Below are positions 1 through 56,151 of a DNA stretch of 56,151 bases, piece after piece. Both the position numbers and the translations under genes were made by a program. Source of the stretch: Deltaproteobacteria bacterium (GTDB lineage: Bacteria; BMS3Abin14); the NCBI GenBank assembly GCA_013151915.1, contig JAADHJ010000032.1, positions 1 to 56,151 on the forward strand, read 5' to 3'. The notes under the pieces are model-generated. The model saw only the letters and a list, made by a program, of their open reading frames with translations. It did not search any database and was not told the DNA's origin. How positions within the stretch are numbered: position 1 is the stretch's first letter; the number at the start of each line of letters is the position of its first letter.

Positions 1-44
1 CAGGTCAGGTGGTAAGGATATTCAGTCTGGAGTATACGAAGCGG

Positions 45-99
45 TCTTCCCATACACGGGTACTATCACAATTCGTGCCAACTGCTCCGTGTGGGAAGA
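45..99. repeat. Imperfect inverted repeat in the gene-free left edge
   Basis: The arms TCTTCCCATACACGG (45-59) and CCGTGTGGGAAGA (87-99) are complementary apart from two extra bases in the left arm. No T-run follows on either strand, so this does not look like an intrinsic terminator. A small dyad (TGTCAGAGACA, about 112-122) follows. Short open frames cross 5-220 on both strands, but none resembles a protein I know. I see no gene in positions 1-658. Confidence 0.5.
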
Positions 100-247
100 A
101 AAGAAAAAAGGTGTCAGAGACAGGGGTGGGGGGTTCTTTTGTAAGTGTGAGGGAATCCAAGACCGTATGTCTGAACAGATTTTTGTTCGCATAAGATATA
201 TTATGTAAAGTCAAAGACACGTTCGCTGAGAAAACCTTAAGTTCTTG

Positions 248-475
248 GGTTCATCCTGTATGAGTACCAGGATAAGAACCATACCCCACCATTCGTCATC
301 GCGAACCGTATCCCGCCATCTGTCATCGTGCCTGTCCGCCATAGCCCGTAGGGCGACGGCGGAAGCGATCCCATGGGCGGCCGGCGGGCGCTGCTATGAC
401 CCTTTCGGCTCCGCCCGGGATTGCCGCGTCACTCTCGTCTATCTCGATGTTCCTCGCAATGACTTCGCTGGTCAT
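248..475 (-). repeat. MITE-like intergenic element, copy A, reversed and truncated
   Basis: This is the reverse-oriented relative of the elements at 8621-8894 and 42886-43091. It starts with the TTCATCC...GAGTACC terminus, continues through GTCATCGCGAACC and GGGATTGCCGCGTCACTCTCG, and ends in CTCGCAATGAC, the complement of the GTCATTGCGAG core seen in the other copies. The far terminus is missing: the sequence passes directly into a heptamer array. No transposase is encoded. Confidence 0.65.
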
Positions 476-656
476 TGAACGTTGAACATTGAACCTTGAA
501 CCTGTTTTACCTTATAGCCCATAGCCTATTGTCCGCTCTTCCCCTCTGGACACTGGACTCTGGACTGCTCTTCTTCTCTGGACACTGGACTGACGACTTA
601 CCGCGTTGAACATTGAACGTTGAACGTTGGACCTGTTTCATCCCGTTGAACCTTTT
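473..656. repeat. Degenerate heptamer array 1
   Basis: Read in 7-bp steps, this spacer gives ATTGAAC, GTTGAAC, ATTGAAC, CTTGAAC, then AGCCCAT and AGCCTAT, then CTCTGGA, CACTGGA, CTCTGGA, and again TGAACAT, TGAACGT, TGAACGT. The phase appears to hold while the unit changes. It ends directly at the stop codon of the adenine deaminase gene. Confidence 0.75.
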
Positions 657-658
657 TA

Positions 659-2389
659 TTATTCCCTCACTTCCAATTCCACCGGGGAAAAGGCCGTGAC
701 GTCAAAGAGACCCCTATCGGTGAGTTTCAGCTCCGGAATTACCGGCAGGGCGAGAAAAGACAGGATCATGAAAGGGTCTTCAAGCCGACACCCGGTTTTT
801 CGTGCCCCCGATTTTACCTCCTTCAGTTCCATCATAAGGGAATCGGCATTCCCGTCGTAAAGAAGCCCCGATATGGGCAAAGGAAGCACGGTCACAGAGT
901 CCCCATCAACCGCGACGGACAATCCGCCTCCATTATCGATAAGCGCGTTCACGGCCGCAGCAGCGCTGTGTGAATCAGCTGATACACAGATGATGTTGTG
1001 GGAGTCGTGTGCCACGCTGGACGCGATGGCCCCTCTCCTGAGGCCAAAACCCCTTACGAGTCCCATACCGCATCTGCCGCTGCCGTGGTGCCTTTCAAGG
1101 ACAAACAATGACGCAAGGTCTTTTGAGGAATCGTGAAGAAAGAACCGATCCTGATCGGTCCTTATCTCTTCTATGGAACCTTTTGTCAGGAGCGAACCCG
1201 GGACAACCTCCATAACCCGTGCCATTGGGTTGGGGACTGAGAATAAAATCCTTAAATAATCATTGGTTATCATCTTTAAATTAATGGAGTTTCTCAATTT
1301 ACTCCGGACCGATGCCTGCTCCATGGCGGGGAAAAACTCCCCATCCGATGACACCTGCTTACCGGACTTGAATACGGTCTTTATCTGGAATGATTTCATA
1401 TCATCGAAAACCACCAGATCCGCCAGGTATCCCGGCGCCACCGCCCCCCGGTCACTTAAACCGAAGTGCTCCGCCGGATTAATGGTGATCATCCTTATTG
1501 CCTCAACCGGGTCGAGCCCACATTTGACGGCCTTTCTTAATAAAAGGTCCATATGTCCCGACTCCATGAGTTCATCCGGGTGACGGTCGTCCGTGACCAG
1601 CATGAAACGGTTGAAGTTTAGCGGCGTAACGGCTGGAAGAAGGTTTTCAAGGTCATGGGCGCTTGTTCCCTCTCTCATCATGATCCGTAATCCCAGGCGG
1701 ACCTTCTCCCGGGCTTCCTCCGCATTTGTACATTCGTGGTCAGACCGTATCCCCGCGGCGGCGTAGGCGTTCAGAGGTTTGCCTGAGAGCATGGGGGCAT
1801 GGCCGTCGATTGGTCTCCCTGCACTGGAAAGGATCTTTGCGATAACCGAATCATCGCCGTTGACCACACCTGGGAAATTCATGACCTCCGCCAATCCAAT
1901 GACCCTTGGATGGTTGAAAAGGCGTTTTATTTCCCTGACGCCGATTACGGCGCCTGATGTTTCGAAGGTGGTTGCCGGAACGCACGAGGGGGCCATGAGA
2001 TAAAGGTCAAGAGGGATCCCCTCACTGTCGGCCAGGATAAATTTGATCCCTTCCAGGCCCGATACATTGGCGATTTCATGGGGGTCCGCCACCATGCAGG
2101 TGGTTCCCCGCGGGACGATCAGCCTGGCCAACTCGCTTGGCCTGAGCATGGTGCTTTCGATGTGGAAGTGAGCCTCGATGAACCCGGGGGCAACGTACGA
2201 GCCTTCGAGGTCGATGACCTCATCCGCATCATATTCACCCAGACCGGCAATCCTGTCGTCCATAACAGCGATATCCGTTTTTTGGATCTCGCCCGTGAAG
2301 GTATTGATTAACCTTGCGTTTTTCAGGAGCAGGTGTGCCGGTTCATCCCCGCGGGAAACAGCCAGGAGTTTTTTCAGAAAGTCATCCAT
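659..2389 (-). CDS. ade: Adenine deaminase
   Basis: A 576-aa amidohydrolase-superfamily protein of the adenine deaminase family, which hydrolyses adenine to hypoxanthine and ammonia in purine salvage. The N-terminal composite domain (LLKNARLINTFTGEI) leads into the metal-binding strand EAHFHIESTML, followed by VADPHEIANV, IDGHAPMLSG and the MLVTDDRHPDEL stretch expected to carry the catalytic acid. The C-terminal VAHDSHNIICV segment is typical of this family. The ATG at 2389 was chosen over one 14 codons upstream because it has a strong GGAGGGG ribosome site and shares one base with the stop of the upstream radical SAM gene (TGATG), indicating translational coupling. Length is normal. Transcription probably comes from upstream. 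Confidence 0.93.
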   Translation of the reverse strand: MDDFLKKLLAVSRGDEPAHLLLKNARLINTFTGEIQKTDIAVMDDRIAGLGEYDADEVIDLEGSYVAPGFIEAHFHIESTMLRPSELARLIVPRGTTCMVADPHEIANVSGLEGIKFILADSEGIPLDLYLMAPSCVPATTFETSGAVIGVREIKRLFNHPRVIGLAEVMNFPGVVNGDDSVIAKILSSAGRPIDGHAPMLSGKPLNAYAAAGIRSDHECTNAEEAREKVRLGLRIMMREGTSAHDLENLLPAVTPLNFNRFMLVTDDRHPDELMESGHMDLLLRKAVKCGLDPVEAIRMITINPAEHFGLSDRGAVAPGYLADLVVFDDMKSFQIKTVFKSGKQVSSDGEFFPAMEQASVRSKLRNSINLKMITNDYLRILFSVPNPMARVMEVVPGSLLTKGSIEEIRTDQDRFFLHDSSKDLASLFVLERHHGSGRCGMGLVRGFGLRRGAIASSVAHDSHNIICVSADSHSAAAAVNALIDNGGGLSVAVDGDSVTVLPLPISGLLYDGNADSLMMELKEVKSGARKTGCRLEDPFMILSFLALPVIPELKLTDRGLFDVTAFSPVELEVRE

Positions 2390-3411
2390 CAACTCCCCTC
2401 CCCCGGCACGCCGTAAAATGCCGTACCGCATTTTGGGCAGGCGCCGTCCTGTGAAAGGTTCGAGCTTATGAGGGTAAAACCGCTTCGTTCAAGGAGAAGA
2501 TGACCGCAGTTGTGACATAAGGTCTGGTCGTTTCCCTGGGAGATATTCCCCAGGTAGGTGTATTTCAGGCCTTCGTTTCTTCCGGCCCTCTCAGCCCTCC
2601 GGAGGGAGCCCATAGGTGTTGGAGGACGATCCGTCATCTTATACGTCGGGAAAAACCGGGATATGTGCCACGGGATGAGCGGATCGATCGAGGCGATGAA
2701 TTCCGCAATAAATCCAAGGGACCGCTCATCATCGTTCAGCCCTGGAATCAGGAGAGTCGTCACCTCTATCCAGACACCCGCCTCGTAAAGGGCCCTGATC
2801 GTCTCGAGGACAGGCTCCAGACGAGCGCCACAGACCTGATGATAGAAGTCATCCGTGGCTCCCTTCAGATCCACATTCGCCGCGTCAAGACAAGGTGTAA
2901 CCATGTCAATGGCCTCTGGAGTCATGAAGCCGTTGGTTATGAAGACATTCTTCAGCCCTGCTTCCCTGCCCTGCCGACAGCAGTCCAGAGCATATTCCAG
3001 AAATATGGTCGGTTCGGTGTATGTATATGATATGGATCGGCATCCGGATGCCAGGGCCTTGTTTACAACTTCGTCAACTGTCCTGAATTGCCCCGGGATC
3101 GAGGTGTCATTGGGTGACAGGATGCTTATCTCGTAATTCTGGCAATGCCGACAGGACAGGTTGCAGCCGGCGGTTGCCACGGAGTATGAAACGCTTCCGG
3201 GAAGAAAATGATAAAGGGGTTTCTTCTCGATGGGATCGACATGTTCGGCAACCAGTTTCCCGTAAACCAGGGTGTAAAGGGTTCCCCCCCTGTTCTCACG
3301 GACCCGGCATATTCCCCTTTTCCCGGGCAATATCCTGCATCTGTGGGCGCACATCCGGCAATGGACCTGGTTGTCATCCCCTTTTTCGTAGAGAATCGCC
3401 TCGTGCTGCAT
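2389..3411 (-). CDS. amrS: AmmeMemoRadiSam system radical SAM enzyme
   Basis: A 340-aa radical SAM protein of the AmrS family. An N-terminal Cys cluster (CRMCAHRCRILPGKRGICRVRENR) precedes the SAM/[4Fe-4S] motif CNLSCRHCQNYEIS; TYTEPTIFLEY and ITNGFMTPEA follow. The C-terminus carries a CHNCG...CPKCG zinc-ribbon-like pair, as in family members. Family proteins usually occur with AMMECR1 and Memo genes. Neither is in this window, so the substrate cannot be read from context. The ATG at 3411 was chosen because the 63 residues before it are low-complexity and overlap the FHA gene. A modest AGGGGT lies about 10 bases upstream. The stop overlaps the adenine deaminase start. Confidence 0.9.
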   Translation of the reverse strand: MQHEAILYEKGDDNQVHCRMCAHRCRILPGKRGICRVRENRGGTLYTLVYGKLVAEHVDPIEKKPLYHFLPGSVSYSVATAGCNLSCRHCQNYEISILSPNDTSIPGQFRTVDEVVNKALASGCRSISYTYTEPTIFLEYALDCCRQGREAGLKNVFITNGFMTPEAIDMVTPCLDAANVDLKGATDDFYHQVCGARLEPVLETIRALYEAGVWIEVTTLLIPGLNDDERSLGFIAEFIASIDPLIPWHISRFFPTYKMTDRPPTPMGSLRRAERAGRNEGLKYTYLGNISQGNDQTLCHNCGHLLLERSGFTLISSNLSQDGACPKCGTAFYGVPGEGS

Positions 3412-3424
3412 TCCAGGAATACCC

Positions 3425-4594
3425 CTAGATCCCAACCGGTTCGAACCCCCGGCCGCATTTTGGACACCTGAAGCGAACCCTCTTTTTCCTGTAGATCTTC
3501 GCCACATCCACGGTGCCGACGGTTCCACATTTCGGGCAGGCCACCTTGAGGCGGGCGTTCCTGTCCATTGCCATTGTAGCGTCCCCGGGGGTGGAGGCAA
3601 AAAGGCTCACATCCTCCGCAGGCGACCTGGGAAGGACGATCTGCAATATGTGGCTTCCCAAGGTTATCGTGTCCCCATCCTTCAGGGTAAATTCCCTTGT
3701 ATACTGGTTGTTTACGAGGATGCCATTGAGGCTGCCCATGTCCATGATAAATATTTTTCCGTCCCTCTCATCCAGGGAAGCGTGTTTTCTGGAAACACCG
3801 GGATCGTTGAGGAAAAGATCGGATCCGGGATCCCGGCCAACGACAAACGGGTATGAGGTAACACTGACTCTTTTCAAGGTTCTGGTCTGGTCGCGGACGA
3901 TAATCTCGGGCATTGGCCTGGTATAATGTTTGAAGACGCCACCCTGATAGGCCGGCGGTCCCTCAAGATAGTCAGCGGCAGGCGTGGTTTGCAGGTTCTC
4001 GAAGACCCGGATCCTGATGGAATTGCCCTTTATCTGGCTGATCTCGATCCTTTTAAAAAGGTCCATCCAGTCCATCCCTGTCGAGGATTGGACGACCTGG
4101 TCGGAGAAATAGGCCTTTATGGCCTTTCCACCCTTGACGAAAGCCAAGCTGAAGCGGCCATCCTGGATCAGCGCTACGAGCGAATCCTTTCGTCCTTCCA
4201 TGAGACCCACCACCAGGTGTTCTATCTTTATGTGTTCGGCGGCTCCTTCCGTTTCAGGGGAGCGTTCCTGAAGGACAAGGATCGACTTCATCAGCACAGG
4301 ATCGGTCTGAATGAAGGAAAGGCGGGTCTGTGAATTCTGCGCGAGGTAAACAAAGAACTCCCTTATCCCGGTCCCCTGAAGATCCCCGACCGGTGATATC
4401 TTCCCGGCAGCATAGGGTTTTCTCTGAAAAAACAGGACATATCTACGGAATGAATCACCGGGGGAAACTGATGTGATGCAGAAACCATACTCCATCAGGG
4501 ACATTATCCCCTCCCCTTTTAGTATTCGGTCGAACACGTCGGGGTCCGGATGAACGTCCTTAAGCAGTGCGGATGCGAACGGGAAAGGAATCAT
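3425..4594 (-). CDS. FHA domain protein with C-terminal zinc ribbon
   Basis: About 389 aa and soluble. Residues roughly 1-225 match no family I recognise. Residues about 229-321 form a forkhead-associated domain with the phosphothreonine-binding signature: VVGRDPGSD, GVSRKHASL and GSLNGILVN, giving the usual Gly-Arg, Ser-Arg-x-His and Asn-Gly positions. The C-terminus has two CPKCG pairs (about residues 353-380) resembling MJ0042-type zinc ribbons. FHA domains bind phosphothreonine peptides, and a Ser/Thr kinase gene lies 1.4 kb away, so a shared signalling role is plausible but inferred. The start is uncertain: ATG at 4594 lacks a strong ribosome site, while an in-frame TTG at 4630 falls inside a palindrome. 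AmrS follows after 13 bp. Confidence 0.85.
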   Translation of the reverse strand: MIPFPFASALLKDVHPDPDVFDRILKGEGIMSLMEYGFCITSVSPGDSFRRYVLFFQRKPYAAGKISPVGDLQGTGIREFFVYLAQNSQTRLSFIQTDPVLMKSILVLQERSPETEGAAEHIKIEHLVVGLMEGRKDSLVALIQDGRFSLAFVKGGKAIKAYFSDQVVQSSTGMDWMDLFKRIEISQIKGNSIRIRVFENLQTTPAADYLEGPPAYQGGVFKHYTRPMPEIIVRDQTRTLKRVSVTSYPFVVGRDPGSDLFLNDPGVSRKHASLDERDGKIFIMDMGSLNGILVNNQYTREFTLKDGDTITLGSHILQIVLPRSPAEDVSLFASTPGDATMAMDRNARLKVACPKCGTVGTVDVAKIYRKKRVRFRCPKCGRGFEPVGI

Positions 4595-4628
4595 CTTGCC
4601 CACATTAGCCCACAGTACGGCTGTTGAC

Positions 4629-4647
4629 AAGGGTCGGCTCGACCCTT
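4629..4647. promoter_or_regulatory. Perfect palindrome between divergent genes
   Basis: AAGGGTCG (4629-4636), a 3-base loop and CGACCCTT (4640-4647) form a perfect 8-bp dyad in the short gap between the FHA gene (leftward) and the pentapeptide gene (rightward). No T-run follows and transcription leaves in both directions, so a shared operator fits better than a terminator. No regulator is known. Confidence 0.45.
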
Positions 4648-4677
4648 AGAATGCCGGCCTGATGGAGGATATGTCTA

Positions 4678-5769
4678 TTGGCCGATTTTACACCTGAGGA
4701 GGTTTTACAGAAGAAGGGATCAGGCGAAAGCCTGGCGGGCCTGAATCTGGTCAGGATCTCCCTGAAGGGGAAAGATCTGGCCGGGGTGGACCTGCACGAA
4801 GCCAATCTGCAGTATGCCGACCTTTCCAACGTTGACCTGAGCCGGGCCAACCTCTCAGGCGCGGATCTTTCTTATGCCAACCTGAGTGGGGCCAGGCTCA
4901 GGGGCGCTAACATGGAGAAGGCCCGTATGGTCGCCGCAGAGATGATCAATACCGACCTCAGAGAGTCGAACCTTTCCGGCACGGTGGTGGACGACGCCAG
5001 ATTACCCGGGTGCGACCTATCAGCCTCCAACCTTTCAGGGGCTACCATGAGACGCTCCGAGGCACGGGATATCAATGCCAACGGCGCCGTTATGGATGGT
5101 GTTGACATGGAGGAATCCCGGTTGGACGGCGCCTCCTTGAGAGGCGCTTCCCTTATTGGAGCAAACCTTACGGGCGCAGTCCTGACCGGGGCCGACCTGT
5201 CGGGAGCGGACCTGAAAAAAGGGACCCTCATCCGTGTGGATTTCAGTAAATCGAGGCTTTGCTCGACCGGGTTTGTGGAGGCGAATCTCATGAATTCCAC
5301 TCTTAAAGCGGTCCAGGCACCGGCCGCCGATTTCTCCCTCGCAAACCTTACGGGGGTGAACCTCACGGATGCCGGCGTCCAGAAGGCCATTTTTCGAAGT
5401 GCCGAGATGACCCATGCAGAACTTTCCAATGCAGATTGTGCCGAGAGTGATTTCAGCTACTCCAGAATGTCCTACGTCACCGCGGAAGGGGCGAACCTGA
5501 CAAAGTGTTTCTTCGTTGGAACTACGCTCACCGATGCCAGGATGAAGAAGTGCCGGATGGGGGGAGCTGACATGAGAGATGCCATCGTAGCCGGGTGCAG
5601 CCTCTTAGGCTCGGATCTTTCAGGCGCAAACCTTCAAAACGCCGACCTCTCGAGGGCTATTGTGACAGGGGCCGATTTTTCAAGGGCCGACATGACCGGG
5701 GCCAACATTGTGGGTACCGATCTGCGGGATGCCAAGCTTGAAGGGACACGACACCCGGGAGCCGGCTAA
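4678..5769 (+). CDS. Pentapeptide-repeat protein
   Basis: A 363-aa protein made almost entirely of A(D/N)LXX pentapeptides from about residue 30 to 355, for example ANLQYADLSNVDLSRANLSG and SGADLKKGTLIRVDF. Such repeats fold into a right-handed quadrilateral beta-helix. No signal peptide, membrane segment or extra domain is visible, so it is probably cytosolic. Known members range from DNA-mimic topoisomerase protectors to uncharacterised scaffolds, and sequence alone does not choose. TTG at 4678 is taken as the start because GGAGG lies 9 bases upstream and the nearest in-frame upstream ATG (4651) meets a stop after two codons. The gene is divergent from the FHA gene and convergent with the kinase gene, so it probably has its own promoter. 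Confidence 0.85.
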   Translation: MADFTPEEVLQKKGSGESLAGLNLVRISLKGKDLAGVDLHEANLQYADLSNVDLSRANLSGADLSYANLSGARLRGANMEKARMVAAEMINTDLRESNLSGTVVDDARLPGCDLSASNLSGATMRRSEARDINANGAVMDGVDMEESRLDGASLRGASLIGANLTGAVLTGADLSGADLKKGTLIRVDFSKSRLCSTGFVEANLMNSTLKAVQAPAADFSLANLTGVNLTDAGVQKAIFRSAEMTHAELSNADCAESDFSYSRMSYVTAEGANLTKCFFVGTTLTDARMKKCRMGGADMRDAIVAGCSLLGSDLSGANLQNADLSRAIVTGADFSRADMTGANIVGTDLRDAKLEGTRHPGAG

Positions 5770-5771
5770 AA

Positions 5772-6026
5772 CACGTATCCCAGTCCAGAGTCTAGCGTCC
5801 AGAGTCCAAAGTGGAAAAGCAGGCTATAGGCTGTAGGGTAAAGCAAGTTCAACGTCTAACGAGAGAAAAACGTTCAACGTTCAATGTCCAAAGGGGAAAA
5901 GCAGACACGGTGACGCAGTCCAAGTGTCAAAGTATGGAAGTATCGAGGTGCCCAGACCCAAGATCCCAGATCCCAAGCCCTGCACTCTGGACTTTCGACT
6001 CTGGACTCTGGACTATAACTCTTAGC
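5772..6026. repeat. Degenerate heptamer array 2
   Basis: This spacer between convergent genes reads in 7-bp steps nearly end to end: CAGAGTC, TAGCGTC, CAGAGTC; AGGCTAT, AGGCTGT; ACGTTCA, ACGTTCA, ATGTCCA; AGATCCC, AGATCCC; GGACTCT, GGACTCT, GGACTAT. Five or more unit families follow one another without an obvious loss of phase. No terminator hairpin is evident for either flanking gene. Confidence 0.75.
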
Positions 6027-6027
6027 C

Positions 6028-8466
6028 CTACTGTTTCAGTACTGTTTTAAGTTCCATCAGGGCCGTTCCCACATCCTGGAAACGGTTATTCACGTCTTTC
6101 TCCATACACTTGAGAATGAATCCTGACAACGCCGGCGGAATCGAGGGGTTGAATTTTTCAGGCGGCGGGGGTGCTGTGTGAACGTGATGGTACATGACGT
6201 CCCCCTCCTTGAACGGAACGGTGCCCGTAAGAAATTCATAGATGGTGACGCCGACAGCATACAGGTCGGCCCGGTGGTCGACCTGTCCGCCAAGGATCTG
6301 TTCCGGCGACATGTAGAAAGGGGTTCCGGCCATCTGCGTATGGGTCTTTCTACCCTCCGCGATGGCCCTTGCAAGTCCGAAATCGGTGATCTTCACGAGT
6401 TTTTCATCCCTTGACCAGAGGAGGTTGGCGGGTTTGATGTCCCTGTGGACGATGCCCTTGCTGTGGGCGTATGCCAACGCACGCAGGACCTGACCCGCGA
6501 TGACAAGCGCCGGTTTCAATTCGAACATTCCCTGTTTTTCAAGAATCTCCTTAAGGGAGTCGCCATCGACAAACTCCATGACAATATAGTACTCGCCTCT
6601 TTTCTGATCGGCATCGTAGATGACAACGATGTTGGGATGGGAGAGCCTGGCCGCTGATTTCGCCTCCCTCAGGAACATCTCCAGAACCCTCTGGTTTCTC
6701 TGAGCCTGCGGCGGCAATATCTTATAGGCCACGATCCTGTCGAGCAGGGTATCCCTCGCCTTGTAAACAACTCCCATCCCCCCCCTGCCGACCTCCTCGA
6801 CGATCTCGTATCGACCGTCTTTTGCCGACGTCCCGGATCCACCGGCGACCATGGTAGCGTCTGGGGGGGGGGACTGGTCGCCGATAAGCCTGCCCTGTCC
6901 CGGGGAAGAGGCCCCCAGGAGGGCTTTCATGGAGGTCACCTGGTCCTTTACGTCCCTGTAATGGTAATCCACAAGAAGGATCTTTTCCAGAATCGATACC
7001 GCCCCATGGAGTTGACCGTCTTCCTTCAGGGACGCGGCGTACCTGTAAAAGGAATCCAGATTATCCCGCCGGGGATTCTCATCCGCGATGGCCTTCTGGT
7101 AGGCGGCAATGGCCAGGGACCACATCCTCTGGCCGAAAAAGAGTTCTCCCAGGAGGCGGTTGGCTTCGGCGTAATCCGGGCTGGTCTTTTCAACCTTCTG
7201 CAGAGCCTCCGTGGCATCCTCTTCCTTGCCCAAAGATATGAGGGATCGTGCAGCCTGAAAGAAGGCGCCGGCATCAAGAAGCGCCCGGGCCTCCTGTTCC
7301 GTTTCCCCCAAGTCCCGAAAAATCCGGGCCGCATCCTCGGCCCGGCCGCCGGCCAGAAGGAGATTCGCCGCATCGGAAGATTTTCCCAACTCGATGAGAA
7401 GATCCGCGGCCGAACGATGATCATCCGCTTTTCCGAAAGCTTCAACCGCCCTTTCTTTCTCCCCGGCGGCGACGAAAATCTCAGCGGCTCTCCTCCACTC
7501 TCCAATACGCCCGAGCAGCTCCGCGGCCTTGATTGTCTGGCCTTCATCCAGAAGGGCTTGGGCAACATCCAGCCCTCCTTCTTCTGGTGTGTCGGATGAT
7601 CCCAGGATGCGGGCAGCCGATGCCGCGTCCTTGGCCTTCATGTAGAGTTCAGACGCCTTTCGACCCTTACCCAATTCCTCATAGAGTCTGGCAGCCTGCT
7701 TGAAGTGCCCACCGGTTTCAAGAACCTTTGCGGCTTTTCCTCTCTGGTTGGCCTGAAGGAGGCTAAAGGAGGCAAGGGCGGCCAGGTTTTTAGAGACACG
7801 GTCCTCCTCAGGGGCGACGGATGGATCCCTTCGGCTCACCCTTTCCTGCAGGGCCCTGACCATGCGGGGCGCGGCCCTGGAATGCTCACCAGCCTCGGCC
7901 AGAAGTTCTCCCGCTTTCTGGTGATGACCTGTCTTGGAGTAAAACTCAGCCGCCCGCGGGGAGTTTCCCCCTTTTTCGAAAAGAAGGGCCGCCTCATGGA
8001 AACGATCAACCTTAACCAGGTTTTCCGCGGCCTGAATGAAGTCCTTTGTTCTTGCGAAAAATTCGGCCGCCTGGCCATAGGCGCCTATCCTCACCAGACA
8101 TTCCGCCGCGTTGGCATAGTCGTTCATGGCCACACAGGACTCGGAAGCCTTTTCATATTCGCCCACTTTGACAAAAGCCTCGGCCGATTCCCTGAAGCGC
8201 CCGGCAGAGGCGTAGAGGGCCCCGGCCTCGGCGTGATTCCCCTTTTTCTCGGCTTTTTTTGCTTTTTTGATAAAAAAACGGGCGGGACGGTCCGCCGGAG
8301 GTTTGTCCTCACGGTTCCTGAATGCAAAGAGGATGAGGCAGAGAAGCGAAAGCCCCCCCGCGGTCACCGCGATTGTGTCCGTGGGCCCAAGTGCCCAGGG
8401 TGAGGGAATGGAATGTCGGGCGAGAAAGGCCTCGATCGCGGCTTGATAGCTGGAAATAGCGGACAT
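6028..8466 (-). CDS. Membrane-anchored Ser/Thr protein kinase with alpha-solenoid repeats
   Basis: An 812-aa protein. One hydrophobic segment (about residues 29-49) is followed by a basic stretch, then about 400 residues of helical repeats with a period near 20 aa (GxxxxAAExxxxxG, TPR/SNAP-like), and a C-terminal Hanks-type kinase at about 553-810. Kinase motifs are intact: glycine loop VGRGGMGVVYKA, VAYK lysine (about 582), HRDIKPANLL (674 on), DFGLA (695 on), GTPFYMSPEQ. Domain order is reversed from the common bacterial receptor kinase: here the anchor is N-terminal, and the solenoid and kinase are probably both cytosolic. The solenoid suggests regulation by protein partners. An FHA gene lies nearby. 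No Shine-Dalgarno is seen, but a TATAAT lies 8 bases before the ATG. Confidence 0.93.
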   Translation of the reverse strand: MSAISSYQAAIEAFLARHSIPSPWALGPTDTIAVTAGGLSLLCLILFAFRNREDKPPADRPARFFIKKAKKAEKKGNHAEAGALYASAGRFRESAEAFVKVGEYEKASESCVAMNDYANAAECLVRIGAYGQAAEFFARTKDFIQAAENLVKVDRFHEAALLFEKGGNSPRAAEFYSKTGHHQKAGELLAEAGEHSRAAPRMVRALQERVSRRDPSVAPEEDRVSKNLAALASFSLLQANQRGKAAKVLETGGHFKQAARLYEELGKGRKASELYMKAKDAASAARILGSSDTPEEGGLDVAQALLDEGQTIKAAELLGRIGEWRRAAEIFVAAGEKERAVEAFGKADDHRSAADLLIELGKSSDAANLLLAGGRAEDAARIFRDLGETEQEARALLDAGAFFQAARSLISLGKEEDATEALQKVEKTSPDYAEANRLLGELFFGQRMWSLAIAAYQKAIADENPRRDNLDSFYRYAASLKEDGQLHGAVSILEKILLVDYHYRDVKDQVTSMKALLGASSPGQGRLIGDQSPPPDATMVAGGSGTSAKDGRYEIVEEVGRGGMGVVYKARDTLLDRIVAYKILPPQAQRNQRVLEMFLREAKSAARLSHPNIVVIYDADQKRGEYYIVMEFVDGDSLKEILEKQGMFELKPALVIAGQVLRALAYAHSKGIVHRDIKPANLLWSRDEKLVKITDFGLARAIAEGRKTHTQMAGTPFYMSPEQILGGQVDHRADLYAVGVTIYEFLTGTVPFKEGDVMYHHVHTAPPPPEKFNPSIPPALSGFILKCMEKDVNNRFQDVGTALMELKTVLKQ

Positions 8467-8474
8467 GGGCTGGG

Positions 8475-8504
8475 ATTATAGGATAAAACAGGTCCAACGT
8501 CCAA
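8475..8504 (-). promoter_or_regulatory. Possible promoter giving a leaderless kinase mRNA
   Basis: On the minus strand TTGGAC (8504-8499), an 18-bp spacer and TATAAT (8480-8475) end 8 bases before the kinase ATG at 8466. Initiation about 7 bases past the -10 box would start at or next to the ATG, which fits the absence of a ribosome site. The -35-like hexamer is itself part of a heptamer repeat, so this may be chance. Confidence 0.35.
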
Positions 8505-8580
8505 CGAGGAAAATAACGTTCAAGGTTCAATGTGAAAAACAAGCTGTAAGCTGTAGGCTATAGGTGTAGGTAAGGGCAGT
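8482..8580. repeat. Degenerate heptamer array 3
   Basis: Units include GGTCCAA and CGTCCAA, ACGTTCA and AGGTTCA, then CTGTAAG, CTGTAGG and CTATAGG. The CTATAGG class also occurs in array 2. The array directly abuts the kinase promoter region and is followed by a MITE-like element. Positions 8467-8982 contain no gene I can support. Confidence 0.65.
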
Positions 8581-8620
8581 ATGGGTATCGAAGAACCTCA
8601 AATCTCAAACTTTATTTTTT

Positions 8621-8894
8621 GGTTCATCCGGTTAATGCGTACCTTATATTATTATTTTGCCGTCATTGCGAGGAGCATCGAGGGAGACGAGAGTGACGCG
8701 GCAATCCCGGGCGACTTGTCGCGGCGAAGTTCGAAGAACGAAGACGGAAGCCGAAAAGGTCATTGCGGCGCCCTCCGGCCGCTATGGGATCGCTTCGCAT
8801 GGGTTACAGCTCGCGATGACAAATGGCGGGATACGGTTCGCGATGACAAATTGGGGTATGGTCCTCATCCAGGTACTCATTTCCAGGATGAATC
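8621..8894 (+). repeat. MITE-like intergenic element, copy B, the most complete
   Basis: The left terminus GGTTCATCCGGTTAATGCGT matches the complement of the right terminus GGTACTCATTTCCAGGATGA imperfectly, giving terminal inverted repeats of about 25 bp. The interior carries GTCATTGCGAGGAGCATCGA, GACGCGGCAATCCCG and CCTCCGGCCGCTATGGGATC, shared with copies A and C. There is no transposase. Related CATTGCGAGG intergenic repeats are common in many bacterial genomes. The closed ends seen here suggest a non-autonomous mobile element. Confidence 0.7.
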
Positions 8895-8920
8895 TTACTT
8901 TAAAACCCTTCTTTGCAACC

Positions 8921-8966
8921 CCGTGGTGCAGCCTGCGAGGGGCTGTACTGTGGTGGAATAAGGGGG
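8921..8966. repeat. Short dyad repeat, copy 1
   Basis: CCCCGTGGTGCAGCC, TGCGAGG, then GGCTGTACTGTGGTGG. A CAGCC/GGCTG stem with a 7-base loop is extended by imperfect outer pairing. The same element occurs at 13983-14029 with few differences. It lies just downstream of the PHP gene stop and has no T-run. Confidence 0.6.
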
Positions 8967-8982
8967 TTTGCGGGCGGAAATT

Positions 8983-9666
8983 CTACCGGAACAGATGCAG
9001 CATGAGGAATGTTCCGAACAGCTGAAGTCCTACCAGGCTGCTGGTATAGATTTTGGCAGGCCGGGTCACAATGGACGTTTTCCTCTCCCGGATCGCGGCG
9101 AAAATGCTTTCCTGGTCGGGGTCGGATTCAATGACAGTGAAAGTATAGTCGAGCTGTTTGAGGGAATGAGCGTCTGAAAGGCCCAGGATGGGGAGATTAT
9201 TTTTAGAGGCAAAGGACTGGGCTTTATGGTTGAAGTTGACCTTTTTCGTGTATAGATGTGAATACTCCACCGCATCGAACAGGCTCGAAAAACGCTCAAG
9301 AAGGGTTCCAATGCAGTTATAGTTGGGATAGAAAGGATGCGGTGCGACAACAAACGCCCCATCAGCCCTGATCCTCTTCAGGTCGAAGAAGGTCATTCTG
9401 TCCCACTTTGTATCCATTTTATCCACGCCGTAAATGAGAACATGTTTTCCCATTACAGTGGCCTCAACACCGGGGATCAAAAGTATCCCACGCGTGAAGG
9501 CATACTGCGCCAACCGCTCGCTGTAGGTAACGATGTTATGATTGGTAATGGAGATGACCTGGTAGCCTTTTTCCGCGGCCCTGTCTATCAGCTCCTCAGC
9601 CGTATAATTCAGCTGATGCCTGGGATCTTCCCTGGTATGAATGTGCAAATCGCATTTAAGTCGCAT
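8983..9666 (-). CDS. PHP-domain metal-dependent phosphoesterase
   Basis: A 227-aa protein with the polymerase and histidinol phosphatase (PHP) fold. The metal ligands are visible as CDLHIHTRED at the N-terminus, then SITNHN, IPGVEATV, VAPHPFYPN and GLSDAHSL. These proteins hydrolyse phosphoesters such as nucleoside 3',5'-bisphosphates or phospho-sugars; the substrate here cannot be told. It is a stand-alone PHP protein with no polymerase or YciV-type extension. ATG at 9666 has only a weak, distant GAGG upstream. Repeats lie downstream, and the next gene upstream is about 90 bp away on the same strand, so operon membership is unclear. Confidence 0.85.
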   Translation of the reverse strand: MRLKCDLHIHTREDPRHQLNYTAEELIDRAAEKGYQVISITNHNIVTYSERLAQYAFTRGILLIPGVEATVMGKHVLIYGVDKMDTKWDRMTFFDLKRIRADGAFVVAPHPFYPNYNCIGTLLERFSSLFDAVEYSHLYTKKVNFNHKAQSFASKNNLPILGLSDAHSLKQLDYTFTVIESDPDQESIFAAIRERKTSIVTRPAKIYTSSLVGLQLFGTFLMLHLFR

Positions 9667-9758
9667 TGTGTGTTGGTGACCTCGTTTAGTCCAAAGTGTT
9701 GAGCCCGAAGTTCATAAAAAAACGCCTAGTCAATAACAAATCCGGAATGGGTTGTCAA

Positions 9759-10268
9759 TCAAAGTTCCCACCGGTCTTTTTCAGGAGGGCGTTCGTCATA
9801 TCGAAACGGCTTTTCCCTTCTGTATCCTGCAATATCACCCATCTTTCGGGTCCAGTATCCAACAATCTTTTTTCTTTTCCATACAAGGATCATCCCCAGA
9901 ACAAGCAGCCCGGCCAGCGGAAAGTATTGACCGATCCCATCCTTTCCAGCTTTTGTCGGGCCTCCATCGACGTGTTTTCCGGCGCCCGGCATAGTCCCTC
10001 GCAACACGGCTACCAGCCTGCGAAAAACCCATGCCTCACGTCCGTCATCCAGGGTGATGCGGCACCAGAGGCCCTCAAGACTCACGAGCGGATATTCCTC
10101 ACCCGCCTCTGCCTGGAAGAGAACGGGAAATGTTGTGCCCGGGCCTTGCCTTACGTTGACGACACTGCCTTCGATCCGGATGTAATCAGCCTGGACGACA
10201 CTTGGGTAGATGAGGGTTGTCAGGAGGAATAACAGCAGCAGAAACCTTTGGGATCTAAAGTTAAACAT
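9759..10268 (-). CDS. SH3-like domain membrane protein
   Basis: About 169 aa. A signal peptide (FRSQRFLLLLFLLTTLIYPS, cleavage likely near VVQA-DY) is followed by a bacterial SH3-like domain at about residues 30-90 (GSVVNVRQGPGTTFPVLFQA, LEGLWCRITLDDGREAWV), a short linker, one transmembrane helix (YFPLAGLLVLGMILVWKRKK) and a charged cytoplasmic tail. The topology suggests a periplasmic SH3 module on an inner-membrane anchor, similar in design to TIGR04211-type SH3 proteins though not clearly a member. Such modules often bind cell-wall peptides. The start is uncertain: ATG 10268 gives the best signal peptide; an upstream ATG at 10301 would overlap the MFS gene. Confidence 0.72.
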   Translation of the reverse strand: MFNFRSQRFLLLLFLLTTLIYPSVVQADYIRIEGSVVNVRQGPGTTFPVLFQAEAGEEYPLVSLEGLWCRITLDDGREAWVFRRLVAVLRGTMPGAGKHVDGGPTKAGKDGIGQYFPLAGLLVLGMILVWKRKKIVGYWTRKMGDIAGYRREKPFRYDERPPEKDRWEL

Positions 10269-10281
10269 CTGGTTATGAAAT

Positions 10282-11484
10282 CTAGTATTTAGGATGCCCA
10301 TTGTCAAGGGAATGAGTTGAAGGAGTTTCTCTCCACAGCGCAAGCAGGGCCAGGTATCCTGCAATCCCTACGGCGCCTCCAAAGGGGAAGACACTCCTTA
10401 TGCCCCATCTATCCGCCATGAAACCGCCTATGATGGGTCCCAGCATGGTGCCAAGGCTCAGTGATGTGTTGTATAACCCCATGACGGATCCCATACCCCT
10501 TTCATGCCCTATCCTTACCGCCAGGGCCGATCCCGCCGGTACAATGAAAGCTCCTGCAAGCCCCATGGCAAGGAAGATGATGATCATCTCCCTGAAGCTG
10601 TGAGCCCATGAGATGCCGGCAACTGCCAAGGCGGCGGTGACGCTTCCGAAAAAGATACTCTTCAGATGGCCGAAACGGTCCGACAGATGTCCCAATGGGG
10701 CCTGGAGCAAGGTTGTAATGACGGTGTTCACTGAAAGGAGCACTCCCACCTGAAAGGAGGACAGGTGAAGCTCCCCGATGGCGAAGAGGGGCATAAGGAC
10801 CCACGCAAAACCGATGCCGATGGCTCGACTGAAACGGAAGATCAAAAGGCCCGCCAGGTCCGCTGTCCGGAACCGTTGGTGTTCTCCGGACGGGCCCTTT
10901 TTAACTTTTCGCATTCCAGGCCATGGGTGCTCGTCGGCGGGAAGAGTTACTATGACGACAATGAGGGCCGTCAGGGACAGAATACCCATTCCATAAAAAG
11001 CGGCGTCCATGGAGTAGCGGTCCCTGAGGTACCCACCGATAAGCGGTCCGCCCCCAAGACCGGCGAAGAATGCTGATGTAAAGGTCCCCATAACGAACCC
11101 TTCCTTGCCGTTGGGGGCAAGATCTCCGATGTAGGACAGGGCCACGGGCAGTATCATGGCGGCGGCGATGCCCTGGAGAAAACGCACAAGCATCAGCTGG
11201 ACCATTCCGTCTGCGGCAGCGTAAAGAGGGGAGACTGCAGTAAAGAGGACCAGCCCGGTAACGATGAACACCTTTCTGCCTATGCGGTCGGACAGATATC
11301 CGACGGGCGTCATAAAAATGGTCCTCGATGCGGAGTAGGCCCCGAACACAATACCGAGGGTCAGCGCGCTCGTGGCAAAACGGTCCACATAGGAGGGCAG
11401 TATCGGGCTCAGAATCCCCAGGCCCAGGGACGATATGAAGATGGAAGCGTAAAGTGAGAGAAAAATCCTTTTGAATGGGGACAT
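10282..11484 (-). CDS. MFS transporter
   Basis: A 400-aa major facilitator superfamily protein with about 12 hydrophobic segments. The loop 2-3 motif is present (GYLSDRIGRKVFIVTG) with its second-half counterpart (GHLSDRFGHLKSIFFG). The arrangement resembles drug/proton antiporters of the MdtG/Bcr group, but the substrate cannot be assigned. It follows the PlsC-like gene by 5 bp, so the two are probably cotranscribed, and it precedes the SH3-domain gene by 13 bp. The start is ATG at 11484 (MSPFKRIFLSLYASIF), leading directly into the first membrane helix. Confidence 0.88.
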   Translation of the reverse strand: MSPFKRIFLSLYASIFISSLGLGILSPILPSYVDRFATSALTLGIVFGAYSASRTIFMTPVGYLSDRIGRKVFIVTGLVLFTAVSPLYAAADGMVQLMLVRFLQGIAAAMILPVALSYIGDLAPNGKEGFVMGTFTSAFFAGLGGGPLIGGYLRDRYSMDAAFYGMGILSLTALIVVIVTLPADEHPWPGMRKVKKGPSGEHQRFRTADLAGLLIFRFSRAIGIGFAWVLMPLFAIGELHLSSFQVGVLLSVNTVITTLLQAPLGHLSDRFGHLKSIFFGSVTAALAVAGISWAHSFREMIIIFLAMGLAGAFIVPAGSALAVRIGHERGMGSVMGLYNTSLSLGTMLGPIIGGFMADRWGIRSVFPFGGAVGIAGYLALLALWRETPSTHSLDNGHPKY

Positions 11485-11489
11485 TCTTA

Positions 11490-12215
11490 TCAGGGCAGGT
11501 TCCTCACGATGATTCCCTTTACCTCCTCCAGGAGCCTGTCACGGTCATTGTAGGTCATTTGGGAAGTGGCGACCGGCTTATCAATGATAACCTCGGCCAC
11601 CCCACCCCATGAGGTTGAACCGGCCTTGGGCATGGCATCCCGGGTCCCCCTTACGGTAACCGGCAGTACCGGCAAACCGGCCTGAATGGCAAGGACAAAG
11701 GCCCCCTTTTTAAATGGAAGCAGTTTGCCGTCCGGGGATCTGGTGCCCTCCGGGGCGATAACCACCGAAACGCCCGTACGGGTCATCATGTCACCCGCCA
11801 TCGTAAAAGCGGCTGTGGCGACGGCGTGGTCTTTCCGGTCGATGAAGAAATGCCCCATTCTTTTTGCGGCCTGCCCGAAAATGGGAATTCTGCTCAGCTC
11901 GACCTTCCCGACAAGCCGGAGCTGAAGAGGAAGGGCAAAAATAATCAGGGGTATATCCAACTGACTCTGATGGTTCATGACCACGACGAAAGGGCCGGTT
12001 TCCCCTGAGAGGATCTCCAATCCTCTTATGAAAACCCTTATACCCGCGATCCTGAGGACGGTCCTGGCCCAGGTCCGGGTGCACACCCTGTGGATCATGA
12101 ACCCACCCCTGTCGAAAAAACTGAATACGATGGCGACGGCGGAAATAAGAAGGGTAAATGGATAGATGAACAGCAGGGAACGGATGGCGACCATGTAACT
12201 GGATACAGCACGCAT
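11490..12215 (-). CDS. 1-acyl-sn-glycerol-3-phosphate acyltransferase (PlsC family)
   Basis: A 241-aa acyltransferase that should add an acyl chain to lysophosphatidic acid or a related lysolipid at the inner membrane. After an N-terminal hydrophobic stretch the four family blocks are present: NHQSQLDIP (HX4D catalytic), RIPIFGQAAKRMGHFFIDRK, APEGTRSPDG and AGLPVLPVTVRGT. Length is typical. ATG 12215 lacks a clear ribosome site; a second ATG is 7 codons inside. The MFS gene follows after 5 bp. The gene could be plsC itself or a second, specialised acyltransferase, so no symbol is assigned. Confidence 0.88.
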   Translation of the reverse strand: MRAVSSYMVAIRSLLFIYPFTLLISAVAIVFSFFDRGGFMIHRVCTRTWARTVLRIAGIRVFIRGLEILSGETGPFVVVMNHQSQLDIPLIIFALPLQLRLVGKVELSRIPIFGQAAKRMGHFFIDRKDHAVATAAFTMAGDMMTRTGVSVVIAPEGTRSPDGKLLPFKKGAFVLAIQAGLPVLPVTVRGTRDAMPKAGSTSWGGVAEVIIDKPVATSQMTYNDRDRLLEEVKGIIVRNLP

Positions 12216-12279
12216 GGGGCAAATCTATCACCACCACGATGCGGAGTAAAGCGGGGAGGATCGGGTGTCGCCCCGGAAG

Positions 12280-12645
12280 CTACACGAGCATCTGAATGGT
12301 TCCGGTGAGTTCTCTGAACGGAATGGGTTTCGTGAAGGTCTTAAACGCTCCCGCGTCCTCTGCCGCCCGGACCATGTTCGAAGAGTCGTTTGCCGTAATA
12401 ACGAGAACAATGAGAGCGGGGTAACGTTTGATTGCCTTTCTTATGAGTTCCACCCCATCCATTCCCGGCATCATCAGGTCGGTTATGAGAATACAGATGG
12501 GTTCCGCCTCCAGGATCTCCAGAGCACGCACACCGCCGTTCGCCTCGAAAGCCTCAAATCCCTCAGCCTCAAGGTATCGGCGCACAGACCAACGCACCAG
12601 TTGTTCGTCATCGACAACCAGTATTTTCCTGCTGAGATGGCACAT
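12280..12645 (-). CDS. Single-domain response regulator
   Basis: A 121-aa CheY-like receiver with no output domain. The acidic pair (KILVVDDEQ), phospho-acceptor Asp (ILITDLMMPGMDG), switch Thr (VLVITAND) and conserved Lys (TFTKPI) are all present, so it should be phosphorylatable. ATG 12645 was chosen because the residues before it in the open frame come from AT-rich, repeat-containing spacer; a GGAG lies about 12 bases upstream. No partner kinase is adjacent. It is followed by the PlsC-MFS pair after 64 bp, so it may act through protein contacts, but the target is unknown. Confidence 0.87.
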   Translation of the reverse strand: MCHLSRKILVVDDEQLVRWSVRRYLEAEGFEAFEANGGVRALEILEAEPICILITDLMMPGMDGVELIRKAIKRYPALIVLVITANDSSNMVRAAEDAGAFKTFTKPIPFRELTGTIQMLV

Positions 12646-12807
12646 CCCGGACTGCTCTCCAGCAAGAAGTGCGCCATTTTCTGCAACGGACAGTATAAAT
12701 ATTCTTATTGTTTTTAATGGCTTACGAACAATACAAAATTGAAATAACGGTCGGTAAGCGTCAAATGACCCTGTTATGGGGTTATCACCCACAATTTGCG
12801 GAAATTA

Positions 12808-12850
12808 TTGATGACTTCGCAAAAAGCCATTCATGGACTTTTTACGACCA
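12808..12850. repeat. Hairpin-element fragment, family 3
   Basis: TTGATGACTTCGCAAAAAG passes into CCATTCATGGACTTTTTACGACC, joining the TGATGACTT half of one arm type with the complement of GGTCGTAAAAAGTCC. It looks like an internally deleted copy of the longer element at 20362-20555. It ends a few bases before the CsgG-family gene stop. Confidence 0.6.
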
Positions 12851-12856
12851 CGTCAA

Positions 12857-13837
12857 CTATTGCAGCTTCAGGATATCTCCCCTCTTGAAGCCGGACCCCT
12901 CCAGGGTCTTGGCCACGGAGAACTTTTCCATGACCTGGGTGACCCTGATGGTCCCTGCCCTGGACTGGACACTCCCAAGGCTCAAGCCCGTATCAGGGTC
13001 AAACAGCTCATCTCCCCTGGAATATACGGAAAGAATAGTCCCGGTCGTGATGTTCATATTCGTTCCACCGTTGATGTAGACCTTCTCACCATCGGTCTTG
13101 ACGACCCTGCCTTCCCAGGGGCGGGCATCCATGGTGTTCACGATATAACTCACAGCGTTTTGAACGGCCTGCCTCGTTGCCTTGCCAAGCGCAGTTTTAT
13201 TGTACGCCGCACCGCCGAAGGCCAACCCGTGAAAGAAGGCGATGCCCCCAAATCCAGTACTCTTGATCTTACCTTCTGCGCGGTGGGACTGTTGAACCTG
13301 TCCGGTTGTGGAGTCGATCAGCCTGATGTCGATGGCTACATGCCCGGTATCTGTCTTCCCCACAATGCCGATTCCGTGAAAGACCACGCCGCCCACGCCG
13401 CCACTCTCCTTCTGAGTGAATTCCGTGACGGCCCCTTTAATCAGGACCTGAGCGCCCAGGAGTTCCCCAACTTTTGCCGCGGTTTCCCGGCGAACCCTCC
13501 CGGAAGAACCTAGATCCTGTTCCGCAAGTACTTCGTCCAGAGCGCCTCTTTCCACAATGATGAAGCGGTTGGTCTTCATCAGTTCCGTGGTGACCATATC
13601 CGTAAGTCTTCTCTCGATATTCCAGCTTCTGTCCCACCAGTGCCCCTGGATATCGTTATCAAATTCCAGCACCGCTATCCTTTTTTTGGGACCATCATAC
13701 GGTGGATAGACAATTTTGTCGGGTACGGCGGATTCCCGGCCCGGCCCGCCATAGGTCGCGCAACCGGCAATCGCCATCAGAACGGCCGACACCAATGTCA
13801 TAGCTAATGTCATAGTTAACGTTCGACTTTTAAACAT
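12857..13837 (-). CDS. CsgG-family outer-membrane lipoprotein
   Basis: A 326-aa lipoprotein precursor. Its signal sequence ends in the lipobox AIAGC (Cys about residue 26), and a CsgG-type domain covers about residues 50-215 (RIAVLEFDND, VTTELMKTNRFIIVERGALD, LGAQVLIKGAVTEFTQ, VAIDIRLIDSTTGQV). The last 90 residues form a separate beta-rich segment (WEGRVVKTDGEKVYINGG) resembling FlgT-like C-terminal domains. CsgG forms the curli secretion pore, but no other curli genes are present. Many such proteins form or assist other envelope complexes. ATG 13837 has GGGAGGT about 10 bases upstream. Repeat-rich spacers on both sides suggest a single-gene unit. Confidence 0.85.
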   Translation of the reverse strand: MFKSRTLTMTLAMTLVSAVLMAIAGCATYGGPGRESAVPDKIVYPPYDGPKKRIAVLEFDNDIQGHWWDRSWNIERRLTDMVTTELMKTNRFIIVERGALDEVLAEQDLGSSGRVRRETAAKVGELLGAQVLIKGAVTEFTQKESGGVGGVVFHGIGIVGKTDTGHVAIDIRLIDSTTGQVQQSHRAEGKIKSTGFGGIAFFHGLAFGGAAYNKTALGKATRQAVQNAVSYIVNTMDARPWEGRVVKTDGEKVYINGGTNMNITTGTILSVYSRGDELFDPDTGLSLGSVQSRAGTIRVTQVMEKFSVAKTLEGSGFKRGDILKLQ

Positions 13838-13871
13838 GACAGTTCTACCTCCCGCTGATCCAATACTTTAC

Positions 13872-13945
13872 AGGGTCGTAAAAAGTCCTTACATGGCTTT
13901 TTACTCCACGGAAAGCGAAAAGTGTCATCTTCACTTTCCTTAGCT
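13872..13945. repeat. Hairpin element, family 3, partial
   Basis: GGGTCGTAAAAAGTCC starts the copy. An inner dyad then pairs GGAAAGCGAAAA with TCTTCACTTTCC. The same inner dyad occurs at 20362-20555 and 26546-26689. The far TGATGACTT hairpin is absent here. Confidence 0.6.
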
Positions 13946-14029
13946 CATTTACCACGACGTGACCGATCGAAGATCACACCACATTAAAACCCCGTGGAGC
14001 AGCCTGCGAGCGGCTGTACTGTGGTGAAA
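13946..14029. repeat. Two short dyad repeats (CACCAC and CAGCC types)
   Basis: Positions 13946-13982 contain CCACGACGTGACC...GATCACACCAC, related to the element at 56042-56086. Positions 13983-14029 contain CCCCGTGGAGCAGCC, TGCGAGC, GGCTGTACTGTGGTG, a near copy of 8921-8966. Both lie between the CsgG-family and receiver genes. No terminator-like T-run is present. Confidence 0.55.
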
Positions 14030-14056
14030 CAACGTGTCCTATCGCGGCGCGAGCCC

Positions 14057-14440
14057 CTATCTACCCAGAAGTTTCTCAACTGCGTCAAGGAGTTGTCTCT
14101 GAGTGAAGGGTTTGGAAAGGAACGCATCGGCTCCACAGCGCTCCGCGTTATCCCGGTTTCCCTGATCGTCATAAAATGCACTGACCATGAGGATGGGAGT
14201 TTTCCTGCCCTCCCTTTCCTTACTCCGAATGAGGATAGCCACATTGAACCCATCCCCTTTGGGCATGGAGATATCGCTGATAACAAGATCAGGCTCAACC
14301 TCCAGAAACCTGTCTATCGCCTTCTCTCCATCTTCGGCAATATGCACACGATAGCCTTGCTTTTCCAGGACGATTCTAAGGATCTCCTGGATACCCGGGT
14401 CATCGTCAACGACGAGTATGTTGGTTTGTCCACCGTTCAT
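14057..14440 (-). CDS. Response regulator, receiver domain only
   Basis: A 127-aa CheY-like protein with complete receiver chemistry: NILVVDDDP, phospho-acceptor in DLVISDISMPKGDG, ILMVSAFYDD and FLSKPFTQ. There is no DNA-binding or enzymatic output. The ATG at 14440 overlaps the stop of the upstream pseudo-receiver/DUF4388 gene by the ATGA arrangement, so it is the last gene of a translationally coupled operon (VanZ, degenerate GGDEF protein, pseudo-receiver, this receiver). In that context it is the only member with an obvious phosphorylation site, and may feed phosphorylation state to the preceding proteins. That role is an inference. Confidence 0.88.
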   Translation of the reverse strand: MNGGQTNILVVDDDPGIQEILRIVLEKQGYRVHIAEDGEKAIDRFLEVEPDLVISDISMPKGDGFNVAILIRSKEREGRKTPILMVSAFYDDQGNRDNAERCGADAFLSKPFTQRQLLDAVEKLLGR

Positions 14441-15927
14441 GTAGGTCTGGTCTCCTGCTTGTTCGCCTCCTTTGACAGGAGGGCGAAAAGTGAGTGGAAT
14501 ACCTCGGATGCTGAAACCCGGTCCTCTCCGTCCACCTCGATCTGCCAATGAACAAGAGGATGCTGGAGGGATTTGGAAACAAATTCACCCACAAGGGTCA
14601 GGTCCTTCCCGTCACTTTCATCTCCGTGAGTGAGAAGGATGGACCCGATGGAGCCCTCGGAGAAAGGCTTCCAAAGCGGCTGAGAAACATCCCCGGAGGG
14701 CAGAACGAACAGTTGGAGGCGTGTTTTGTCACTTATCTCCAACGACCCCAACGAGCCGAAGGACGCGTTGAGTATCTCCTGGTTGGAGAAATTATCCCTG
14801 GAAAGTTGGAACTCGTCAAGGTTTCCCGCATCGGCAAGGAAAACTTTGATGAGATCGGGTGATGAAGCGAAAAGAAGGATTTTGCCCCATCCCGGGCCCA
14901 TGGACGCCCCCTCTCCCAGGCTCAGGATCTTACGGATAAGAAGGGCCTGTTCGGCTGTCACCAGCGGCGTCTCATCACGGATGACCGATCGACGTTCCTG
15001 TATGGGAGTCAGGATCCCTTTCTGTATGAGCCCCAATATTGATTTGCAGATTTCGTAGTCGGTGTAGGAGGACTTTTCGATAATGTCGGCAACGGAGCTG
15101 TAGAATTCAAGAAGGAGGAGAACCTCCTCGGTTACCGGTCTCAGGTCCCTTGGCATATCATCCTGGTTTTTGTTCAATTTCAGAACCGCCGAACCTGGGG
15201 GCATCTGGTCCTGAATGGAATCCCACTCATCCAGCTGGCGCATCCCCTCCATGAGGAGGGCGTCAATCGAGCGGGCGATGTTTCTTGATACGGTGAACTC
15301 AATCGGTTGATAATGAAAGGCCCCATCGTCCCATTGCAGAATTCTGTAAAGGGCTTTTTCTCCCTTTGTTTCTCCGAGGACCGTACTGACCACATCCCCT
15401 TTTTTCAGGTAAACCTTTCCCTCAGATCCATCGTGGGTCAGCGTCACCACTCCTGTCCGTCTGTTCAGGGAAAAGATCTGAAGAAGGTCAACGAGGGATA
15501 CCTCCCGAAGGCTTCCCTCGATACCTGAACCGATCTCCCTCATGGAATCCCTGCGGTCCCCGGTCTTTTCAAATGCCTGGGTGATCTTGGCGCTGATATC
15601 CGCCCAACGGAAGGGCTTTACAAGAAAAGGGTCCGGTCCTATGGAAGCCAGCGTTGAGTCCTTTTCATTGCCGTTGTCCACAAGGAAGATTATTGGAATA
15701 TGGAATGTGGTGGGGTTATTTCTAAGAAAAGCGCGAAGGCGTTCACCGCTGAAAATGGGGAGGTGGTAGTTGGTGATGAGAAGGTCGGGTTTGCCGACAA
15801 CGGCCTCCTCCAGGGCGCCGGTGCCGTCTGAGGCTGTTTTAACCACGAACCGGGCTTCTGTAAGACGTCTGCCCAACTTTTTCAACAATGTAGGATCGGC
15901 GTCAACGAGGAGAATCTTCTGGGTCAT
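14437..15927 (-). CDS. Pseudo-receiver / DUF4388 protein with possible GTPase-like C-terminal domain
   Basis: A 496-aa protein. Residues 1-120 form a receiver fold whose key residues are changed: the acidic pair reads VDADP and the phospho-acceptor Asp is Asn (LLITNYHLPIFSG), although the Lys of FLVKPF remains. Residues about 133-230 match DUF4388/PATAN-type domains (GSLREVSLVDLLQIFSLNRR, GKVYLKKGDVV). The final 140 residues (ILLFASSPDLIKVFL, LQLFVLPSGDVSQPLW, IGSILLTHGDES) have a strand pattern recalling degenerate small GTPases, as in other DUF4388 signalling proteins; that part is tentative. It shares one base with the upstream stop (TAATG) and overlaps the downstream start (ATGA). It probably works by protein interaction, not phosphorylation. 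Confidence 0.82.
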   Translation of the reverse strand: MTQKILLVDADPTLLKKLGRRLTEARFVVKTASDGTGALEEAVVGKPDLLITNYHLPIFSGERLRAFLRNNPTTFHIPIIFLVDNGNEKDSTLASIGPDPFLVKPFRWADISAKITQAFEKTGDRRDSMREIGSGIEGSLREVSLVDLLQIFSLNRRTGVVTLTHDGSEGKVYLKKGDVVSTVLGETKGEKALYRILQWDDGAFHYQPIEFTVSRNIARSIDALLMEGMRQLDEWDSIQDQMPPGSAVLKLNKNQDDMPRDLRPVTEEVLLLLEFYSSVADIIEKSSYTDYEICKSILGLIQKGILTPIQERRSVIRDETPLVTAEQALLIRKILSLGEGASMGPGWGKILLFASSPDLIKVFLADAGNLDEFQLSRDNFSNQEILNASFGSLGSLEISDKTRLQLFVLPSGDVSQPLWKPFSEGSIGSILLTHGDESDGKDLTLVGEFVSKSLQHPLVHWQIEVDGEDRVSASEVFHSLFALLSKEANKQETRPT

Positions 15928-17366
15928 TATATCTGGTCCTGGAGGGAATACTCTTCCTTGAGCTTAAAAACCAGCCTCTCGATGAGTTTATCGTGAGATG
16001 AATGAACGCTCTGCCATGTATCCTCTTTTTTCTGTACGGCCACGAGCCCGTAGGCGTTCAGATCAGTAAGGTACAGGATGAACTGAAAGGCCGATGCCAA
16101 TTCAGGAGAAAGGGGGATTGTGTTGATGTTCAGGTTTCTCAATGTCTGGACGCCGGACATATCCCCGAAAACGCTGATCCGGGTGGCTGCTTTTGCTATG
16201 GCGACGTTCCTTTGCAAAAGCGCTTCGGTGATATAAATGTTGTCGGTACCAATGAACAGCAGTCCCCGTCTCCCTGGGTGCAGTACGATATCGTTCGTGA
16301 TGGTCTCCTGCAGAAGATATGTAAATCCTGTATGGAACTCGGTGAACTTGGTGTCCCGAATATGGGCCAGTTCCCGCTTTCCCGCGGGCCCCGTAAAATC
16401 CTCGACCAGGTTCCAGAAGGGCCTGTTTTTCCACTGAATTACGTTGAAGGGATCTCTGCGATTTTCTTCGGTCCGTTCGAGGGCGGTCATCAGGAGTGAA
16501 TCAACATCCGACCCATCTTCCGGGAAGCACGCGAATCCGAAGTGAGGTTCAAGGGCGTACCGTGCAAAACGTTCACCAAGGAAATCAAGCTTTTCAAAAC
16601 CTTTCCTTATCCTTTCGATGGCGAACCGGCACCCGAGACTGTCACCGTCGGGCAAGGCCATCAGGAAGCGGAAATTTCCGACATGGGAAACCACATCGTA
16701 GTCCCTGACAATGCCTCTCAGGGTTTCCGATATGTCCCGGAGCATGACCTGGACCAGCCGGTATGACCGCTTTTTCTTGAAAGCTTCCACCCCATCGAAG
16801 TCGAGGCTGATCAGGCCGAGCCTGCGATGATATCTTTTGTTGATGGTGAGTTGGCGGGCCAGAAAATCCAGGATGAACGGTTCATTATAACTTTCCGAGT
16901 CCAGATCCATCAGGGGAGTGCGCCGGATCCTGTCCAGGGTCAGGGCACTGTTAAGAAAGGGAGCAAACTCCTGGACTGTTTCGCGGGCGGCATGAAGAAT
17001 CTCCTCCTCAAGGGCCCTTTCCTTTGAAGAACCCTTCAGTTGGAGATGAACCACTCCCGTGAGGAGGTCATGATGGAGGATAGGCAGAAAAACGCTGTCA
17101 AGAATGATTTTTCCATTTCGCCGTTCGAAGAACGGTGAACCGCTTGAAACCTGGCCGTGTCTTTGCAAAACATCCGCTACATCGATTCGCCTTGGTGTTT
17201 GAGACGCCTCCCCTTTTGAGAGCACTTTACGAAAGGCTCTCTCCTGATCGTGGACCCACACGGTACCGGAGACACCGTCGAGCTTGTCCATGAGGTTCGA
17301 AACAAGACGGTCGGACATCCTGGCCAGATCCAGTATGTCCTCGGCCTTTCGAACAATCTGCGTCAC
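15927..17366 (-). CDS. Signalling protein with degenerate GGDEF domain
   Basis: A 479-aa protein. A GAF-like N-terminal region covers about residues 15-150. A GGDEF-fold domain follows (about 165-320: LGLISLDFDGVEAFKKKR, RDYDVVSHVGNFRFLMALPD) in which the catalytic GG(D/E)EF signature is replaced by VGNFRF, so diguanylate cyclase activity is not expected. The last 130 residues (GRRGLLFIGTDNIYITEALL, TRISVFGDMSG) resemble a sensory domain such as DICT; that is tentative. GTG at 17366 overlaps the VanZ stop by the GTGA arrangement, and the gene runs into the pseudo-receiver gene. All members of this operon are therefore likely made together. Confidence 0.82.
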   Translation of the reverse strand: MTQIVRKAEDILDLARMSDRLVSNLMDKLDGVSGTVWVHDQERAFRKVLSKGEASQTPRRIDVADVLQRHGQVSSGSPFFERRNGKIILDSVFLPILHHDLLTGVVHLQLKGSSKERALEEEILHAARETVQEFAPFLNSALTLDRIRRTPLMDLDSESYNEPFILDFLARQLTINKRYHRRLGLISLDFDGVEAFKKKRSYRLVQVMLRDISETLRGIVRDYDVVSHVGNFRFLMALPDGDSLGCRFAIERIRKGFEKLDFLGERFARYALEPHFGFACFPEDGSDVDSLLMTALERTEENRRDPFNVIQWKNRPFWNLVEDFTGPAGKRELAHIRDTKFTEFHTGFTYLLQETITNDIVLHPGRRGLLFIGTDNIYITEALLQRNVAIAKAATRISVFGDMSGVQTLRNLNINTIPLSPELASAFQFILYLTDLNAYGLVAVQKKEDTWQSVHSSHDKLIERLVFKLKEEYSLQDQI

Positions 17367-17788
17367 CGATTCCCCTTTTCAACGGACGATATATTATCCT
17401 TTTCGTCCGTATTGAGGTCTGAACCACCGGTTCGGCGAAGATAGATCACCAAGGCAACCGATCCGGCCAGGGCTCCAAGGGCATCCACCGTGATATCCAT
17501 AGTATCAAAGACACGGTTAGGTATGGCGAACTGGTGCAACTCATCGAGAAAACCGTAACCTAAACAGGCTACTACGGAGTACAGAATGGTGTCAATCGTT
17601 CCGGTAGTCACGCCTGTTTGCCTGAAGGCCTTGGCGAGAAGGAACGCAAGGATAGCGAACTCCGTAAAGTGAGCGACGATGTTGGCGATTTCAGGGTGGC
17701 TCGGATAGTCGTTGCCCGGGATGGAAGACAGGGTGAATATGATACCCGCAACCAATGCGGCCGGCCCCCAGATACGCACCAGTCCCAT
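17363..17788 (-). CDS. VanZ-family membrane protein
   Basis: A 141-aa integral membrane protein with about four hydrophobic segments. The family signature is present: AHFTEFAILAFLL and FLDELHQFAIPNRVFDTMDI, followed by DALGALAGS. VanZ-like proteins are linked to teicoplanin resistance in enterococci, but most bacterial members have no known function. The last 20 residues are charged and cytoplasmic. The gene heads a four-gene overlapping operon with signalling proteins, which makes a membrane-sensing or localisation role possible, but this is speculative. ATG 17788 has no strong ribosome site. Confidence 0.85.
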   Translation of the reverse strand: MGLVRIWGPAALVAGIIFTLSSIPGNDYPSHPEIANIVAHFTEFAILAFLLAKAFRQTGVTTGTIDTILYSVVACLGYGFLDELHQFAIPNRVFDTMDITVDALGALAGSVALVIYLRRTGGSDLNTDEKDNISSVEKGNR

Positions 17789-17860
17789 GAATTTGCCCGT
17801 GTTCGCGGATGCAGGTGATTTTGTGATAACACCGCCCCCCTTCCGGAATCACATCCTGCT

Positions 17861-17885
17861 TGATGGACTTTTTACGGGTCCATCA
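17861..17885. repeat. Hairpin element, family 3, short form
   Basis: TGATGGAC (17861-17868), a 9-base loop and GTCCATCA (17878-17885) form a perfect 8-bp stem that overlaps the stop codon of the bifunctional nuclease gene. The preceding CACATCCTGCT is shared with the copy near 43163. There is no T-run, so termination is not obvious. Confidence 0.6.
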
Positions 17886-18389
17886 CATCTTGTATTTACT
17901 GAAATCTTTTGGATCTAATTTTTTCAACAATTCCGTCCAGCCATCATCCCCCACATCCTGTTTTTCGTCAATGGATGAGAGTTCGATGGCGGATTGGGCG
18001 AATAACTCCTCATTGACACGAATAGGACACCCCATGCGTACAGCCAGGGCGATGGCGTCGGAAGGCCTGGAATCCACAGTAAATTCTCTCTCCCCCCGTT
18101 TCAGATAAATTGCGGCATAGAAAATATTGTCCTTAAGATCCGTGACGGCCACGCTGTCCACGCTGACTTCGGCGACTTCGAGAAGCGACTTGGCAAGATC
18201 ATGGGTCATGGGACGCGGTGGCTCAATGTTACCCAGGTTCATGGCGATTGCGTTAGCCTCGAAGATACCTATCCAGATGGGCATTACCTTTTTCCCTTCC
18301 TGGTCCTTCAGAAGAATGACGGGGCTGCTGTTGTTGGAATCCATGGTCAGGCCATGGACCGTAACCTCGATAAAGTCTCTTTCCTTCAT
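17883..18389 (-). CDS. Bifunctional nuclease family protein (DUF151)
   Basis: A 168-aa protein of the BFN/DUF151 family, whose studied members show DNase and RNase activity, although the bacterial role is unsettled. Conserved blocks: FIEVTVHGLTMD, PVILLKDQEGKKVMPIWIGI, NAIAMNLGNIEPPRPMTHDL and VDSRPSDAIALAVRMGCPI. The ATG at 18389 shares a base with the miaB stop (TGATG) and has GGGGAAGG 7 bases upstream; a GTG three bases earlier is an alternative. The coupling to miaB suggests one transcript. No membrane segment or secretion signal is seen. Confidence 0.9.
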   Translation of the reverse strand: MKERDFIEVTVHGLTMDSNNSSPVILLKDQEGKKVMPIWIGIFEANAIAMNLGNIEPPRPMTHDLAKSLLEVAEVSVDSVAVTDLKDNIFYAAIYLKRGEREFTVDSRPSDAIALAVRMGCPIRVNEELFAQSAIELSSIDEKQDVGDDGWTELLKKLDPKDFSKYKM

Positions 18390-19738
18390 CACAATACCTT
18401 CCCCTCGAGGTGTATGCCGTGGGACCGGAATATCCTGACCTCTGCCAGGTTTCCGACCAGGGTTTCAGAACCCTGAAAGTGAACGATGTAGTTGTTCCGG
18501 GTTCTTCCCTCAAGGCTTGCGTGTTCCCGCCGGCCATTACCCTCAACGAGCACCTCGACAACTTTCCCGACCATGGAACCGTGCTTCTGAGATGTGATGA
18601 TGTTCTGAACCCCCTGGAGCTCCGGAAGCCATGGTCGTTTTTCCTCCTGTGGGACGTGATCCTCCATTTCGGCTGCCGCCGTGCCGGGACGGGGGGAAAA
18701 CCTGAAAGAGAATACATTCTGGTAACGGACCTCTTCCAGCAATGAAATGGTCTGCAGAAAATCCTCTCTCTCTTCCCCCGGGAAGCCGACGATGATGTCC
18801 GTAGTGATCTCCACACCCGGGACCAGTTCCCTCAGGACGGAAACCTTGTCCAGATACTCGGCCGTGGTGTAGCGCCGCAGCATGGCTTTCAGAACCTTGT
18901 CCGAACCGGCCTGGACGGGAAGATGGAGATGCTCGCAGACGCTCGGGAGACCCGCAATGGCCTGGGCCGTTTCTTTTGAAAAGTCTTTCGGGTGTGAGGT
19001 GACGAAACGGAGCCTTTCCAGGGAATCAAAGGAGTCCAGTTTTTCCAGGAGCTCCAGAAAACCGGACCCGGTTTCAGGATCCTGGTAGGAGTTGACGTTC
19101 TGCCCGAGCAGGGTTATCTCCCTGACCCCGCTGTCCACCAGATGCCGCGCCTCATCGATGATCCCGGACATACCACGGCTGATTTCGCGGCCACGGACCA
19201 TGGGTACAATACAGTAGGCACAAAAATTATCGCACCCCTTCATAATGGTCAGAAGTGCGGTAGGCCCCTGGGTCCGGACGACCTTGGGGGCCGCAGCGGC
19301 GGTGACTTTGAACCTGTCTTCCCCAACGTGGCAGACCCTTCGCCCCGTGGATATCCGCTCATCTATGATCCGGGTCAGTTCGTGGATATTGTGGGTACCG
19401 AAAACAAGGTCAACCAGAGGCGATCGCCGGAGTATCCGTTCACCCTCCTGCTGCGCTACGCAGCCCCCTACCCCGATGAGGAGGTCGGGATTGTTTTCCT
19501 TCAGCGAACGAAGCCGTCCAAGAAGGCTGTAGACCTTCTGCTCAGCCTTGTCGCGAATGGAACAGGTATTCAGGACAATGAGATCGGCATCCTCCTTTGA
19601 AGCAGTCGGAAGGTAACGGTCCTGGAGAAAGGCCAGGATCTTCTCCGAATCGTAAACATTCATCTGGCATCCGAAGGTTCGAATATAAACCCGGCCCGGC
19701 GTTTTTATGGTGTCAGGAAGCTGATGGGAAGTGGGCAT
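18389..19738 (-). CDS. miaB: tRNA-2-methylthio-N6-dimethylallyladenosine synthase
   Basis: A 449-aa radical SAM methylthiotransferase that adds a methylthio group to i6A37 in tRNAs reading UNN codons. Order: UPF0004 domain (VYIRTFGCQMNVYDSEKI, VLNTCSIRDKAEQK, GVGGCVAQQEG) with three auxiliary-cluster Cys, radical SAM core (MKGCDNFCAYCIVPMVRGRE), and C-terminal TRAM domain (GKVVEVLVEGNGRRE, GRTRNNYIVHF). The start YIRTFGCQMN and the CSIR motif favour MiaB over MtaB or RimO. ATG 19738 was chosen; the 34 residues before it overlap the neighbouring gene. The gene follows the TIGR00725 gene by 11 bp and overlaps the BFN gene. Confidence 0.95.
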   Translation of the reverse strand: MPTSHQLPDTIKTPGRVYIRTFGCQMNVYDSEKILAFLQDRYLPTASKEDADLIVLNTCSIRDKAEQKVYSLLGRLRSLKENNPDLLIGVGGCVAQQEGERILRRSPLVDLVFGTHNIHELTRIIDERISTGRRVCHVGEDRFKVTAAAAPKVVRTQGPTALLTIMKGCDNFCAYCIVPMVRGREISRGMSGIIDEARHLVDSGVREITLLGQNVNSYQDPETGSGFLELLEKLDSFDSLERLRFVTSHPKDFSKETAQAIAGLPSVCEHLHLPVQAGSDKVLKAMLRRYTTAEYLDKVSVLRELVPGVEITTDIIVGFPGEEREDFLQTISLLEEVRYQNVFSFRFSPRPGTAAAEMEDHVPQEEKRPWLPELQGVQNIITSQKHGSMVGKVVEVLVEGNGRREHASLEGRTRNNYIVHFQGSETLVGNLAEVRIFRSHGIHLEGKVL

Positions 19739-19749
19739 GACTGGCAGCC

Positions 19750-20214
19750 TTACTCCGCGGACGTACAACCGGCAAGTGAGAGTGCGAGACGAACGGCTTC
19801 CTCCGGCCCAGCCGCGCGTTTCGTCCCTTTGATTTTCCACCCCCCAAGATCAATTACCGGTTTTTCCAACTTAAGGGCAATGGCGATCTCGGAGAGGGTT
19901 CCTGACCCCCCGCCGAGTGCGATCAGGACATCTGACGTTTTGACAACCAGGACGTTCCGCGCTATCCCCATCCCTGTCGGTATGGGGATAGTCACATAGG
20001 GGTTCGCATCCGCCCTGTCGTCACCGGGCAGAATGCCGACGGCCCTCCCCCCGGGCAAGGAAGCACCGCGGCAGGCCGCCTCCATAACGCCCGAAAGCCC
20101 TCCGCAGACCAGTATGGCCTGAGATTCCGCGATCAACCGCCCCACCTGGAAGGCTGTTTCGTCATCCCTTTTGGATTGATTACCCGATCCGATGACCCCG
20201 ATGAGCTTATTCAA
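19750..20214 (-). CDS. TIGR00725-family protein (LOG-like Rossmann fold)
   Basis: A 154-aa protein related to the LOG/molybdenum-cofactor-carrier group. Visible motifs: IGVIGSGNQ, VCGGLSGVMEAACRGA, GILPGDDRADANPY and ALGGGSGTLSEIAIAL, the last being the family form of the PGGxGT phosphate-binding loop. The exact reaction of TIGR00725 proteins is not established. Cytokinin-type LOG members cleave nucleotide 5'-monophosphates, but this family is distinct. The start is TTG at 20214, preceded by GAGGAAG, which also ends the coding sequence of the 29-codon gene three bases upstream. It is probably cotranscribed with miaB. Confidence 0.85.
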   Translation of the reverse strand: MNKLIGVIGSGNQSKRDDETAFQVGRLIAESQAILVCGGLSGVMEAACRGASLPGGRAVGILPGDDRADANPYVTIPIPTGMGIARNVLVVKTSDVLIALGGGSGTLSEIAIALKLEKPVIDLGGWKIKGTKRAAGPEEAVRLALSLAGCTSAE

Positions 20215-20217
20215 CTT

Positions 20218-20307
20218 CTACTTCCTCTTGTGACGGCTCTTCGCAAGAAGTTTCTTATGTTTGTGCCTTCTGATTTTTTTCCGACGCTTCTTAATGACGC
20301 TTCCCAA
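20218..20307 (-). CDS. 29-aa very basic COX24/AURKAIP1-like protein
   Basis: A complete 29-codon frame: TTG start at 20307, TAG stop at 20220-20218. The product begins MGSVIKKRRKKIRRHKHKK and ends LLAKSRHKRK. This matches the small bacterial AURKAIP1/COX24-domain proteins, whose mitochondrial relatives are ribosome-associated, so a ribosomal role is likely but inferred. GGAGGG lies 7 bases before the TTG. It sits 3 bp upstream of the TIGR00725 gene and probably leads the miaB-containing transcript. It is easily missed because of its length and start codon. Confidence 0.82.
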   Translation of the reverse strand: MGSVIKKRRKKIRRHKHKKLLAKSRHKRK

Positions 20308-20361
20308 TAGCTGACCCTCCTCTCCACGGATTTATTATAATAAATAAGGATGTTTGCTTAT

Positions 20362-20555
20362 CAAGTTTGATGACTTCGCAAAAAGTCATCAATGCGCCCA
20401 CTGAGGGGCGCCCAAATCAATGACTTGTCCCGCAGGTCATCGATTTGCGGGACAAGTGTTGTTGATTTGTGAGGAAAGTGAAAATGACACTTTTCGCTTT
20501 CCGTTGAGTAAAAAGCCATTCATGGACTTTTTACGACCCTACCAAGTTTGACCAG
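20362..20555. repeat. Hairpin element, family 3, full-length form
   Basis: This is the longest copy. TGATGACTT/AAGTCATCA hairpin at 20368-20391; a CGCCCACTGAGGGGCG dyad; a dyad with arms TGACTTGTCCCGCA and TGCGGGACAAGTG around 20420-20460; the GGAAAGTGAAAA/CTTTTCGCTTTCC dyad; and ATGGACTTTTTACGACC at the end. Both flanks carry AAGTTTGA-like sequence, possibly a target duplication. The gap between thiD and the COX24-like gene (20308-20616) contains nothing else I can support. Confidence 0.65.
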
Positions 20556-20616
20556 CAAATACGGAGCGAAAGTAGAGTGTTGCAAGATATTATAGGGTGT
20601 TTAAAAAGGCAAGGCG

Positions 20617-21450
20617 TTAATCCGAACGATCCCCGGGGAACAAAAGCCTCTGCCTGCCTACCATCGTGGAACTTTCGATGAGGCCGGCAACCATGTCGAT
20701 TGATGTGTGGACCGCCTTTTCAAGCGGAAACCCAACTGCCGCATGAGCGGCAAAGGCGGAGGAAAGGGCGCACCCGGTACCCCTGGGAACAGGGCCTTTG
20801 ACCCTGGGATGTTGGAAGGCAACAGTATCCCCGGAGGGGAGGTACAGCGTGTCCGTACAAGCTTCCCCTGTCCCCTCTCCCCCTGTAACCAGGACTGCTC
20901 CAACCCCCAGCGCCAGGAGAAAGGCGGCGGCATCCTCCTCATTGTCCGTTATTATTCCCCGTCGCTCCGCAAGGGCAAGCGCTTCCTCCCGGTTAGGGGT
21001 CGCCAGTGAACACATGGGAAGGAGCTTGTGGAGGAGGACATCCAGCCCGTCGTCATCTATCAGCGGCGAACCGGAAGTGGACCGGACAACAGGGTCGACA
21101 ACGATGGGCACTTTGGATCGTGCGATGGGTTCCAGCGATTCCGCGACAGCAAAGGCGGTTGCAGCGTCGGCGAGCATACCGATCTTTACGCCGGCTATCC
21201 CCGGGGCGTCGGTGAAGGCGGTGCGGATTGTCAGGCGGATAAGGGCGGGAGGTAAAGGCCTTACATCCACCACTCCATCGTCACCTTGGATGGTCACGGC
21301 CGTGAGGGCACAACGTACGGCAAAATGCAGGCTTTCAATGACCCTGACATCGAGGGCCATTCCGGCAGCGCCGCTGCTGTCCATGGCTGAAACGATCAGG
21401 ATGGGGGCCCCTTTACGCCCGGCGTGGTCATTCGTCCCGGAAATGGTCAT
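20617..21450 (-). CDS. thiD: Hydroxymethylpyrimidine/phosphomethylpyrimidine kinase
   Basis: A 277-aa ribokinase-fold kinase that phosphorylates HMP and HMP-phosphate to HMP-diphosphate for thiamine synthesis. Motifs: ILIVSAMDSSGAAGMALDVR at the substrate site, ALTAVTIQGDDGV, KIGMLADA, VVDPVVRSTSG, TPNREEALAL and the anion-hole segment PRGTGCALSSAFAAH. The canonical GTGDTFS-type Asp is replaced in GTGCALSSA, which is usual for ThiD. ATG 21450 overlaps the thiL stop by 23 bp and has AGGGGGG just upstream. It is the last gene of the riboswitch-controlled thi operon, so its product joins the HET-P made by ThiM through ThiE. Confidence 0.94.
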   Translation of the reverse strand: MTISGTNDHAGRKGAPILIVSAMDSSGAAGMALDVRVIESLHFAVRCALTAVTIQGDDGVVDVRPLPPALIRLTIRTAFTDAPGIAGVKIGMLADAATAFAVAESLEPIARSKVPIVVDPVVRSTSGSPLIDDDGLDVLLHKLLPMCSLATPNREEALALAERRGIITDNEEDAAAFLLALGVGAVLVTGGEGTGEACTDTLYLPSGDTVAFQHPRVKGPVPRGTGCALSSAFAAHAAVGFPLEKAVHTSIDMVAGLIESSTMVGRQRLLFPGDRSD

Positions 21451-22438
21451 ATCCCCCCTCGTCGGGCAAAGTGTAGCGCTTTGCCCCCCTTAAAAGTTCG
21501 ATACCCTCCCCCTTTACGATCTCCCCGACCCTGCACACCCCTGTTATCCCTTCATCCGTCACCAGCTTCTCCAGGCTTTTTGCATTATCTCTGGAGATAG
21601 TGAAGATCAGGCTGTAGTCCTCCCCGCCGGTCAGGGGCCAATAGAAGGGGTCAACACCGCTCCAACGAGCGGCCTCAGCCATCTGCGGGCTGATGGGGAG
21701 CAGTTCCATCTCGATTTTCGCACCGACCCGAGAGGATTCGCAGATGTGGCCGAGGTCCTGAAGGAAGCCGTCGCTTATGTCTATGGCACAGGAGGACAGA
21801 CCGGAGGCGGACAGTGCCCTTCCCAAGGCCGTCTGCGGCTGGGGATGATTGTGAGAATGGATGAGAAACTCAGCCGTCGACCCATTCATAATTACCGATT
21901 TGTCCAGGATCAGGGCAAGGCCCGCCGCAGAATCACCCAGCGGACCTGAGAGGAAAACAGTGTCTCCCGGCCTCGCTGCGTCCCTTCTAAGCGCTTTCCC
22001 GGCGGGAACCTGACCGATAGCCGTCACGGAGATGATCCATCCTGGAGGGGACGAAACGGTATCCCCCCCTGAAATCTGCATGTCCGGTCCGGCGGCATCC
22101 AGAAGCCCTGAGTAAAAAAGATCCACATCCTCGACCTTGGTCCCCGGCGGCAAGCCGATGGACACAAAAGCCTGGATGGGGGCGGCGCCCATGGCGGCCA
22201 GGTCGCTGATATTGACGGCCAGGGCTTTGAAGCCGAGATCACGTGGAGGCGTGTGTTCGCGCTGAAAGTGTACGCCCTCCACAAGCATATCGGTCGTGGT
22301 GACGATCTGGTGCCCAGGTGACGGTTGAAGAAGAGACGCGTCATCTCCCACACCCAGCACAACCGGCTCTCGAGCTCTCCCGACACGCCCTGCGATCATC
22401 TCTATAAGGCCGAACTCACCCAACTCGGAGATTTTCAT
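21428..22438 (-). CDS. thiL: Thiamine-monophosphate kinase
   Basis: A 336-aa PurM-like kinase that phosphorylates thiamine monophosphate to the diphosphate cofactor. Conserved blocks: ISELGEFGLIEMIAGR, VLGVGDDASLL, TTTDMLVEGVHF, KALAVNISDLAAMGA, SGGDTVSSP, AIDISDGFLQDLGHI and GGEDYSLIFTI. The ATG at 22438 overlaps the thiE stop (ATGA); a more distant upstream start would run further into thiE. Length is normal. Its position inside the operon completes the route from salvaged thiazole to the active cofactor. Confidence 0.95.
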   Translation of the reverse strand: MKISELGEFGLIEMIAGRVGRAREPVVLGVGDDASLLQPSPGHQIVTTTDMLVEGVHFQREHTPPRDLGFKALAVNISDLAAMGAAPIQAFVSIGLPPGTKVEDVDLFYSGLLDAAGPDMQISGGDTVSSPPGWIISVTAIGQVPAGKALRRDAARPGDTVFLSGPLGDSAAGLALILDKSVIMNGSTAEFLIHSHNHPQPQTALGRALSASGLSSCAIDISDGFLQDLGHICESSRVGAKIEMELLPISPQMAEAARWSGVDPFYWPLTGGEDYSLIFTISRDNAKSLEKLVTDEGITGVCRVGEIVKGEGIELLRGAKRYTLPDEGGYDHFRDE

Positions 22439-23088
22439 TGAACCCTTCCCTCTGCAGCCGCCGAAAGGAGGACACCGCAACGCCTCTCTATGTCCTCATG
22501 GTGGACGACATAGGAAACAACGGCTACCCCGGACGCCCCCGCCCGGATGATATCTCCCGCGTTGGAAGCGTCGATGCCGCCTATGGCGACCAGGGGCAGG
22601 TCCGTGGCCGCCGCCAGTGTCCTCAACCCTTCGAGACCGAGAGGAGAGGTTCCCAGATCAGTCTTCGTTGCCGTAGGGAAGACGCCGTTGGCGGCAAGAT
22701 AATCAGCTCCCTCGTCACGGGCCCTGAGGGCCTCATCCCGGGTCGTAACCGAGACACCGATGATAAAGTCCTCGCCGGCTATTTTTCTTGCGTCGCGGGG
22801 ATTCAGATCATCCTGCCCCAGGTGAACCCCGTCCGCTCCGCATGCCAGGGCAACATCAAGGCGATCATTGATGATAAGGGGCACGCCGCCTGACCGGCAG
22901 ATCCGGGCCAATTCCCTGCCCTTCCTTACCATCTCTCCCCCGGGGGCGCCCTTGTCACGGTACTGTATGACGGTGGCCCCGCCCGCGACGGCCCGCCGAA
23001 CGACCTCCTGGTCGGTGCGTCCCAGGGAAAGGCCCCGATCGGTCACGACGTACAGGGTCAGGTCGAGTGCCCGTGTTTTAGACTTCAT
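22435..23088 (-). CDS. thiE: Thiamine phosphate synthase
   Basis: A 217-aa TIM-barrel enzyme joining HMP-diphosphate and hydroxyethylthiazole phosphate to thiamine phosphate. Motifs: LYVVTDRGLSLGR, TVIQYRDKGA, LIINDRLDVALACGADGVHL, GQDDLNP, IIGVSVTTRDEAL, DYLAANGVFPTATK and VAIGGIDASN. ATG 23088 was chosen; the longer open frame upstream reads through thiM in another frame and has no ThiE-like residues. The stop overlaps thiL. A ribosome site is weak, so translation may be coupled to thiM, whose stop lies 19 bp upstream. Confidence 0.95.
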   Translation of the reverse strand: MKSKTRALDLTLYVVTDRGLSLGRTDQEVVRRAVAGGATVIQYRDKGAPGGEMVRKGRELARICRSGGVPLIINDRLDVALACGADGVHLGQDDLNPRDARKIAGEDFIIGVSVTTRDEALRARDEGADYLAANGVFPTATKTDLGTSPLGLEGLRTLAAATDLPLVAIGGIDASNAGDIIRAGASGVAVVSYVVHHEDIERRCGVLLSAAAEGRVQ

Positions 23089-23107
23089 CGACTCTGATTG
23101 ATGGACC

Positions 23108-23917
23108 TTATGCAGGTCCCTCAATCCTGAGCCGCGATCCCAGGCCCTGTGAAGGGGCGTTGTAGAGCGCGTCGAGCAGCGCGACCTGGAACCCCCCCGG
23201 ACCGGAGGAGTTTTCCGCCGCCACCTCGCCGCATGCGCCGAAAACGGAAAGTCCAAGGGAACAGGACTCAACCGGGGGAAGGCCCGAAGTACTGTAAACC
23301 GCCACCGCGGTAGATGACGAGCATCCGGTTCCCGTCACGTTTGACATCATGGGATGCCCGTTATGGACCTTGAAAGTCCGTTTGCCGTCGGTCACCCAGT
23401 CCACCTCCCCTGTAACGCAGACCACCGATCCGGTTTTTATGGCAAGCTCCCTGAACAGGTCAATGGGCGCTGCACCGGTCTCAAGGGAATCGACACCCTG
23501 GATTCTGGCCGTTCCTCCCGCCAGTGTCGCCACCTCCGCCTGGTTGCCGCGGATGATGCTTGGACCAACTTCATTGAGGATACGCATGGAAACATCCGTT
23601 CGAAGCCTGGTGGCCCCTGCGCCTACCGGATCGAGGATAATGGGGATGCCCTTTTCCCGGGCCTTTTTTCCCACCTTGACCATTGCCTCTACCCAGTGAG
23701 GCGACAGCGTCCCGATGTTCAGGACCAGGGCCGATGCGAAGTTGACCAGTTCCTCGACCTCACGGGCATCATGGGCCATTACCGGGGAAGCGCCCATGGA
23801 CAGCGTGACGTTGGCTGTGACGTTCATGACGACGTAGTTGGTGATGTGGTGAACCATGGGGCGATTTGTCCTTATGTCCCGGTCCGTTTCCTCCCATATT
23901 TTATCCCATTTTTTCAT
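23108..23917 (-). CDS. thiM: Hydroxyethylthiazole kinase
   Basis: A 269-aa ribokinase-fold enzyme phosphorylating salvaged hydroxyethylthiazole. Motifs: MVHHITNYVVMNVTANVTLS, GASPVMAHDAREVEELV, LVLNIGTLSP, PIILDPVGAGATRLR, IRGNQAEVATLAG and NVTGTGCSSSTAVAVY with the catalytic Cys typical of ThiM. The ATG at 23917 has an excellent GGGAGGA site. It is the first gene after the TPP riboswitch. No thiazole-synthesis genes (thiG, thiS, thiH) or thiC are in the window, so as seen here the operon serves salvage plus final phosphorylation; other genes may lie elsewhere. Confidence 0.96.
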   Translation of the reverse strand: MKKWDKIWEETDRDIRTNRPMVHHITNYVVMNVTANVTLSMGASPVMAHDAREVEELVNFASALVLNIGTLSPHWVEAMVKVGKKAREKGIPIILDPVGAGATRLRTDVSMRILNEVGPSIIRGNQAEVATLAGGTARIQGVDSLETGAAPIDLFRELAIKTGSVVCVTGEVDWVTDGKRTFKVHNGHPMMSNVTGTGCSSSTAVAVYSTSGLPPVESCSLGLSVFGACGEVAAENSSGPGGFQVALLDALYNAPSQGLGSRLRIEGPA

Positions 23918-23937
23918 ATGCCGATTCCTCCCGCAGC

Positions 23938-23968
23938 AAAAAAAAACCCCCGGACGCCTCTCCAGGGG
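23938..23968 (-). terminator. Intrinsic terminator of the thi riboswitch
   Basis: On the minus strand CCCCTGGAGAGGCGTCCGGG pairs with itself (CCCC/GGGG, GGA/TCC around a short loop) and is followed by nine T residues. It lies between the TPP aptamer and thiM, the standard arrangement for transcription attenuation when TPP is bound. Confidence 0.85.
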
Positions 23969-23983
23969 CTTGATTAATCAGGG

Positions 23984-24081
23984 CCCGGCAGATCTTCTTA
24001 CGCTGGAATGATCCAGATCAAGTTCGAAGGGTGTTGTCTCAGGCCTCGATATGTCCGACCTCCCCCGACCTGCCCCTGTGA
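23984..24081 (-). ncRNA. TPP riboswitch aptamer (THI element)
   Basis: Read on the minus strand the conserved blocks occur in order: CAGGGG near the 5' end, GGCCTGAGA, ACACCCTTCGAAC, TTGATCTGGATCAT and CCAGCGTAAGAAG. These are the hallmark pyrimidine-sensing and pyrophosphate-sensing segments. A terminator hairpin and T-run follow, then the thiM start. It should lower expression of thiMELD when thiamine diphosphate is plentiful. Confidence 0.93.
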
Positions 24082-24086
24082 AAAGC

Positions 24087-24115
24087 AGTTTAAAGTTAAA
24101 AACAAAAAGTTTCAA
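24087..24115 (-). promoter_or_regulatory. Predicted sigma-70 promoter for the thi operon
   Basis: Minus strand: TTGAAA (24115-24110), 17 bp, TAAACT (24092-24087). Expected initiation near 24080 coincides with the first bases of the riboswitch, which supports the call. Confidence 0.55.
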
Positions 24116-24118
24116 GTT

Positions 24119-24142
24119 TGATGACTTTATAAAAAGTCATCA
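24119..24142. repeat. Hairpin element, family 3, hairpin only
   Basis: TGATGACTT, a short TATAA-containing loop and AAAGTCATCA form a near-perfect stem. The preceding CAAGTT and following AACGCGCCC match the left end of the full copy at 20362. It sits upstream of the thi promoter. Confidence 0.6.
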
Positions 24143-24157
24143 ACGCGCCCGTTTTTT

Positions 24158-24252
24158 CCCTCTGGACACTGGACTCTGGACTGATTTACCCCGTTGAACA
24201 TTGAACGTTGAACGTTATTATTTGGACCTTGGACGTTGGACGTTCTTTATTG
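24158..24252. repeat. Degenerate heptamer array 4
   Basis: Units CTCTGGA, CACTGGA, CTCTGGA are followed by TTGAACA, TTGAACG, TTGAACG and TTGGACC, TTGGACG, TTGGACG. The unit families are the same as in array 1 and in the same order. It fills the gap between the thi control region and the 3' end of hypE. Confidence 0.72.
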
Positions 24253-24271
24253 GACGTTCTCCCGCCGATTT

Positions 24272-25291
24272 TCAGCATATCCTCGGAAGCATTTCCCCCG
24301 AGAGCCTGTCGACCAGCCTATGGCCTCCAAGCGGGGTATTCATGACAACTGTACGGGGGTGGTCCCGTACGACTTCTCCTATGATCGCCGCCTCACCCCC
24401 AAGAGGATCGGAACGAATCACCCGGAGCGCATTATCCGCGGCTTCCGGGGCGACAATGGCCACCAGTTTGCCCTCATTGGCAAGGTATAAAGGGTCGTAT
24501 CCCAACAGTTCACAGGCTCCCTTCACCCCTTCCCGCACAGGGATGGCCTCTTCGTTGATTCGAATGCCGACATTCGATTGCACTGATATCTCGTTCAGTA
24601 CGGTTGCCAACCCTCCCCTTGTGGGATCCCGGAGAACGTGGACCTGGTCGCCAAGCGCCCTGACGAGGGCGGAGACCATACTGTTGAGCGAGGCGCTGTC
24701 GCTCGAAACGACCGTTGAAAACCGAATCCCCTCCCTCGATGACGCTACAGCTATCCCATGGTCCCCGATGGTCCCCGAGAGAAGGATCACGTCACCCGGT
24801 TTCGCCTCCTGCCCGCCAATGACGCAACCTGCGGGAATAATTCCGATTCCCGTGGTGTTGATAAAGATCCTGTCGGCCGACCCCCTGGGGACGACCTTGG
24901 TATCGGCGGTGACGATCCGGACTCCAGCCGTTCCGGCCGCAGCGGACATGGAACCTGCGATTATTTCCAGATCTTCCAGGAGTAAACCCTCCTCGAGGAT
25001 GAACCCAGTGCTAATGGCAATCGGGATTGCCCCCGACATGGCCACGTCGTTGACGGTACCGTGTACGGCAAGGCTCCCGATATCGCCGCCGGGAAAGAAG
25101 ATCGGGTCTATGGTATAGGTGTCGGTACTCATGGCGATGCGGCCTCCCGGCACCTCGAAAACGGCATAATCATTGAGCATCAACAGCGCCGGATCGTCGA
25201 AATATTTCAGAAAAATCCGTTCCGTCAGGGCCTGACTCATCTTGCCGCCGGCCCCGTGGGCCAGCAGTACCCGATCGGTCTTCAAATTCAT
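24272..25291 (-). CDS. hypE: Hydrogenase maturation protein HypE
   Basis: A 339-aa PurM-like ATPase that dehydrates the carbamoyl group on its C-terminal Cys to thiocyanate, the source of cyanide ligands for the [NiFe] site. Motifs: LLAHGAGGKMSQALTERIFL, STDTYTIDPIFFPGGDIGSL, HGTVNDVAMSGA, VTADTKVVPRGSADRIFINT, LRDPTRGGLATVLNEI and the C-terminal PRIC with the acceptor Cys. ATG 25291 was chosen because the longer frame starts in heptamer repeats; GGAGG is very close (about 2 bases), so initiation may be weak. It is the last gene of the hydrogenase operon. Confidence 0.95.
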   Translation of the reverse strand: MNLKTDRVLLAHGAGGKMSQALTERIFLKYFDDPALLMLNDYAVFEVPGGRIAMSTDTYTIDPIFFPGGDIGSLAVHGTVNDVAMSGAIPIAISTGFILEEGLLLEDLEIIAGSMSAAAGTAGVRIVTADTKVVPRGSADRIFINTTGIGIIPAGCVIGGQEAKPGDVILLSGTIGDHGIAVASSREGIRFSTVVSSDSASLNSMVSALVRALGDQVHVLRDPTRGGLATVLNEISVQSNVGIRINEEAIPVREGVKGACELLGYDPLYLANEGKLVAIVAPEAADNALRVIRSDPLGGEAAIIGEVVRDHPRTVVMNTPLGGHRLVDRLSGEMLPRIC

Positions 25292-25321
25292 TCCTCCAAC
25301 GTGAGAGTCCAGGGGGGTTAA

Positions 25322-25406
25322 AGAAGGTTCAACGTTCAATGTTCAACGTGGAAAAGCCAGACGTCAGCTTTCTCTGGACACTGGACTTTGGACTCTGGAC
25401 TTTAAT
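25322..25406. repeat. Degenerate heptamer array 5, inside the hyp operon
   Basis: ACGTTCA, ATGTTCA and ACGTGGA are followed by CTGGACA, CTGGACT, TTGGACT, CTGGACT. It occupies most of the 122-bp gap between hypD and hypE, genes normally a few bases apart. Confidence 0.7.
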
Positions 25407-25413
25407 ATCCGGT

Positions 25414-26523
25414 TCAACCCCCACCGGAATACTTGAACCAGGCGGCACAGGATCCCTCCGAGGACACCATGCACGATCCAATAGGCATGTCCGGGGTGCA
25501 GCCCAAACCAAACAGGGGACATTCCGGAGGTGAGGTTACACCGCGCAGAACCTCCCCGCAGGCGCATTCCGGAGGGTCGGACCCGGTGGGAACAGCGGCA
25601 AGGCCGAACCGTTCAACGGCGTCAAAGGCCATGAAGGCATCGTTGAAACCCAGGCCGGAAGAGGGTATGACCCCCAACCCCCTCCACGGGGCATCGCACG
25701 GCTGAAAAACCTCGAGGAGAAGGGACATGGCATTCTGATTTCCATCCTCGGAAACCGCCCGTGAATAGGCGTTGCCAACCTCATGTTTATCATTAAGTAA
25801 TTGATCTAAAATCATTGATATTCCTAATAAAATATCCAGTGGTTCGAAACCGGCAACAACACACGGCTTTTGATATTTCGAACTGAATGGGCGGTAGGCA
25901 GCCGCTCCTAACATGATGCTGACATGGCCCGGACACAGGAAACCGTCAATGGCGACATCCCCGCCGTCGAGAAGGGCTTCAAGGGCTGGGGGAAGAAGCT
26001 TGAAAGCGGGATAGACGGAAAAATTGGCAAGCCCGGCGGTTTTCGCCCTCTTTACAACCGCGGCAACGGTGGGCGAGGTGGTCTCGAACCCCACGCCCAG
26101 GAAAACAATCTCCTTTTCCGGGTTCTCCTCGGCCCAAAGGAGTGAATCGAGAGGCGATGTGGTCACCCGGACGTCCGCGCCCGAGGCCATTTCCCTCTCC
26201 AGGCTGGTCACGGTGCCGGGAACCCGGATCATGTCCCCGAAGGTGGCTATGATGTGGCTATCCCGTTCCTCCCCACAGGCAAGGGAGATCATCCGGTCCA
26301 TATCCTCCATGGCTGTGACACACACGGGACACCCCGGTCCGGAAATCATTGTGACGTTCGGCGGAAGAACGCTCTTGATGCCTGATCTGAAGATGGAAAC
26401 CGTGTGGCTTCCGCAGATCTCCATGATCTTGACCGACCGTGAAAGCCGCGATGCGGATGATCGGATCCTACCTATCAGCGCCTTCGCTATTGAAGGATCC
26501 CTGAACTCGTCAAGATACTTCAT
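25414..26523 (-). CDS. hypD: Hydrogenase maturation protein HypD
   Basis: A 369-aa iron-sulfur scaffold that, with HypC, assembles the Fe(CN)2CO unit. Motifs: KIMEICGSHTVSIFRSGI with its conserved Cys, ISGPGCPVCVTAMEDMDRMI, IATFGDMIRVPGT, FLGVGFETTSPT, FLCPGHVSIMLG, VVAGFEPLDIL and the C-terminal cluster region CACGEVLRG...CPLFGLGCTP. ATG 26523 begins the normal HypD N-terminus (MKYLDEFRDP). The frame upstream is coded by a hairpin repeat and is not expected to be translated. The gap to hypC is unusually long (149 bp) because of that repeat. Confidence 0.95.
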   Translation of the reverse strand: MKYLDEFRDPSIAKALIGRIRSSASRLSRSVKIMEICGSHTVSIFRSGIKSVLPPNVTMISGPGCPVCVTAMEDMDRMISLACGEERDSHIIATFGDMIRVPGTVTSLEREMASGADVRVTTSPLDSLLWAEENPEKEIVFLGVGFETTSPTVAAVVKRAKTAGLANFSVYPAFKLLPPALEALLDGGDVAIDGFLCPGHVSIMLGAAAYRPFSSKYQKPCVVAGFEPLDILLGISMILDQLLNDKHEVGNAYSRAVSEDGNQNAMSLLLEVFQPCDAPWRGLGVIPSSGLGFNDAFMAFDAVERFGLAAVPTGSDPPECACGEVLRGVTSPPECPLFGLGCTPDMPIGSCMVSSEGSCAAWFKYSGGG

Positions 26524-26545
26524 CGTCAATGAGCTGCCTTTGATA

Positions 26546-26689
26546 GGGTCGTAAAAAATCCATTCGTGGTTTTTTACTCCGCGGAAAGCGAAAAATGTCA
26601 TTTTCACTTTCCTTGCAAATCTTCGATTTGAGCACCCTTAAGAGGGCGCGATGATGACTTTTTATAAAGTCATTACAAAGTCATCATGT
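26546..26689. repeat. Hairpin element, family 3, between hypC and hypD
   Basis: GGGTCGTAAAAAATCC, the dyad GGAAAGCGAAAA/TTTTCACTTTCC, AAATCTTCGATTT, and the ATGATGACTTT...AAAGTCATTA hairpin with a second AAAGTCATCAT. The right end reaches into hypC and supplies its last codons and stop. The element has the same parts as the copy at 20362-20555, in inverted orientation. Confidence 0.65.
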
Positions 26690-26894
26690 ATTCCTCAAAA
26701 AGTTTGATGGTTTCCATGGCCTCCTCCTCATCGAGGCGGTTGATGGCGAACCCGGCATGGACCAGGACATAGTCCCCTACCTCCACCTCGGGCAGCAGGT
26801 CCAGGGACGCCGCTTTCGTAGTCCCGCCATAATCCACAATGGCCATGTTGATGTCGTCAATTGAGATTATCTTCCCGGGTACCGCGATGCACAT
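26673..26894 (-). CDS. hypC: Hydrogenase assembly chaperone HypC
   Basis: A 73-aa HypC/HybG/HupF chaperone. It begins with the diagnostic MCIAVPGKI, whose Cys carries the iron precursor, and has VDYGGTTKAASLDLLPEVEVG followed by GDYVLVHAGFAINRLDEEEA. ATG 26894 is the only start consistent with the family, as the second residue must be Cys. One base separates it from the hypF stop. The C-terminal residues (about YMMTL) and TAA stop lie within a dispersed hairpin repeat, so the natural tail may have been replaced; the functional part is complete. Confidence 0.94.
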   Translation of the reverse strand: MCIAVPGKIISIDDINMAIVDYGGTTKAASLDLLPEVEVGDYVLVHAGFAINRLDEEEAMETIKLFEEYMMTL

Positions 26895-26895
26895 T

Positions 26896-29232
26896 CTAAA
26901 CACCTTCCTGAAGCGCTCTGATGGCGAAAACCGCCTGGCCGAGGGAAATTCCACCGTCGTTGGTTGGGACTGTTCGATGCAGGATCGGCTTTTGGGACCG
27001 GCGGGAAAGCTCCTGCCGGATCATTTCGGAGAATACGACGTTCTGGAACACCCCGCCGGCCATAGGGAGCACCCCGGATCCCCTCTCCGGGGCCGTCAGG
27101 GCCTCTCCACAGCTCGAAAGGGCCTGTGCCAGGGCCACGGCAAGGGTCCTGTGAAACATCCCCCCTACCCTTTCCACCGGCTCCCGGTCCAGGCGAAGGT
27201 CCAGGGCGGCGTCGAAAGCGGGAAGCATGTCAATGGTTGCCATTCCATCCTGGTCGAACCCCACCGAAAACGGGAGAGTATCCTTAACCGAAGTATCCGT
27301 CAACATCTCCAGCTCGATGGCGGCCTGGCCCTCATAGCGCGAACGGAGGCAAACACCCAGCATGGCCGAGAAGGCGTCGAAGAGCCTGCCGCAGCTGGAG
27401 GTCATTATGCCATGGGTCCTCCTCTCGACGAAACCCGCTAGAACCTCCAGGTCGTTCTCCAGAATCCCGGGAAAAAGCACCGGCGCAAGCTTAATGGCCT
27501 CTTTCGGCCCCCGACACTCAACGAGGCAGGAAAGGGCCATCCGGTAGGGCTCCCGGATGGCCTGATCGCCGCCGGGCATCCAGACTGTTCTCAGGTGTCC
27601 AAGCCGGCGCATACGGGTTCCGTCGACCCAAAGTATCTCCCCCCCCCATATGGTTCCGTCCGTACCGTACCCGGTGCCGTCCAGGGCAAGGCCGAGGGCA
27701 GGTCCGTCCACCCCGTTTTCGGCCATGCAGCTGAGAATATGCGCCTGGTGATGTTGGACCCGATACACCGGAAGGTCCTCTCCCCATGGATTTTTCTCCC
27801 CCTCCTCAACCAGGCGGGAGGTCAGGTAATCAGGGTGCATGTCGCAGGCCACAGCCCTGGGCGAAACCTGGAGGATGTCCATAAGATGGGTGACCACCTC
27901 CCGGAGGAACAAAAGCGTCTCCATGTTCTTCAGATCCCCGAGATGCTGACCTATGAAGGCCTGGTTCCCCCTGGTCAGGCAAACCGTGCCCTTAAGTTCC
28001 GGCCCCAGGGCCAGCACCGGGTCCCCTGACATGGGCAGCGGGACGGGGGCAGGCACGAAACCCCTCGCCCGCCGGAGAACCACGGGACCTTTTGCCGGAT
28101 CATCCCTGTTCGGCATGACGATGGAGTCATCGCATCTCAGGACGATTTCCCTGTCATGCATCAGGTAGATGTCCGCGATTCCCGAAAGCCGTCTTTGCGC
28201 CTCCTCGTTGTCGGCGGAAAGGGGTTCTTCAGCGATGTTGGCGCTGGTCATGACCAGGGCGTCGAACTCCTCCATCAGAACGGTATGAAGAGGGGTGTAG
28301 GGCAGCATGAGGCCGAAATAGCGGCTTTTCGGGGCCACCTCCGCAGCGATAGCCAGTCCGGGATCCGGGCGTTTGTTCAGCAGGACGATGGGGCTCTCCG
28401 TACTTGTCAGCAGGTCCTCCGATCCTTCTTTGAGAACGCAAAGCTTTCCGGCTGTCTCCATGTCCCTGACCATGACGGCAAAAGGCTTTTCCTCCCTCCC
28501 CTTAAGGGATCGGAGCCTCCTGACCGCCCCTCCGTTGAAGGGGTCAACAGCCAGATGGAAGCCACCAAGGCCTTTTATGGCCGCGATCCTTCCCTGCCTG
28601 ATGGCCTTGACCGTGAGCCGCAGCGGGTCTCCGGACCGGCTGGAGCCATCCACCGGCCGGAATTGCAGTCGGGGACCGCACTCCTCGCACGCATTGGGCT
28701 GTGCGTGAAACCTCCTGTCGGCAGGGTCGTCATATTCAGCCCGGCACCGGGGGCACATGGTAAATCGGGCCATGGAGGTATTGGGGCGGTCATAGGGAAT
28801 GGAGTTGATGATGGTATAGCGTGGGCCACAGTTTGTGCAGTTTATGAAGGGGTAGCCGTGGCGGCGGTCGTCAGGATCGAGGAGTTCCCTTCTGCAATCG
28901 GGGCAGATGGCGGTGTCCGGGGAGACGAGAACCTTTCTGTCCGGCCGGGCGATGCTGCCCCTGATGGTGAAATCCCTGTAGCCGGCGGGTGGGAGATGGC
29001 GGCCTGCTACCGAGGTGATGGCCGAAAGGGGCGGGGCCTCCCTCTCCAGGCGACCGGTGAACATTTCAACGCCCTCCCCGGGGCCTTCCACCTCGATGAG
29101 GACCCCGTCGGAGGTGTTGGTCACCCACCCGGTGAGGCCGATTTCCTCCGCCAGGCGGTATACGAAGGGTCTGAAACCGACCCCCTGGACGATCCCCTCG
29201 ATCTCGATGCGGTATCTGGTTCGAATCCTCAC
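26896..29232 (-). CDS. hypF: Carbamoyltransferase HypF
   Basis: A 778-aa multidomain enzyme that uses carbamoyl phosphate and ATP to carbamoylate HypE. Domains in order: acylphosphatase-like (about 5-90, VQGVGFRPFVYRLA); two zinc fingers (about 105-180, CPDCRRELLDPDD...CTNCGPRYTI and CPRCRAEYDDPADRRFH...CEECGPRL); YrdC-like (about 200-380, AIKGLGGFHLAVD, VMVRDMETA, LPYTPLHTVL); Kae1-like (from about 400) with VQHHQAHILSCMAENG and LALDGTGYGTDGTIWGGE. All parts are intact. The start is GTG at 29232, three bases after the hypB stop, with GGGATG upstream. Length is normal for HypF. Confidence 0.96.
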   Translation of the reverse strand: MRIRTRYRIEIEGIVQGVGFRPFVYRLAEEIGLTGWVTNTSDGVLIEVEGPGEGVEMFTGRLEREAPPLSAITSVAGRHLPPAGYRDFTIRGSIARPDRKVLVSPDTAICPDCRRELLDPDDRRHGYPFINCTNCGPRYTIINSIPYDRPNTSMARFTMCPRCRAEYDDPADRRFHAQPNACEECGPRLQFRPVDGSSRSGDPLRLTVKAIRQGRIAAIKGLGGFHLAVDPFNGGAVRRLRSLKGREEKPFAVMVRDMETAGKLCVLKEGSEDLLTSTESPIVLLNKRPDPGLAIAAEVAPKSRYFGLMLPYTPLHTVLMEEFDALVMTSANIAEEPLSADNEEAQRRLSGIADIYLMHDREIVLRCDDSIVMPNRDDPAKGPVVLRRARGFVPAPVPLPMSGDPVLALGPELKGTVCLTRGNQAFIGQHLGDLKNMETLLFLREVVTHLMDILQVSPRAVACDMHPDYLTSRLVEEGEKNPWGEDLPVYRVQHHQAHILSCMAENGVDGPALGLALDGTGYGTDGTIWGGEILWVDGTRMRRLGHLRTVWMPGGDQAIREPYRMALSCLVECRGPKEAIKLAPVLFPGILENDLEVLAGFVERRTHGIMTSSCGRLFDAFSAMLGVCLRSRYEGQAAIELEMLTDTSVKDTLPFSVGFDQDGMATIDMLPAFDAALDLRLDREPVERVGGMFHRTLAVALAQALSSCGEALTAPERGSGVLPMAGGVFQNVVFSEMIRQELSRRSQKPILHRTVPTNDGGISLGQAVFAIRALQEGV

Positions 29233-29235
29233 GAT

Positions 29236-29886
29236 TCATCCCGCGGCGAAGGATCTCACGAATTCCATCCACCCATCCAGGCCCTTCCCCGTGCGGCAGG
29301 ACGTCTGGAGGATATTGATGGAGGGGTTCGCGGACCTGGCGTTCTCGATGACGGAATCCACGGAAAAATCTGTAAACGGCAGGAGGTCCATCTTGTTGAT
29401 GACCATCAGATCGGACGTATGGAACATGGCGGGGTATTTCAGCGGCTTGTCGTCCCCTTCCGTGACGCTGATAATCGTCACCCTGGCCCCTTCCCCGAGG
29501 TCGAAGGCGGAAGGACATACCAGGTTTCCCACATTTTCGATGAAGAGAAGATCGAGGGCATCCAGGTCGAAATGGGCGAGAGCATCCCTGATCATGGCTG
29601 CCTCCAGGTGGCATGCGCCGCCGGTGTTGATCTGGTGGACCGGAACCCCGGTCATGGCGATACGCCGGGCGTCGTTTTCCGTCAGGATATCCCCCTCGAT
29701 GACGCCGACGGCCAGTTCAGTGGACAGGGGTCCCAGGGTTTTTTCCAGGAGGGAGGTCTTGCCCGAGCCGGGGGAACTGACCATGTTGATGACGGACACA
29801 CCAGAGGACCGGAACCGATCCCTGATCTCGGCGGCGATATGGTCGTTCCTGGTGAGGATTTTTTTCTTAAGCTTTATCGGGTCCAT
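29236..29886 (-). CDS. hypB: Hydrogenase nickel incorporation GTPase HypB
   Basis: A 216-aa SIMIBI GTPase delivering nickel to the hydrogenase large subunit. Motifs: P-loop VSSPGSGKTSLLEKT, GDILTENDARR, the metal site in TGGACHLEAAM, IENVGNLVCP and base-recognition INKMDLL. It lacks the N-terminal His-rich or CXXCGC nickel-storage segment found in some HypB proteins, so only the G-domain metal site is present. ATG 29886 has GAAGAGG upstream. A short heptamer array lies in the 42-bp gap to hypA. Confidence 0.95.
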   Translation of the reverse strand: MDPIKLKKKILTRNDHIAAEIRDRFRSSGVSVINMVSSPGSGKTSLLEKTLGPLSTELAVGVIEGDILTENDARRIAMTGVPVHQINTGGACHLEAAMIRDALAHFDLDALDLLFIENVGNLVCPSAFDLGEGARVTIISVTEGDDKPLKYPAMFHTSDLMVINKMDLLPFTDFSVDSVIENARSANPSINILQTSCRTGKGLDGWMEFVRSFAAG

Positions 29887-29900
29887 TGCCTGCCTCTTCC

Positions 29901-29925
29901 CCGTTGAACTTTGAACTTTGAACGT
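29901..29925. repeat. Short heptamer tract, hypA-hypB gap
   Basis: GTTGAAC, TTTGAAC, TTTGAAC, then GTGC. Three TTGAAC units sit in the 42-bp gap between two genes of one operon. Confidence 0.55.
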
Positions 29926-29928
29926 GCT

Positions 29929-30273
29929 TTATTCCACTTCAAAATCAAGTATATTCAACTCATCGCCCTCAAGCAGTTCCGTCTCGAGACCTCCGCAGGA
30001 AGGACAGCGGAGGAGATGGCCCTCACCCTCGAACTCCCCCGCGCATGGCGCGCATCTAATCCTCACGGGGACCCTCATGATGATGAGGTCCGCGTCCCGA
30101 GTTGCATCCTTCTCACCCCGGATGGCCTCGAAGCAGAACCTCAGACTTTCCGTTTCCACGCCGGACAGATCCCCTATCCTGAGACGGATGTTTATTACCC
30201 GACCGGCGCCGTGGTCTGACGCCTCCCTTTCCACGATGTCGAGGATCTCCATGGCGATGGAGAGTTCATGCAC
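29929..30273 (-). CDS. hypA: Hydrogenase nickel metallochaperone HypA
   Basis: A 114-aa chaperone that binds nickel through its N-terminal MHE residues and zinc through two CXXC pairs. Here: MHELSIAMEILDIVE at the start, RCAPCAGEF and LRCPSCGGLETELLEGDEL at the zinc site, then the usual C-terminal strand. The start codon is GTG at 30273 (GTG-CAT-GAA gives MHE), with GGGAG about 9 bases upstream. It cooperates with HypB encoded next in the operon. Confidence 0.95.
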   Translation of the reverse strand: MHELSIAMEILDIVEREASDHGAGRVINIRLRIGDLSGVETESLRFCFEAIRGEKDATRDADLIIMRVPVRIRCAPCAGEFEGEGHLLRCPSCGGLETELLEGDELNILDFEVE

Positions 30274-30296
30274 GATTCGTCTCTCCCGGGGGAAAA

Positions 30297-30845
30297 TCAG
30301 GTGGGAAGCAGCGCCCGGTGGTCGGGACCGGGTTTTATGAATGGCGGTTTCAGGTAATGGCTGTATTCCGCGGGGTCGACCCCCGCGGCCTCGATCGCCA
30401 ATTCCATAACCCTCGGCAGCTTGTCCAGTACGCGCGGCGACAGTTCCATGGACATGGACACTTCGGCCGGCTCGATGCCAATGATCGTGGTACGGGGCGG
30501 CTTCCGGAAGGCGCCCGTCAGGGAGATTACCTCCTCGATGCTGATCTGGTGCACCGATGTTTTATAGACGTCCGGAAAATGTTGGTAATCGTCGATATCA
30601 AAGCTGTAAATGGAAGCAGGCTCACCACCGCCTTTAACGCAATCGACGACGATGAGCCTGTCGGTTTCAAGAATGAGGTTGAACAGGCCGAATCCGTCGG
30701 TGCCTCCCTCGACGACCTCTATGTTATCGGGGAGCGGAAGTTCCACGAGGTTGACGGCGGCATGTACGCCGACCCCCTCGTCCCTTAACAGAAGGTTCCC
30801 TACCCCAAGGATCATCGTTTTGCAGGGATTCTGTGTTTCGGCCAT
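30297..30845 (-). CDS. hyaD: Hydrogenase maturation endopeptidase
   Basis: A 182-aa protease of the HyaD/HycI family that removes the C-terminal peptide of the large subunit after nickel insertion. The metal-sensing residues are in place: Glu in LGVGNLLLRDEGVGVHA, Asp in LIVVDCVKGGGEP, and His in KTSVHQISIEEVI. The C-terminus is extended by about 25 residues (EYSHYLKPPFIKPGP) beyond the core. The start is uncertain: ATG 30845 has AAGGAG directly against it; another ATG is 10 codons inside. The gene sits between the cytochrome b and hypA genes and should act on the adjacent large subunit. Confidence 0.92.
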   Translation of the reverse strand: MAETQNPCKTMILGVGNLLLRDEGVGVHAAVNLVELPLPDNIEVVEGGTDGFGLFNLILETDRLIVVDCVKGGGEPASIYSFDIDDYQHFPDVYKTSVHQISIEEVISLTGAFRKPPRTTIIGIEPAEVSMSMELSPRVLDKLPRVMELAIEAAGVDPAEYSHYLKPPFIKPGPDHRALLPT

Positions 30846-30880
30846 CTCCTTTTCGGTCGCCGCCTTTCCCCGCCGCGAGG

Positions 30881-31501
30881 TCAGACTACCTCCTTCGGCT
30901 GCGCGGGTTCCACGGATTCTATCCCACAAAACATGAGCTTACACGATTTGAAGTCCTCGAACAGGACCAGGTAAACATGAACCATTGTGGTCACGATAAA
31001 GACCCACATGGTCAGGTAGTGGATCATGTGCATGTTGTTCAACCCGCCCACGGAATCCACCAGAGAGGCCCAGCCGGGCTTCATGTTCCAGAGCAGCGCA
31101 AAACCGGTAATCGCCTGGAAGATCAGGAGCAAAAACCAGAATACGTAGGTGGATTTCTGAAGTGTGTTGTATTTCGCCGTAGTGGGACGGCTCCTTCTCA
31201 TGAACGTATAGTAGGCGAGCAGTTGAAAAAACTTGCCCCGGTTTTCTTTCCTGGGCAGAAAGTCCCCTATATCCCTGGCAGCGCCGAAAATGGACCAGTA
31301 GAAACGGGCCGCCAGATTGAGAACGATTATGAAACCGGCGTAGAAATGGATAACCCTGGCCGTGTGCATGCTGAGCCCGAGGAGGCTGAAGTTGGGCTTG
31401 TAGATGAAAAAGCCCGTGGCTATGAGGGCTATCATGGACAGGAGATGTACGAGATGCATAGCCCTTGCGGGAACGGGATGATCAGCTTTGGTTGCAGCCA
31501 T
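30881..31501 (-). CDS. hyaC: Ni/Fe-hydrogenase b-type cytochrome subunit
   Basis: A 206-aa inner-membrane dihaem cytochrome b with four transmembrane helices, passing electrons from the small subunit to the quinone pool. Likely haem ligand His residues are in RAMHLVHLLSM, IHFYAGFIIV, NNMHMIHYLTMW and TTMVHVYLVL. The cytoplasmic tail continues to about residue 206. The gene begins 15 bp after the large-subunit gene and precedes the protease gene, the usual order of uptake hydrogenase operons. It supports a periplasm-facing, quinone-linked enzyme. Confidence 0.94.
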   Translation of the reverse strand: MAATKADHPVPARAMHLVHLLSMIALIATGFFIYKPNFSLLGLSMHTARVIHFYAGFIIVLNLAARFYWSIFGAARDIGDFLPRKENRGKFFQLLAYYTFMRRSRPTTAKYNTLQKSTYVFWFLLLIFQAITGFALLWNMKPGWASLVDSVGGLNNMHMIHYLTMWVFIVTTMVHVYLVLFEDFKSCKLMFCGIESVEPAQPKEVV

Positions 31502-31516
31502 CGGTACGCCCCCTTT

Positions 31517-33076
31517 CTACTCTACCCTGAATTTCAGGATCTCGTTGGTCCTGGGGTGGATAACGTGGACGGCGCACGCGAGGCATGGATCGAAGGACCG
31601 GATCACCCGAACAATGTTGATGGGGTTCTCCGGGTCGGGTATAGGAACACCGATGAGGGATTCCTCATACTGCCCCCGCTGCCCCTTCTCGTCCCTGGGT
31701 GAAGCGTTCCAGGTCGAGGGAACCACCGCCTGGTAGTTTGCGATCTTCTTATCCTTGATCCTGATCCAGTGCCCCAACGCCCCTCGAGGAGCCTCGTAAA
31801 AGCCGGAGCCTTCCGCTGACACGGGCGGCTCGTAATGGGCGGAATCGTGAATCCTGAAGCCCGGTTTGCCGGCAAGCTCAATAAGCTGCCCGAGCCAGAC
31901 CTGCATCCTGTCGGCCATCATGACCGTTTCCAGCATCCTGGCGGCATGTCTCGCAACGGCTCCCGGTTTAACCCCATGGTTGGTAATAAGGCCCATCAGG
32001 TTAGGCTCCTTCATGATAAGCATGCGGGCCAGAGGACCGACCTCCATGGGCATATTCTCGTACCTGGGCGCTTTTACGAAGCTGTAGGCGTCCTTCTTGC
32101 CCAGATCGAAGATCTGTTCGCCATCGGATGGATGGACAGGCTCGTTGGGCTTATACCAGGCGTGCTTGACGGATTCTGTTATGAGTTTCTGGTCGAACGG
32201 TTCAACCTTGCCCAGATTCCCGTTCCTGATGACGCCCGGCTTGAGGAAAAGTGCCTTGCCGGTGGAATCCTCGGGGAACGCCCCGTAGGCCAGGTAGTTC
32301 AGATGTCCGCCGCCAATCCCGGCCTGCGCCAGGGGGAGGAGCGGTCCCGTGCCGAACAGAAGAACGTCCTTCATGTATACGTTCTTGATAAACGCGGTGA
32401 CCTCTTCGAGCATGGTCTTGAATTTGATGATCAGATCGGCGTCGGGCATCTGTGTGATGCCTCCCACAACGATGCTCTGGTAGTGGGGCGCCCGGCCTCC
32501 GAAGATGGCCCCCATGTTCCTGGCCGTCACCTGAACCTTCAGCGCGTCGAGGTAGTGCTTTACGGCCATTGTAACGATCTCCGGATCGTTGACGGAGAAC
32601 TGGTCGGGTTCATATCTGGGTGTTAGGGGATAGGTATCTCCCCTTTTTACCAGACCGACAATCTTATCCTTGACCGCCAGGAGCTCCTTGTCCGAGCCAT
32701 TGTATCGGGCCACGGCCATGATATCCAGGTAATCAAGGGCGCTGAGCTGGTAGAAGTGGACAACATGGTCGTACAGGTACTCGGCTCCCATGACGAGGTT
32801 CCGGAGGATTCGTCCTCCGTCCGGTACTTCAGCTCCGAAGGCATCGTCCAAGGCGGCCACTGAGGCCATGGTGTGAACTGAAAAACACACGCCGCAAAAA
32901 CGGCTGGTCACGTAGCTGGCGTCCCTTGGATCCTTACCGGTAAGAAGGGCCTCGAATCCCCGGGCCATGGTTCCGCTGCTCCATGCGTTTTTGACCTTTC
33001 CGTTTTCGACCTCGACCTCAATCTTCAGGTGTCCTTCAATACGGGTAATGGGGTCGACAACTATTCTCTGGCCCAT
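31517..33076 (-). CDS. hyaB: [NiFe] hydrogenase large subunit
   Basis: A 519-aa catalytic subunit oxidising H2 at the Ni-Fe site. The active-site Cys pairs are Cys61/Cys64 (RFCGVCFSVH) and Cys498/Cys501 (DPCLACAVH). Cleavage after His504 would remove a 15-residue tail beginning VIHPRTNEIL, the substrate of the protease encoded downstream. The L1 motif has Phe in place of the usual Ile of RICGVC. The N-terminus VVDPITRIEGHLKIE is typical of group 1 enzymes. It overlaps the small-subunit stop by one base (TGATG) and has no signal peptide, so it is expected to cross the membrane with the Tat-bearing small subunit. Confidence 0.97.
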   Translation of the reverse strand: MGQRIVVDPITRIEGHLKIEVEVENGKVKNAWSSGTMARGFEALLTGKDPRDASYVTSRFCGVCFSVHTMASVAALDDAFGAEVPDGGRILRNLVMGAEYLYDHVVHFYQLSALDYLDIMAVARYNGSDKELLAVKDKIVGLVKRGDTYPLTPRYEPDQFSVNDPEIVTMAVKHYLDALKVQVTARNMGAIFGGRAPHYQSIVVGGITQMPDADLIIKFKTMLEEVTAFIKNVYMKDVLLFGTGPLLPLAQAGIGGGHLNYLAYGAFPEDSTGKALFLKPGVIRNGNLGKVEPFDQKLITESVKHAWYKPNEPVHPSDGEQIFDLGKKDAYSFVKAPRYENMPMEVGPLARMLIMKEPNLMGLITNHGVKPGAVARHAARMLETVMMADRMQVWLGQLIELAGKPGFRIHDSAHYEPPVSAEGSGFYEAPRGALGHWIRIKDKKIANYQAVVPSTWNASPRDEKGQRGQYEESLIGVPIPDPENPINIVRVIRSFDPCLACAVHVIHPRTNEILKFRVE

Positions 33077-34134
33077 CAGTTCTCACCTCCTTCTTCCTCC
33101 GGCCCACCCTTTCCGAGCCTCCCCGTCACGGCCTGACCGATGAAATGCCCCGCCAGACCCGCCGCCACAACGCCTCCCATTACCGCTCCCACGGTCTCTA
33201 TTCTGAGTCCGGCGATCTCCTTCGTCTTGACGTAAAGGGGCGCCATGCCGGTGTAGAATTCAGGTTCGGCGCATCCCTGACACGGGGCGCTGGACCCGAT
33301 ACACCAATTGAGCCCATCGTTCCAGCGGCGTTTGGGACAGTCCGAATGGGTGAACGGCCCCTTGCAGCCCTGAAGGTACATACACCAGTTTCTCTGGGAA
33401 AACTCGTTCCAGTCGGTGAGGAACTCGCCGTTTTCGAAGTGGCCGCGCCTCTCGCAGTTGTCATGGATAAGCTTGTCGAAGAACATGACGGGCCTGCCCA
33501 GGCTGTCCATGGGGGGCGGCTTCCCGTAGAGGAGATAGTATACGATTGTCCCGACGAGGTGATCCGGGTGAACCGGACAGAGGGGGATGTTGATGAGGGG
33601 CTTTTTGGGAACGAGGCCCTTCTCCATGGCAGCGCCTATGCCCATGCCTTTGGACGGCGTGCCCGCGGGAATACCGCCGTAGGTGGCGCACGCTCCGATG
33701 GCGATTACAGCGGCGGCTTTGGCGGCCGATTCGCTGACGCTCTGGACGAAAGGCTCGCCGGCCACCTTACAGAACCGTTCGTCGGCCCCGGGAATGGACC
33801 CTTCAACGATGAGGACGTACCCTCCCTCCTTGATGGCTTCCCTTCGGGCCTGTTCAGCCTGATAGCCGGATGCGGCCATGATCGTCTCGTGGTACCTGAG
33901 CGAGATGGTATCAAGGATGATCTCGGCCGTTCCCGGGTTGGAAGAATTGATGAAGGAAATACTGCATCCGGCGCAGTCCTGGCCCTCCAGCCATACTACG
34001 GGCGGTTTCCTGGCCGCAGCCTCCATAGCTCTGGCGACCCTGGGTACGGCCGCCTCTGAAAGACCCAGCAACGATGCCGTGCCGGCGCAAAATTTGAGAA
34101 AATCACGTCTGCTTACGTTACCAAATAACGTCAT
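33076..34134 (-). CDS. hyaA: [NiFe] hydrogenase small subunit, Tat-exported
   Basis: A 352-aa electron-transfer subunit. A twin-arginine signal (SRRDFLKF) starts the protein. Cluster ligands: proximal Cys54/Cys57 (DCAGCSISF), Cys149 (GACATYGG) and Cys186 (PLCPVHP); distal His/Cys in LIHDNCERRG and WCMYLQGCKG; medial in DCPKRRWNDGLNWC and CQGC. The two extra Cys that mark O2-tolerant 6-Cys proximal clusters are Gly here (Gly56, Gly154), so a standard [4Fe-4S] is expected. A C-terminal hydrophobic helix (about 312-335) anchors it in the membrane. ATG 34134 has AAGGGGGAG 8 bases upstream. It is the first gene of the operon. Confidence 0.96.
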   Translation of the reverse strand: MTLFGNVSRRDFLKFCAGTASLLGLSEAAVPRVARAMEAAARKPPVVWLEGQDCAGCSISFINSSNPGTAEIILDTISLRYHETIMAASGYQAEQARREAIKEGGYVLIVEGSIPGADERFCKVAGEPFVQSVSESAAKAAAVIAIGACATYGGIPAGTPSKGMGIGAAMEKGLVPKKPLINIPLCPVHPDHLVGTIVYYLLYGKPPPMDSLGRPVMFFDKLIHDNCERRGHFENGEFLTDWNEFSQRNWCMYLQGCKGPFTHSDCPKRRWNDGLNWCIGSSAPCQGCAEPEFYTGMAPLYVKTKEIAGLRIETVGAVMGGVVAAGLAGHFIGQAVTGRLGKGGPEEEGGEN

Positions 34135-34259
34135 CGAATCGACTCCCCCTTTCAGTGAACAATAACCCTACCTATAACAACACCAACCTACATTTTCTCA
34201 AAAGACAGGCCCACGAATAAGGTGAGCCGCTTTTGTGAATCCCAACTAAGTCCCCGCAT

Positions 34260-34290
34260 ACTATATGATTACCGGGTTTGAAGTCAAACC
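34260..34290 (-). promoter_or_regulatory. Hydrogenase operon promoter with overlapping palindrome
   Basis: Minus strand: TTGACT (34287-34282), 16 bp, TATAGT (34265-34260), about 125 bp before hyaA. The -35 box lies inside a perfect dyad, GGTTTGA-2 nt-TCAAACC (34275-34290), which may be an operator. No -24/-12 sigma-54 motif was seen. The rest of the 34135-34418 spacer shows no gene. Confidence 0.55.
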
Positions 34291-34418
34291 ATAACTTATG
34301 AAAAATACTGTACTAATTCAGCCTGCAACATGATGTTCCTCTTTGATTGAATCTTATGACCCATCGAGAGCTGACGAACAGGGTAATCCCACTCAATTGA
34401 AAGGGGTTATTGGAATGT

Positions 34419-35144
34419 TCAGATGTAAAGGTTCCTGATTTCGGGCGGGGCCAGTTTGCGGAATGTTCCCGGCCTCATGCGCCCGGTCACTTCAATGGGA
34501 CCGATGGCGATACGCATGATCCTGAGGACCGGGTGACCTACGGCGGCGGCCATACGCTTGATCTGGTTCTTTCTTCCTTCCCGTAAAGTTATCCTGATCC
34601 ATGAATTTTTCCTGGATCCTTCCGATTTGATGATAGATACCCTGGCGGGAAGCGTTTTCCCGTCATCCAGATCCAGGCCGGTTTTCAGGCTCTTAATGGA
34701 CTGGGGGCTTATTTTGCCCTTCAGCTTTACCAGGTATGTTTTAGGAACGTGGTTTTTCGGATGTGTCAGATGTAACGTGAGGGCGCCGTCATTTGTGAGG
34801 ATGATAAGTCCCTCGGCGTCGTAATCCAGACGCCCGGCGCTGTGGAGGCCCTCCCGGAGGTCTTCGGGAAGAAGGTCGAAAACCGTCCTGCGTCCCTGCG
34901 GATCGTGCCTGGTGCATATTACGTTTTTAGGCTTGTATACCAGGTAGGTCCTCTTTTTCCCGGGACCTTTCAGAGGAACGCCGTCAATGGTGATGGAATC
35001 GGACCGCGGATCGACCATGAACCCCATGGTCGTAACGGTCTGATCGTTGACTACGACCTTCCCCTCGGCGATCATCTTTTCAGCCGCACGCCTCGAAGCG
35101 ATTCCCGCATCGGCAATAGCCTTATGAAGACGTATCTTATCCAC
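34419..35144 (-). CDS. rluB: rRNA large/small subunit pseudouridine synthase, RsuA/RluB family
   Basis: A 241-aa enzyme isomerising a uridine in rRNA. An N-terminal S4 RNA-binding domain (RLHKAIADAGIASRRAAEKMI, GKVVVNDQTVTTMG) is followed by the catalytic domain with YLVYKPKNVICTRHDPQGR, the Asp motif HSAGRLDYDAEGLIILTNDG, KTYLVKLKG and TLREGRKNQIKRMAAAVGH. RluB is preferred because of its place after scpB, as in many bacteria, but the specific target is not proven. The start is GTG at 35144, with no strong ribosome site. Confidence 0.88.
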   Translation of the reverse strand: MDKIRLHKAIADAGIASRRAAEKMIAEGKVVVNDQTVTTMGFMVDPRSDSITIDGVPLKGPGKKRTYLVYKPKNVICTRHDPQGRRTVFDLLPEDLREGLHSAGRLDYDAEGLIILTNDGALTLHLTHPKNHVPKTYLVKLKGKISPQSIKSLKTGLDLDDGKTLPARVSIIKSEGSRKNSWIRITLREGRKNQIKRMAAAVGHPVLRIMRIAIGPIEVTGRMRPGTFRKLAPPEIRNLYI

Positions 35145-35173
35145 GTTGACTCTATTATTGCCTTTTTATTTGG

Positions 35174-35204
35174 GGTTCATCCTGGTAATGAGTGCCTGGA
35201 TGAA
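35174..35204. repeat. Solo terminus hairpin of the MITE-like family
   Basis: TTCATCCTGG, a TAATGAGTG loop and CCTGGATGAA (35176-35204) join what are the two outer ends of the longer elements with no interior. It looks like an internal deletion product or the minimal form, between rluB and scpB. Confidence 0.55.
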
Positions 35205-35227
35205 GACCTGAAGGTTGAAAAGCTGAC

Positions 35228-35779
35228 TTAACTTTCCCTCTCAGGTGAACCGATTTCCCCGAGGTCCGCGATCTCCTCAAGGCTGGGCAGTGATTCGATA
35301 TCCCTGAGTTCAAAGTACTCAAGAAATTCCCTCGTTGTTCCGTAGAGCATGGGCCGTCCGGGGGACTCCTTTCTTCCAAGAATACGGATCATCCCCTGGA
35401 CCAGAAGAGTCTTCATGACGGCCCCCGAGTCGACGCCACGTATGTTCTCGATCTCCGACCTCGTTACGGGTTGCCTGTACGCCACGATGGCCAGTGCCTC
35501 GAGGCTCAACCTGGACAGGCGCCTCCTCGGCCGAGACTGATACATCGCGCTGATCTGCCTGGAAAATTCCGGTTTCGTCCTTATCTGAAATCCTCCGGCA
35601 ACCTCTTTTAATGCTATTCCCCTTCCCTGGGCATCGTACTCCCCGGCGAGCGCCAGAAGCGCTTCCCGGACGGTCCTGTCGGGAAGCCCCGTAACATCCT
35701 GGAGGACATCCACGGGCACGGGTTTGGACGATGCGAACAGTAGGGCCTCTATGAGAGCTTTTCCGTTTTTATCCATCAT
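35228..35779 (-). CDS. scpB: Segregation and condensation protein B
   Basis: A 183-aa winged-helix kleisin partner of the SMC-ScpA-ScpB complex that organises and segregates the chromosome. Motifs: KALIEALLFASSKPVPVDVL, EVAGGFQIRTKPEFSRQI, RRRLSRLSLEALAIVAYRQP, VTRSEIENIRGVDSGAVMKT, GRPMLYGTTREFLEYFEL. ATG 35779 (or 35776) overlaps the scpA stop by about 10 bp and has GAGGAAG upstream. The C-terminus is acidic. The gene is the usual immediate neighbour of scpA. Confidence 0.95.
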   Translation of the reverse strand: MMDKNGKALIEALLFASSKPVPVDVLQDVTGLPDRTVREALLALAGEYDAQGRGIALKEVAGGFQIRTKPEFSRQISAMYQSRPRRRLSRLSLEALAIVAYRQPVTRSEIENIRGVDSGAVMKTLLVQGMIRILGRKESPGRPMLYGTTREFLEYFELRDIESLPSLEEIADLGEIGSPERES

Positions 35780-36572
35780 CGACCTGCTTCCTCGGGTTTT
35801 CCCGCCCTGAACCGTTGGGATCATCTGGGACCCGGATCAGCCTGAGCGGGGCATGCCGGTCCTTCTGGACCGGCTGAAGCCATCCCCTTTTGATGAGTTC
35901 CAGAACTGCCAGGAAGATGGTGACGATCCTCCTTCTGCCGGCATTCATTTCAAACAGATCCACAAACCTGGCGCTGCTCCTTTCCGAGAGGAGGGCTTCA
36001 ATGTGTCCTATACCGTCCTCGACGGTGAAGCGCTCCCTGGTAACCTCATGGGGTTTCCTCTTTTCGGCCTCGGTGAGGACCCTGCTGAAGGCATCCATGA
36101 GCTGGAACATATTAGCCTCGATGAACCTTGCCTCACCTTCAGCGGAGATCTTTTCCTCGGGTCTCGAGAAGACATCCATGCCCAGAAACGGACGGGCCGA
36201 GAACTCCTCCGCGGCCCTCTTGTACTTCTGGTATTCGATGAGCCTCCGGACCAACTCCTCCCTGGGGTCCTCCTTTTCTTCCTCACCCTCCTCCTCTTCA
36301 AAGGGCAGGAGCATCCGGGATTTCAGGTGAATAAGGGTGGACGCCATTACGAGGAACTCGCTGGCGACGTCAAGGTCAAGTTCCCTCATCAGGTCCAGGT
36401 ATTCAACATATTGGCTGGTGATCCGGGCGACGGGGATATCATAGATATCCACCTCATTTTTCTTGATGAGGTGCAGGAGGAGATCCAGGGGCCCTTGAAA
36501 GTTGTCCAGTTCGATGCGATAGTCGTCCAGTGAACCGGTATCGAAGTCCCTGAGAAACCCATCGGAAGTCAT
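35769..36572 (-). CDS. scpA: Segregation and condensation protein A
   Basis: A 267-aa kleisin subunit bridging the SMC heads. The N-terminal signature YRIELDNFQGPLDLLLHLIKK and NEVDIYDIPVARITSQYVEYL is diagnostic; the middle contains an acidic stretch (EEEEGEEEKED), and the C-terminus a winged helix (GRRRIVTIFLAVLELIKRGW). ATG 36572 lies 3 bp after the trpS stop. The order protease-trpS-scpA-scpB-rluB is conserved among Desulfobacterota relatives. Confidence 0.95.
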   Translation of the reverse strand: MTSDGFLRDFDTGSLDDYRIELDNFQGPLDLLLHLIKKNEVDIYDIPVARITSQYVEYLDLMRELDLDVASEFLVMASTLIHLKSRMLLPFEEEEGEEEKEDPREELVRRLIEYQKYKRAAEEFSARPFLGMDVFSRPEEKISAEGEARFIEANMFQLMDAFSRVLTEAEKRKPHEVTRERFTVEDGIGHIEALLSERSSARFVDLFEMNAGRRRIVTIFLAVLELIKRGWLQPVQKDRHAPLRLIRVPDDPNGSGRENPRKQVDDG

Positions 36573-36575
36573 GGG

Positions 36576-37595
36576 TTATCCCTTCAGGCCCCCTGCGGGC
36601 AGGGGATAAAGCTGAATTGCCTTCCTGACGGCGTCCATGGTCCTCCCGCACTCCATCCGGGCCTTTTTGCTCCCATCGGCAAGGATCTCCCCAACGAGGC
36701 CGGGTTTATCCTCGTAAATCCTTCTTTTCTCGCGAAGCGGACCGAGGATCCTCTCCATCTCCCCGTAAAGGATCTTTTTGCAGTCGATGCACCCGATAGA
36801 GGCCTTCCGACACCCCTCGGCCGCCTCATCCCGTAGGTTCTCAGGGGTAAAAAAAGTGTGGAGCTCGAACACGGGGCATTTCTCAGGATCTCCCGGATCG
36901 GTTCTTCTGACCCTCGCCGGATCCGTGACCATGGGACGGAGCTTGTCCCAAACCACCTCCGCCGCATCCTTCAGGAAGATGGCGTTGCCGTAGCTCTTGC
37001 TCATCTTTCTCCCATCGGTTCCGGGGACCTTGGGAGCCTCCGTCAGCAGGTGCAGGGGCTCGGGAAAGATCTCTTTCCCGCCGGGGGCATACATATTGTT
37101 GAAACGCCTCACGATTTCCCGTGACAGCTCCAGGTGAGGAAGCTGATCGATACCTACGGGGACGAAGTTGGCCCTGTAGATGATGATGTCGGACGTCTGG
37201 AGGAGCGGGTACCCCAGAAAACCGAGGGTGGAGAGGTCCTTGTGGGAGAGCTGCCGACGGGTCTCCTTATAGGACGGCACCCTTTCGAGCCACGAAAGGG
37301 GCGTTATCATGGAGAGCAGGACGAAAAGTTCCGCGTGCTCCAGGATGGCCGACTGGAGGAAAAGAGTCGAGCGCTCCGGATCGAGGCCGACGCTTAGCCA
37401 ATCCATGACGATGTCGAGTGTGAACTCCTCGATCGAGGCCGGATCGTCGTACATGGTGGAAAGAGCATGCCAGTCGGCGACAAAATAGAAACACTCGTAC
37501 TCATTCTGGAGATCGATCCAATTGCTCAGCGCTCCCAGGTAGTGCCCGATGTGCAGCGGTCCCGTGGGCCGCATGCCGGAGAGAACCCGTTTCAT
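36576..37595 (-). CDS. trpS: Tryptophan-tRNA ligase
   Basis: A 339-aa class I aminoacyl-tRNA synthetase. HIGH motif in MRPTGPLHIGHYLGAL near the N-terminus, KMSKS motif in GTDGRKMSKSYGNAIFL, and tryptophan-pocket segments FYFVADWHALSTMYD and PLLQTSDIIIYRANFVPVG. ATG 37595 was chosen: it starts MKRVLSGMRPTG, the normal TrpS N-terminus, with GGAGGT 6 bases upstream. The open frame continues 152 codons further, but that is a shadow over the protease gene. A CIDCKK pair near residue 260 resembles the extra Cys motif of some bacterial TrpS. It is 14 bp after the protease gene. Confidence 0.95.
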   Translation of the reverse strand: MKRVLSGMRPTGPLHIGHYLGALSNWIDLQNEYECFYFVADWHALSTMYDDPASIEEFTLDIVMDWLSVGLDPERSTLFLQSAILEHAELFVLLSMITPLSWLERVPSYKETRRQLSHKDLSTLGFLGYPLLQTSDIIIYRANFVPVGIDQLPHLELSREIVRRFNNMYAPGGKEIFPEPLHLLTEAPKVPGTDGRKMSKSYGNAIFLKDAAEVVWDKLRPMVTDPARVRRTDPGDPEKCPVFELHTFFTPENLRDEAAEGCRKASIGCIDCKKILYGEMERILGPLREKRRIYEDKPGLVGEILADGSKKARMECGRTMDAVRKAIQLYPLPAGGLKG

Positions 37596-37609
37596 TCGAT
37601 GACCTCCAT

Positions 37610-38275
37610 TCAGATTCCGAATATGGCGCGGATCATCAGGTAGATCACGCGGTAGAAAGGAACGATGATCTGATTGAGTACCCCTGTGAAAAGGAGCGCC
37701 AGGAGGATGATCCACCCGTAGCTCGCCATACGGGAATAGGCCATGGCCTGTTGGGCAGGGAGGAGGCCCTCGAGTATATGGCTCCCGTCCAGAGGGTGAA
37801 TGGGAAGAAGGTTGAATACCCCAAGGTAGATGGATATCTTGATGCCGACAATCAACATGCCGGCCAGCGGTCCCAAGACGGGCGAGTTCCAGACGGCGTT
37901 TGCCCCCGGGAACCAGAGCATAATTCTGAACAGGAACGCGAACACCATGGCGAGGAGCAGGTTGCTCGCCGGGCCGGCAAGGGAGACACTCACCATGTCT
38001 TTCCGGGGAGACTTGAAATTGAAGGAGTTGACCGGGACGGGCTTGGCCCACCCGAAGATTATTCCCGTCCCGGACATGGCCAGTATAAGGGGGAAGAGGA
38101 CGGACCCGATGGGGTCGAGGTGCCTGATGGGATTAAGGGTGATCCTCCCCATGAGCCGCGCCGTGTGATCCCCCTTGCGGTAGGCTATGTAGCCATGGGC
38201 CACCTCGTGGACAGTTATGGCCAGGAGAAACGGCGGAAGACTGATGATGTAGGGCAAAAGTTGTCTGGCGGTCAT
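37610..38275 (-). CDS. Site-2 protease family metallopeptidase (M50)
   Basis: A 221-aa membrane metalloprotease. The zinc ligands are in HEVAHGYIAYRKGD (HExxH form with His-Glu-Val-Ala-His) and the Asp in FNLLPIHPLDGSHIL, both within membrane helices. Around six hydrophobic segments are present and there is no PDZ domain, placing it with the short SpoIVFB-like/YwhC-type group. The substrate is unknown. It lies directly before trpS. ATG 38275 has GAGG 9 bases upstream. A hairpin repeat fills the gap to the CCA-adding enzyme gene. Confidence 0.9.
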   Translation of the reverse strand: MTARQLLPYIISLPPFLLAITVHEVAHGYIAYRKGDHTARLMGRITLNPIRHLDPIGSVLFPLILAMSGTGIIFGWAKPVPVNSFNFKSPRKDMVSVSLAGPASNLLLAMVFAFLFRIMLWFPGANAVWNSPVLGPLAGMLIVGIKISIYLGVFNLLPIHPLDGSHILEGLLPAQQAMAYSRMASYGWIILLALLFTGVLNQIIVPFYRVIYLMIRAIFGI

Positions 38276-38298
38276 TATGGATGCCTCTTGATCAGCGT

Positions 38299-38341
38299 GA
38301 AAGTCATCAACGCGCCGCGAATGGACTTTTTACGTCCTTAT
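38299..38341. repeat. Hairpin-element fragment, family 3
   Basis: AAAGTCATCAACGCGCC passes into GCGAATGGACTTTTTACG, the two outer parts of the full element without the middle. It lies between the M50 protease start and the tRNA nucleotidyltransferase stop. Confidence 0.55.
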
Positions 38342-38439
38342 CAATGTCAAACCGGATGGCTTTTCTGAGTAACACGCGGTCGGCGCCGGGTCAAGCCTTG
38401 CCTGACGAAGGTTTGACCCTGACCATCGAGGCACATCGT

Positions 38440-41082
38440 TTACTTGAGAGGAAAATGACTTCTCACCCACTCCTTCTCCTCCGCCAGGGTTTTAACCTCA
38501 CCGTCCACCCTGGCGTCCTGTGCCGCCTGCAGGATACTTTTGAAAATCGGTCCGGACTCATATCCCATGTCCTGCAATACCTTCCCGTCCAGCTCGCTTT
38601 TCAAGGTTCGAAGCCGGGAAAGGTAGAGGGATACCGCCCTGGCGGTTCCCTCCCTTCGAGTCAGAGCCATGATGACGAGGAGGTCCTCCGTATTCAGATT
38701 GGCCAGAAGGCGTGCGATCCTGCTGTGTCGGATACTGGATTCATCTTCCCTGGCAAGCGCTTTGAGGGTGGATGTTATCTTCATCCACCTTTCCCTGAAA
38801 GTGTCCTGCCGATGTCCCTCAATCTGAAATACCTTCATGATCCCGTCCCTGTCCGCCGGTGGTCTGAGCAGAAGAATCGTGTTGAAGTAGATGTCGGAGA
38901 TATCGGGTTCCTCATCCAGGTAGAGATATTTAAACCAGGTGTGGATCTTCTCCACCTGCTCGAAGTTTTCACTGATTTTACGGTCGAATACCAGCGCGGG
39001 ATGGATGGCGGAAAGGATTCCAAGCCGGTTCATCCTTTCAAAGGCCCTTTCCGGCCGGCCTTCCCTGAGGATTGCCATCAGTTCGGAAAATATCCGATGT
39101 CCCTGTGCCCTGGATAGATACCCCCTCCTGACCGCTCCTTTCAGAAGATACTGGGTGTGTTTTCCGATCTTGAATCCAAACTTCTGCTCAAATCGTACGG
39201 CTCTGATGACCCTCGTCGGGTCATCGACGAAGCTGAGGTTATGAAGGATGCGGATCGTTCTCTCCTTGAGGTCGCGCTGTCCGCCGAAAAAATCCACAAC
39301 CTGTCCGAACGACCCGGGATTGAGTCTGATGGCCAGCGCGTTGATGGAAAAATCGCGCCGGTAAAGATCCAGTTTGATGGAACCCCTCTCCACCATGGGG
39401 TAGGCGCCGGGAAATTCGTAGTACTCCGTGCGGGCGGTGGCGACGTCCATCTTGAAGCCCCCTTCCATGATTAAGACCGCGGTCTTGAACTTCCTGTGGG
39501 TCCTTATCCTCGCCTTCAGCCGTCTGGCAAGTCTGCGCCCGAATTCGATCCCGTCGCCCTCCACCACCAGGTCCACATCGTGGTTCCGGTTCCGAAGGAT
39601 GATGTCGCGAACAAGGCCCCCGACCAGATATGTTCTGAAACCCATGGACTTTGAAATTTCTCCGGCTGTAACCAGGATCTTAAGGGTCCCGGCCGTTAAA
39701 GTCTCCTTCATGAGTTCACGGATGTTCCTGCCCCTCTCCGCTTTTGCGGCCTCGATCCCTTTGAAATCCTCGTAGGCACGTGTCTTTTTGAAATCCTCGT
39801 GCATGGCTTCCAGCAGATCGGTTCTCGTGATGACGCCTATGACCTTCCGTCCATCCATTACGGGCAGCATCCGCTGATGCTTTTCGATAATGTATTCCTG
39901 GACGAGTTCGAGCGGAGCGTCCTCTCCCACCCACTGGAATTCAGTAAGCATGTATTCCCTGACGGGCGATTCGGACAGGTGATGCAGAATGGCCCTTTCC
40001 ACCACACCTCTGGTAATTATCCCCTCCAGGTTGCCATCCATGCCGTTCACCGGAAGGGAATTGATATTGAACCTCGACATCGTTTCCGCGGCCTGGGAGA
40101 TAGGTGTATCGAGGGCGATGTCCAGCACCGGGGATGACATGATGGCACCGGCATTGAACTTCTCGCCGATCATCCGGGACAGAATCTTCAACAGTTCCTC
40201 TCTGACCTGAACCAGGGTCAGTTCTCTGACGGTTGCGGAAGCGGCGGTGGGATGCCCTCCTCCGCCGAACTCCTCGGCGATCTTCCCGACATCAACCTCC
40301 GGGACCCTGCTCCTGCAGACAAGAACAACCCGTTCCTCCATCCTGGCCAGGGTGAAAAGAACATCGAGTTTTTCCATTTCCATTATCTGATGTACGAGGA
40401 GAGCCAGTTCTCCCAGGTATTCCTCAGAGGTCCCCACCGTGATTGCCACGTGCAGGCCGTGGATATCGTGGATCTCGAGGGAATTAAGGAGATCGTTTAA
40501 GAGCTGCACCTGCTTTGCGTCCAGATCCCTCCTTATGGAGGACGACACGAGATCGAGCCTGGCCCCCTTCTCCAGGAGGAAGGCCACTGCATGGAGGTCC
40601 CTGGGAGTGGTTGATGAAAAGGTCAATAACCCCGTGTCCTCATAGATTCCATGGGCCATGACGGTTGCTTCCGCGGGGGTGATTCTTATCCTTTTCCTTC
40701 TGATCTGTTCAACCAGCAGGGTTGTCGTCGCTCCAACGTCGTCAAGGACCTCGATTTTCCCGGAGTAGTCCCGATTGGTGCCGGGGTGGTGATCGTAGAT
40801 AATCAGTTCCATGTCCCCTCTTCCGGCCACCGCGTCAAGAGGTCCAAGCCTTCCCCGGATCTTGATGTCCACCAGTATCATCCTGGTGACAGAGTCAAGA
40901 TCAATATCCTTGATCCGGTGGAAGGTGATCCCGGGAGGGGGTGTTTTGGCCAGGTATTCCCTGAGGTTCTTCTCCTGAGAACCCGGGAACACCATCAGGG
41001 CGTCCGGATAGAGCTTCTTCGCTGCTACCATTGAGGCCATGGCGTCGAAGTCGGCATTCAGATGGGTGGTTATTATTTCCAT
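38440..41082 (-). CDS. DHH-CBS-CBS tRNA nucleotidyltransferase
   Basis: An 880-aa fusion. Residues about 1-305 are a DHH/DHHA1 phosphoesterase module (THLNADFDAMASM, IYDHHPGTNRDY, GGGGHPTAASATV). Two CBS domains follow (about 315-425: AETMSRFNINSLPVNGMDG, EKHQRMLPVMDGRKVIGVIT). From about 470 comes a class II poly(A) polymerase/CCA-type nucleotidyltransferase with YLVGGLVRDIIL, RNHDVDLVVEGDG and RRDFSINALAIRLNP. This architecture is known in deltaproteobacteria and Aquificae, where some members are A-adding enzymes working with a separate CC-adding enzyme. Whether this one adds CCA or only A cannot be told. The gene starts 2 bp after xerD with GAGGGG upstream. Confidence 0.92.
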   Translation of the reverse strand: MEIITTHLNADFDAMASMVAAKKLYPDALMVFPGSQEKNLREYLAKTPPPGITFHRIKDIDLDSVTRMILVDIKIRGRLGPLDAVAGRGDMELIIYDHHPGTNRDYSGKIEVLDDVGATTTLLVEQIRRKRIRITPAEATVMAHGIYEDTGLLTFSSTTPRDLHAVAFLLEKGARLDLVSSSIRRDLDAKQVQLLNDLLNSLEIHDIHGLHVAITVGTSEEYLGELALLVHQIMEMEKLDVLFTLARMEERVVLVCRSRVPEVDVGKIAEEFGGGGHPTAASATVRELTLVQVREELLKILSRMIGEKFNAGAIMSSPVLDIALDTPISQAAETMSRFNINSLPVNGMDGNLEGIITRGVVERAILHHLSESPVREYMLTEFQWVGEDAPLELVQEYIIEKHQRMLPVMDGRKVIGVITRTDLLEAMHEDFKKTRAYEDFKGIEAAKAERGRNIRELMKETLTAGTLKILVTAGEISKSMGFRTYLVGGLVRDIILRNRNHDVDLVVEGDGIEFGRRLARRLKARIRTHRKFKTAVLIMEGGFKMDVATARTEYYEFPGAYPMVERGSIKLDLYRRDFSINALAIRLNPGSFGQVVDFFGGQRDLKERTIRILHNLSFVDDPTRVIRAVRFEQKFGFKIGKHTQYLLKGAVRRGYLSRAQGHRIFSELMAILREGRPERAFERMNRLGILSAIHPALVFDRKISENFEQVEKIHTWFKYLYLDEEPDISDIYFNTILLLRPPADRDGIMKVFQIEGHRQDTFRERWMKITSTLKALAREDESSIRHSRIARLLANLNTEDLLVIMALTRREGTARAVSLYLSRLRTLKSELDGKVLQDMGYESGPIFKSILQAAQDARVDGEVKTLAEEKEWVRSHFPLK

Positions 41083-41084
41083 CC

Positions 41085-41975
41085 CTATCCCCTCGGATGG
41101 AATCGACGGTGCATCTCACGAAGATGTTCGCGGGATACATGGGTGTAGATCTGGGTCGTGACTATACTGGCGTGGCCAAGCAGGATCTGGACGCTTCTCA
41201 GATCCGCCCCGCCCTCCAGCATGTGGGTGGCAAAGCTGTGGCGGAAGGTGTGCGGTGATATCGCCGTGGTCAGGCCGGCCGTCTGAGCGTATGCCTTGAC
41301 CTTCTGCCAGACGGCCTGCCGGCTTATTGCGCCGCGGCCGCCACGACCCGGGAAGAGGAACGGTGAAAGGTTCTTTTTCAGGAGGTCGGGACGGACCTCC
41401 AAACGGTACTTCTGCAGCCAAAGGATGGCAACCGCTCCCAAGGGAGCCAGCCTTTCCCTGGACCCTTTCCCGGTCACCCTGACATAACCGGCATCAAAGC
41501 TTATTTCCTCATCCTTGATCCGGGTCAGTTCGGAAACCCTTAGGCCGGCGGCATAAAGGGTTTCGAGTATGGCCCGGTCCCGGATACCGGAACCCGTCGT
41601 TGTGTCAGGTTGATTGAGAAGGTTCTCCACATCCCGGATGCTCAGGACCCCGGGGAGGTGCCTGGGAACCTGCATGGCGCCCATATTTTCAGTGGGGTTG
41701 GCCTCGGAGGCCCCTTCCGCCACGAGATGTCTGTGAAACCCGCGAATGGAGACGACCATTCTCCGTATGCTTCGGGGTGAACGGCCTGACCGGCGCATTT
41801 CGGAAATGAAGGACATTACGTCCCCTGAACGCACCTTTCCCGGCTCGATGACATCCCGGCCTTTCAGAAATCCGGCATAGGATTGAAGATCGTGGCGATA
41901 GGCCGAAAGGGTATTATCCGACAGACCTTTCTCTATGAGAAGATAATCCAGGTAAGTGTCGATGTATGGCTGCAT
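41085..41975 (-). CDS. xerD: Tyrosine recombinase XerD
   Basis: A 296-aa site-specific recombinase that resolves chromosome dimers at dif with a partner. An N-terminal SAM-like domain (YLDYLLIEKGLSDNTLSAYRH) and the catalytic domain carry Arg in ETLYAAGLRVSEL, Lys in GKGSRERL, His-x-x-Arg in SPHTFRHSFATHML, His in LLGHASI and nucleophile Tyr in TTQIYTHVS. Length matches XerD (about 295 aa), and chromosomal neighbours are housekeeping, so this is not a mobile-element integrase. ATG 41975 has GAGG upstream. XerC would have to be elsewhere. Confidence 0.92.
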   Translation of the reverse strand: MQPYIDTYLDYLLIEKGLSDNTLSAYRHDLQSYAGFLKGRDVIEPGKVRSGDVMSFISEMRRSGRSPRSIRRMVVSIRGFHRHLVAEGASEANPTENMGAMQVPRHLPGVLSIRDVENLLNQPDTTTGSGIRDRAILETLYAAGLRVSELTRIKDEEISFDAGYVRVTGKGSRERLAPLGAVAILWLQKYRLEVRPDLLKKNLSPFLFPGRGGRGAISRQAVWQKVKAYAQTAGLTTAISPHTFRHSFATHMLEGGADLRSVQILLGHASIVTTQIYTHVSREHLREMHRRFHPRG

Positions 41976-42008
41976 ATCTCTTCAACCTCACCTTGGCTGG
42001 TTCCGCCA

Positions 42009-42866
42009 TCAAACATACTTCCCGATAATAGGCCGCAGTTCGGCCTTTGTCTCCTCGGAAATTGCTGCGGGATCGGTTACAATGGCAAACCTGAGCGATT
42101 CCGAACATCCGCACGGGACCTTTTCAGAAATCGTTCTCGACACCCGGACCAGCACCCTTCTGGCTGCCTCCACGTTCCGGTGCATGACCTGAAGGATCGC
42201 CTCCACGGAAACATCCTCCTCCGTCTCATGCCAGCAGTCGTAGTCTGTCGCAAGGGCCAGGGTCGCGTAACAGACCCCGGCCTCCCGTGCAAGCTTCGCC
42301 TCCGGAATATTCGTCATCCCTATGATATCCACCCCCCACGACCGATAGAGGAGAGACTCGGCCCGTGTGGAAAATTGGGGGCCCTCCATGCACAGGTAGG
42401 TCCCTCCACGGTGAACCGCCTCACCGTCATCCGCAACGCAGGTGAAAAGTATGTCTGCGAGAGGATGACAGACAGGGTCGGCGAAAGCCACGTGAGCGAC
42501 AATCCCCTTCCCGAAGAACGTGGAGGGCCGCCCTCTGGTTCTGTCAATAAACTGAAAGGGAACAACCATGTCGCCCGGCTTAATCTCCTCCTTCATGCTG
42601 CCGACGGCCGAAACGGAGATGATAGTGTCCACTCCGAGGGCCTTAAGAGCGAAGATGTTGGCCCGATAGTTGATCTCGGATGGAAGGATGCGGTGCCCTT
42701 TGCCGTGACGGGGCAAAAATGCCATCCTCACCCCGTTAAGCACCCCAGTAATAATATCATCCGACGGGTTTCCGAAAGGCGTCGAAATCTGTCTGGATTC
42801 AATACCGGTCAGCCCCTCCATTTCGTATAGGCCGCTGCCGCCGATAATGCCAAGATATTTGTCCAT
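42009..42866 (-). CDS. mtnP: S-methyl-5'-thioadenosine phosphorylase
   Basis: A 285-aa purine nucleoside phosphorylase-family enzyme cleaving MTA to adenine and methylthioribose-1-phosphate. Motifs: LGIIGGSGLYEMEGL, FLPRHGKGHRILPSEINYRANI, SAVGSMKEEIKPGDMVVPFQFIDRT, MEGPQFSTRAES, GMTNIPEAKLAREA and ATDYDCWHE. The adenine it produces could be used by the adenine deaminase of this window, although the genes are far apart. Two ATG codons in tandem occur at 42869 and 42866; the second has the better spacing to GGAGGAG. It precedes xerD by 33 bp. Confidence 0.93.
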   Translation of the reverse strand: MDKYLGIIGGSGLYEMEGLTGIESRQISTPFGNPSDDIITGVLNGVRMAFLPRHGKGHRILPSEINYRANIFALKALGVDTIISVSAVGSMKEEIKPGDMVVPFQFIDRTRGRPSTFFGKGIVAHVAFADPVCHPLADILFTCVADDGEAVHRGGTYLCMEGPQFSTRAESLLYRSWGVDIIGMTNIPEAKLAREAGVCYATLALATDYDCWHETEEDVSVEAILQVMHRNVEAARRVLVRVSRTISEKVPCGCSESLRFAIVTDPAAISEETKAELRPIIGKYV

Positions 42867-42885
42867 CATTCTCCTCCGATAATAA

Positions 42886-43091
42886 GGTTCATCCGGTTCT
42901 TATATTATTATTTTGCTGTCATTGCGAGGAGCATCGAGTGAGACGAGAGTGACGCGGCAATCCCGTGCGGAGCTGAAAAGCTCGTCACGGCGCCCTCCGG
43001 CCGCTATGGGATCGCTTCGCATGGGTTACACGATGACGAATGGTGGGGTATGATCCACTCCACATCCAGGTACTCGTTTCCCGGATGATCC
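42886..43091 (+). repeat. MITE-like intergenic element, copy C
   Basis: It starts GGTTCATCCGGTTCTTATA and ends ACTCGTTTCCCGGATGATCC, so the ends are inverted as in copy B. The interior GTCATTGCGAGGAGCATCGA, GACGCGGCAATCCCG and CCTCCGGCCGCTATGGGATC match copy B closely, with a small internal deletion. The 437-bp gap 42870-43306 holds this element, a hairpin repeat and the promoter region of the hotdog genes, with no other gene. Confidence 0.7.
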
Positions 43092-43162
43092 AAAAAGTAT
43101 AGCCTGAATAAGTAAGGTTCTCCACCCCTACCCCAGGATATGCGTTCTACGCACATCCTGCT

Positions 43163-43187
43163 TGGTGGACTTTTCGCAAGTCCATCA
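43163..43187. repeat. Hairpin element, family 3, short form
   Basis: TGGTGGACTT, a TTCGC loop and AAGTCCATCA pair over 10 bp with one G-T. The preceding GCACATCCTGCT also precedes the copy at 17861. It lies upstream of the hotdog gene pair. Confidence 0.6.
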
Positions 43188-43234
43188 ATAATGAGTTGCT
43201 GATTTTCAGGGTGAATTTATGTTAACGTTTCCGC

Positions 43235-43262
43235 ATTGTCAAAGCGACAGTAAAAAGCATAA
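43235..43262 (+). promoter_or_regulatory. Possible promoter of the hotdog-queT operon
   Basis: TTGTCA, about 16 bp of AAGCGACAGT-type sequence, then CATAAA, roughly 45 bp before the first hotdog gene. The -10 box is a 4 of 6 match, so this is tentative. It lies after the last repeat in the spacer, where a promoter is expected. Confidence 0.3.
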
Positions 43263-43306
43263 ACGTACAAGGGCGCTGTATGGTTCCGGTGCGGAGGGAG
43301 AATATC

Positions 43307-43741
43307 ATGGAACAGGTGCTTTTCGATGGATGCTTCGTATGCGGACCGGACACCAGGTGCGGTTTAAAGGCAACCTTTAAAAACCTCCCCGGCGGGGAGG
43401 TTGAGGGTGTATTTACCCCCGATGAACAGCATAGTGGATATGAAGGTGTCGTCCATACAGGCGTTATAGTGGGATTTCTTGACGAAACGATGGGCCGTGT
43501 CTGTTTTTCCATGGACAAGTACTACCTGACCCAATCCCTTAACGTTACCTTCAAGTGCGCAGCATCATCAAACATCCGCCTCCGTGCATTCGCGAAGCTC
43601 AGGAGGTCAACCAGAAGGCATTTTACCGCTGAGGGAAAGGTGTTCGGTCCGTCTGGAGAAGTCATCGCCGAGGCGGAGGGCAGGTTCGTTCTCATGGACG
43701 GTGCCGTTGTAAAGAAAATCGCCAAGGACATGGAGATATAA
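43307..43741 (+). CDS. Hotdog-fold thioesterase-like protein, copy 1
   Basis: A 144-aa protein with the PaaI-like hotdog layout: an N-terminal CFVCGPDTRCGLKATF Cys-containing loop, then HSGYEGVVHTGVIVGFLDETMGR with the region that usually holds the catalytic acid on the central helix, then beta strands VTFKCAASSNIRLRAFAKL and GEVIAEAEGRFVLM. Proteins of this fold usually hydrolyse acyl-CoA or act as acyl binding enzymes; the substrate is unknown. ATG 43307 has GGAGGGAG upstream and gives the same N-terminus (MEQVxFDGCFVCG) as the paralogue downstream, supporting the choice. Confidence 0.83.
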   Translation: MEQVLFDGCFVCGPDTRCGLKATFKNLPGGEVEGVFTPDEQHSGYEGVVHTGVIVGFLDETMGRVCFSMDKYYLTQSLNVTFKCAASSNIRLRAFAKLRRSTRRHFTAEGKVFGPSGEVIAEAEGRFVLMDGAVVKKIAKDMEI

Positions 43742-43742
43742 A

Positions 43743-44192
43743 ATGGAGCAGGTTTCTTTCGATGGTTGTTTCGTATGCGGCCCGGACAATCGATGTGGTC
43801 TTAACGCTACCTTCCGGACCCTTGAAAATGGCGAGGTGGAGGGCATTTTTACTCCAAAAGACGTTCATTGCGGTTACGGGGACATAGTTCATGGGGGCGT
43901 TATCATGGGATTCCTCGACGAGACCCTGGGGCGCCTGTCTTTCCAGAAGGATCGTCTGTTCCTTACACACACCCTGGAGGTGTCGTTTCGCCGGGCGGCA
44001 TCCCCGGATGTACCGTTGAAAGCCGTTGCACGCCTTAAGGAGTGGAAGAAAAGGCAGTTTATCACCGAAGGCACGATCTTTGATCCGGATGGCGAGGTGA
44101 TCGCTACCGCAAAGGGCCGCTTCCTGGTCATGAGTGAAAAGATGGAAAGGGATCTTTTGCCCGAGGCAAGACGGCTTAAGGAGGAACTTTAG
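43743..44192 (+). CDS. Hotdog-fold thioesterase-like protein, copy 2
   Basis: A 149-aa paralogue of the preceding gene. They share MEQVxFDGCFVCGPDxRCGL, GEVEGxFTP, VxHxGVIxGFLDETxGR, and the C-terminal GEVIAxAxGRFxxM pattern, but differ elsewhere, indicating an old tandem duplication. Here the helix region reads HGGVIMGFLDETLGRLS, closer to the classical HGG of PaaI thioesterases than copy 1 (HTGV). The gap to copy 1 is a single base, so translation is probably coupled. A heterodimer of the two copies is possible. The substrate is unknown. Confidence 0.83.
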   Translation: MEQVSFDGCFVCGPDNRCGLNATFRTLENGEVEGIFTPKDVHCGYGDIVHGGVIMGFLDETLGRLSFQKDRLFLTHTLEVSFRRAASPDVPLKAVARLKEWKKRQFITEGTIFDPDGEVIATAKGRFLVMSEKMERDLLPEARRLKEEL

Positions 44193-44194
44193 AT

Positions 44195-44773
44195 TTGCAG
44201 GCGCACAGGCTTTCCCGCCTTTCCCTTGTGGCTGCCCTTTATGTTGTCCTGACCTACCTGGCCAACATTCTCGGACCGGGGTTGAACCTCGGTTACGGTC
44301 CCATCCAGATCCGCATATCTGAAGGCCTGGCCATGTTGGCCCTCTTCGATCCACTCATGCCCCTTGCTCTTTACGCCGGCTGCCTGATCGCCAACGTCAT
44401 CGGTGGGCTGGGCCTCCCGGATATCATCTTCGGTCCCCTCCTGACCCTTGCGGCGGGATATGCCACATGGGCCACCCGCCGCATCCCGGTGGTACCCTTT
44501 GTCCCTCCCATCCTTTTCAACGCTTTGGGGGTGGCCGGCTACCTTTACTTCCTCCTGGGAATCGATTTCGGCTTTGCCCCTGTTCACGGAACCGGAGCTG
44601 GAACCTGGATTATCAATCTGGCCGCTTCCCACCCATACTGGGCCATGGTGTTCTCCATCGGGGTCGGTCAGACAATCTCGGTTGTTCTCTTCGGGCTGCT
44701 CTTCATGAAGATCTGGAAGCGGTCCGGCGGTCTGACTTCCGACGGCGGAATGAAACGGCTGAACGAACGATAG
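44195..44773 (+). CDS. QueT-family ECF transporter S component
   Basis: A 192-aa membrane protein with five or six hydrophobic segments. Family signatures: YGPIQIRISEGLAMLALFDPL, GCLIANVIGGLGLPDIIFGPLLTLAAGYATW and GVGQTISVVLFGLLFMKIW. QueT proteins are predicted S components that take up a queuosine precursor with a shared ECF energy module, which is not in this window. The start is TTG at 44195, after GGAGG 10 bases upstream inside the end of the previous gene. It is the last gene of a three-gene plus-strand unit. A functional link to the hotdog proteins is not obvious. Confidence 0.85.
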   Translation: MQAHRLSRLSLVAALYVVLTYLANILGPGLNLGYGPIQIRISEGLAMLALFDPLMPLALYAGCLIANVIGGLGLPDIIFGPLLTLAAGYATWATRRIPVVPFVPPILFNALGVAGYLYFLLGIDFGFAPVHGTGAGTWIINLAASHPYWAMVFSIGVGQTISVVLFGLLFMKIWKRSGGLTSDGGMKRLNER

Positions 44774-44778
44774 AACAG

Positions 44779-44838
44779 ATCCAAATAACAACGTTCAACG
44801 TCCAAGTAATAATGTTCAACGTTCAACGTTCAACGTGA
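44779..44838. repeat. Degenerate heptamer array 6
   Basis: ACGTTCA, ACGTCCA, then ATGTTCA, ACGTTCA, ACGTTCA, ACGTGAA. It lies between the converging queT-like and HU genes, beside the HU terminator. Confidence 0.65.
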
Positions 44839-44855
44839 AACAGCAGACGCACCAC

Positions 44856-44879
44856 AAAAAAGCCGGCCAAAAGGCCGGC
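44856..44879 (-). terminator. Intrinsic terminator of the HU gene
   Basis: On the minus strand GCCGGCC, TTTT, GGCCGGC form a perfect 7-bp GC stem followed by a run of six T residues. It begins about 30 bp after the HU stop codon. On the plus strand there is no T-run, so it serves the HU gene only. Confidence 0.88.
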
Positions 44880-44910
44880 TTGAATCAAACACAAGGAGAA
44901 AGATGAAGTA

Positions 44911-45183
44911 CTACTTGATGGCGTCCTTCAGGCCCTTGCCGGGCTTGAACCTTGGAACTTTGGAGGCCGGGATGTCAATCGTGGCGCCGGTCCTGGGATT
45001 TCGCCCCGTCCTTGCAGCACGGTAGCTTACACTGAAAGTTCCAAAACCGACCAGAGAAACCTTCTCTCCGGCTTTCAGGGTTTCCCCAACCCCATCAACA
45101 AAAGCATTAAGAGCCCTTTCAGCTGCTGCTTTGCTAATCCCGGCGTCGGCCGCAATCTTGGCAATCAGATCACTTCTATTCAT
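44911..45183 (-). CDS. hup: HU-family DNA-binding protein
   Basis: A 90-aa histone-like protein that bends and compacts DNA as a dimer. The sequence matches HU throughout: [61 protein letters not shown] and [13 protein letters not shown] 45183 has GGAGGAGGG upstream; the longer open frame before it is non-coding. HU rather than IHF is supported by the TGRNPRTG and FKPGKGLK arm sequences. A terminator follows. Confidence 0.97.
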
Positions 45184-45253
45184 CTTTCCCTCCTCCTGGT
45201 CAATGGTCAACTGGTCCAAATAAAAAGGCAGGTTTAATATCCTAGTAGAAATT

Positions 45254-45282
45254 GAGATAACAGATGAACCATGCCGTGTCAA
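45254..45282 (-). promoter_or_regulatory. Predicted promoter of the HU gene
   Basis: Minus strand: a perfect TTGACA (45282-45277), 17 bp, and TATCTC (45259-45254). The -10 box matches only at its first three bases. The predicted leader is about 65 nt. Confidence 0.45.
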
Positions 45283-45403
45283 GGGCAATCAGGTCACAGC
45301 CCGCATAAATATGAGGTTTCCGGGGGAATAACGCTTGAAACGGAGAACGGATAAGAGTAAGATTTCACATACCGTATTATGGTCTCTTTTGCTTAGGAAA
45401 AAA

Positions 45404-46924
45404 ATGCCTTTCAGAAATGTCCCCCATAAAAAGCAGATTCTTTTTTCCCTTTTCCTTTTCTTTATAGCCGCTCTCGTATTGACAGCGAGCGATTATATGG
45501 CGGCGCAGAAGACCATAATGAAGGAATATGGGGAATATGCAGGGAAAATCGCGGATTACCTCAGCGGCATGCTGCCGGTTCACTCATCCTCCGACGCAGG
45601 TGTTTTCTTGCCGGCGGAAAGCTTCCCCGCCTATGGCGAGAAAATACGGAATGTCATTTCAAGCTTTCATCTGGACAACGTAAATGTCTATTCCGTTGAC
45701 AGAAAGCTCCTCTTCTCCCTGGATTCCGAAATGATCGGAAAAACTGTTGAAAAATACCCGGCGTTGGACCAGGCCATTGAAGGGGTTGGGTCTTCCCGTG
45801 TGGCCACACCCTCCTATCACCAACAGGCCTACGGACGCGACTTAGACCACCCATTGCTCGAAACCTACATTCCGATTCATGATCGCACCACCGGGAAAAT
45901 CCTCGGTGTGTTCGAGATATACCAGGACTACCGTCCCATGAGGTCCCACGTCAGAAAGGAGACTCTTCGATCGAGCATCGCCCACAACATCCTCCTTGGG
46001 GTCTTTGTCCTACTCTTTTTCAGTTACGGGCGAACCACCTCCCGAATACTGGAGGGTGAACGGGTTGAAATGATCAATGATCTTGAAGACCGCATTAAGG
46101 AGAGGACCCTCGAATTGACGGTGTCAAAGAAAAAAATCGATGATCTGCTCGAACGGACAGCCCGGATGTATAGGGAACTGAAAATTGCAGACGAATACCA
46201 GAAAAATTTTATCGGTCTGGTCAGCCATGAATTAAGGACCCCTCTCACCGTTATCAAGGGTTACCTTTCTCTACTCGAAGAAGGGGTATTGAAACCGGGC
46301 CATCCCGAGACCATGGCGGCTTTGGAGACCAGCCTGGATGAAGTCGGAAACCTTGAGTCGATCGTAAACAACATCATTGAGCTGTCCCAGCTTGATAAGA
46401 ATGTACAACAGATCTTCAGGGAAGAGATTGAAGTCAAGGCCCTTCTGGACGAGGCAGTCTCATCGGTAGCGAAAGAGATCAAGAACCAGGGAGTTGAAGC
46501 CGTTATCAGCGTTCCGCCCGAAGCTGGAGTGGTCCATTCCGACCGTATGAAAGTCCTTCAGGTTCTCAATCAGCTTGTCTCAAACGCCGTTAAATTTTCA
46601 AAAAGCGGCGGGAAGATCACCATCACAGCCGCTCCAAGCCACCGAGGTCTGCTCCTTTCGGTAAGTGATGAAGGCGTGGGGATACCCGAATCCCAGCTGA
46701 AGGAGATTTTCAATCGCTTTTATCAGGTGGATATCACCATGACAAGGAACTATGAGGGATCAGGTCTGGGATTGGCCATCGTCCGTAAAGTAACGGGGCT
46801 TCTCGGAGGAAGGGTCTGGGTTGACAGCCAGGAAGGGATTGGCAGCACGTTTTTCTTCGAGATACCCGAGATGAAAAAAGGGGAAACGGCTGAAATGGAA
46901 CCGTTCCCCCCGACTGTTGACTGA
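45404..46924 (+). CDS. Membrane sensor histidine kinase
   Basis: About 506 aa. Transmembrane helix 1 (about 11-28), a periplasmic sensor domain of about 160 residues (NVNVYSVDRKLLFSLDSEMI suggests a Cache/PAS-like fold), helix 2 (about 197-212), a coiled coil, HisKA with phospho-acceptor His near 275 (LVSHELRTPLTVIKGY), and HATPase with QLVSNAVKFS, SDEGVGIPES, FNRFYQ and EGSGLGLAIV. All catalytic boxes are intact. ATG 45404 was preferred, with AGGA upstream; a TTG at 45335 adds 23 residues and also has a possible GGGGGAA site. No response regulator lies beside it; the three receiver-containing loci elsewhere in the window are candidates only. Confidence 0.92.
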   Translation: MPFRNVPHKKQILFSLFLFFIAALVLTASDYMAAQKTIMKEYGEYAGKIADYLSGMLPVHSSSDAGVFLPAESFPAYGEKIRNVISSFHLDNVNVYSVDRKLLFSLDSEMIGKTVEKYPALDQAIEGVGSSRVATPSYHQQAYGRDLDHPLLETYIPIHDRTTGKILGVFEIYQDYRPMRSHVRKETLRSSIAHNILLGVFVLLFFSYGRTTSRILEGERVEMINDLEDRIKERTLELTVSKKKIDDLLERTARMYRELKIADEYQKNFIGLVSHELRTPLTVIKGYLSLLEEGVLKPGHPETMAALETSLDEVGNLESIVNNIIELSQLDKNVQQIFREEIEVKALLDEAVSSVAKEIKNQGVEAVISVPPEAGVVHSDRMKVLQVLNQLVSNAVKFSKSGGKITITAAPSHRGLLLSVSDEGVGIPESQLKEIFNRFYQVDITMTRNYEGSGLGLAIVRKVTGLLGGRVWVDSQEGIGSTFFFEIPEMKKGETAEMEPFPPTVD

Positions 46925-46961
46925 CAATCACTTCCAAAGCTGATTTACCACCGCGCGACTC

Positions 46962-47258
46962 AGGCCGGGGGAGTCCAGAGTTGAGAGTCCAGAGTCCAGA
47001 GGGACGCGGTCAGAACATAAGGTAACACTTCATTACCCCAATACTTCCATACCTCGACACGCCCTTACTCTCCGCGTTCGTTTTTCTTCTCTCTGGACAC
47101 TGGACTGACTTACCACATTGAACGTTTTTTAACCCTGTTGAACCTTTGAACGTTCTTTAATCCCGTTGAACCTTTGAACGTTCTTTTTTGGACCCGCTCT
47201 TCTCCTCTGGACACTGGACTCTGGACTGCTTTACCCCATTGGACATTGGACGCTCTTT
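46962..47258. repeat. Degenerate heptamer array 7, the longest
   Basis: Units GAGTCCA, GAGTTGA, GAGTCCA, GAGTCCA at the left; CTGGACA and CTGGACT in the middle; several pairs of TTGAACC and TTGAACG separated by T-rich steps; then CTGGACA, CTGGACT, CTGGACT and TTGGACA, TTGGACG at the right. It fills the spacer between the converging histidine kinase and oxidoreductase genes. No gene is visible in 46925-47260. Confidence 0.72.
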
Positions 47259-47260
47259 TT

Positions 47261-49546
47261 TTAAAGGAGCGGGTTGTTGTGCATCTCCTTGATGCGTTCC
47301 CACCTGCGGTCCACCTCCCTCTGAAATTCCTCGACGATATGCGCGTTTTCCGATTTGGTCAGGTGGCGCGTCTTTCCCATGGTCTTGAGCCAATCCAATG
47401 TGGGTATCTTGTTTCCCTTATCCTCGGGGTTATAGGTAATGCTGGTAATCCCGTGGCTGATTTCGTAGAGCGGGAAGAAACACGAATCCACAGCTTTCTG
47501 GATGATGCTTACTGACTGTCTCTCAACCGTCCTCCAGCCCAGGGGACATATGGAAAGGATCTTGCCGAAAACGAACCCTTCCTCTCCGGCCACCTTCTGG
47601 GCTATGGCCGCCTTGCGCAGCATATCCCGGGGCTGTGATTCAACGGCGGTGAAAACATAGGGAATGTGGCATGCGGCCATGATCTGCACGGTGTCCTTGT
47701 GATGGAAGGACTTTCCCTTCTCCGCCGGCCCCACGTTGGATGTGGAGGTACGGTGCCCCAGGGGCGTTGTGAAGGACAACTGGGCGCCGGTATTCATGTA
47801 TCCCTCGTTGTCATACTCAAGGAGAATCATCCTGTGGCCCCTCAGGGCGGTTCCGATGCTCGGACCCTGCCCGATGTCGTGTCCACCGTCACCGGTAACC
47901 ATGAGAAAGGTAAAGTCCTCACCGCCCGGCAGTTCTCCCCTCTTAACCCTGGTGTGATAGGCCTCCACCAACCCGCTCATGGTGGGGGCTCCATTCTGGA
48001 AGAGGTTGTGAATATACGTCACCCGGTGGGAACTGTACGGATACCCGGTGGTAACCACCATTCCGCAGCCTGTGGCAAAAAGCACCACCACGTTCCCCTC
48101 GATTCCTTTTAGGAAAATGTTCAGGTTGGGAAAGATCCCGCATCCAGGACAGGCACCATGTCCGGGGAGTATCCTTTTGGGTTTGGCGGCAAGCTTTCTC
48201 TTGTTGAAGCCCTTCAGCAGAATCCCGCCGTCCTTTTCCTCCAACCGGAAGATCCCGGGAGATGTCCTTTCCTTTGTCAACGGGTCGAGCAGCCTCTCCA
48301 TGGGCGCATCGGGGTCGCCGGGATTTGCCCCATGGTATTCGAAGGGGACCTGGACTTTTCCGGTTTTCGCTGTCTCCAGTGCCTCTCCAAGCATCTCAAT
48401 GGCATCCTCGACGTAAAAGTCCCTGCCGCCCAGTCCGTAAACTCTCGATATTACACGAGTTTTATTGTCGGGGTCGTCCTTGAGGGCCGCCTTGACCTCC
48501 ATGGCCATGTTTCCGTTCCAGGCCCCGTAGCTGTCGGACCTGTCGCCCACCAGAAGGCCCTTTGTCCTGGAGAAAAGCCGGATGACCTCCTCCTTGGGAA
48601 ATGGCCGGATTACGTTGGGAGCCACGATGCCGACCTTTTTGCCTTCGGCACGGAGCATGTCGACGGCGATCTTGGCCGTGTCGTAGGCTGAGTTCAGTAC
48701 AAACAGGGCGGCATCCGCGTCCTCCATCTGGTATGTATTCATAAACGAATAGGTACGCCCCGACATGGCTCCATATTCCTGGAATATCTCGGGGAGCACT
48801 CTGTAGGCGGCCTCCATGGCCATAGACTGCTGTTTCTTGTTGTTGATGAGGTCCGGCTCGTTCATATAGGGCCCGATGGTAACCGGATTGTTCGGGTCAA
48901 GGGCGTGGTTCTCCTGGACTTTCTTCCCGAGCCAGTCCCGGACGACCTGGGGGTCCTCGAAATAGTGAACCCGCCTTTTCTGATGGCTGGTGAAGAAGCC
49001 GTCGTAGGCGACCATGACCGGAAGCCTCACATCAGGATGTTCCCCGAGCTTGACCGCTACAAGGTCCATGTCGTAGACCATCTGAGGGTCTTTGGCCAGG
49101 AGCATGATCCAACCCGTGTTCAGGGCCATCATGATGTCGCTGTGGTCGCCCTTGATATTCAGCGGCCCGGAAACCGTGCGGGTGGCGACATTCAGGACCA
49201 TGGGAAACCGGCACCCGGATTGGACCGGAAGCTGTTCCATGGAAAAGAGAAGGCCGTTGGCGGATGTGGCGTTAAAAACACGGGCACCGCCGGCTGTCGC
49301 CCCGAAGCAGATACCTGCCGCCCCATGTTCGCCGTCTCCGGGGATCATGGTAATATCGTGCATGCCCTCAGCCTTCATGGCATCCAGGGCTTCGGCAACC
49401 TGGGTGGACGGGGTAATGGGATAGTAGCCCATAATCGTAAAATCGATGTGGAGTGCGGCGATGGCGCCTATGTGATTGCCGTCCTGGAGGTCCACCTTCT
49501 GAGGGTATGGTGTGGTGATCTTCATGGCCTTTTTTGCTGTGCTCAT
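47261..49546 (-). CDS. 2-oxoacid:ferredoxin oxidoreductase, fused alpha-beta subunits
   Basis: A 761-aa fusion of the two catalytic chains of a thiamine-diphosphate, ferredoxin-linked 2-oxoacid oxidoreductase. Residues about 1-440 are alpha (GYYPITPSTQVAEAL, MIPGDGEHGAAGICFGATAG, NATSANGLLFSMEQLP). From about 466 comes beta, with CPGCG, a later ATGCG Cys, and the ThDP-binding VTGDGGHDIGQGP (about 550) to YDNEGYMNTG. The substrate could be pyruvate or another 2-oxoacid and cannot be fixed here. The ATG at 49546 overlaps the stop of the fused gamma-delta gene (ATGA) and has GGAGGG 5 bases upstream. The two genes give a complete two-polypeptide enzyme. Confidence 0.9.
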   Translation of the reverse strand: MSTAKKAMKITTPYPQKVDLQDGNHIGAIAALHIDFTIMGYYPITPSTQVAEALDAMKAEGMHDITMIPGDGEHGAAGICFGATAGGARVFNATSANGLLFSMEQLPVQSGCRFPMVLNVATRTVSGPLNIKGDHSDIMMALNTGWIMLLAKDPQMVYDMDLVAVKLGEHPDVRLPVMVAYDGFFTSHQKRRVHYFEDPQVVRDWLGKKVQENHALDPNNPVTIGPYMNEPDLINNKKQQSMAMEAAYRVLPEIFQEYGAMSGRTYSFMNTYQMEDADAALFVLNSAYDTAKIAVDMLRAEGKKVGIVAPNVIRPFPKEEVIRLFSRTKGLLVGDRSDSYGAWNGNMAMEVKAALKDDPDNKTRVISRVYGLGGRDFYVEDAIEMLGEALETAKTGKVQVPFEYHGANPGDPDAPMERLLDPLTKERTSPGIFRLEEKDGGILLKGFNKRKLAAKPKRILPGHGACPGCGIFPNLNIFLKGIEGNVVVLFATGCGMVVTTGYPYSSHRVTYIHNLFQNGAPTMSGLVEAYHTRVKRGELPGGEDFTFLMVTGDGGHDIGQGPSIGTALRGHRMILLEYDNEGYMNTGAQLSFTTPLGHRTSTSNVGPAEKGKSFHHKDTVQIMAACHIPYVFTAVESQPRDMLRKAAIAQKVAGEEGFVFGKILSICPLGWRTVERQSVSIIQKAVDSCFFPLYEISHGITSITYNPEDKGNKIPTLDWLKTMGKTRHLTKSENAHIVEEFQREVDRRWERIKEMHNNPLL

Positions 49547-50544
49547 AGAACCCTCCTGAGATCTGCTCTCTTGCTTTGAACGTCCACGCCGGACTCCTCC
49601 TCGGCGGTCAGTGCTTCCACCGGACAGATCTCCACACATCGCAGACATCCCTTGCAGTATTGGTAATCAACGCCAAGCATGAAGGCGGTCTCGCGTCCCT
49701 TTTCATCCTTTCCCATCTCGAAAACCATGCAGTAATCAGGACAGGTAATGTCGCAGTCGCCGCAGTGAATACACTTGTCCTCATGCCATAGGGGGAAATA
49801 CCCCACGCGGGAGGCGTGATTGTTCTTGAGAATAGTATTGCCCGGGTTTGTGATTACCCCGCCCATCGGCTCGGTCAGGTAACCAAGAGCCGGCTGAGGC
49901 CTGTGGCTCTCAAGGGCCGGGAATTTATCCACTGAACTGAAATCCTGTGTTTCAATATCACTGTAGCCCCTGTCGAAGGCCCGCATGTTTCCATCGATCA
50001 GGTGTGGGTAGCGTTTGCCTATCTTGCCCTTGATGATGCTTTTTATCGCTTCCGGATCAAGGAAGCCGGATGCCCTGCTGATGGCGCCCAGCATGGCCGT
50101 GTTAAGGGGGACCTTCTCCTCCATGGAGATTTTCATGGCATCCACACAGAAGACCTTGCATCCGGTTATCTCCATAAGGGCCAGGGCGTCCTCAGGGGAC
50201 CGTTGGGTATTGATCACCACTACCCCACCCCTGGAAAAACCCTGTGTTATGGGGACGGATCCAATGAGTTGTTCCGTGAAGACGGCCAGAAGATGCGGTT
50301 CCTCCACAGGGGAATTGTTGGTAATAGCCTTCTCGCCGGAGCATATCCTGATAAATGCCTTTACCGGCGTGCCTTTTTTCTCGGATCCATAACTGGAGAA
50401 GTTGACCGCGTTCAATCCAATTTCCAGGATAACGGCCTCGGCGAGGATCTGACCGGCAAGGTTGGCGCCCATTCCCCCGATGCTCTCCATGCGGATCTCG
50501 TAGTAACCCAGTTCATTGGTGATGGGTATCTTGGTTTCCGACAT
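49543..50544 (-). CDS. 2-oxoacid:ferredoxin oxidoreductase, fused gamma-delta subunits
   Basis: A 333-aa partner of the alpha-beta fusion. Residues about 15-190 form the gamma domain that contacts CoA (MESIGGMGANLAGQILAEAV, FSSYGSEKKGTPVKAFIRI). The C-terminal part is a delta-type ferredoxin module with two complete [4Fe-4S] motifs, CIHCGDCDITCPDYC and CKGCLRCVEICPVEAL, which pass electrons to free ferredoxin. ATG 50544 has AAAGGAGA upstream, and an upstream alternative adds 11 residues. The order gamma-delta then alpha-beta, with ATGA overlap, is consistent with stoichiometric synthesis. Confidence 0.9.
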   Translation of the reverse strand: MSETKIPITNELGYYEIRMESIGGMGANLAGQILAEAVILEIGLNAVNFSSYGSEKKGTPVKAFIRICSGEKAITNNSPVEEPHLLAVFTEQLIGSVPITQGFSRGGVVVINTQRSPEDALALMEITGCKVFCVDAMKISMEEKVPLNTAMLGAISRASGFLDPEAIKSIIKGKIGKRYPHLIDGNMRAFDRGYSDIETQDFSSVDKFPALESHRPQPALGYLTEPMGGVITNPGNTILKNNHASRVGYFPLWHEDKCIHCGDCDITCPDYCMVFEMGKDEKGRETAFMLGVDYQYCKGCLRCVEICPVEALTAEEESGVDVQSKRADLRRVL

Positions 50545-50601
50545 TCCCTGTTCTCCTTTCCTGCGGTACTGAACCATCAGTCTGGAATTAATAAATTAAA
50601 G

Positions 50602-50626
50602 AAAGGGGAGAAAAATCCCCCCTTTT
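50602..50626 (-). terminator. Possible terminator after tRNA-Leu
   Basis: Minus strand: AAAGGGG, a 10-base loop and CCCCTTT, followed by CTTTAATTT. It lies between the tRNA gene (upstream) and the oxidoreductase genes (downstream). The T-run is short and interrupted. Confidence 0.4.
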
Positions 50627-50700
50627 AAACTCTACATGGGAAGCTGATACTTATAATGGATGCGATTGTCCTGTCAAGATGAAATGGGGTTTTAGGATGG

Positions 50701-50787
50701 TGGTGGGGGAGACGGGAATCGAACCCGTACGCCGTTACCGGCCCGGGATTTTAAGTCCCGTGCGTCTACCAGTTCCGCCACTCCCCC
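50701..50787 (-). tRNA. tRNA-Leu (UAA)
   Basis: Minus strand, 87 nt including an encoded CCA. Acceptor arms GGGGGAG/CTCCCCC, D-arm with GGTAGACGC, anticodon stem CGGGA/TCCCG around CTTAAAA, giving anticodon UAA, a long variable arm typical of class II leucine tRNAs, and the T-loop GGTTCGATTCC. The discriminator base is A, as leucine tRNAs require. Confidence 0.96.
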
Positions 50788-50913
50788 ATATCGTATGTTA
50801 TTCAATATATTAACTATGCATTGTTAATGTAAAAATTGAAGTTTTGAACCCCGTGTTCGCGAAAATTATTGATACTTTGCGTGAAAGACATTTTAACAGG
50901 AATCGGGTGCAGG

Positions 50914-51810
50914 TCAATGATGATAAATTTCCCTGTTATCCCCCTCAGGCCGCGTTTTGAACCGCTTGTAGCTCCATAGGTATTGCCCGGGAACCTCACG
51001 GACGCAGCCTTCCACCGCTTTGTTAAGGACGGCGGCTGATATCGCCTTATCGACGCTCTTTATCTCCTCCGGGACTTTCCGCACGAAAATATCGTAGCCG
51101 CCCCCGCGGGGAAGCCGCAATGCGTAGGTTGCAACCACCTCGGATCCGGATCTCCTTGCAAGCCTTGAAACCAGGAGCATGGTGCTCGCCTGAACCCCGA
51201 AGAACGGGGCGAAGGCGCTCCCATCCCGGCCAGGGTCCTGATCGGGGAGAATAGCAACGAGTTCCCTGTTCTGGAGAGCACGAAACAAGGAACGAATCCC
51301 GGCAGGCGTTGTAGGTACCAGCCTGGCCCCCGCACGTTGGCGGCCGGCCAGAACGAACCCGTGAAGGGAAGGCATCCTGAGGGGCCTGAAGAGGCCGGTG
51401 AGGGGATAGTTCAGAGCGAGATAGTGTGCCAGAAACTCCCAGGAGCCAAGGTGCGGCACGAGTACGATGACTCCCCTACCGGCCTTGAAGGCTGAATCGA
51501 GGATCTCCCCGCCATTTACCTGCCGGACAAATTTTCCGGAGTCGGGTCTCTTGCGCCCCCAGAAAACGGCCAGTTCCATGAACCCCTTGCAGGTCTCTTT
51601 CAGGCTGTCACGTTCCAGTTCTCTAAGGCGGCCCGCATCAAATCCGGGGAAGCAGATCCTGAGGTTCGAGCGGGTGATTTCCCTCAGTTCATCAGGAAAA
51701 ACAGCCAGGATCCATCCAATGCCTGAGCCTATCCCATGCAGGGCCCGGAGAGGCAGAACGGATGCGGTTTTAAGAAAGATGATGATGAATCGGGCAAAAA
51801 GGGTATGCAC
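50914..51810 (-). CDS. LpxL/HtrB-like lysophospholipid or lipid A acyltransferase
   Basis: About 298 aa with the LpxL/LpxM family fold: an N-terminal hydrophobic segment, the catalytic HX4E motif in VLVPHLGSWEFLAHY, LFRPLRMPSLHGFV, AILPDQDPGRDG and FFGVQASTMLLVSRLARRSG. These enzymes add secondary acyl chains to lipid A at the inner membrane; related family members act on other lipids. The start is the GTG at 51810 (VHTLFARF), 7 bp after the pckA stop. No earlier ATG is credible without overlapping pckA deeply, and the AGGAAG site is very close, so the start remains uncertain. Confidence 0.85.
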   Translation of the reverse strand: MHTLFARFIIIFLKTASVLPLRALHGIGSGIGWILAVFPDELREITRSNLRICFPGFDAGRLRELERDSLKETCKGFMELAVFWGRKRPDSGKFVRQVNGGEILDSAFKAGRGVIVLVPHLGSWEFLAHYLALNYPLTGLFRPLRMPSLHGFVLAGRQRAGARLVPTTPAGIRSLFRALQNRELVAILPDQDPGRDGSAFAPFFGVQASTMLLVSRLARRSGSEVVATYALRLPRGGGYDIFVRKVPEEIKSVDKAISAAVLNKAVEGCVREVPGQYLWSYKRFKTRPEGDNREIYHH

Positions 51811-51817
51811 CTTCCTG

Positions 51818-53422
51818 TCAATCGAGGTGCGGTCCCGCTGCCTTGACCTCCGGAATGAGGTTGGCATCGAAATCCTTGAAGTTATCAATGAACAGCCCGG
51901 CCAGCTCCCTGGCCTTCGCGTCATATGCCCTCTTATCCGGCCAACTCTCCCGGGGGTCGAGGATCTCTGGTGGGACCCCCTCACAGATGGTCGGGACGTC
52001 AAAACCGAAGACGGGATCCCGGCGCATGGGAACATCCTCTATTTTTCCCGCGAGAGCGGCGTTGAGCAGGGCGCGGGTGTGCAAAATGGAGATCCTCTCC
52101 CCCACGCCGTATGGTCCTCCGATCCATCCGGTATTGACCAGCCAGCATTTCGAGCCATAGCGGGTTATCTTGTCTCTCAGGAGCTCAGCGTAGATCGATG
52201 GAGGAAGAGCCATGAAGGGAGCGCCGAAACAGGCACTGAAGGTTGCCACCGGTTCAGCCCCCATACCGGCAACAGTTCCGCTGACCACGGCGGTGTATCC
52301 GGAAAGAAAATAGTATTTGGCCTGTATGGGGGTGAGACGGGCGATAGGCGGCATGATCCCGAAGGCGTCAGCCGTCAGCATGACAACGTTCTCGGGGTGC
52401 CCTGCGATACCCGGGAAAATGGAGTTGGGAATCCGGTCGATATTGTAGGCTGCCCTTGTATTTTCGGTCAGGGTATTATCGTCCAGATCGACCCGATGGG
52501 TTTTTCCATCGAGGGCGACGTTCTCAAGGATGGTTCCGAACTTCCTGGTGGCCTCGTATATCGCAGGTTCGGCTTCCCTGGACAGGCGGATGACCTTGGC
52601 GTAGCACCCTCCCTCGAAGTTGAAAATACCTTCATCGCTCCACCCGTGCTCATCATCACCGATGAGATTCCTGTCGGGGTCCGACGAGAGAGTTGTTTTC
52701 CCGGTGCCTGACAGCCCGAAAAAAACGGCCACGTCCCCATCTTTTCCCACATTGGCGCTGCAATGCATGGAGAGGACTTTCCTCTGAGGCAAAAGATAGT
52801 TCAAAATTGTGAATATGGATTTTTTCATCTCCCCGGCATAGCTGGTCCCGCCTATGAGGACCAGTTTCCTGGCGAAATTGACGAGGATGAACGCCTCCGA
52901 GTTAGTGCCGTCAAGTTCGGGAACCGCATGGAACTTGGGCATGTGGATTACGGTGAACTCCGGGACGAAGCCCTTCAGTTTTTCCCGGTCCGTTATCCGG
53001 ATAAACATGTTCCTCGCAAAGAGGCTGAGCCAGGCCTTTTCGGTGATGATCCTGATAGGAATGCTGTAGCGTGGGTCTGCTCCGGCGTAACAGTCCTGAA
53101 TAAAGACATCCTCGCCCTGAAGGTATCCCAGGAGCCTGTAATAGAGCGCCTGGAAGCGTTCAGCCTCGAAGGGCCGGTTGACCTTGCCCCACCAGATCTT
53201 GTCCTGGCTGGACGGTTCTCTTACGAGAAACTTATCGTTAGCCGCCCTGCCTGTGTAATGCCCCGTCCTGACCAGCAAGGGTCCCATGTGTCCCAGGAGA
53301 CCTTCGCGCCTTCTGATGGCCTCCTCGTATAATGTGGGGGTTGGAGATGTCCAAAAGACATTGCCGACATTCCTGATCCCATGTTCTTCGATGGGGTAAT
53401 ATCCATCCGGCATTCCTTCCAT
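51818..53422 (-). CDS. pckA: Phosphoenolpyruvate carboxykinase (ATP)
   Basis: A 534-aa enzyme converting oxaloacetate and ATP to PEP, CO2 and ADP, the entry to gluconeogenesis. Motifs: GRAANDKFLVRE, FIQDCYAGADP, GGTSYAGEMKKSIFT, P-loop FFGLSGTGKTTLSSDP, IGDDEHGWSDEGIFNFEGGCYAK, ENTRAAYNIDRIPNS and NTGWIGGPYGVGERI. ATG 53422 has AGGAGGA about 7 bases upstream; an internal ATG three codons later is possible. Length is normal. A perfect palindrome about 100 bp upstream is a candidate operator. An acyltransferase gene follows after 7 bp. Confidence 0.96.
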   Translation of the reverse strand: MEGMPDGYYPIEEHGIRNVGNVFWTSPTPTLYEEAIRRREGLLGHMGPLLVRTGHYTGRAANDKFLVREPSSQDKIWWGKVNRPFEAERFQALYYRLLGYLQGEDVFIQDCYAGADPRYSIPIRIITEKAWLSLFARNMFIRITDREKLKGFVPEFTVIHMPKFHAVPELDGTNSEAFILVNFARKLVLIGGTSYAGEMKKSIFTILNYLLPQRKVLSMHCSANVGKDGDVAVFFGLSGTGKTTLSSDPDRNLIGDDEHGWSDEGIFNFEGGCYAKVIRLSREAEPAIYEATRKFGTILENVALDGKTHRVDLDDNTLTENTRAAYNIDRIPNSIFPGIAGHPENVVMLTADAFGIMPPIARLTPIQAKYYFLSGYTAVVSGTVAGMGAEPVATFSACFGAPFMALPPSIYAELLRDKITRYGSKCWLVNTGWIGGPYGVGERISILHTRALLNAALAGKIEDVPMRRDPVFGFDVPTICEGVPPEILDPRESWPDKRAYDAKARELAGLFIDNFKDFDANLIPEVKAAGPHLD

Positions 53423-53523
53423 GAAAATTCCTCCTGATTGCTGAAACACGTTCTACGTTCCACACGGAACGGTATTGAACAGGTGCAATAGGGTACGCAT
53501 TATTGTGATGAATCTCAAGATGA

Positions 53524-53548
53524 AAATGTGACAAGGATTGTCACATTT
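53524..53548. promoter_or_regulatory. Perfect 11-bp palindrome upstream of pckA
   Basis: AAATGTGACAA (53524-53534), GGA, TTGTCACATTT (53538-53548), perfectly paired. It lies about 100 bp before pckA and 230 bp before the divergent HD-GYP gene. It contains TGTGA...TCACA but with 9 bases between, not the 6 of a CRP site. The remainder of 53423-53780 shows no gene. Confidence 0.55.
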
Positions 53549-53701
53549 ATCATTAATGTTGCGTTATGGGAAGTAAAAGCCTGACGCTGTTTTTTTTTCG
53601 TTTCTATCCATCAAATCCCGTTTAGGCTTTAAAACCAAGGTGTTGCATGGATTCAAAGAAGAAATATGGTAAATTTAATAGCATTTTAAACATTTCTCTT
53701 G

Positions 53702-53710
53702 TGGTATAAT
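53702..53710 (+). promoter_or_regulatory. Extended -10 promoter for the HD-GYP gene
   Basis: TGGTATAAT (53702-53710): a consensus TATAAT preceded by the TGn extension, about 70 bp before the GTG start. No good -35 hexamer is present at the usual distance, which is normal for extended -10 promoters. The surrounding DNA is AT-rich. Confidence 0.55.
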
Positions 53711-53780
53711 AATTGCTATATTTTTTAGGTGGTTACAGCCTTGGTTATCAGTAGTTGTTTAAGAATGGAGAGGAAACAGC

Positions 53781-56006
53781 GTGACCTGGAAACCTCGCAT
53801 CATAGTCATAACGGCAGATCCTGAGGAGCTACTGACCCTTTCGGCCCAGCTCCTTGGGGCCGATTACGACGTGGTCCAGGGGATGAACATCCTGGAAGCC
53901 GAAAACGAGCTTGGCCACACGGTACCCCACCTGATTATCATGGACCCTGCTTTAAAAGGGTTTTCCGTCGAATCCCTCGATCACATGCTCAAACGGTTCA
54001 GCGGGCACGCCCAGGTTCCCATGCTGTATCTTATCGGGAGAAACGGACAGCCCGAGGTGGCTGACATAATTCGGGAAGGGGTGGATGACACCATTATGAG
54101 GCCCGTTTCCTCCCTTGAGCTCCTTACACGGTGCCGTTCTCTTCTCAGAAACCGGCAGCTTCTCGGGCAGATCCGCCTCCAGGAAATATTTCTCAGAAGA
54201 AAGGGATTAAAGCCTTTCTCCCCTCATGGAAAAGCCCCGGCCGTACTCGTATTGGAGGACGCGGGTGAACACCGCAACCGCATTGTGGAGACACTCACGG
54301 CGCTGAGATGCTCCATGACAAAGGTGGACACCGCCCGTGAGGCCCTGGAACAGGTGACCATCTCCACACCCGACATGGTAATTCTCGATATTCTGTTCCC
54401 GGAGAAGGATGGATTTGACCTCTGCCGCTATCTGAATGGCAACCCCGCTACCAGGAACATTCCGCTGCTGATGTTAACCTCGGTTCCTGAACTCGATAAC
54501 CGGATCCTCGGGCTTGACTTCGGACCGGACGATTATCTGGTTAAACCGGCCCCGGATCTGGAGATCCAGACCAGGATCAGGCGGCTGTTGATCCGGAAAT
54601 CCGGCTACGATCGGATTCACGGCAATCATCAGATCCTTATTCGCGAGGACCTTGCCGACCCGTTTTCCGGCTACGCAAAGAGGGAGTATTTCAACTTCTA
54701 CCTTCCGGAAACGCTTCAGTGGAACCAGGCTGCCGCCCTCCCGCTCACCATTTCCGTTCTCAAATTTCGATCGGTCGCTGATCTGCAGAAAGCGGCGCAG
54801 ACCCTCAATAGATCGCTAAGGAGCCTGGACAGCGTTTTCAGGACAGGAGACCTGGATCTGGTGCTGGCATTTCCTGAGACCCCATTTTCCAAGGCAAAAC
54901 ATGTCCATCAACGCATCCTCTCCCTCCTGGAAAACGAGGGACTTTCCAGGGAGACTTTCCTCCTGGGGAGCGTTTCCACCCCCGAGGATGGATGGGATCC
55001 CCGGAAGCTTATCGCCACCATGAACCGCCGCGCCACGGTGGAAGAAATCGGACCGAACCTGAAAAAACGTTCCGCAAAGGGGAAGGTCCTTGTCCTGAGC
55101 AACAACGGCTCAGCCGCAGGTCTGGCGAGAACACTGGCATCCTTCGGCCTGTATGGGAGCGAAGCTGTAACAATGGATGATCTCAAAGAAGCGGGGGTTT
55201 CCTCCGCTGACCTTCTTGTTCTGGAAGGTGATCAGGATCAGGCACAGGAAATTTTGAAAGTTATCAGATCGCTTCCCCGTGGAAAGGATCTTCCCGTTCT
55301 CTGGAAGCTGCTGAACCCGTGCACCATTGACGAAAAAACTCTGGGACGGCTGGCGGACGATTACGTTCCACATGGCGTCGAGGGGGCGTATCTCGTCCAT
55401 CGCGCCAGACAACTCATGGCAAAGCATGAGGACAGAAACAACAGGGCCCGGATCGAAGGGGTTTTGAACCAACTGGTTACAATGTCGGAATCCGGCGATC
55501 CAACCATGAGGGGACATGCGAACAGGGTGGCCGGAGCAGCCGTAAAGCTGGGCATGCGTCTCAACCTGTCCGAGCAGGAACTTGACGCCCTGCGACGAGG
55601 CTCCCATCTTCACGATATAGGGAAAATCGTCGTGCCCGACAGCATTCTCAAAAAACGCGGAATGCTGAACCCCGAGGAATACGCAGTGATGAAATCGCAT
55701 CCGAAGGTCGGTTGCACCATCGTCAGCGAAATACCTTTCCTGGCCGATTCGCTTCCCATTATAAAGCTTCATCACGAAAGGGCCGATGGCGGTGGATATC
55801 CGGAGGGGCTGGCCGGGGATCAGATTCCCCCCCTCGTACGTATCGTCACTATCGTGGATGTCTACGATTCACTGATAACACACCGCAGCTACCGCCCCCG
55901 TTTTTCCAGGGAAGAGGCGGCGGATATTCTCCTGAACGAGTCCGAAAGGGGTATGTGGGACGCCTACCTGGTGGACCAGTTTATGAGGATGATCAACATC
56001 CGCTGA
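53781..56006 (+). CDS. Multi-receiver HD-GYP domain protein
   Basis: A 741-aa protein with five domains. Receiver 1 (about 5-125) is degenerate (TADPEE, MRPVS, no Lys). Receiver 2 (about 150-275) is intact (VILDILFPEKDG, LVKPAP). A GGDEF-fold domain (about 310-430) lacks the catalytic motif (RTGDLDLVLAFP). A third receiver-like domain (about 433-550) is degenerate. The C-terminal HD-GYP domain (about 560-735) is complete: RRGSHLHDIGKIVVPDSIL, LHHERADGGGYPEGL, VDVYDSLITHRSYRP. HD-GYP domains hydrolyse cyclic di-GMP, so phosphorylation of receiver 2 may control hydrolysis. The start is GTG at 53781 with GGAGAGGAAAC upstream. The gene is divergent from pckA. Confidence 0.93.
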   Translation: MTWKPRIIVITADPEELLTLSAQLLGADYDVVQGMNILEAENELGHTVPHLIIMDPALKGFSVESLDHMLKRFSGHAQVPMLYLIGRNGQPEVADIIREGVDDTIMRPVSSLELLTRCRSLLRNRQLLGQIRLQEIFLRRKGLKPFSPHGKAPAVLVLEDAGEHRNRIVETLTALRCSMTKVDTAREALEQVTISTPDMVILDILFPEKDGFDLCRYLNGNPATRNIPLLMLTSVPELDNRILGLDFGPDDYLVKPAPDLEIQTRIRRLLIRKSGYDRIHGNHQILIREDLADPFSGYAKREYFNFYLPETLQWNQAAALPLTISVLKFRSVADLQKAAQTLNRSLRSLDSVFRTGDLDLVLAFPETPFSKAKHVHQRILSLLENEGLSRETFLLGSVSTPEDGWDPRKLIATMNRRATVEEIGPNLKKRSAKGKVLVLSNNGSAAGLARTLASFGLYGSEAVTMDDLKEAGVSSADLLVLEGDQDQAQEILKVIRSLPRGKDLPVLWKLLNPCTIDEKTLGRLADDYVPHGVEGAYLVHRARQLMAKHEDRNNRARIEGVLNQLVTMSESGDPTMRGHANRVAGAAVKLGMRLNLSEQELDALRRGSHLHDIGKIVVPDSILKKRGMLNPEEYAVMKSHPKVGCTIVSEIPFLADSLPIIKLHHERADGGGYPEGLAGDQIPPLVRIVTIVDVYDSLITHRSYRPRFSREEAADILLNESERGMWDAYLVDQFMRMINIR

Positions 56007-56007
56007 A

Positions 56008-56090
56008 GAACGTGATAAAGAACGTCCAGGGTCCAAAGCTGACTCACCACAGCGTGACCACTTGCAGGTCACACCACAGGGTTAATTCAA
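56008..56090. repeat. Heptamer tract 8 and short dyad at the right edge
   Basis: AACGTGA, CGTCCAG, GGTCCAA lead into CACCACAGCGTGACC, ACTTGCA, GGTCACACCACAGGG, whose GTGACC/GGTCAC stem is perfect and related to 13946-13982. The last 60 bases show no gene. Confidence 0.5.
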
Positions 56091-56151
56091 ATCAACCTGA
56101 ATATCCATAACAGGCCGGGTTTTGGAAAAGCTGTAACGCAGAGTCACGCGG

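Follow-up and report, generated by a model that had tools for sequence, protein, structure and literature searches.

Intergenic heptamer arrays with changing units and a consistent strand polarity in the BMS3Abin14 lineage

Organization of the locus

The window, that is, the whole stretch of DNA analysed here, has 56,151 nucleotides and is one contig (C32) of the 60-contig, 2.27-Mb genome of a Deltaproteobacteria bacterium; the analysis was carried out on stretches of this genome. Heptamers of the forms TTGAACn, TTGGACn, and CTGGACn stand in tandem in the window. They are sited between genes and are spread across the genome.

At 475..501, in the centre-ward block of the spacer, four TTGAACn units stand on the + strand. 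They are followed on the same strand, within 546..590, by runs of three (546-565) and two (578-590) CTGGACn units with the linker TGCTCTTCTTCT between them, and then, at 606..651, by three TTGAACn units and a TTGGAC in phase (606-632), a linker, and one TTGAAC (646). These last units run toward the 3′ end of gene 659-2431(-), which is adenine deaminase-like. The spacer at 5769-6027 is paired. Its left arm (5783..5891, - strand) consists of a CTGGAC/TTGGAC run (5783-5809), a CTATAGG-CTGTAGG stretch (5824-5837), and TTGAAC units to 5891, and points leftward, toward the 3′ end of gene 4678-5769(+). Two GATCCCA units (5962..5975, + strand) lie near the spacer centre, and the right arm, made of CTGGACn units (5987..6013, + strand), runs toward the 3′ end of gene 6028-8466(-). 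The 5′ end of this same gene is approached by two TTGGACn and two TTGAACn units (8492..8530, - strand).

At 24162..24255 (+ strand), three CTGGACn units, the linker TGATTTACCCCG, three TTGAACn, three TTGGACn, and another TTGGAC run toward the 3′ end of gene 24272-25339(-). The start side of this gene carries the left arm of a paired spacer, three TTGAACn units (25327..25346, - strand), and the right arm, four CTGGACn/TTGGACn units (25374..25400, + strand), runs toward the 3′ end of gene 25414-26607(-), encoding HypD. The product of gene 24272-25339(-) has an AIR-synthase fold and is probably HypE, judging from the neighbouring hyp genes. The segment 24272-29886 carries AIR-synthase (HypE-like), HypD, and CobW/HypB-like genes on one strand, separated by spacers that hold heptamer arrays. 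Three TTGAACn units follow at 29904..29923 (+ strand); the orthologous site of the sister species, G001, has one TTGGAC and an unchanged gene-side flank. TTGAACn/TTGGACn units at 44793..44833 (- strand) run toward the 3′ end of a QueT-like gene, 44195-44773(+). Finally, a further paired spacer has a left arm of CTGGACn units (46973..46999, - strand) directed toward the 3′ end of a sensor kinase gene, 45335-46924(+), and a right arm of linker-joined blocks, CTGGAC, TTGAAC, TTGGAC, CTGGAC, and TTGGAC (47093..47251, + strand), directed toward the 3′ end of gene 47261-49648(-). The genes flanking arrays are ordinary and unrelated, without common function. No known RNA family was found in the arrays, a tRNA at 50704-50787 being the sole match in the window.

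Other repeats are also present. A dispersed hairpin-rich repeat of ~135-190 bp (GGGTCGTAAAAAGTCC...GGAAAGTGAAAATGACA...GATGACTTnnnAAGTCATCA) is found in the window at 26540-26675 and 20340-20545, and on contig C16 of the same genome at 46400-46540; it is MITE-like and has many copies in the genomes G001, G006, G007, and G011. A REP-like family (GTCATTGCGAGGAGCATCGAGGGAGACGAGAGTGACGCGGCAATCCCG) occurs at 370-475, 8660-8860, and 42910-43060, and also in G001 (81 bp, 91% to 42918-42998). The genome has RAYT-size Y1_Tnp genes, for example at C37:12697 and C44:52255. The heptamers themselves are direct, non-palindromic repeats and are thus distinct from the palindromic units of REP/RAYT systems.

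Units, phase, and order of the arrays

A search of the window for three YTGRACn units in a row yields 15 hits; 100 dinucleotide shuffles yield none. Genome-wide, three consecutive TTGAACn units are matched 152 times, three CTGGACn units 147 times, and a reversed control pattern 0 times. The preliminary description of this DNA had proposed autocorrelation at lag 7 as a check, and the expected peak was found: in 452 kb of the genome, intergenic identity at lag 7 is 0.280, above all other lags from 2 to 30 (lag 1 exceeds it), whereas in coding DNA lag 7 is not raised (0.243) and a period-3 signal alone is seen. Exact hexamer recurrence amounts to 691 at lag 7 vs. 128-391 at lags 6 and 8-13. Likewise, the spacers of this genome contain 60 arrays at period 7 vs. 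at most 6 for each of the periods 5, 6, 8, and 9, with ~0 period-7 arrays in the shuffles that were run. The arrays are mainly intergenic, 83 of 87 runs being outside ORFs, and are present in a minority of spacers (43/310).

Among the unit families listed in the preliminary description, TTGAACn, TTGGACn, and CTGGACn are present where it placed them. CTATAGG/CTGTAGG (5824-5837) and GATCCCA (5962-5975) are minor units, each with one two-unit occurrence in the window, the latter being weak since 6 of 100 shuffles also match it. GAGTCCA is simply the reverse complement of CTGGACT. The kinship of the units through a common YTGRAC core was rightly seen, and the relatives widen the set to YTRRAN, with TTGGAT, CTGGAA, CTAGAC, and CTAGAA.

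The 7-bp phase had been thought to continue across changes of family. It is kept within runs, not between blocks. Of the pairs of successive units, 183 have a 7-bp spacing and 13 an 8-bp spacing, and another 25 are separated by linkers and stand 18-20 bp apart. The unit changes at 52 steps; 32 keep the phase, including 23-27 between directly adjacent units such as TTGAAC-TTGGAC, and 20 lose it. The remaining changes span linkers such as TGCTTTACCCC or GTTCTTTATCCCG, and the phase is lost in most of them. A strict 7-bp phase over all blocks was therefore rejected, because the linkers joining runs have 12-14 bp and usually break it; at 473-656, the block changes fall at +50, +18, +21, and +19 bp. 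A clear in-phase switch, from four TTTGACG to four TTGAACG units, lies near position 71276 of contig C11 (locus L035, 71161-71361); the adjoining CTGGAC block is kept in G001, and the TTGAAC block is missing there.

A recurring order, CTGGAC, then TTGAAC, then TTGGAC, had also been reported for 473-656 and for 24158-24252, where the units stand at 24162-24255. Along the array strand, CTGGAC precedes TTGAAC/TTGGAC (TTGRAC) 12:3 genome-wide, and the order is longer than noted, CGCGTC-type 8-mers preceding CTGGAC 10:0. At 473-656, the array opens with TTGAAC and the order begins only at 546.

Strand polarity

The strongest regularity of the arrays is their strand polarity, which is absent from the preliminary description. 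Within a stack, arrays of several related families have one orientation and short linkers between them, and the two arrays of a pair run away from the middle of the spacer. In ten genome samples, with gene borders given by a simple ORF caller, 123 runs of at least 3 YTRRAN units were counted, of which 106 are directed at the gene border closest to them (p=6.6e-17); the YTRRAN generalisation was picked after the units of relatives had been seen. The ratio of toward to away is 66:11 at 3′ ends and 40:6 at 5′ ends. The polarity is thus equal at starts and ends of genes and, for that reason, is not a transcript rule and should not originate in transcription. In the same samples, 10 paired arrays are outward, 1 is mixed, and 0 are inward, with distances of 10-183 bp between arms, and most array spacers have one arm only. 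In the genome of the window, “+” units occupy the right half of spacers and “-” units the left half, and all 10 two-strand spacers with runs of at least 2 units are outward. There, the 8-mer TTGAACGT faces the nearer gene in 49 cases and the other way in 3; for CTCTGGAC, the counts are 73 and 13. Outside this genome, where the rule was found, 60 of 70 runs follow it; with the pattern fixed beforehand, CTGGAC in G001 is directed toward the gene in 20 of 22 cases.

Heptamer repeats are common in many bacteria, and the arrays might be plain simple-sequence repeats produced by slippage only, with polarity as a by-product of gene calling or ancestry. However, polarity persists when each spacer has one vote and both flanking ORFs have at least 150 aa (64:14 toward, p=8.6e-9). 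It is seen in several genera and several unit families, and the other dispersed repeats of the same spacers do not have it (32/63, 6/15, and 26/42). We consider such an explanation to be improbable. Inverted arms could also form RNA or DNA hairpins acting as terminators or stabilisers, as several paired spacers give a more stable fold than shuffled sequence does (z to -7.7). Yet folding is unremarkable in other spacers (z -0.4, +0.3), the second arm of such a hairpin is missing from most array spacers, and inward pairs, which should fold equally well, were not seen at all. A hairpin function, very unlikely in our opinion, was rejected: the folding excess is inconsistent and the lack of inward pairs is left unexplained.

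Variation among relatives

The phylum of the window, small and uncultured, contains 12 genomes, all of one family, and a part of each genome was read. The stretches of G003, G004, G005, G008, and G009, and most of those of G002, were taken irrespective of arrays; the regions of G006, part of G001, and a few others were chosen because they hold matches, so that their densities are biased upward. In this lineage the arrays are a general trait, with a preference for period 7 and no fixed unit. Indeed, period 7 dominates the spacers of 8 of the 9 genomes sampled (that of the window, G001, G002, G004, G005, G006, G008, and G009), the exception being G003, with 2 arrays in 100 kb. It is also dominant in the relatives L041 (“Pseudomonadota bacterium CSMAG_1715”) and L042 (“Proteobacteria bacterium SZUA-178”). 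No period-7 array was found in ~28 kb of spacers from unrelated phyla, taken at the same query gene, and three TTGAACn units in tandem are present in 3 of 3 genomes of one family in another phylum. The unit differs between genomes: CTGGACT in G001, TTTTGGA and GAATCAC in G002, CTGGAAT and CTAGACA in G009, CTAGAAA in G006. In G004, almost each array has its own unit (TTTGAGA, TTCTGCG, TTCTACA, CTCCCGG, and others).

The sister species G001 aligns to the window with ~80-88% identity (about 17% diverged). In its orthologous spacers, the array is absent, or has another number of units, or has another unit. The counterparts of array spacers in G001 are often short: 258 bp correspond to 4 bp (5769-6027), 336 to 11 bp (46924-47260), 155 to 3 bp (within 24115-24270), and, in another spacer, 179 to 28 bp. 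Among 114 orthologous spacers, lag-7 arrays are found in 17 of the genome of the window, in 9 of G001, and in 7 of both; 7 of the 9 array spacers of G001 are thus shared (p=1.4e-5; p=3.2e-4 for long spacers only). A 7-nt length step, of which few cases were met, occurs at C6 67555, with 4 vs. 3 units. The units are different in G001 at C6 90694, C11 63371, C16 78198, and window position 29904; C11 63371 and C16 78198 are shared array sites. From these alignments of sister species, units are gained or lost in 7-bp steps and differ in sequence at orthologous sites, gain and loss not being separable where an outgroup is lacking, as at most sites. The origin by copying or expansion advanced in the preliminary description is supported by these differences, in unit number at one orthologous site and in unit sequence at others. 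The centre of a paired-array spacer at C6 67620-67770 (L024), which is kept in G001, carries a long hairpin (CATTGGGTGGTCTCC...CCCAATGTCACC) that may be a small RNA.

The run at 25374-25400 is identical in the two species, which, at ~17% divergence, could reflect selection. The arrays might be polarised binding sites for a nucleoid-associated or RNA-binding protein and mark gene borders, as proposed for Geobacter metallireducens (IHF/HU). This identical run, the consistent orientation to gene borders, the confinement between genes (83/87 runs), and a paired layout as in Geobacter would fit such a role. However, unlike a regulator site, the motif changes completely among relatives and even between neighbouring arrays, only 43 of 310 spacers carry arrays, and the flanking genes have no function in common. 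We regard binding arrays as unlikely, the turnover of the motif arguing against them.

The presence or absence of entire spacers between the two genomes (258 vs. 4, 336 vs. 11, and 179 vs. 28 bp) might suggest instead that a small MITE-like mobile element inserts in spacers and has the arrays as its ends, in the form of outward inverted terminal repeats, the one-arm cases being copies that have decayed. Paired spacers are outward, with one exception, as would be expected. However, the centres between paired arms have no detectable similarity (no BLAST match), the arms of a pair often differ in units, no target-site duplication is visible in the comparison with a sister genome about 17% diverged, and arrays show no association with the dispersed hairpin repeats (1/92). 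As the centres have no common sequence and the arms need not match, the arrays should not be the ends of one element, and we hold this origin to be rather unlikely. A transposon with array ends was rejected for lack of a shared core; the idea that dispersed hairpin elements in these spacers seed the arrays was rejected too, the association being 1/92.

Possible origin of the arrays

Our leading proposal, to which we give somewhat less than an even chance, is a satellite-like intergenic repeat driven by 7-nt slippage, in which units are replaced in concert and a strand rule acts at the DNA level. Arrays would arise and change length through 7-nt slippage in DNA synthesis, as Mrazek proposed, and such slippage explains the 7-bp step as well. 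One unit sequence would replace another via copying between arrays (concerted evolution); such replacement would require either this inter-array copying or repeated re-seeding. Polarity and block order (10:0; 12:3) are not predicted by slippage alone. Less firmly, polarity may have its source in a process at the DNA level, mirror-symmetric with respect to the spacer. As a guess, repair synthesis might be primed from the gene-side 3′ ends flanking a break or gap in the spacer, with the NTYYAR strand slipping preferentially. Two results speak against this guess. Unit decay has no directional asymmetry at either edge of arrays, which gives one-end growth no support, and directional growth deduced from edge-unit decay was rejected. 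Moreover, no Ku homologue was found in the 12 genomes and no reverse transcriptase (RVT_1) in the genome of the window, so that end joining or templated addition would have no obvious enzyme. Most likely, the arrays do not share any gene-specific function.

A more active process can be imagined, in which DNA 3′ ends at gene borders are extended into the spacer, 7 nt at a time, by telomere-like terminal addition at chromosomal breaks or gaps, the template or slippage preference drifting between species. If true, it would explain at once why the period is fixed, why the unit changes, and why the polarity is outward. End addition based on reverse transcriptase or Ku was rejected, as these were not found in the genomes named above, and telomere-like addition in general seems highly improbable.

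Comparison with known heptamer repeats

Unrelated bacteria have for decades been known to carry heptamer repeats; to our knowledge, their cause has not been agreed upon, with polymerase slippage as the usual guess. The name STRR is tied to the heptanucleotide repeats of cyanobacteria. The preliminary description had recognised no described family with the behaviour of these arrays. In fact, the kind is documented in cyanobacteria, Xanthomonas, Beggiatoaceae, and Geobacter metallireducens; for YTGRAC arrays as such, no paper was found in literature searches from whose reach subscription journals were mostly excluded.

As far as Mrazek (2007) is reported in PMC4679880, the heptanucleotide is the most abundant long simple-sequence repeat in most surveyed bacterial genomes, and 7-nt slippage was proposed as its origin. 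According to the same kind of secondary account (Mrazek, 2007; Mazel, 1990; via PMC4679880 and PMC4692102), heptanucleotide repeats have 7-bp units, are intergenic and genome-wide, and contain a degenerate position. The present arrays have all of these features. They differ from heptanucleotide repeats/STRR by the many related unit families per genome, the ordered linker-joined blocks, and the polarity.

In Xanthomonas, the ORF nearer to a GGGAATC repeat lies almost exclusively 5′ of it (28 vs. 160 nt), and the repeats are often paired on opposite strands (PMC4692102). The layout described here equals theirs when read on the other strand. Xanthomonas GGGAATC and Nostoc GGGGAYT form intergenic arrays of a single G-quadruplex-forming family, with positions shared in two species (PMC4692102). 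In contrast, the units here are not G-tract repeats, no GGG tract occurring in the dominant ones, TTGAAC, TTGGAC, and CTGGAC.

In Geobacter metallireducens, tandem 7/8-mers (Gmet_I/Gmet_H4; MTYCTGA, GTTGCTYN, and TCTCCGTSY) are paired on opposite strands at variable distance, in classes with a fixed consensus each and few copies, for which IHF/HU binding is proposed (PMC2700814). The pairs of arrays on opposite strands at variable distance are alike in the two systems and apparently outward in Geobacter also. Compared with the Gmet_I classes, the main units here differ and have no fixed consensus, resemblance to class 2 being confined to a CTCCGYGTC stretch upstream. Family switching and a relation to gene borders do not appear in the available portion of the Geobacter text (PMC2700814).

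In Beggiatoaceae, intergenic TAACTGA heptamers are mostly directed toward a nearby gene start, some sets being split by related 7-mers, and 7-nt indels are found between Cyanothece strains (PMC4679880). TAACTGA is not among the enriched lag-7 words of the genome studied here. Moreover, the Beggiatoaceae repeats have one dominant unit and concern mainly start codons, whereas here both gene ends are equally concerned and the unit is not fixed.

Thus, in our reading of the published descriptions, the Xanthomonas and Geobacter layouts would agree with the polarity reported here on the matching strand. What is added to the known repeats is the presence of many related units per genome, the ordered blocks, the unit differences at orthologous sites, and a polarity that is equal at both gene ends. 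Such a polarity, at both ends and across unit families and genera, is predicted neither by slippage alone nor by an RNA function. Any well-annotated heptamer-rich genome, as in cyanobacteria, Xanthomonas, or Burkholderia, can be tested against this sharp criterion, and the question of why seven, and why there, becomes answerable by strain comparison or by a mutation-accumulation experiment.
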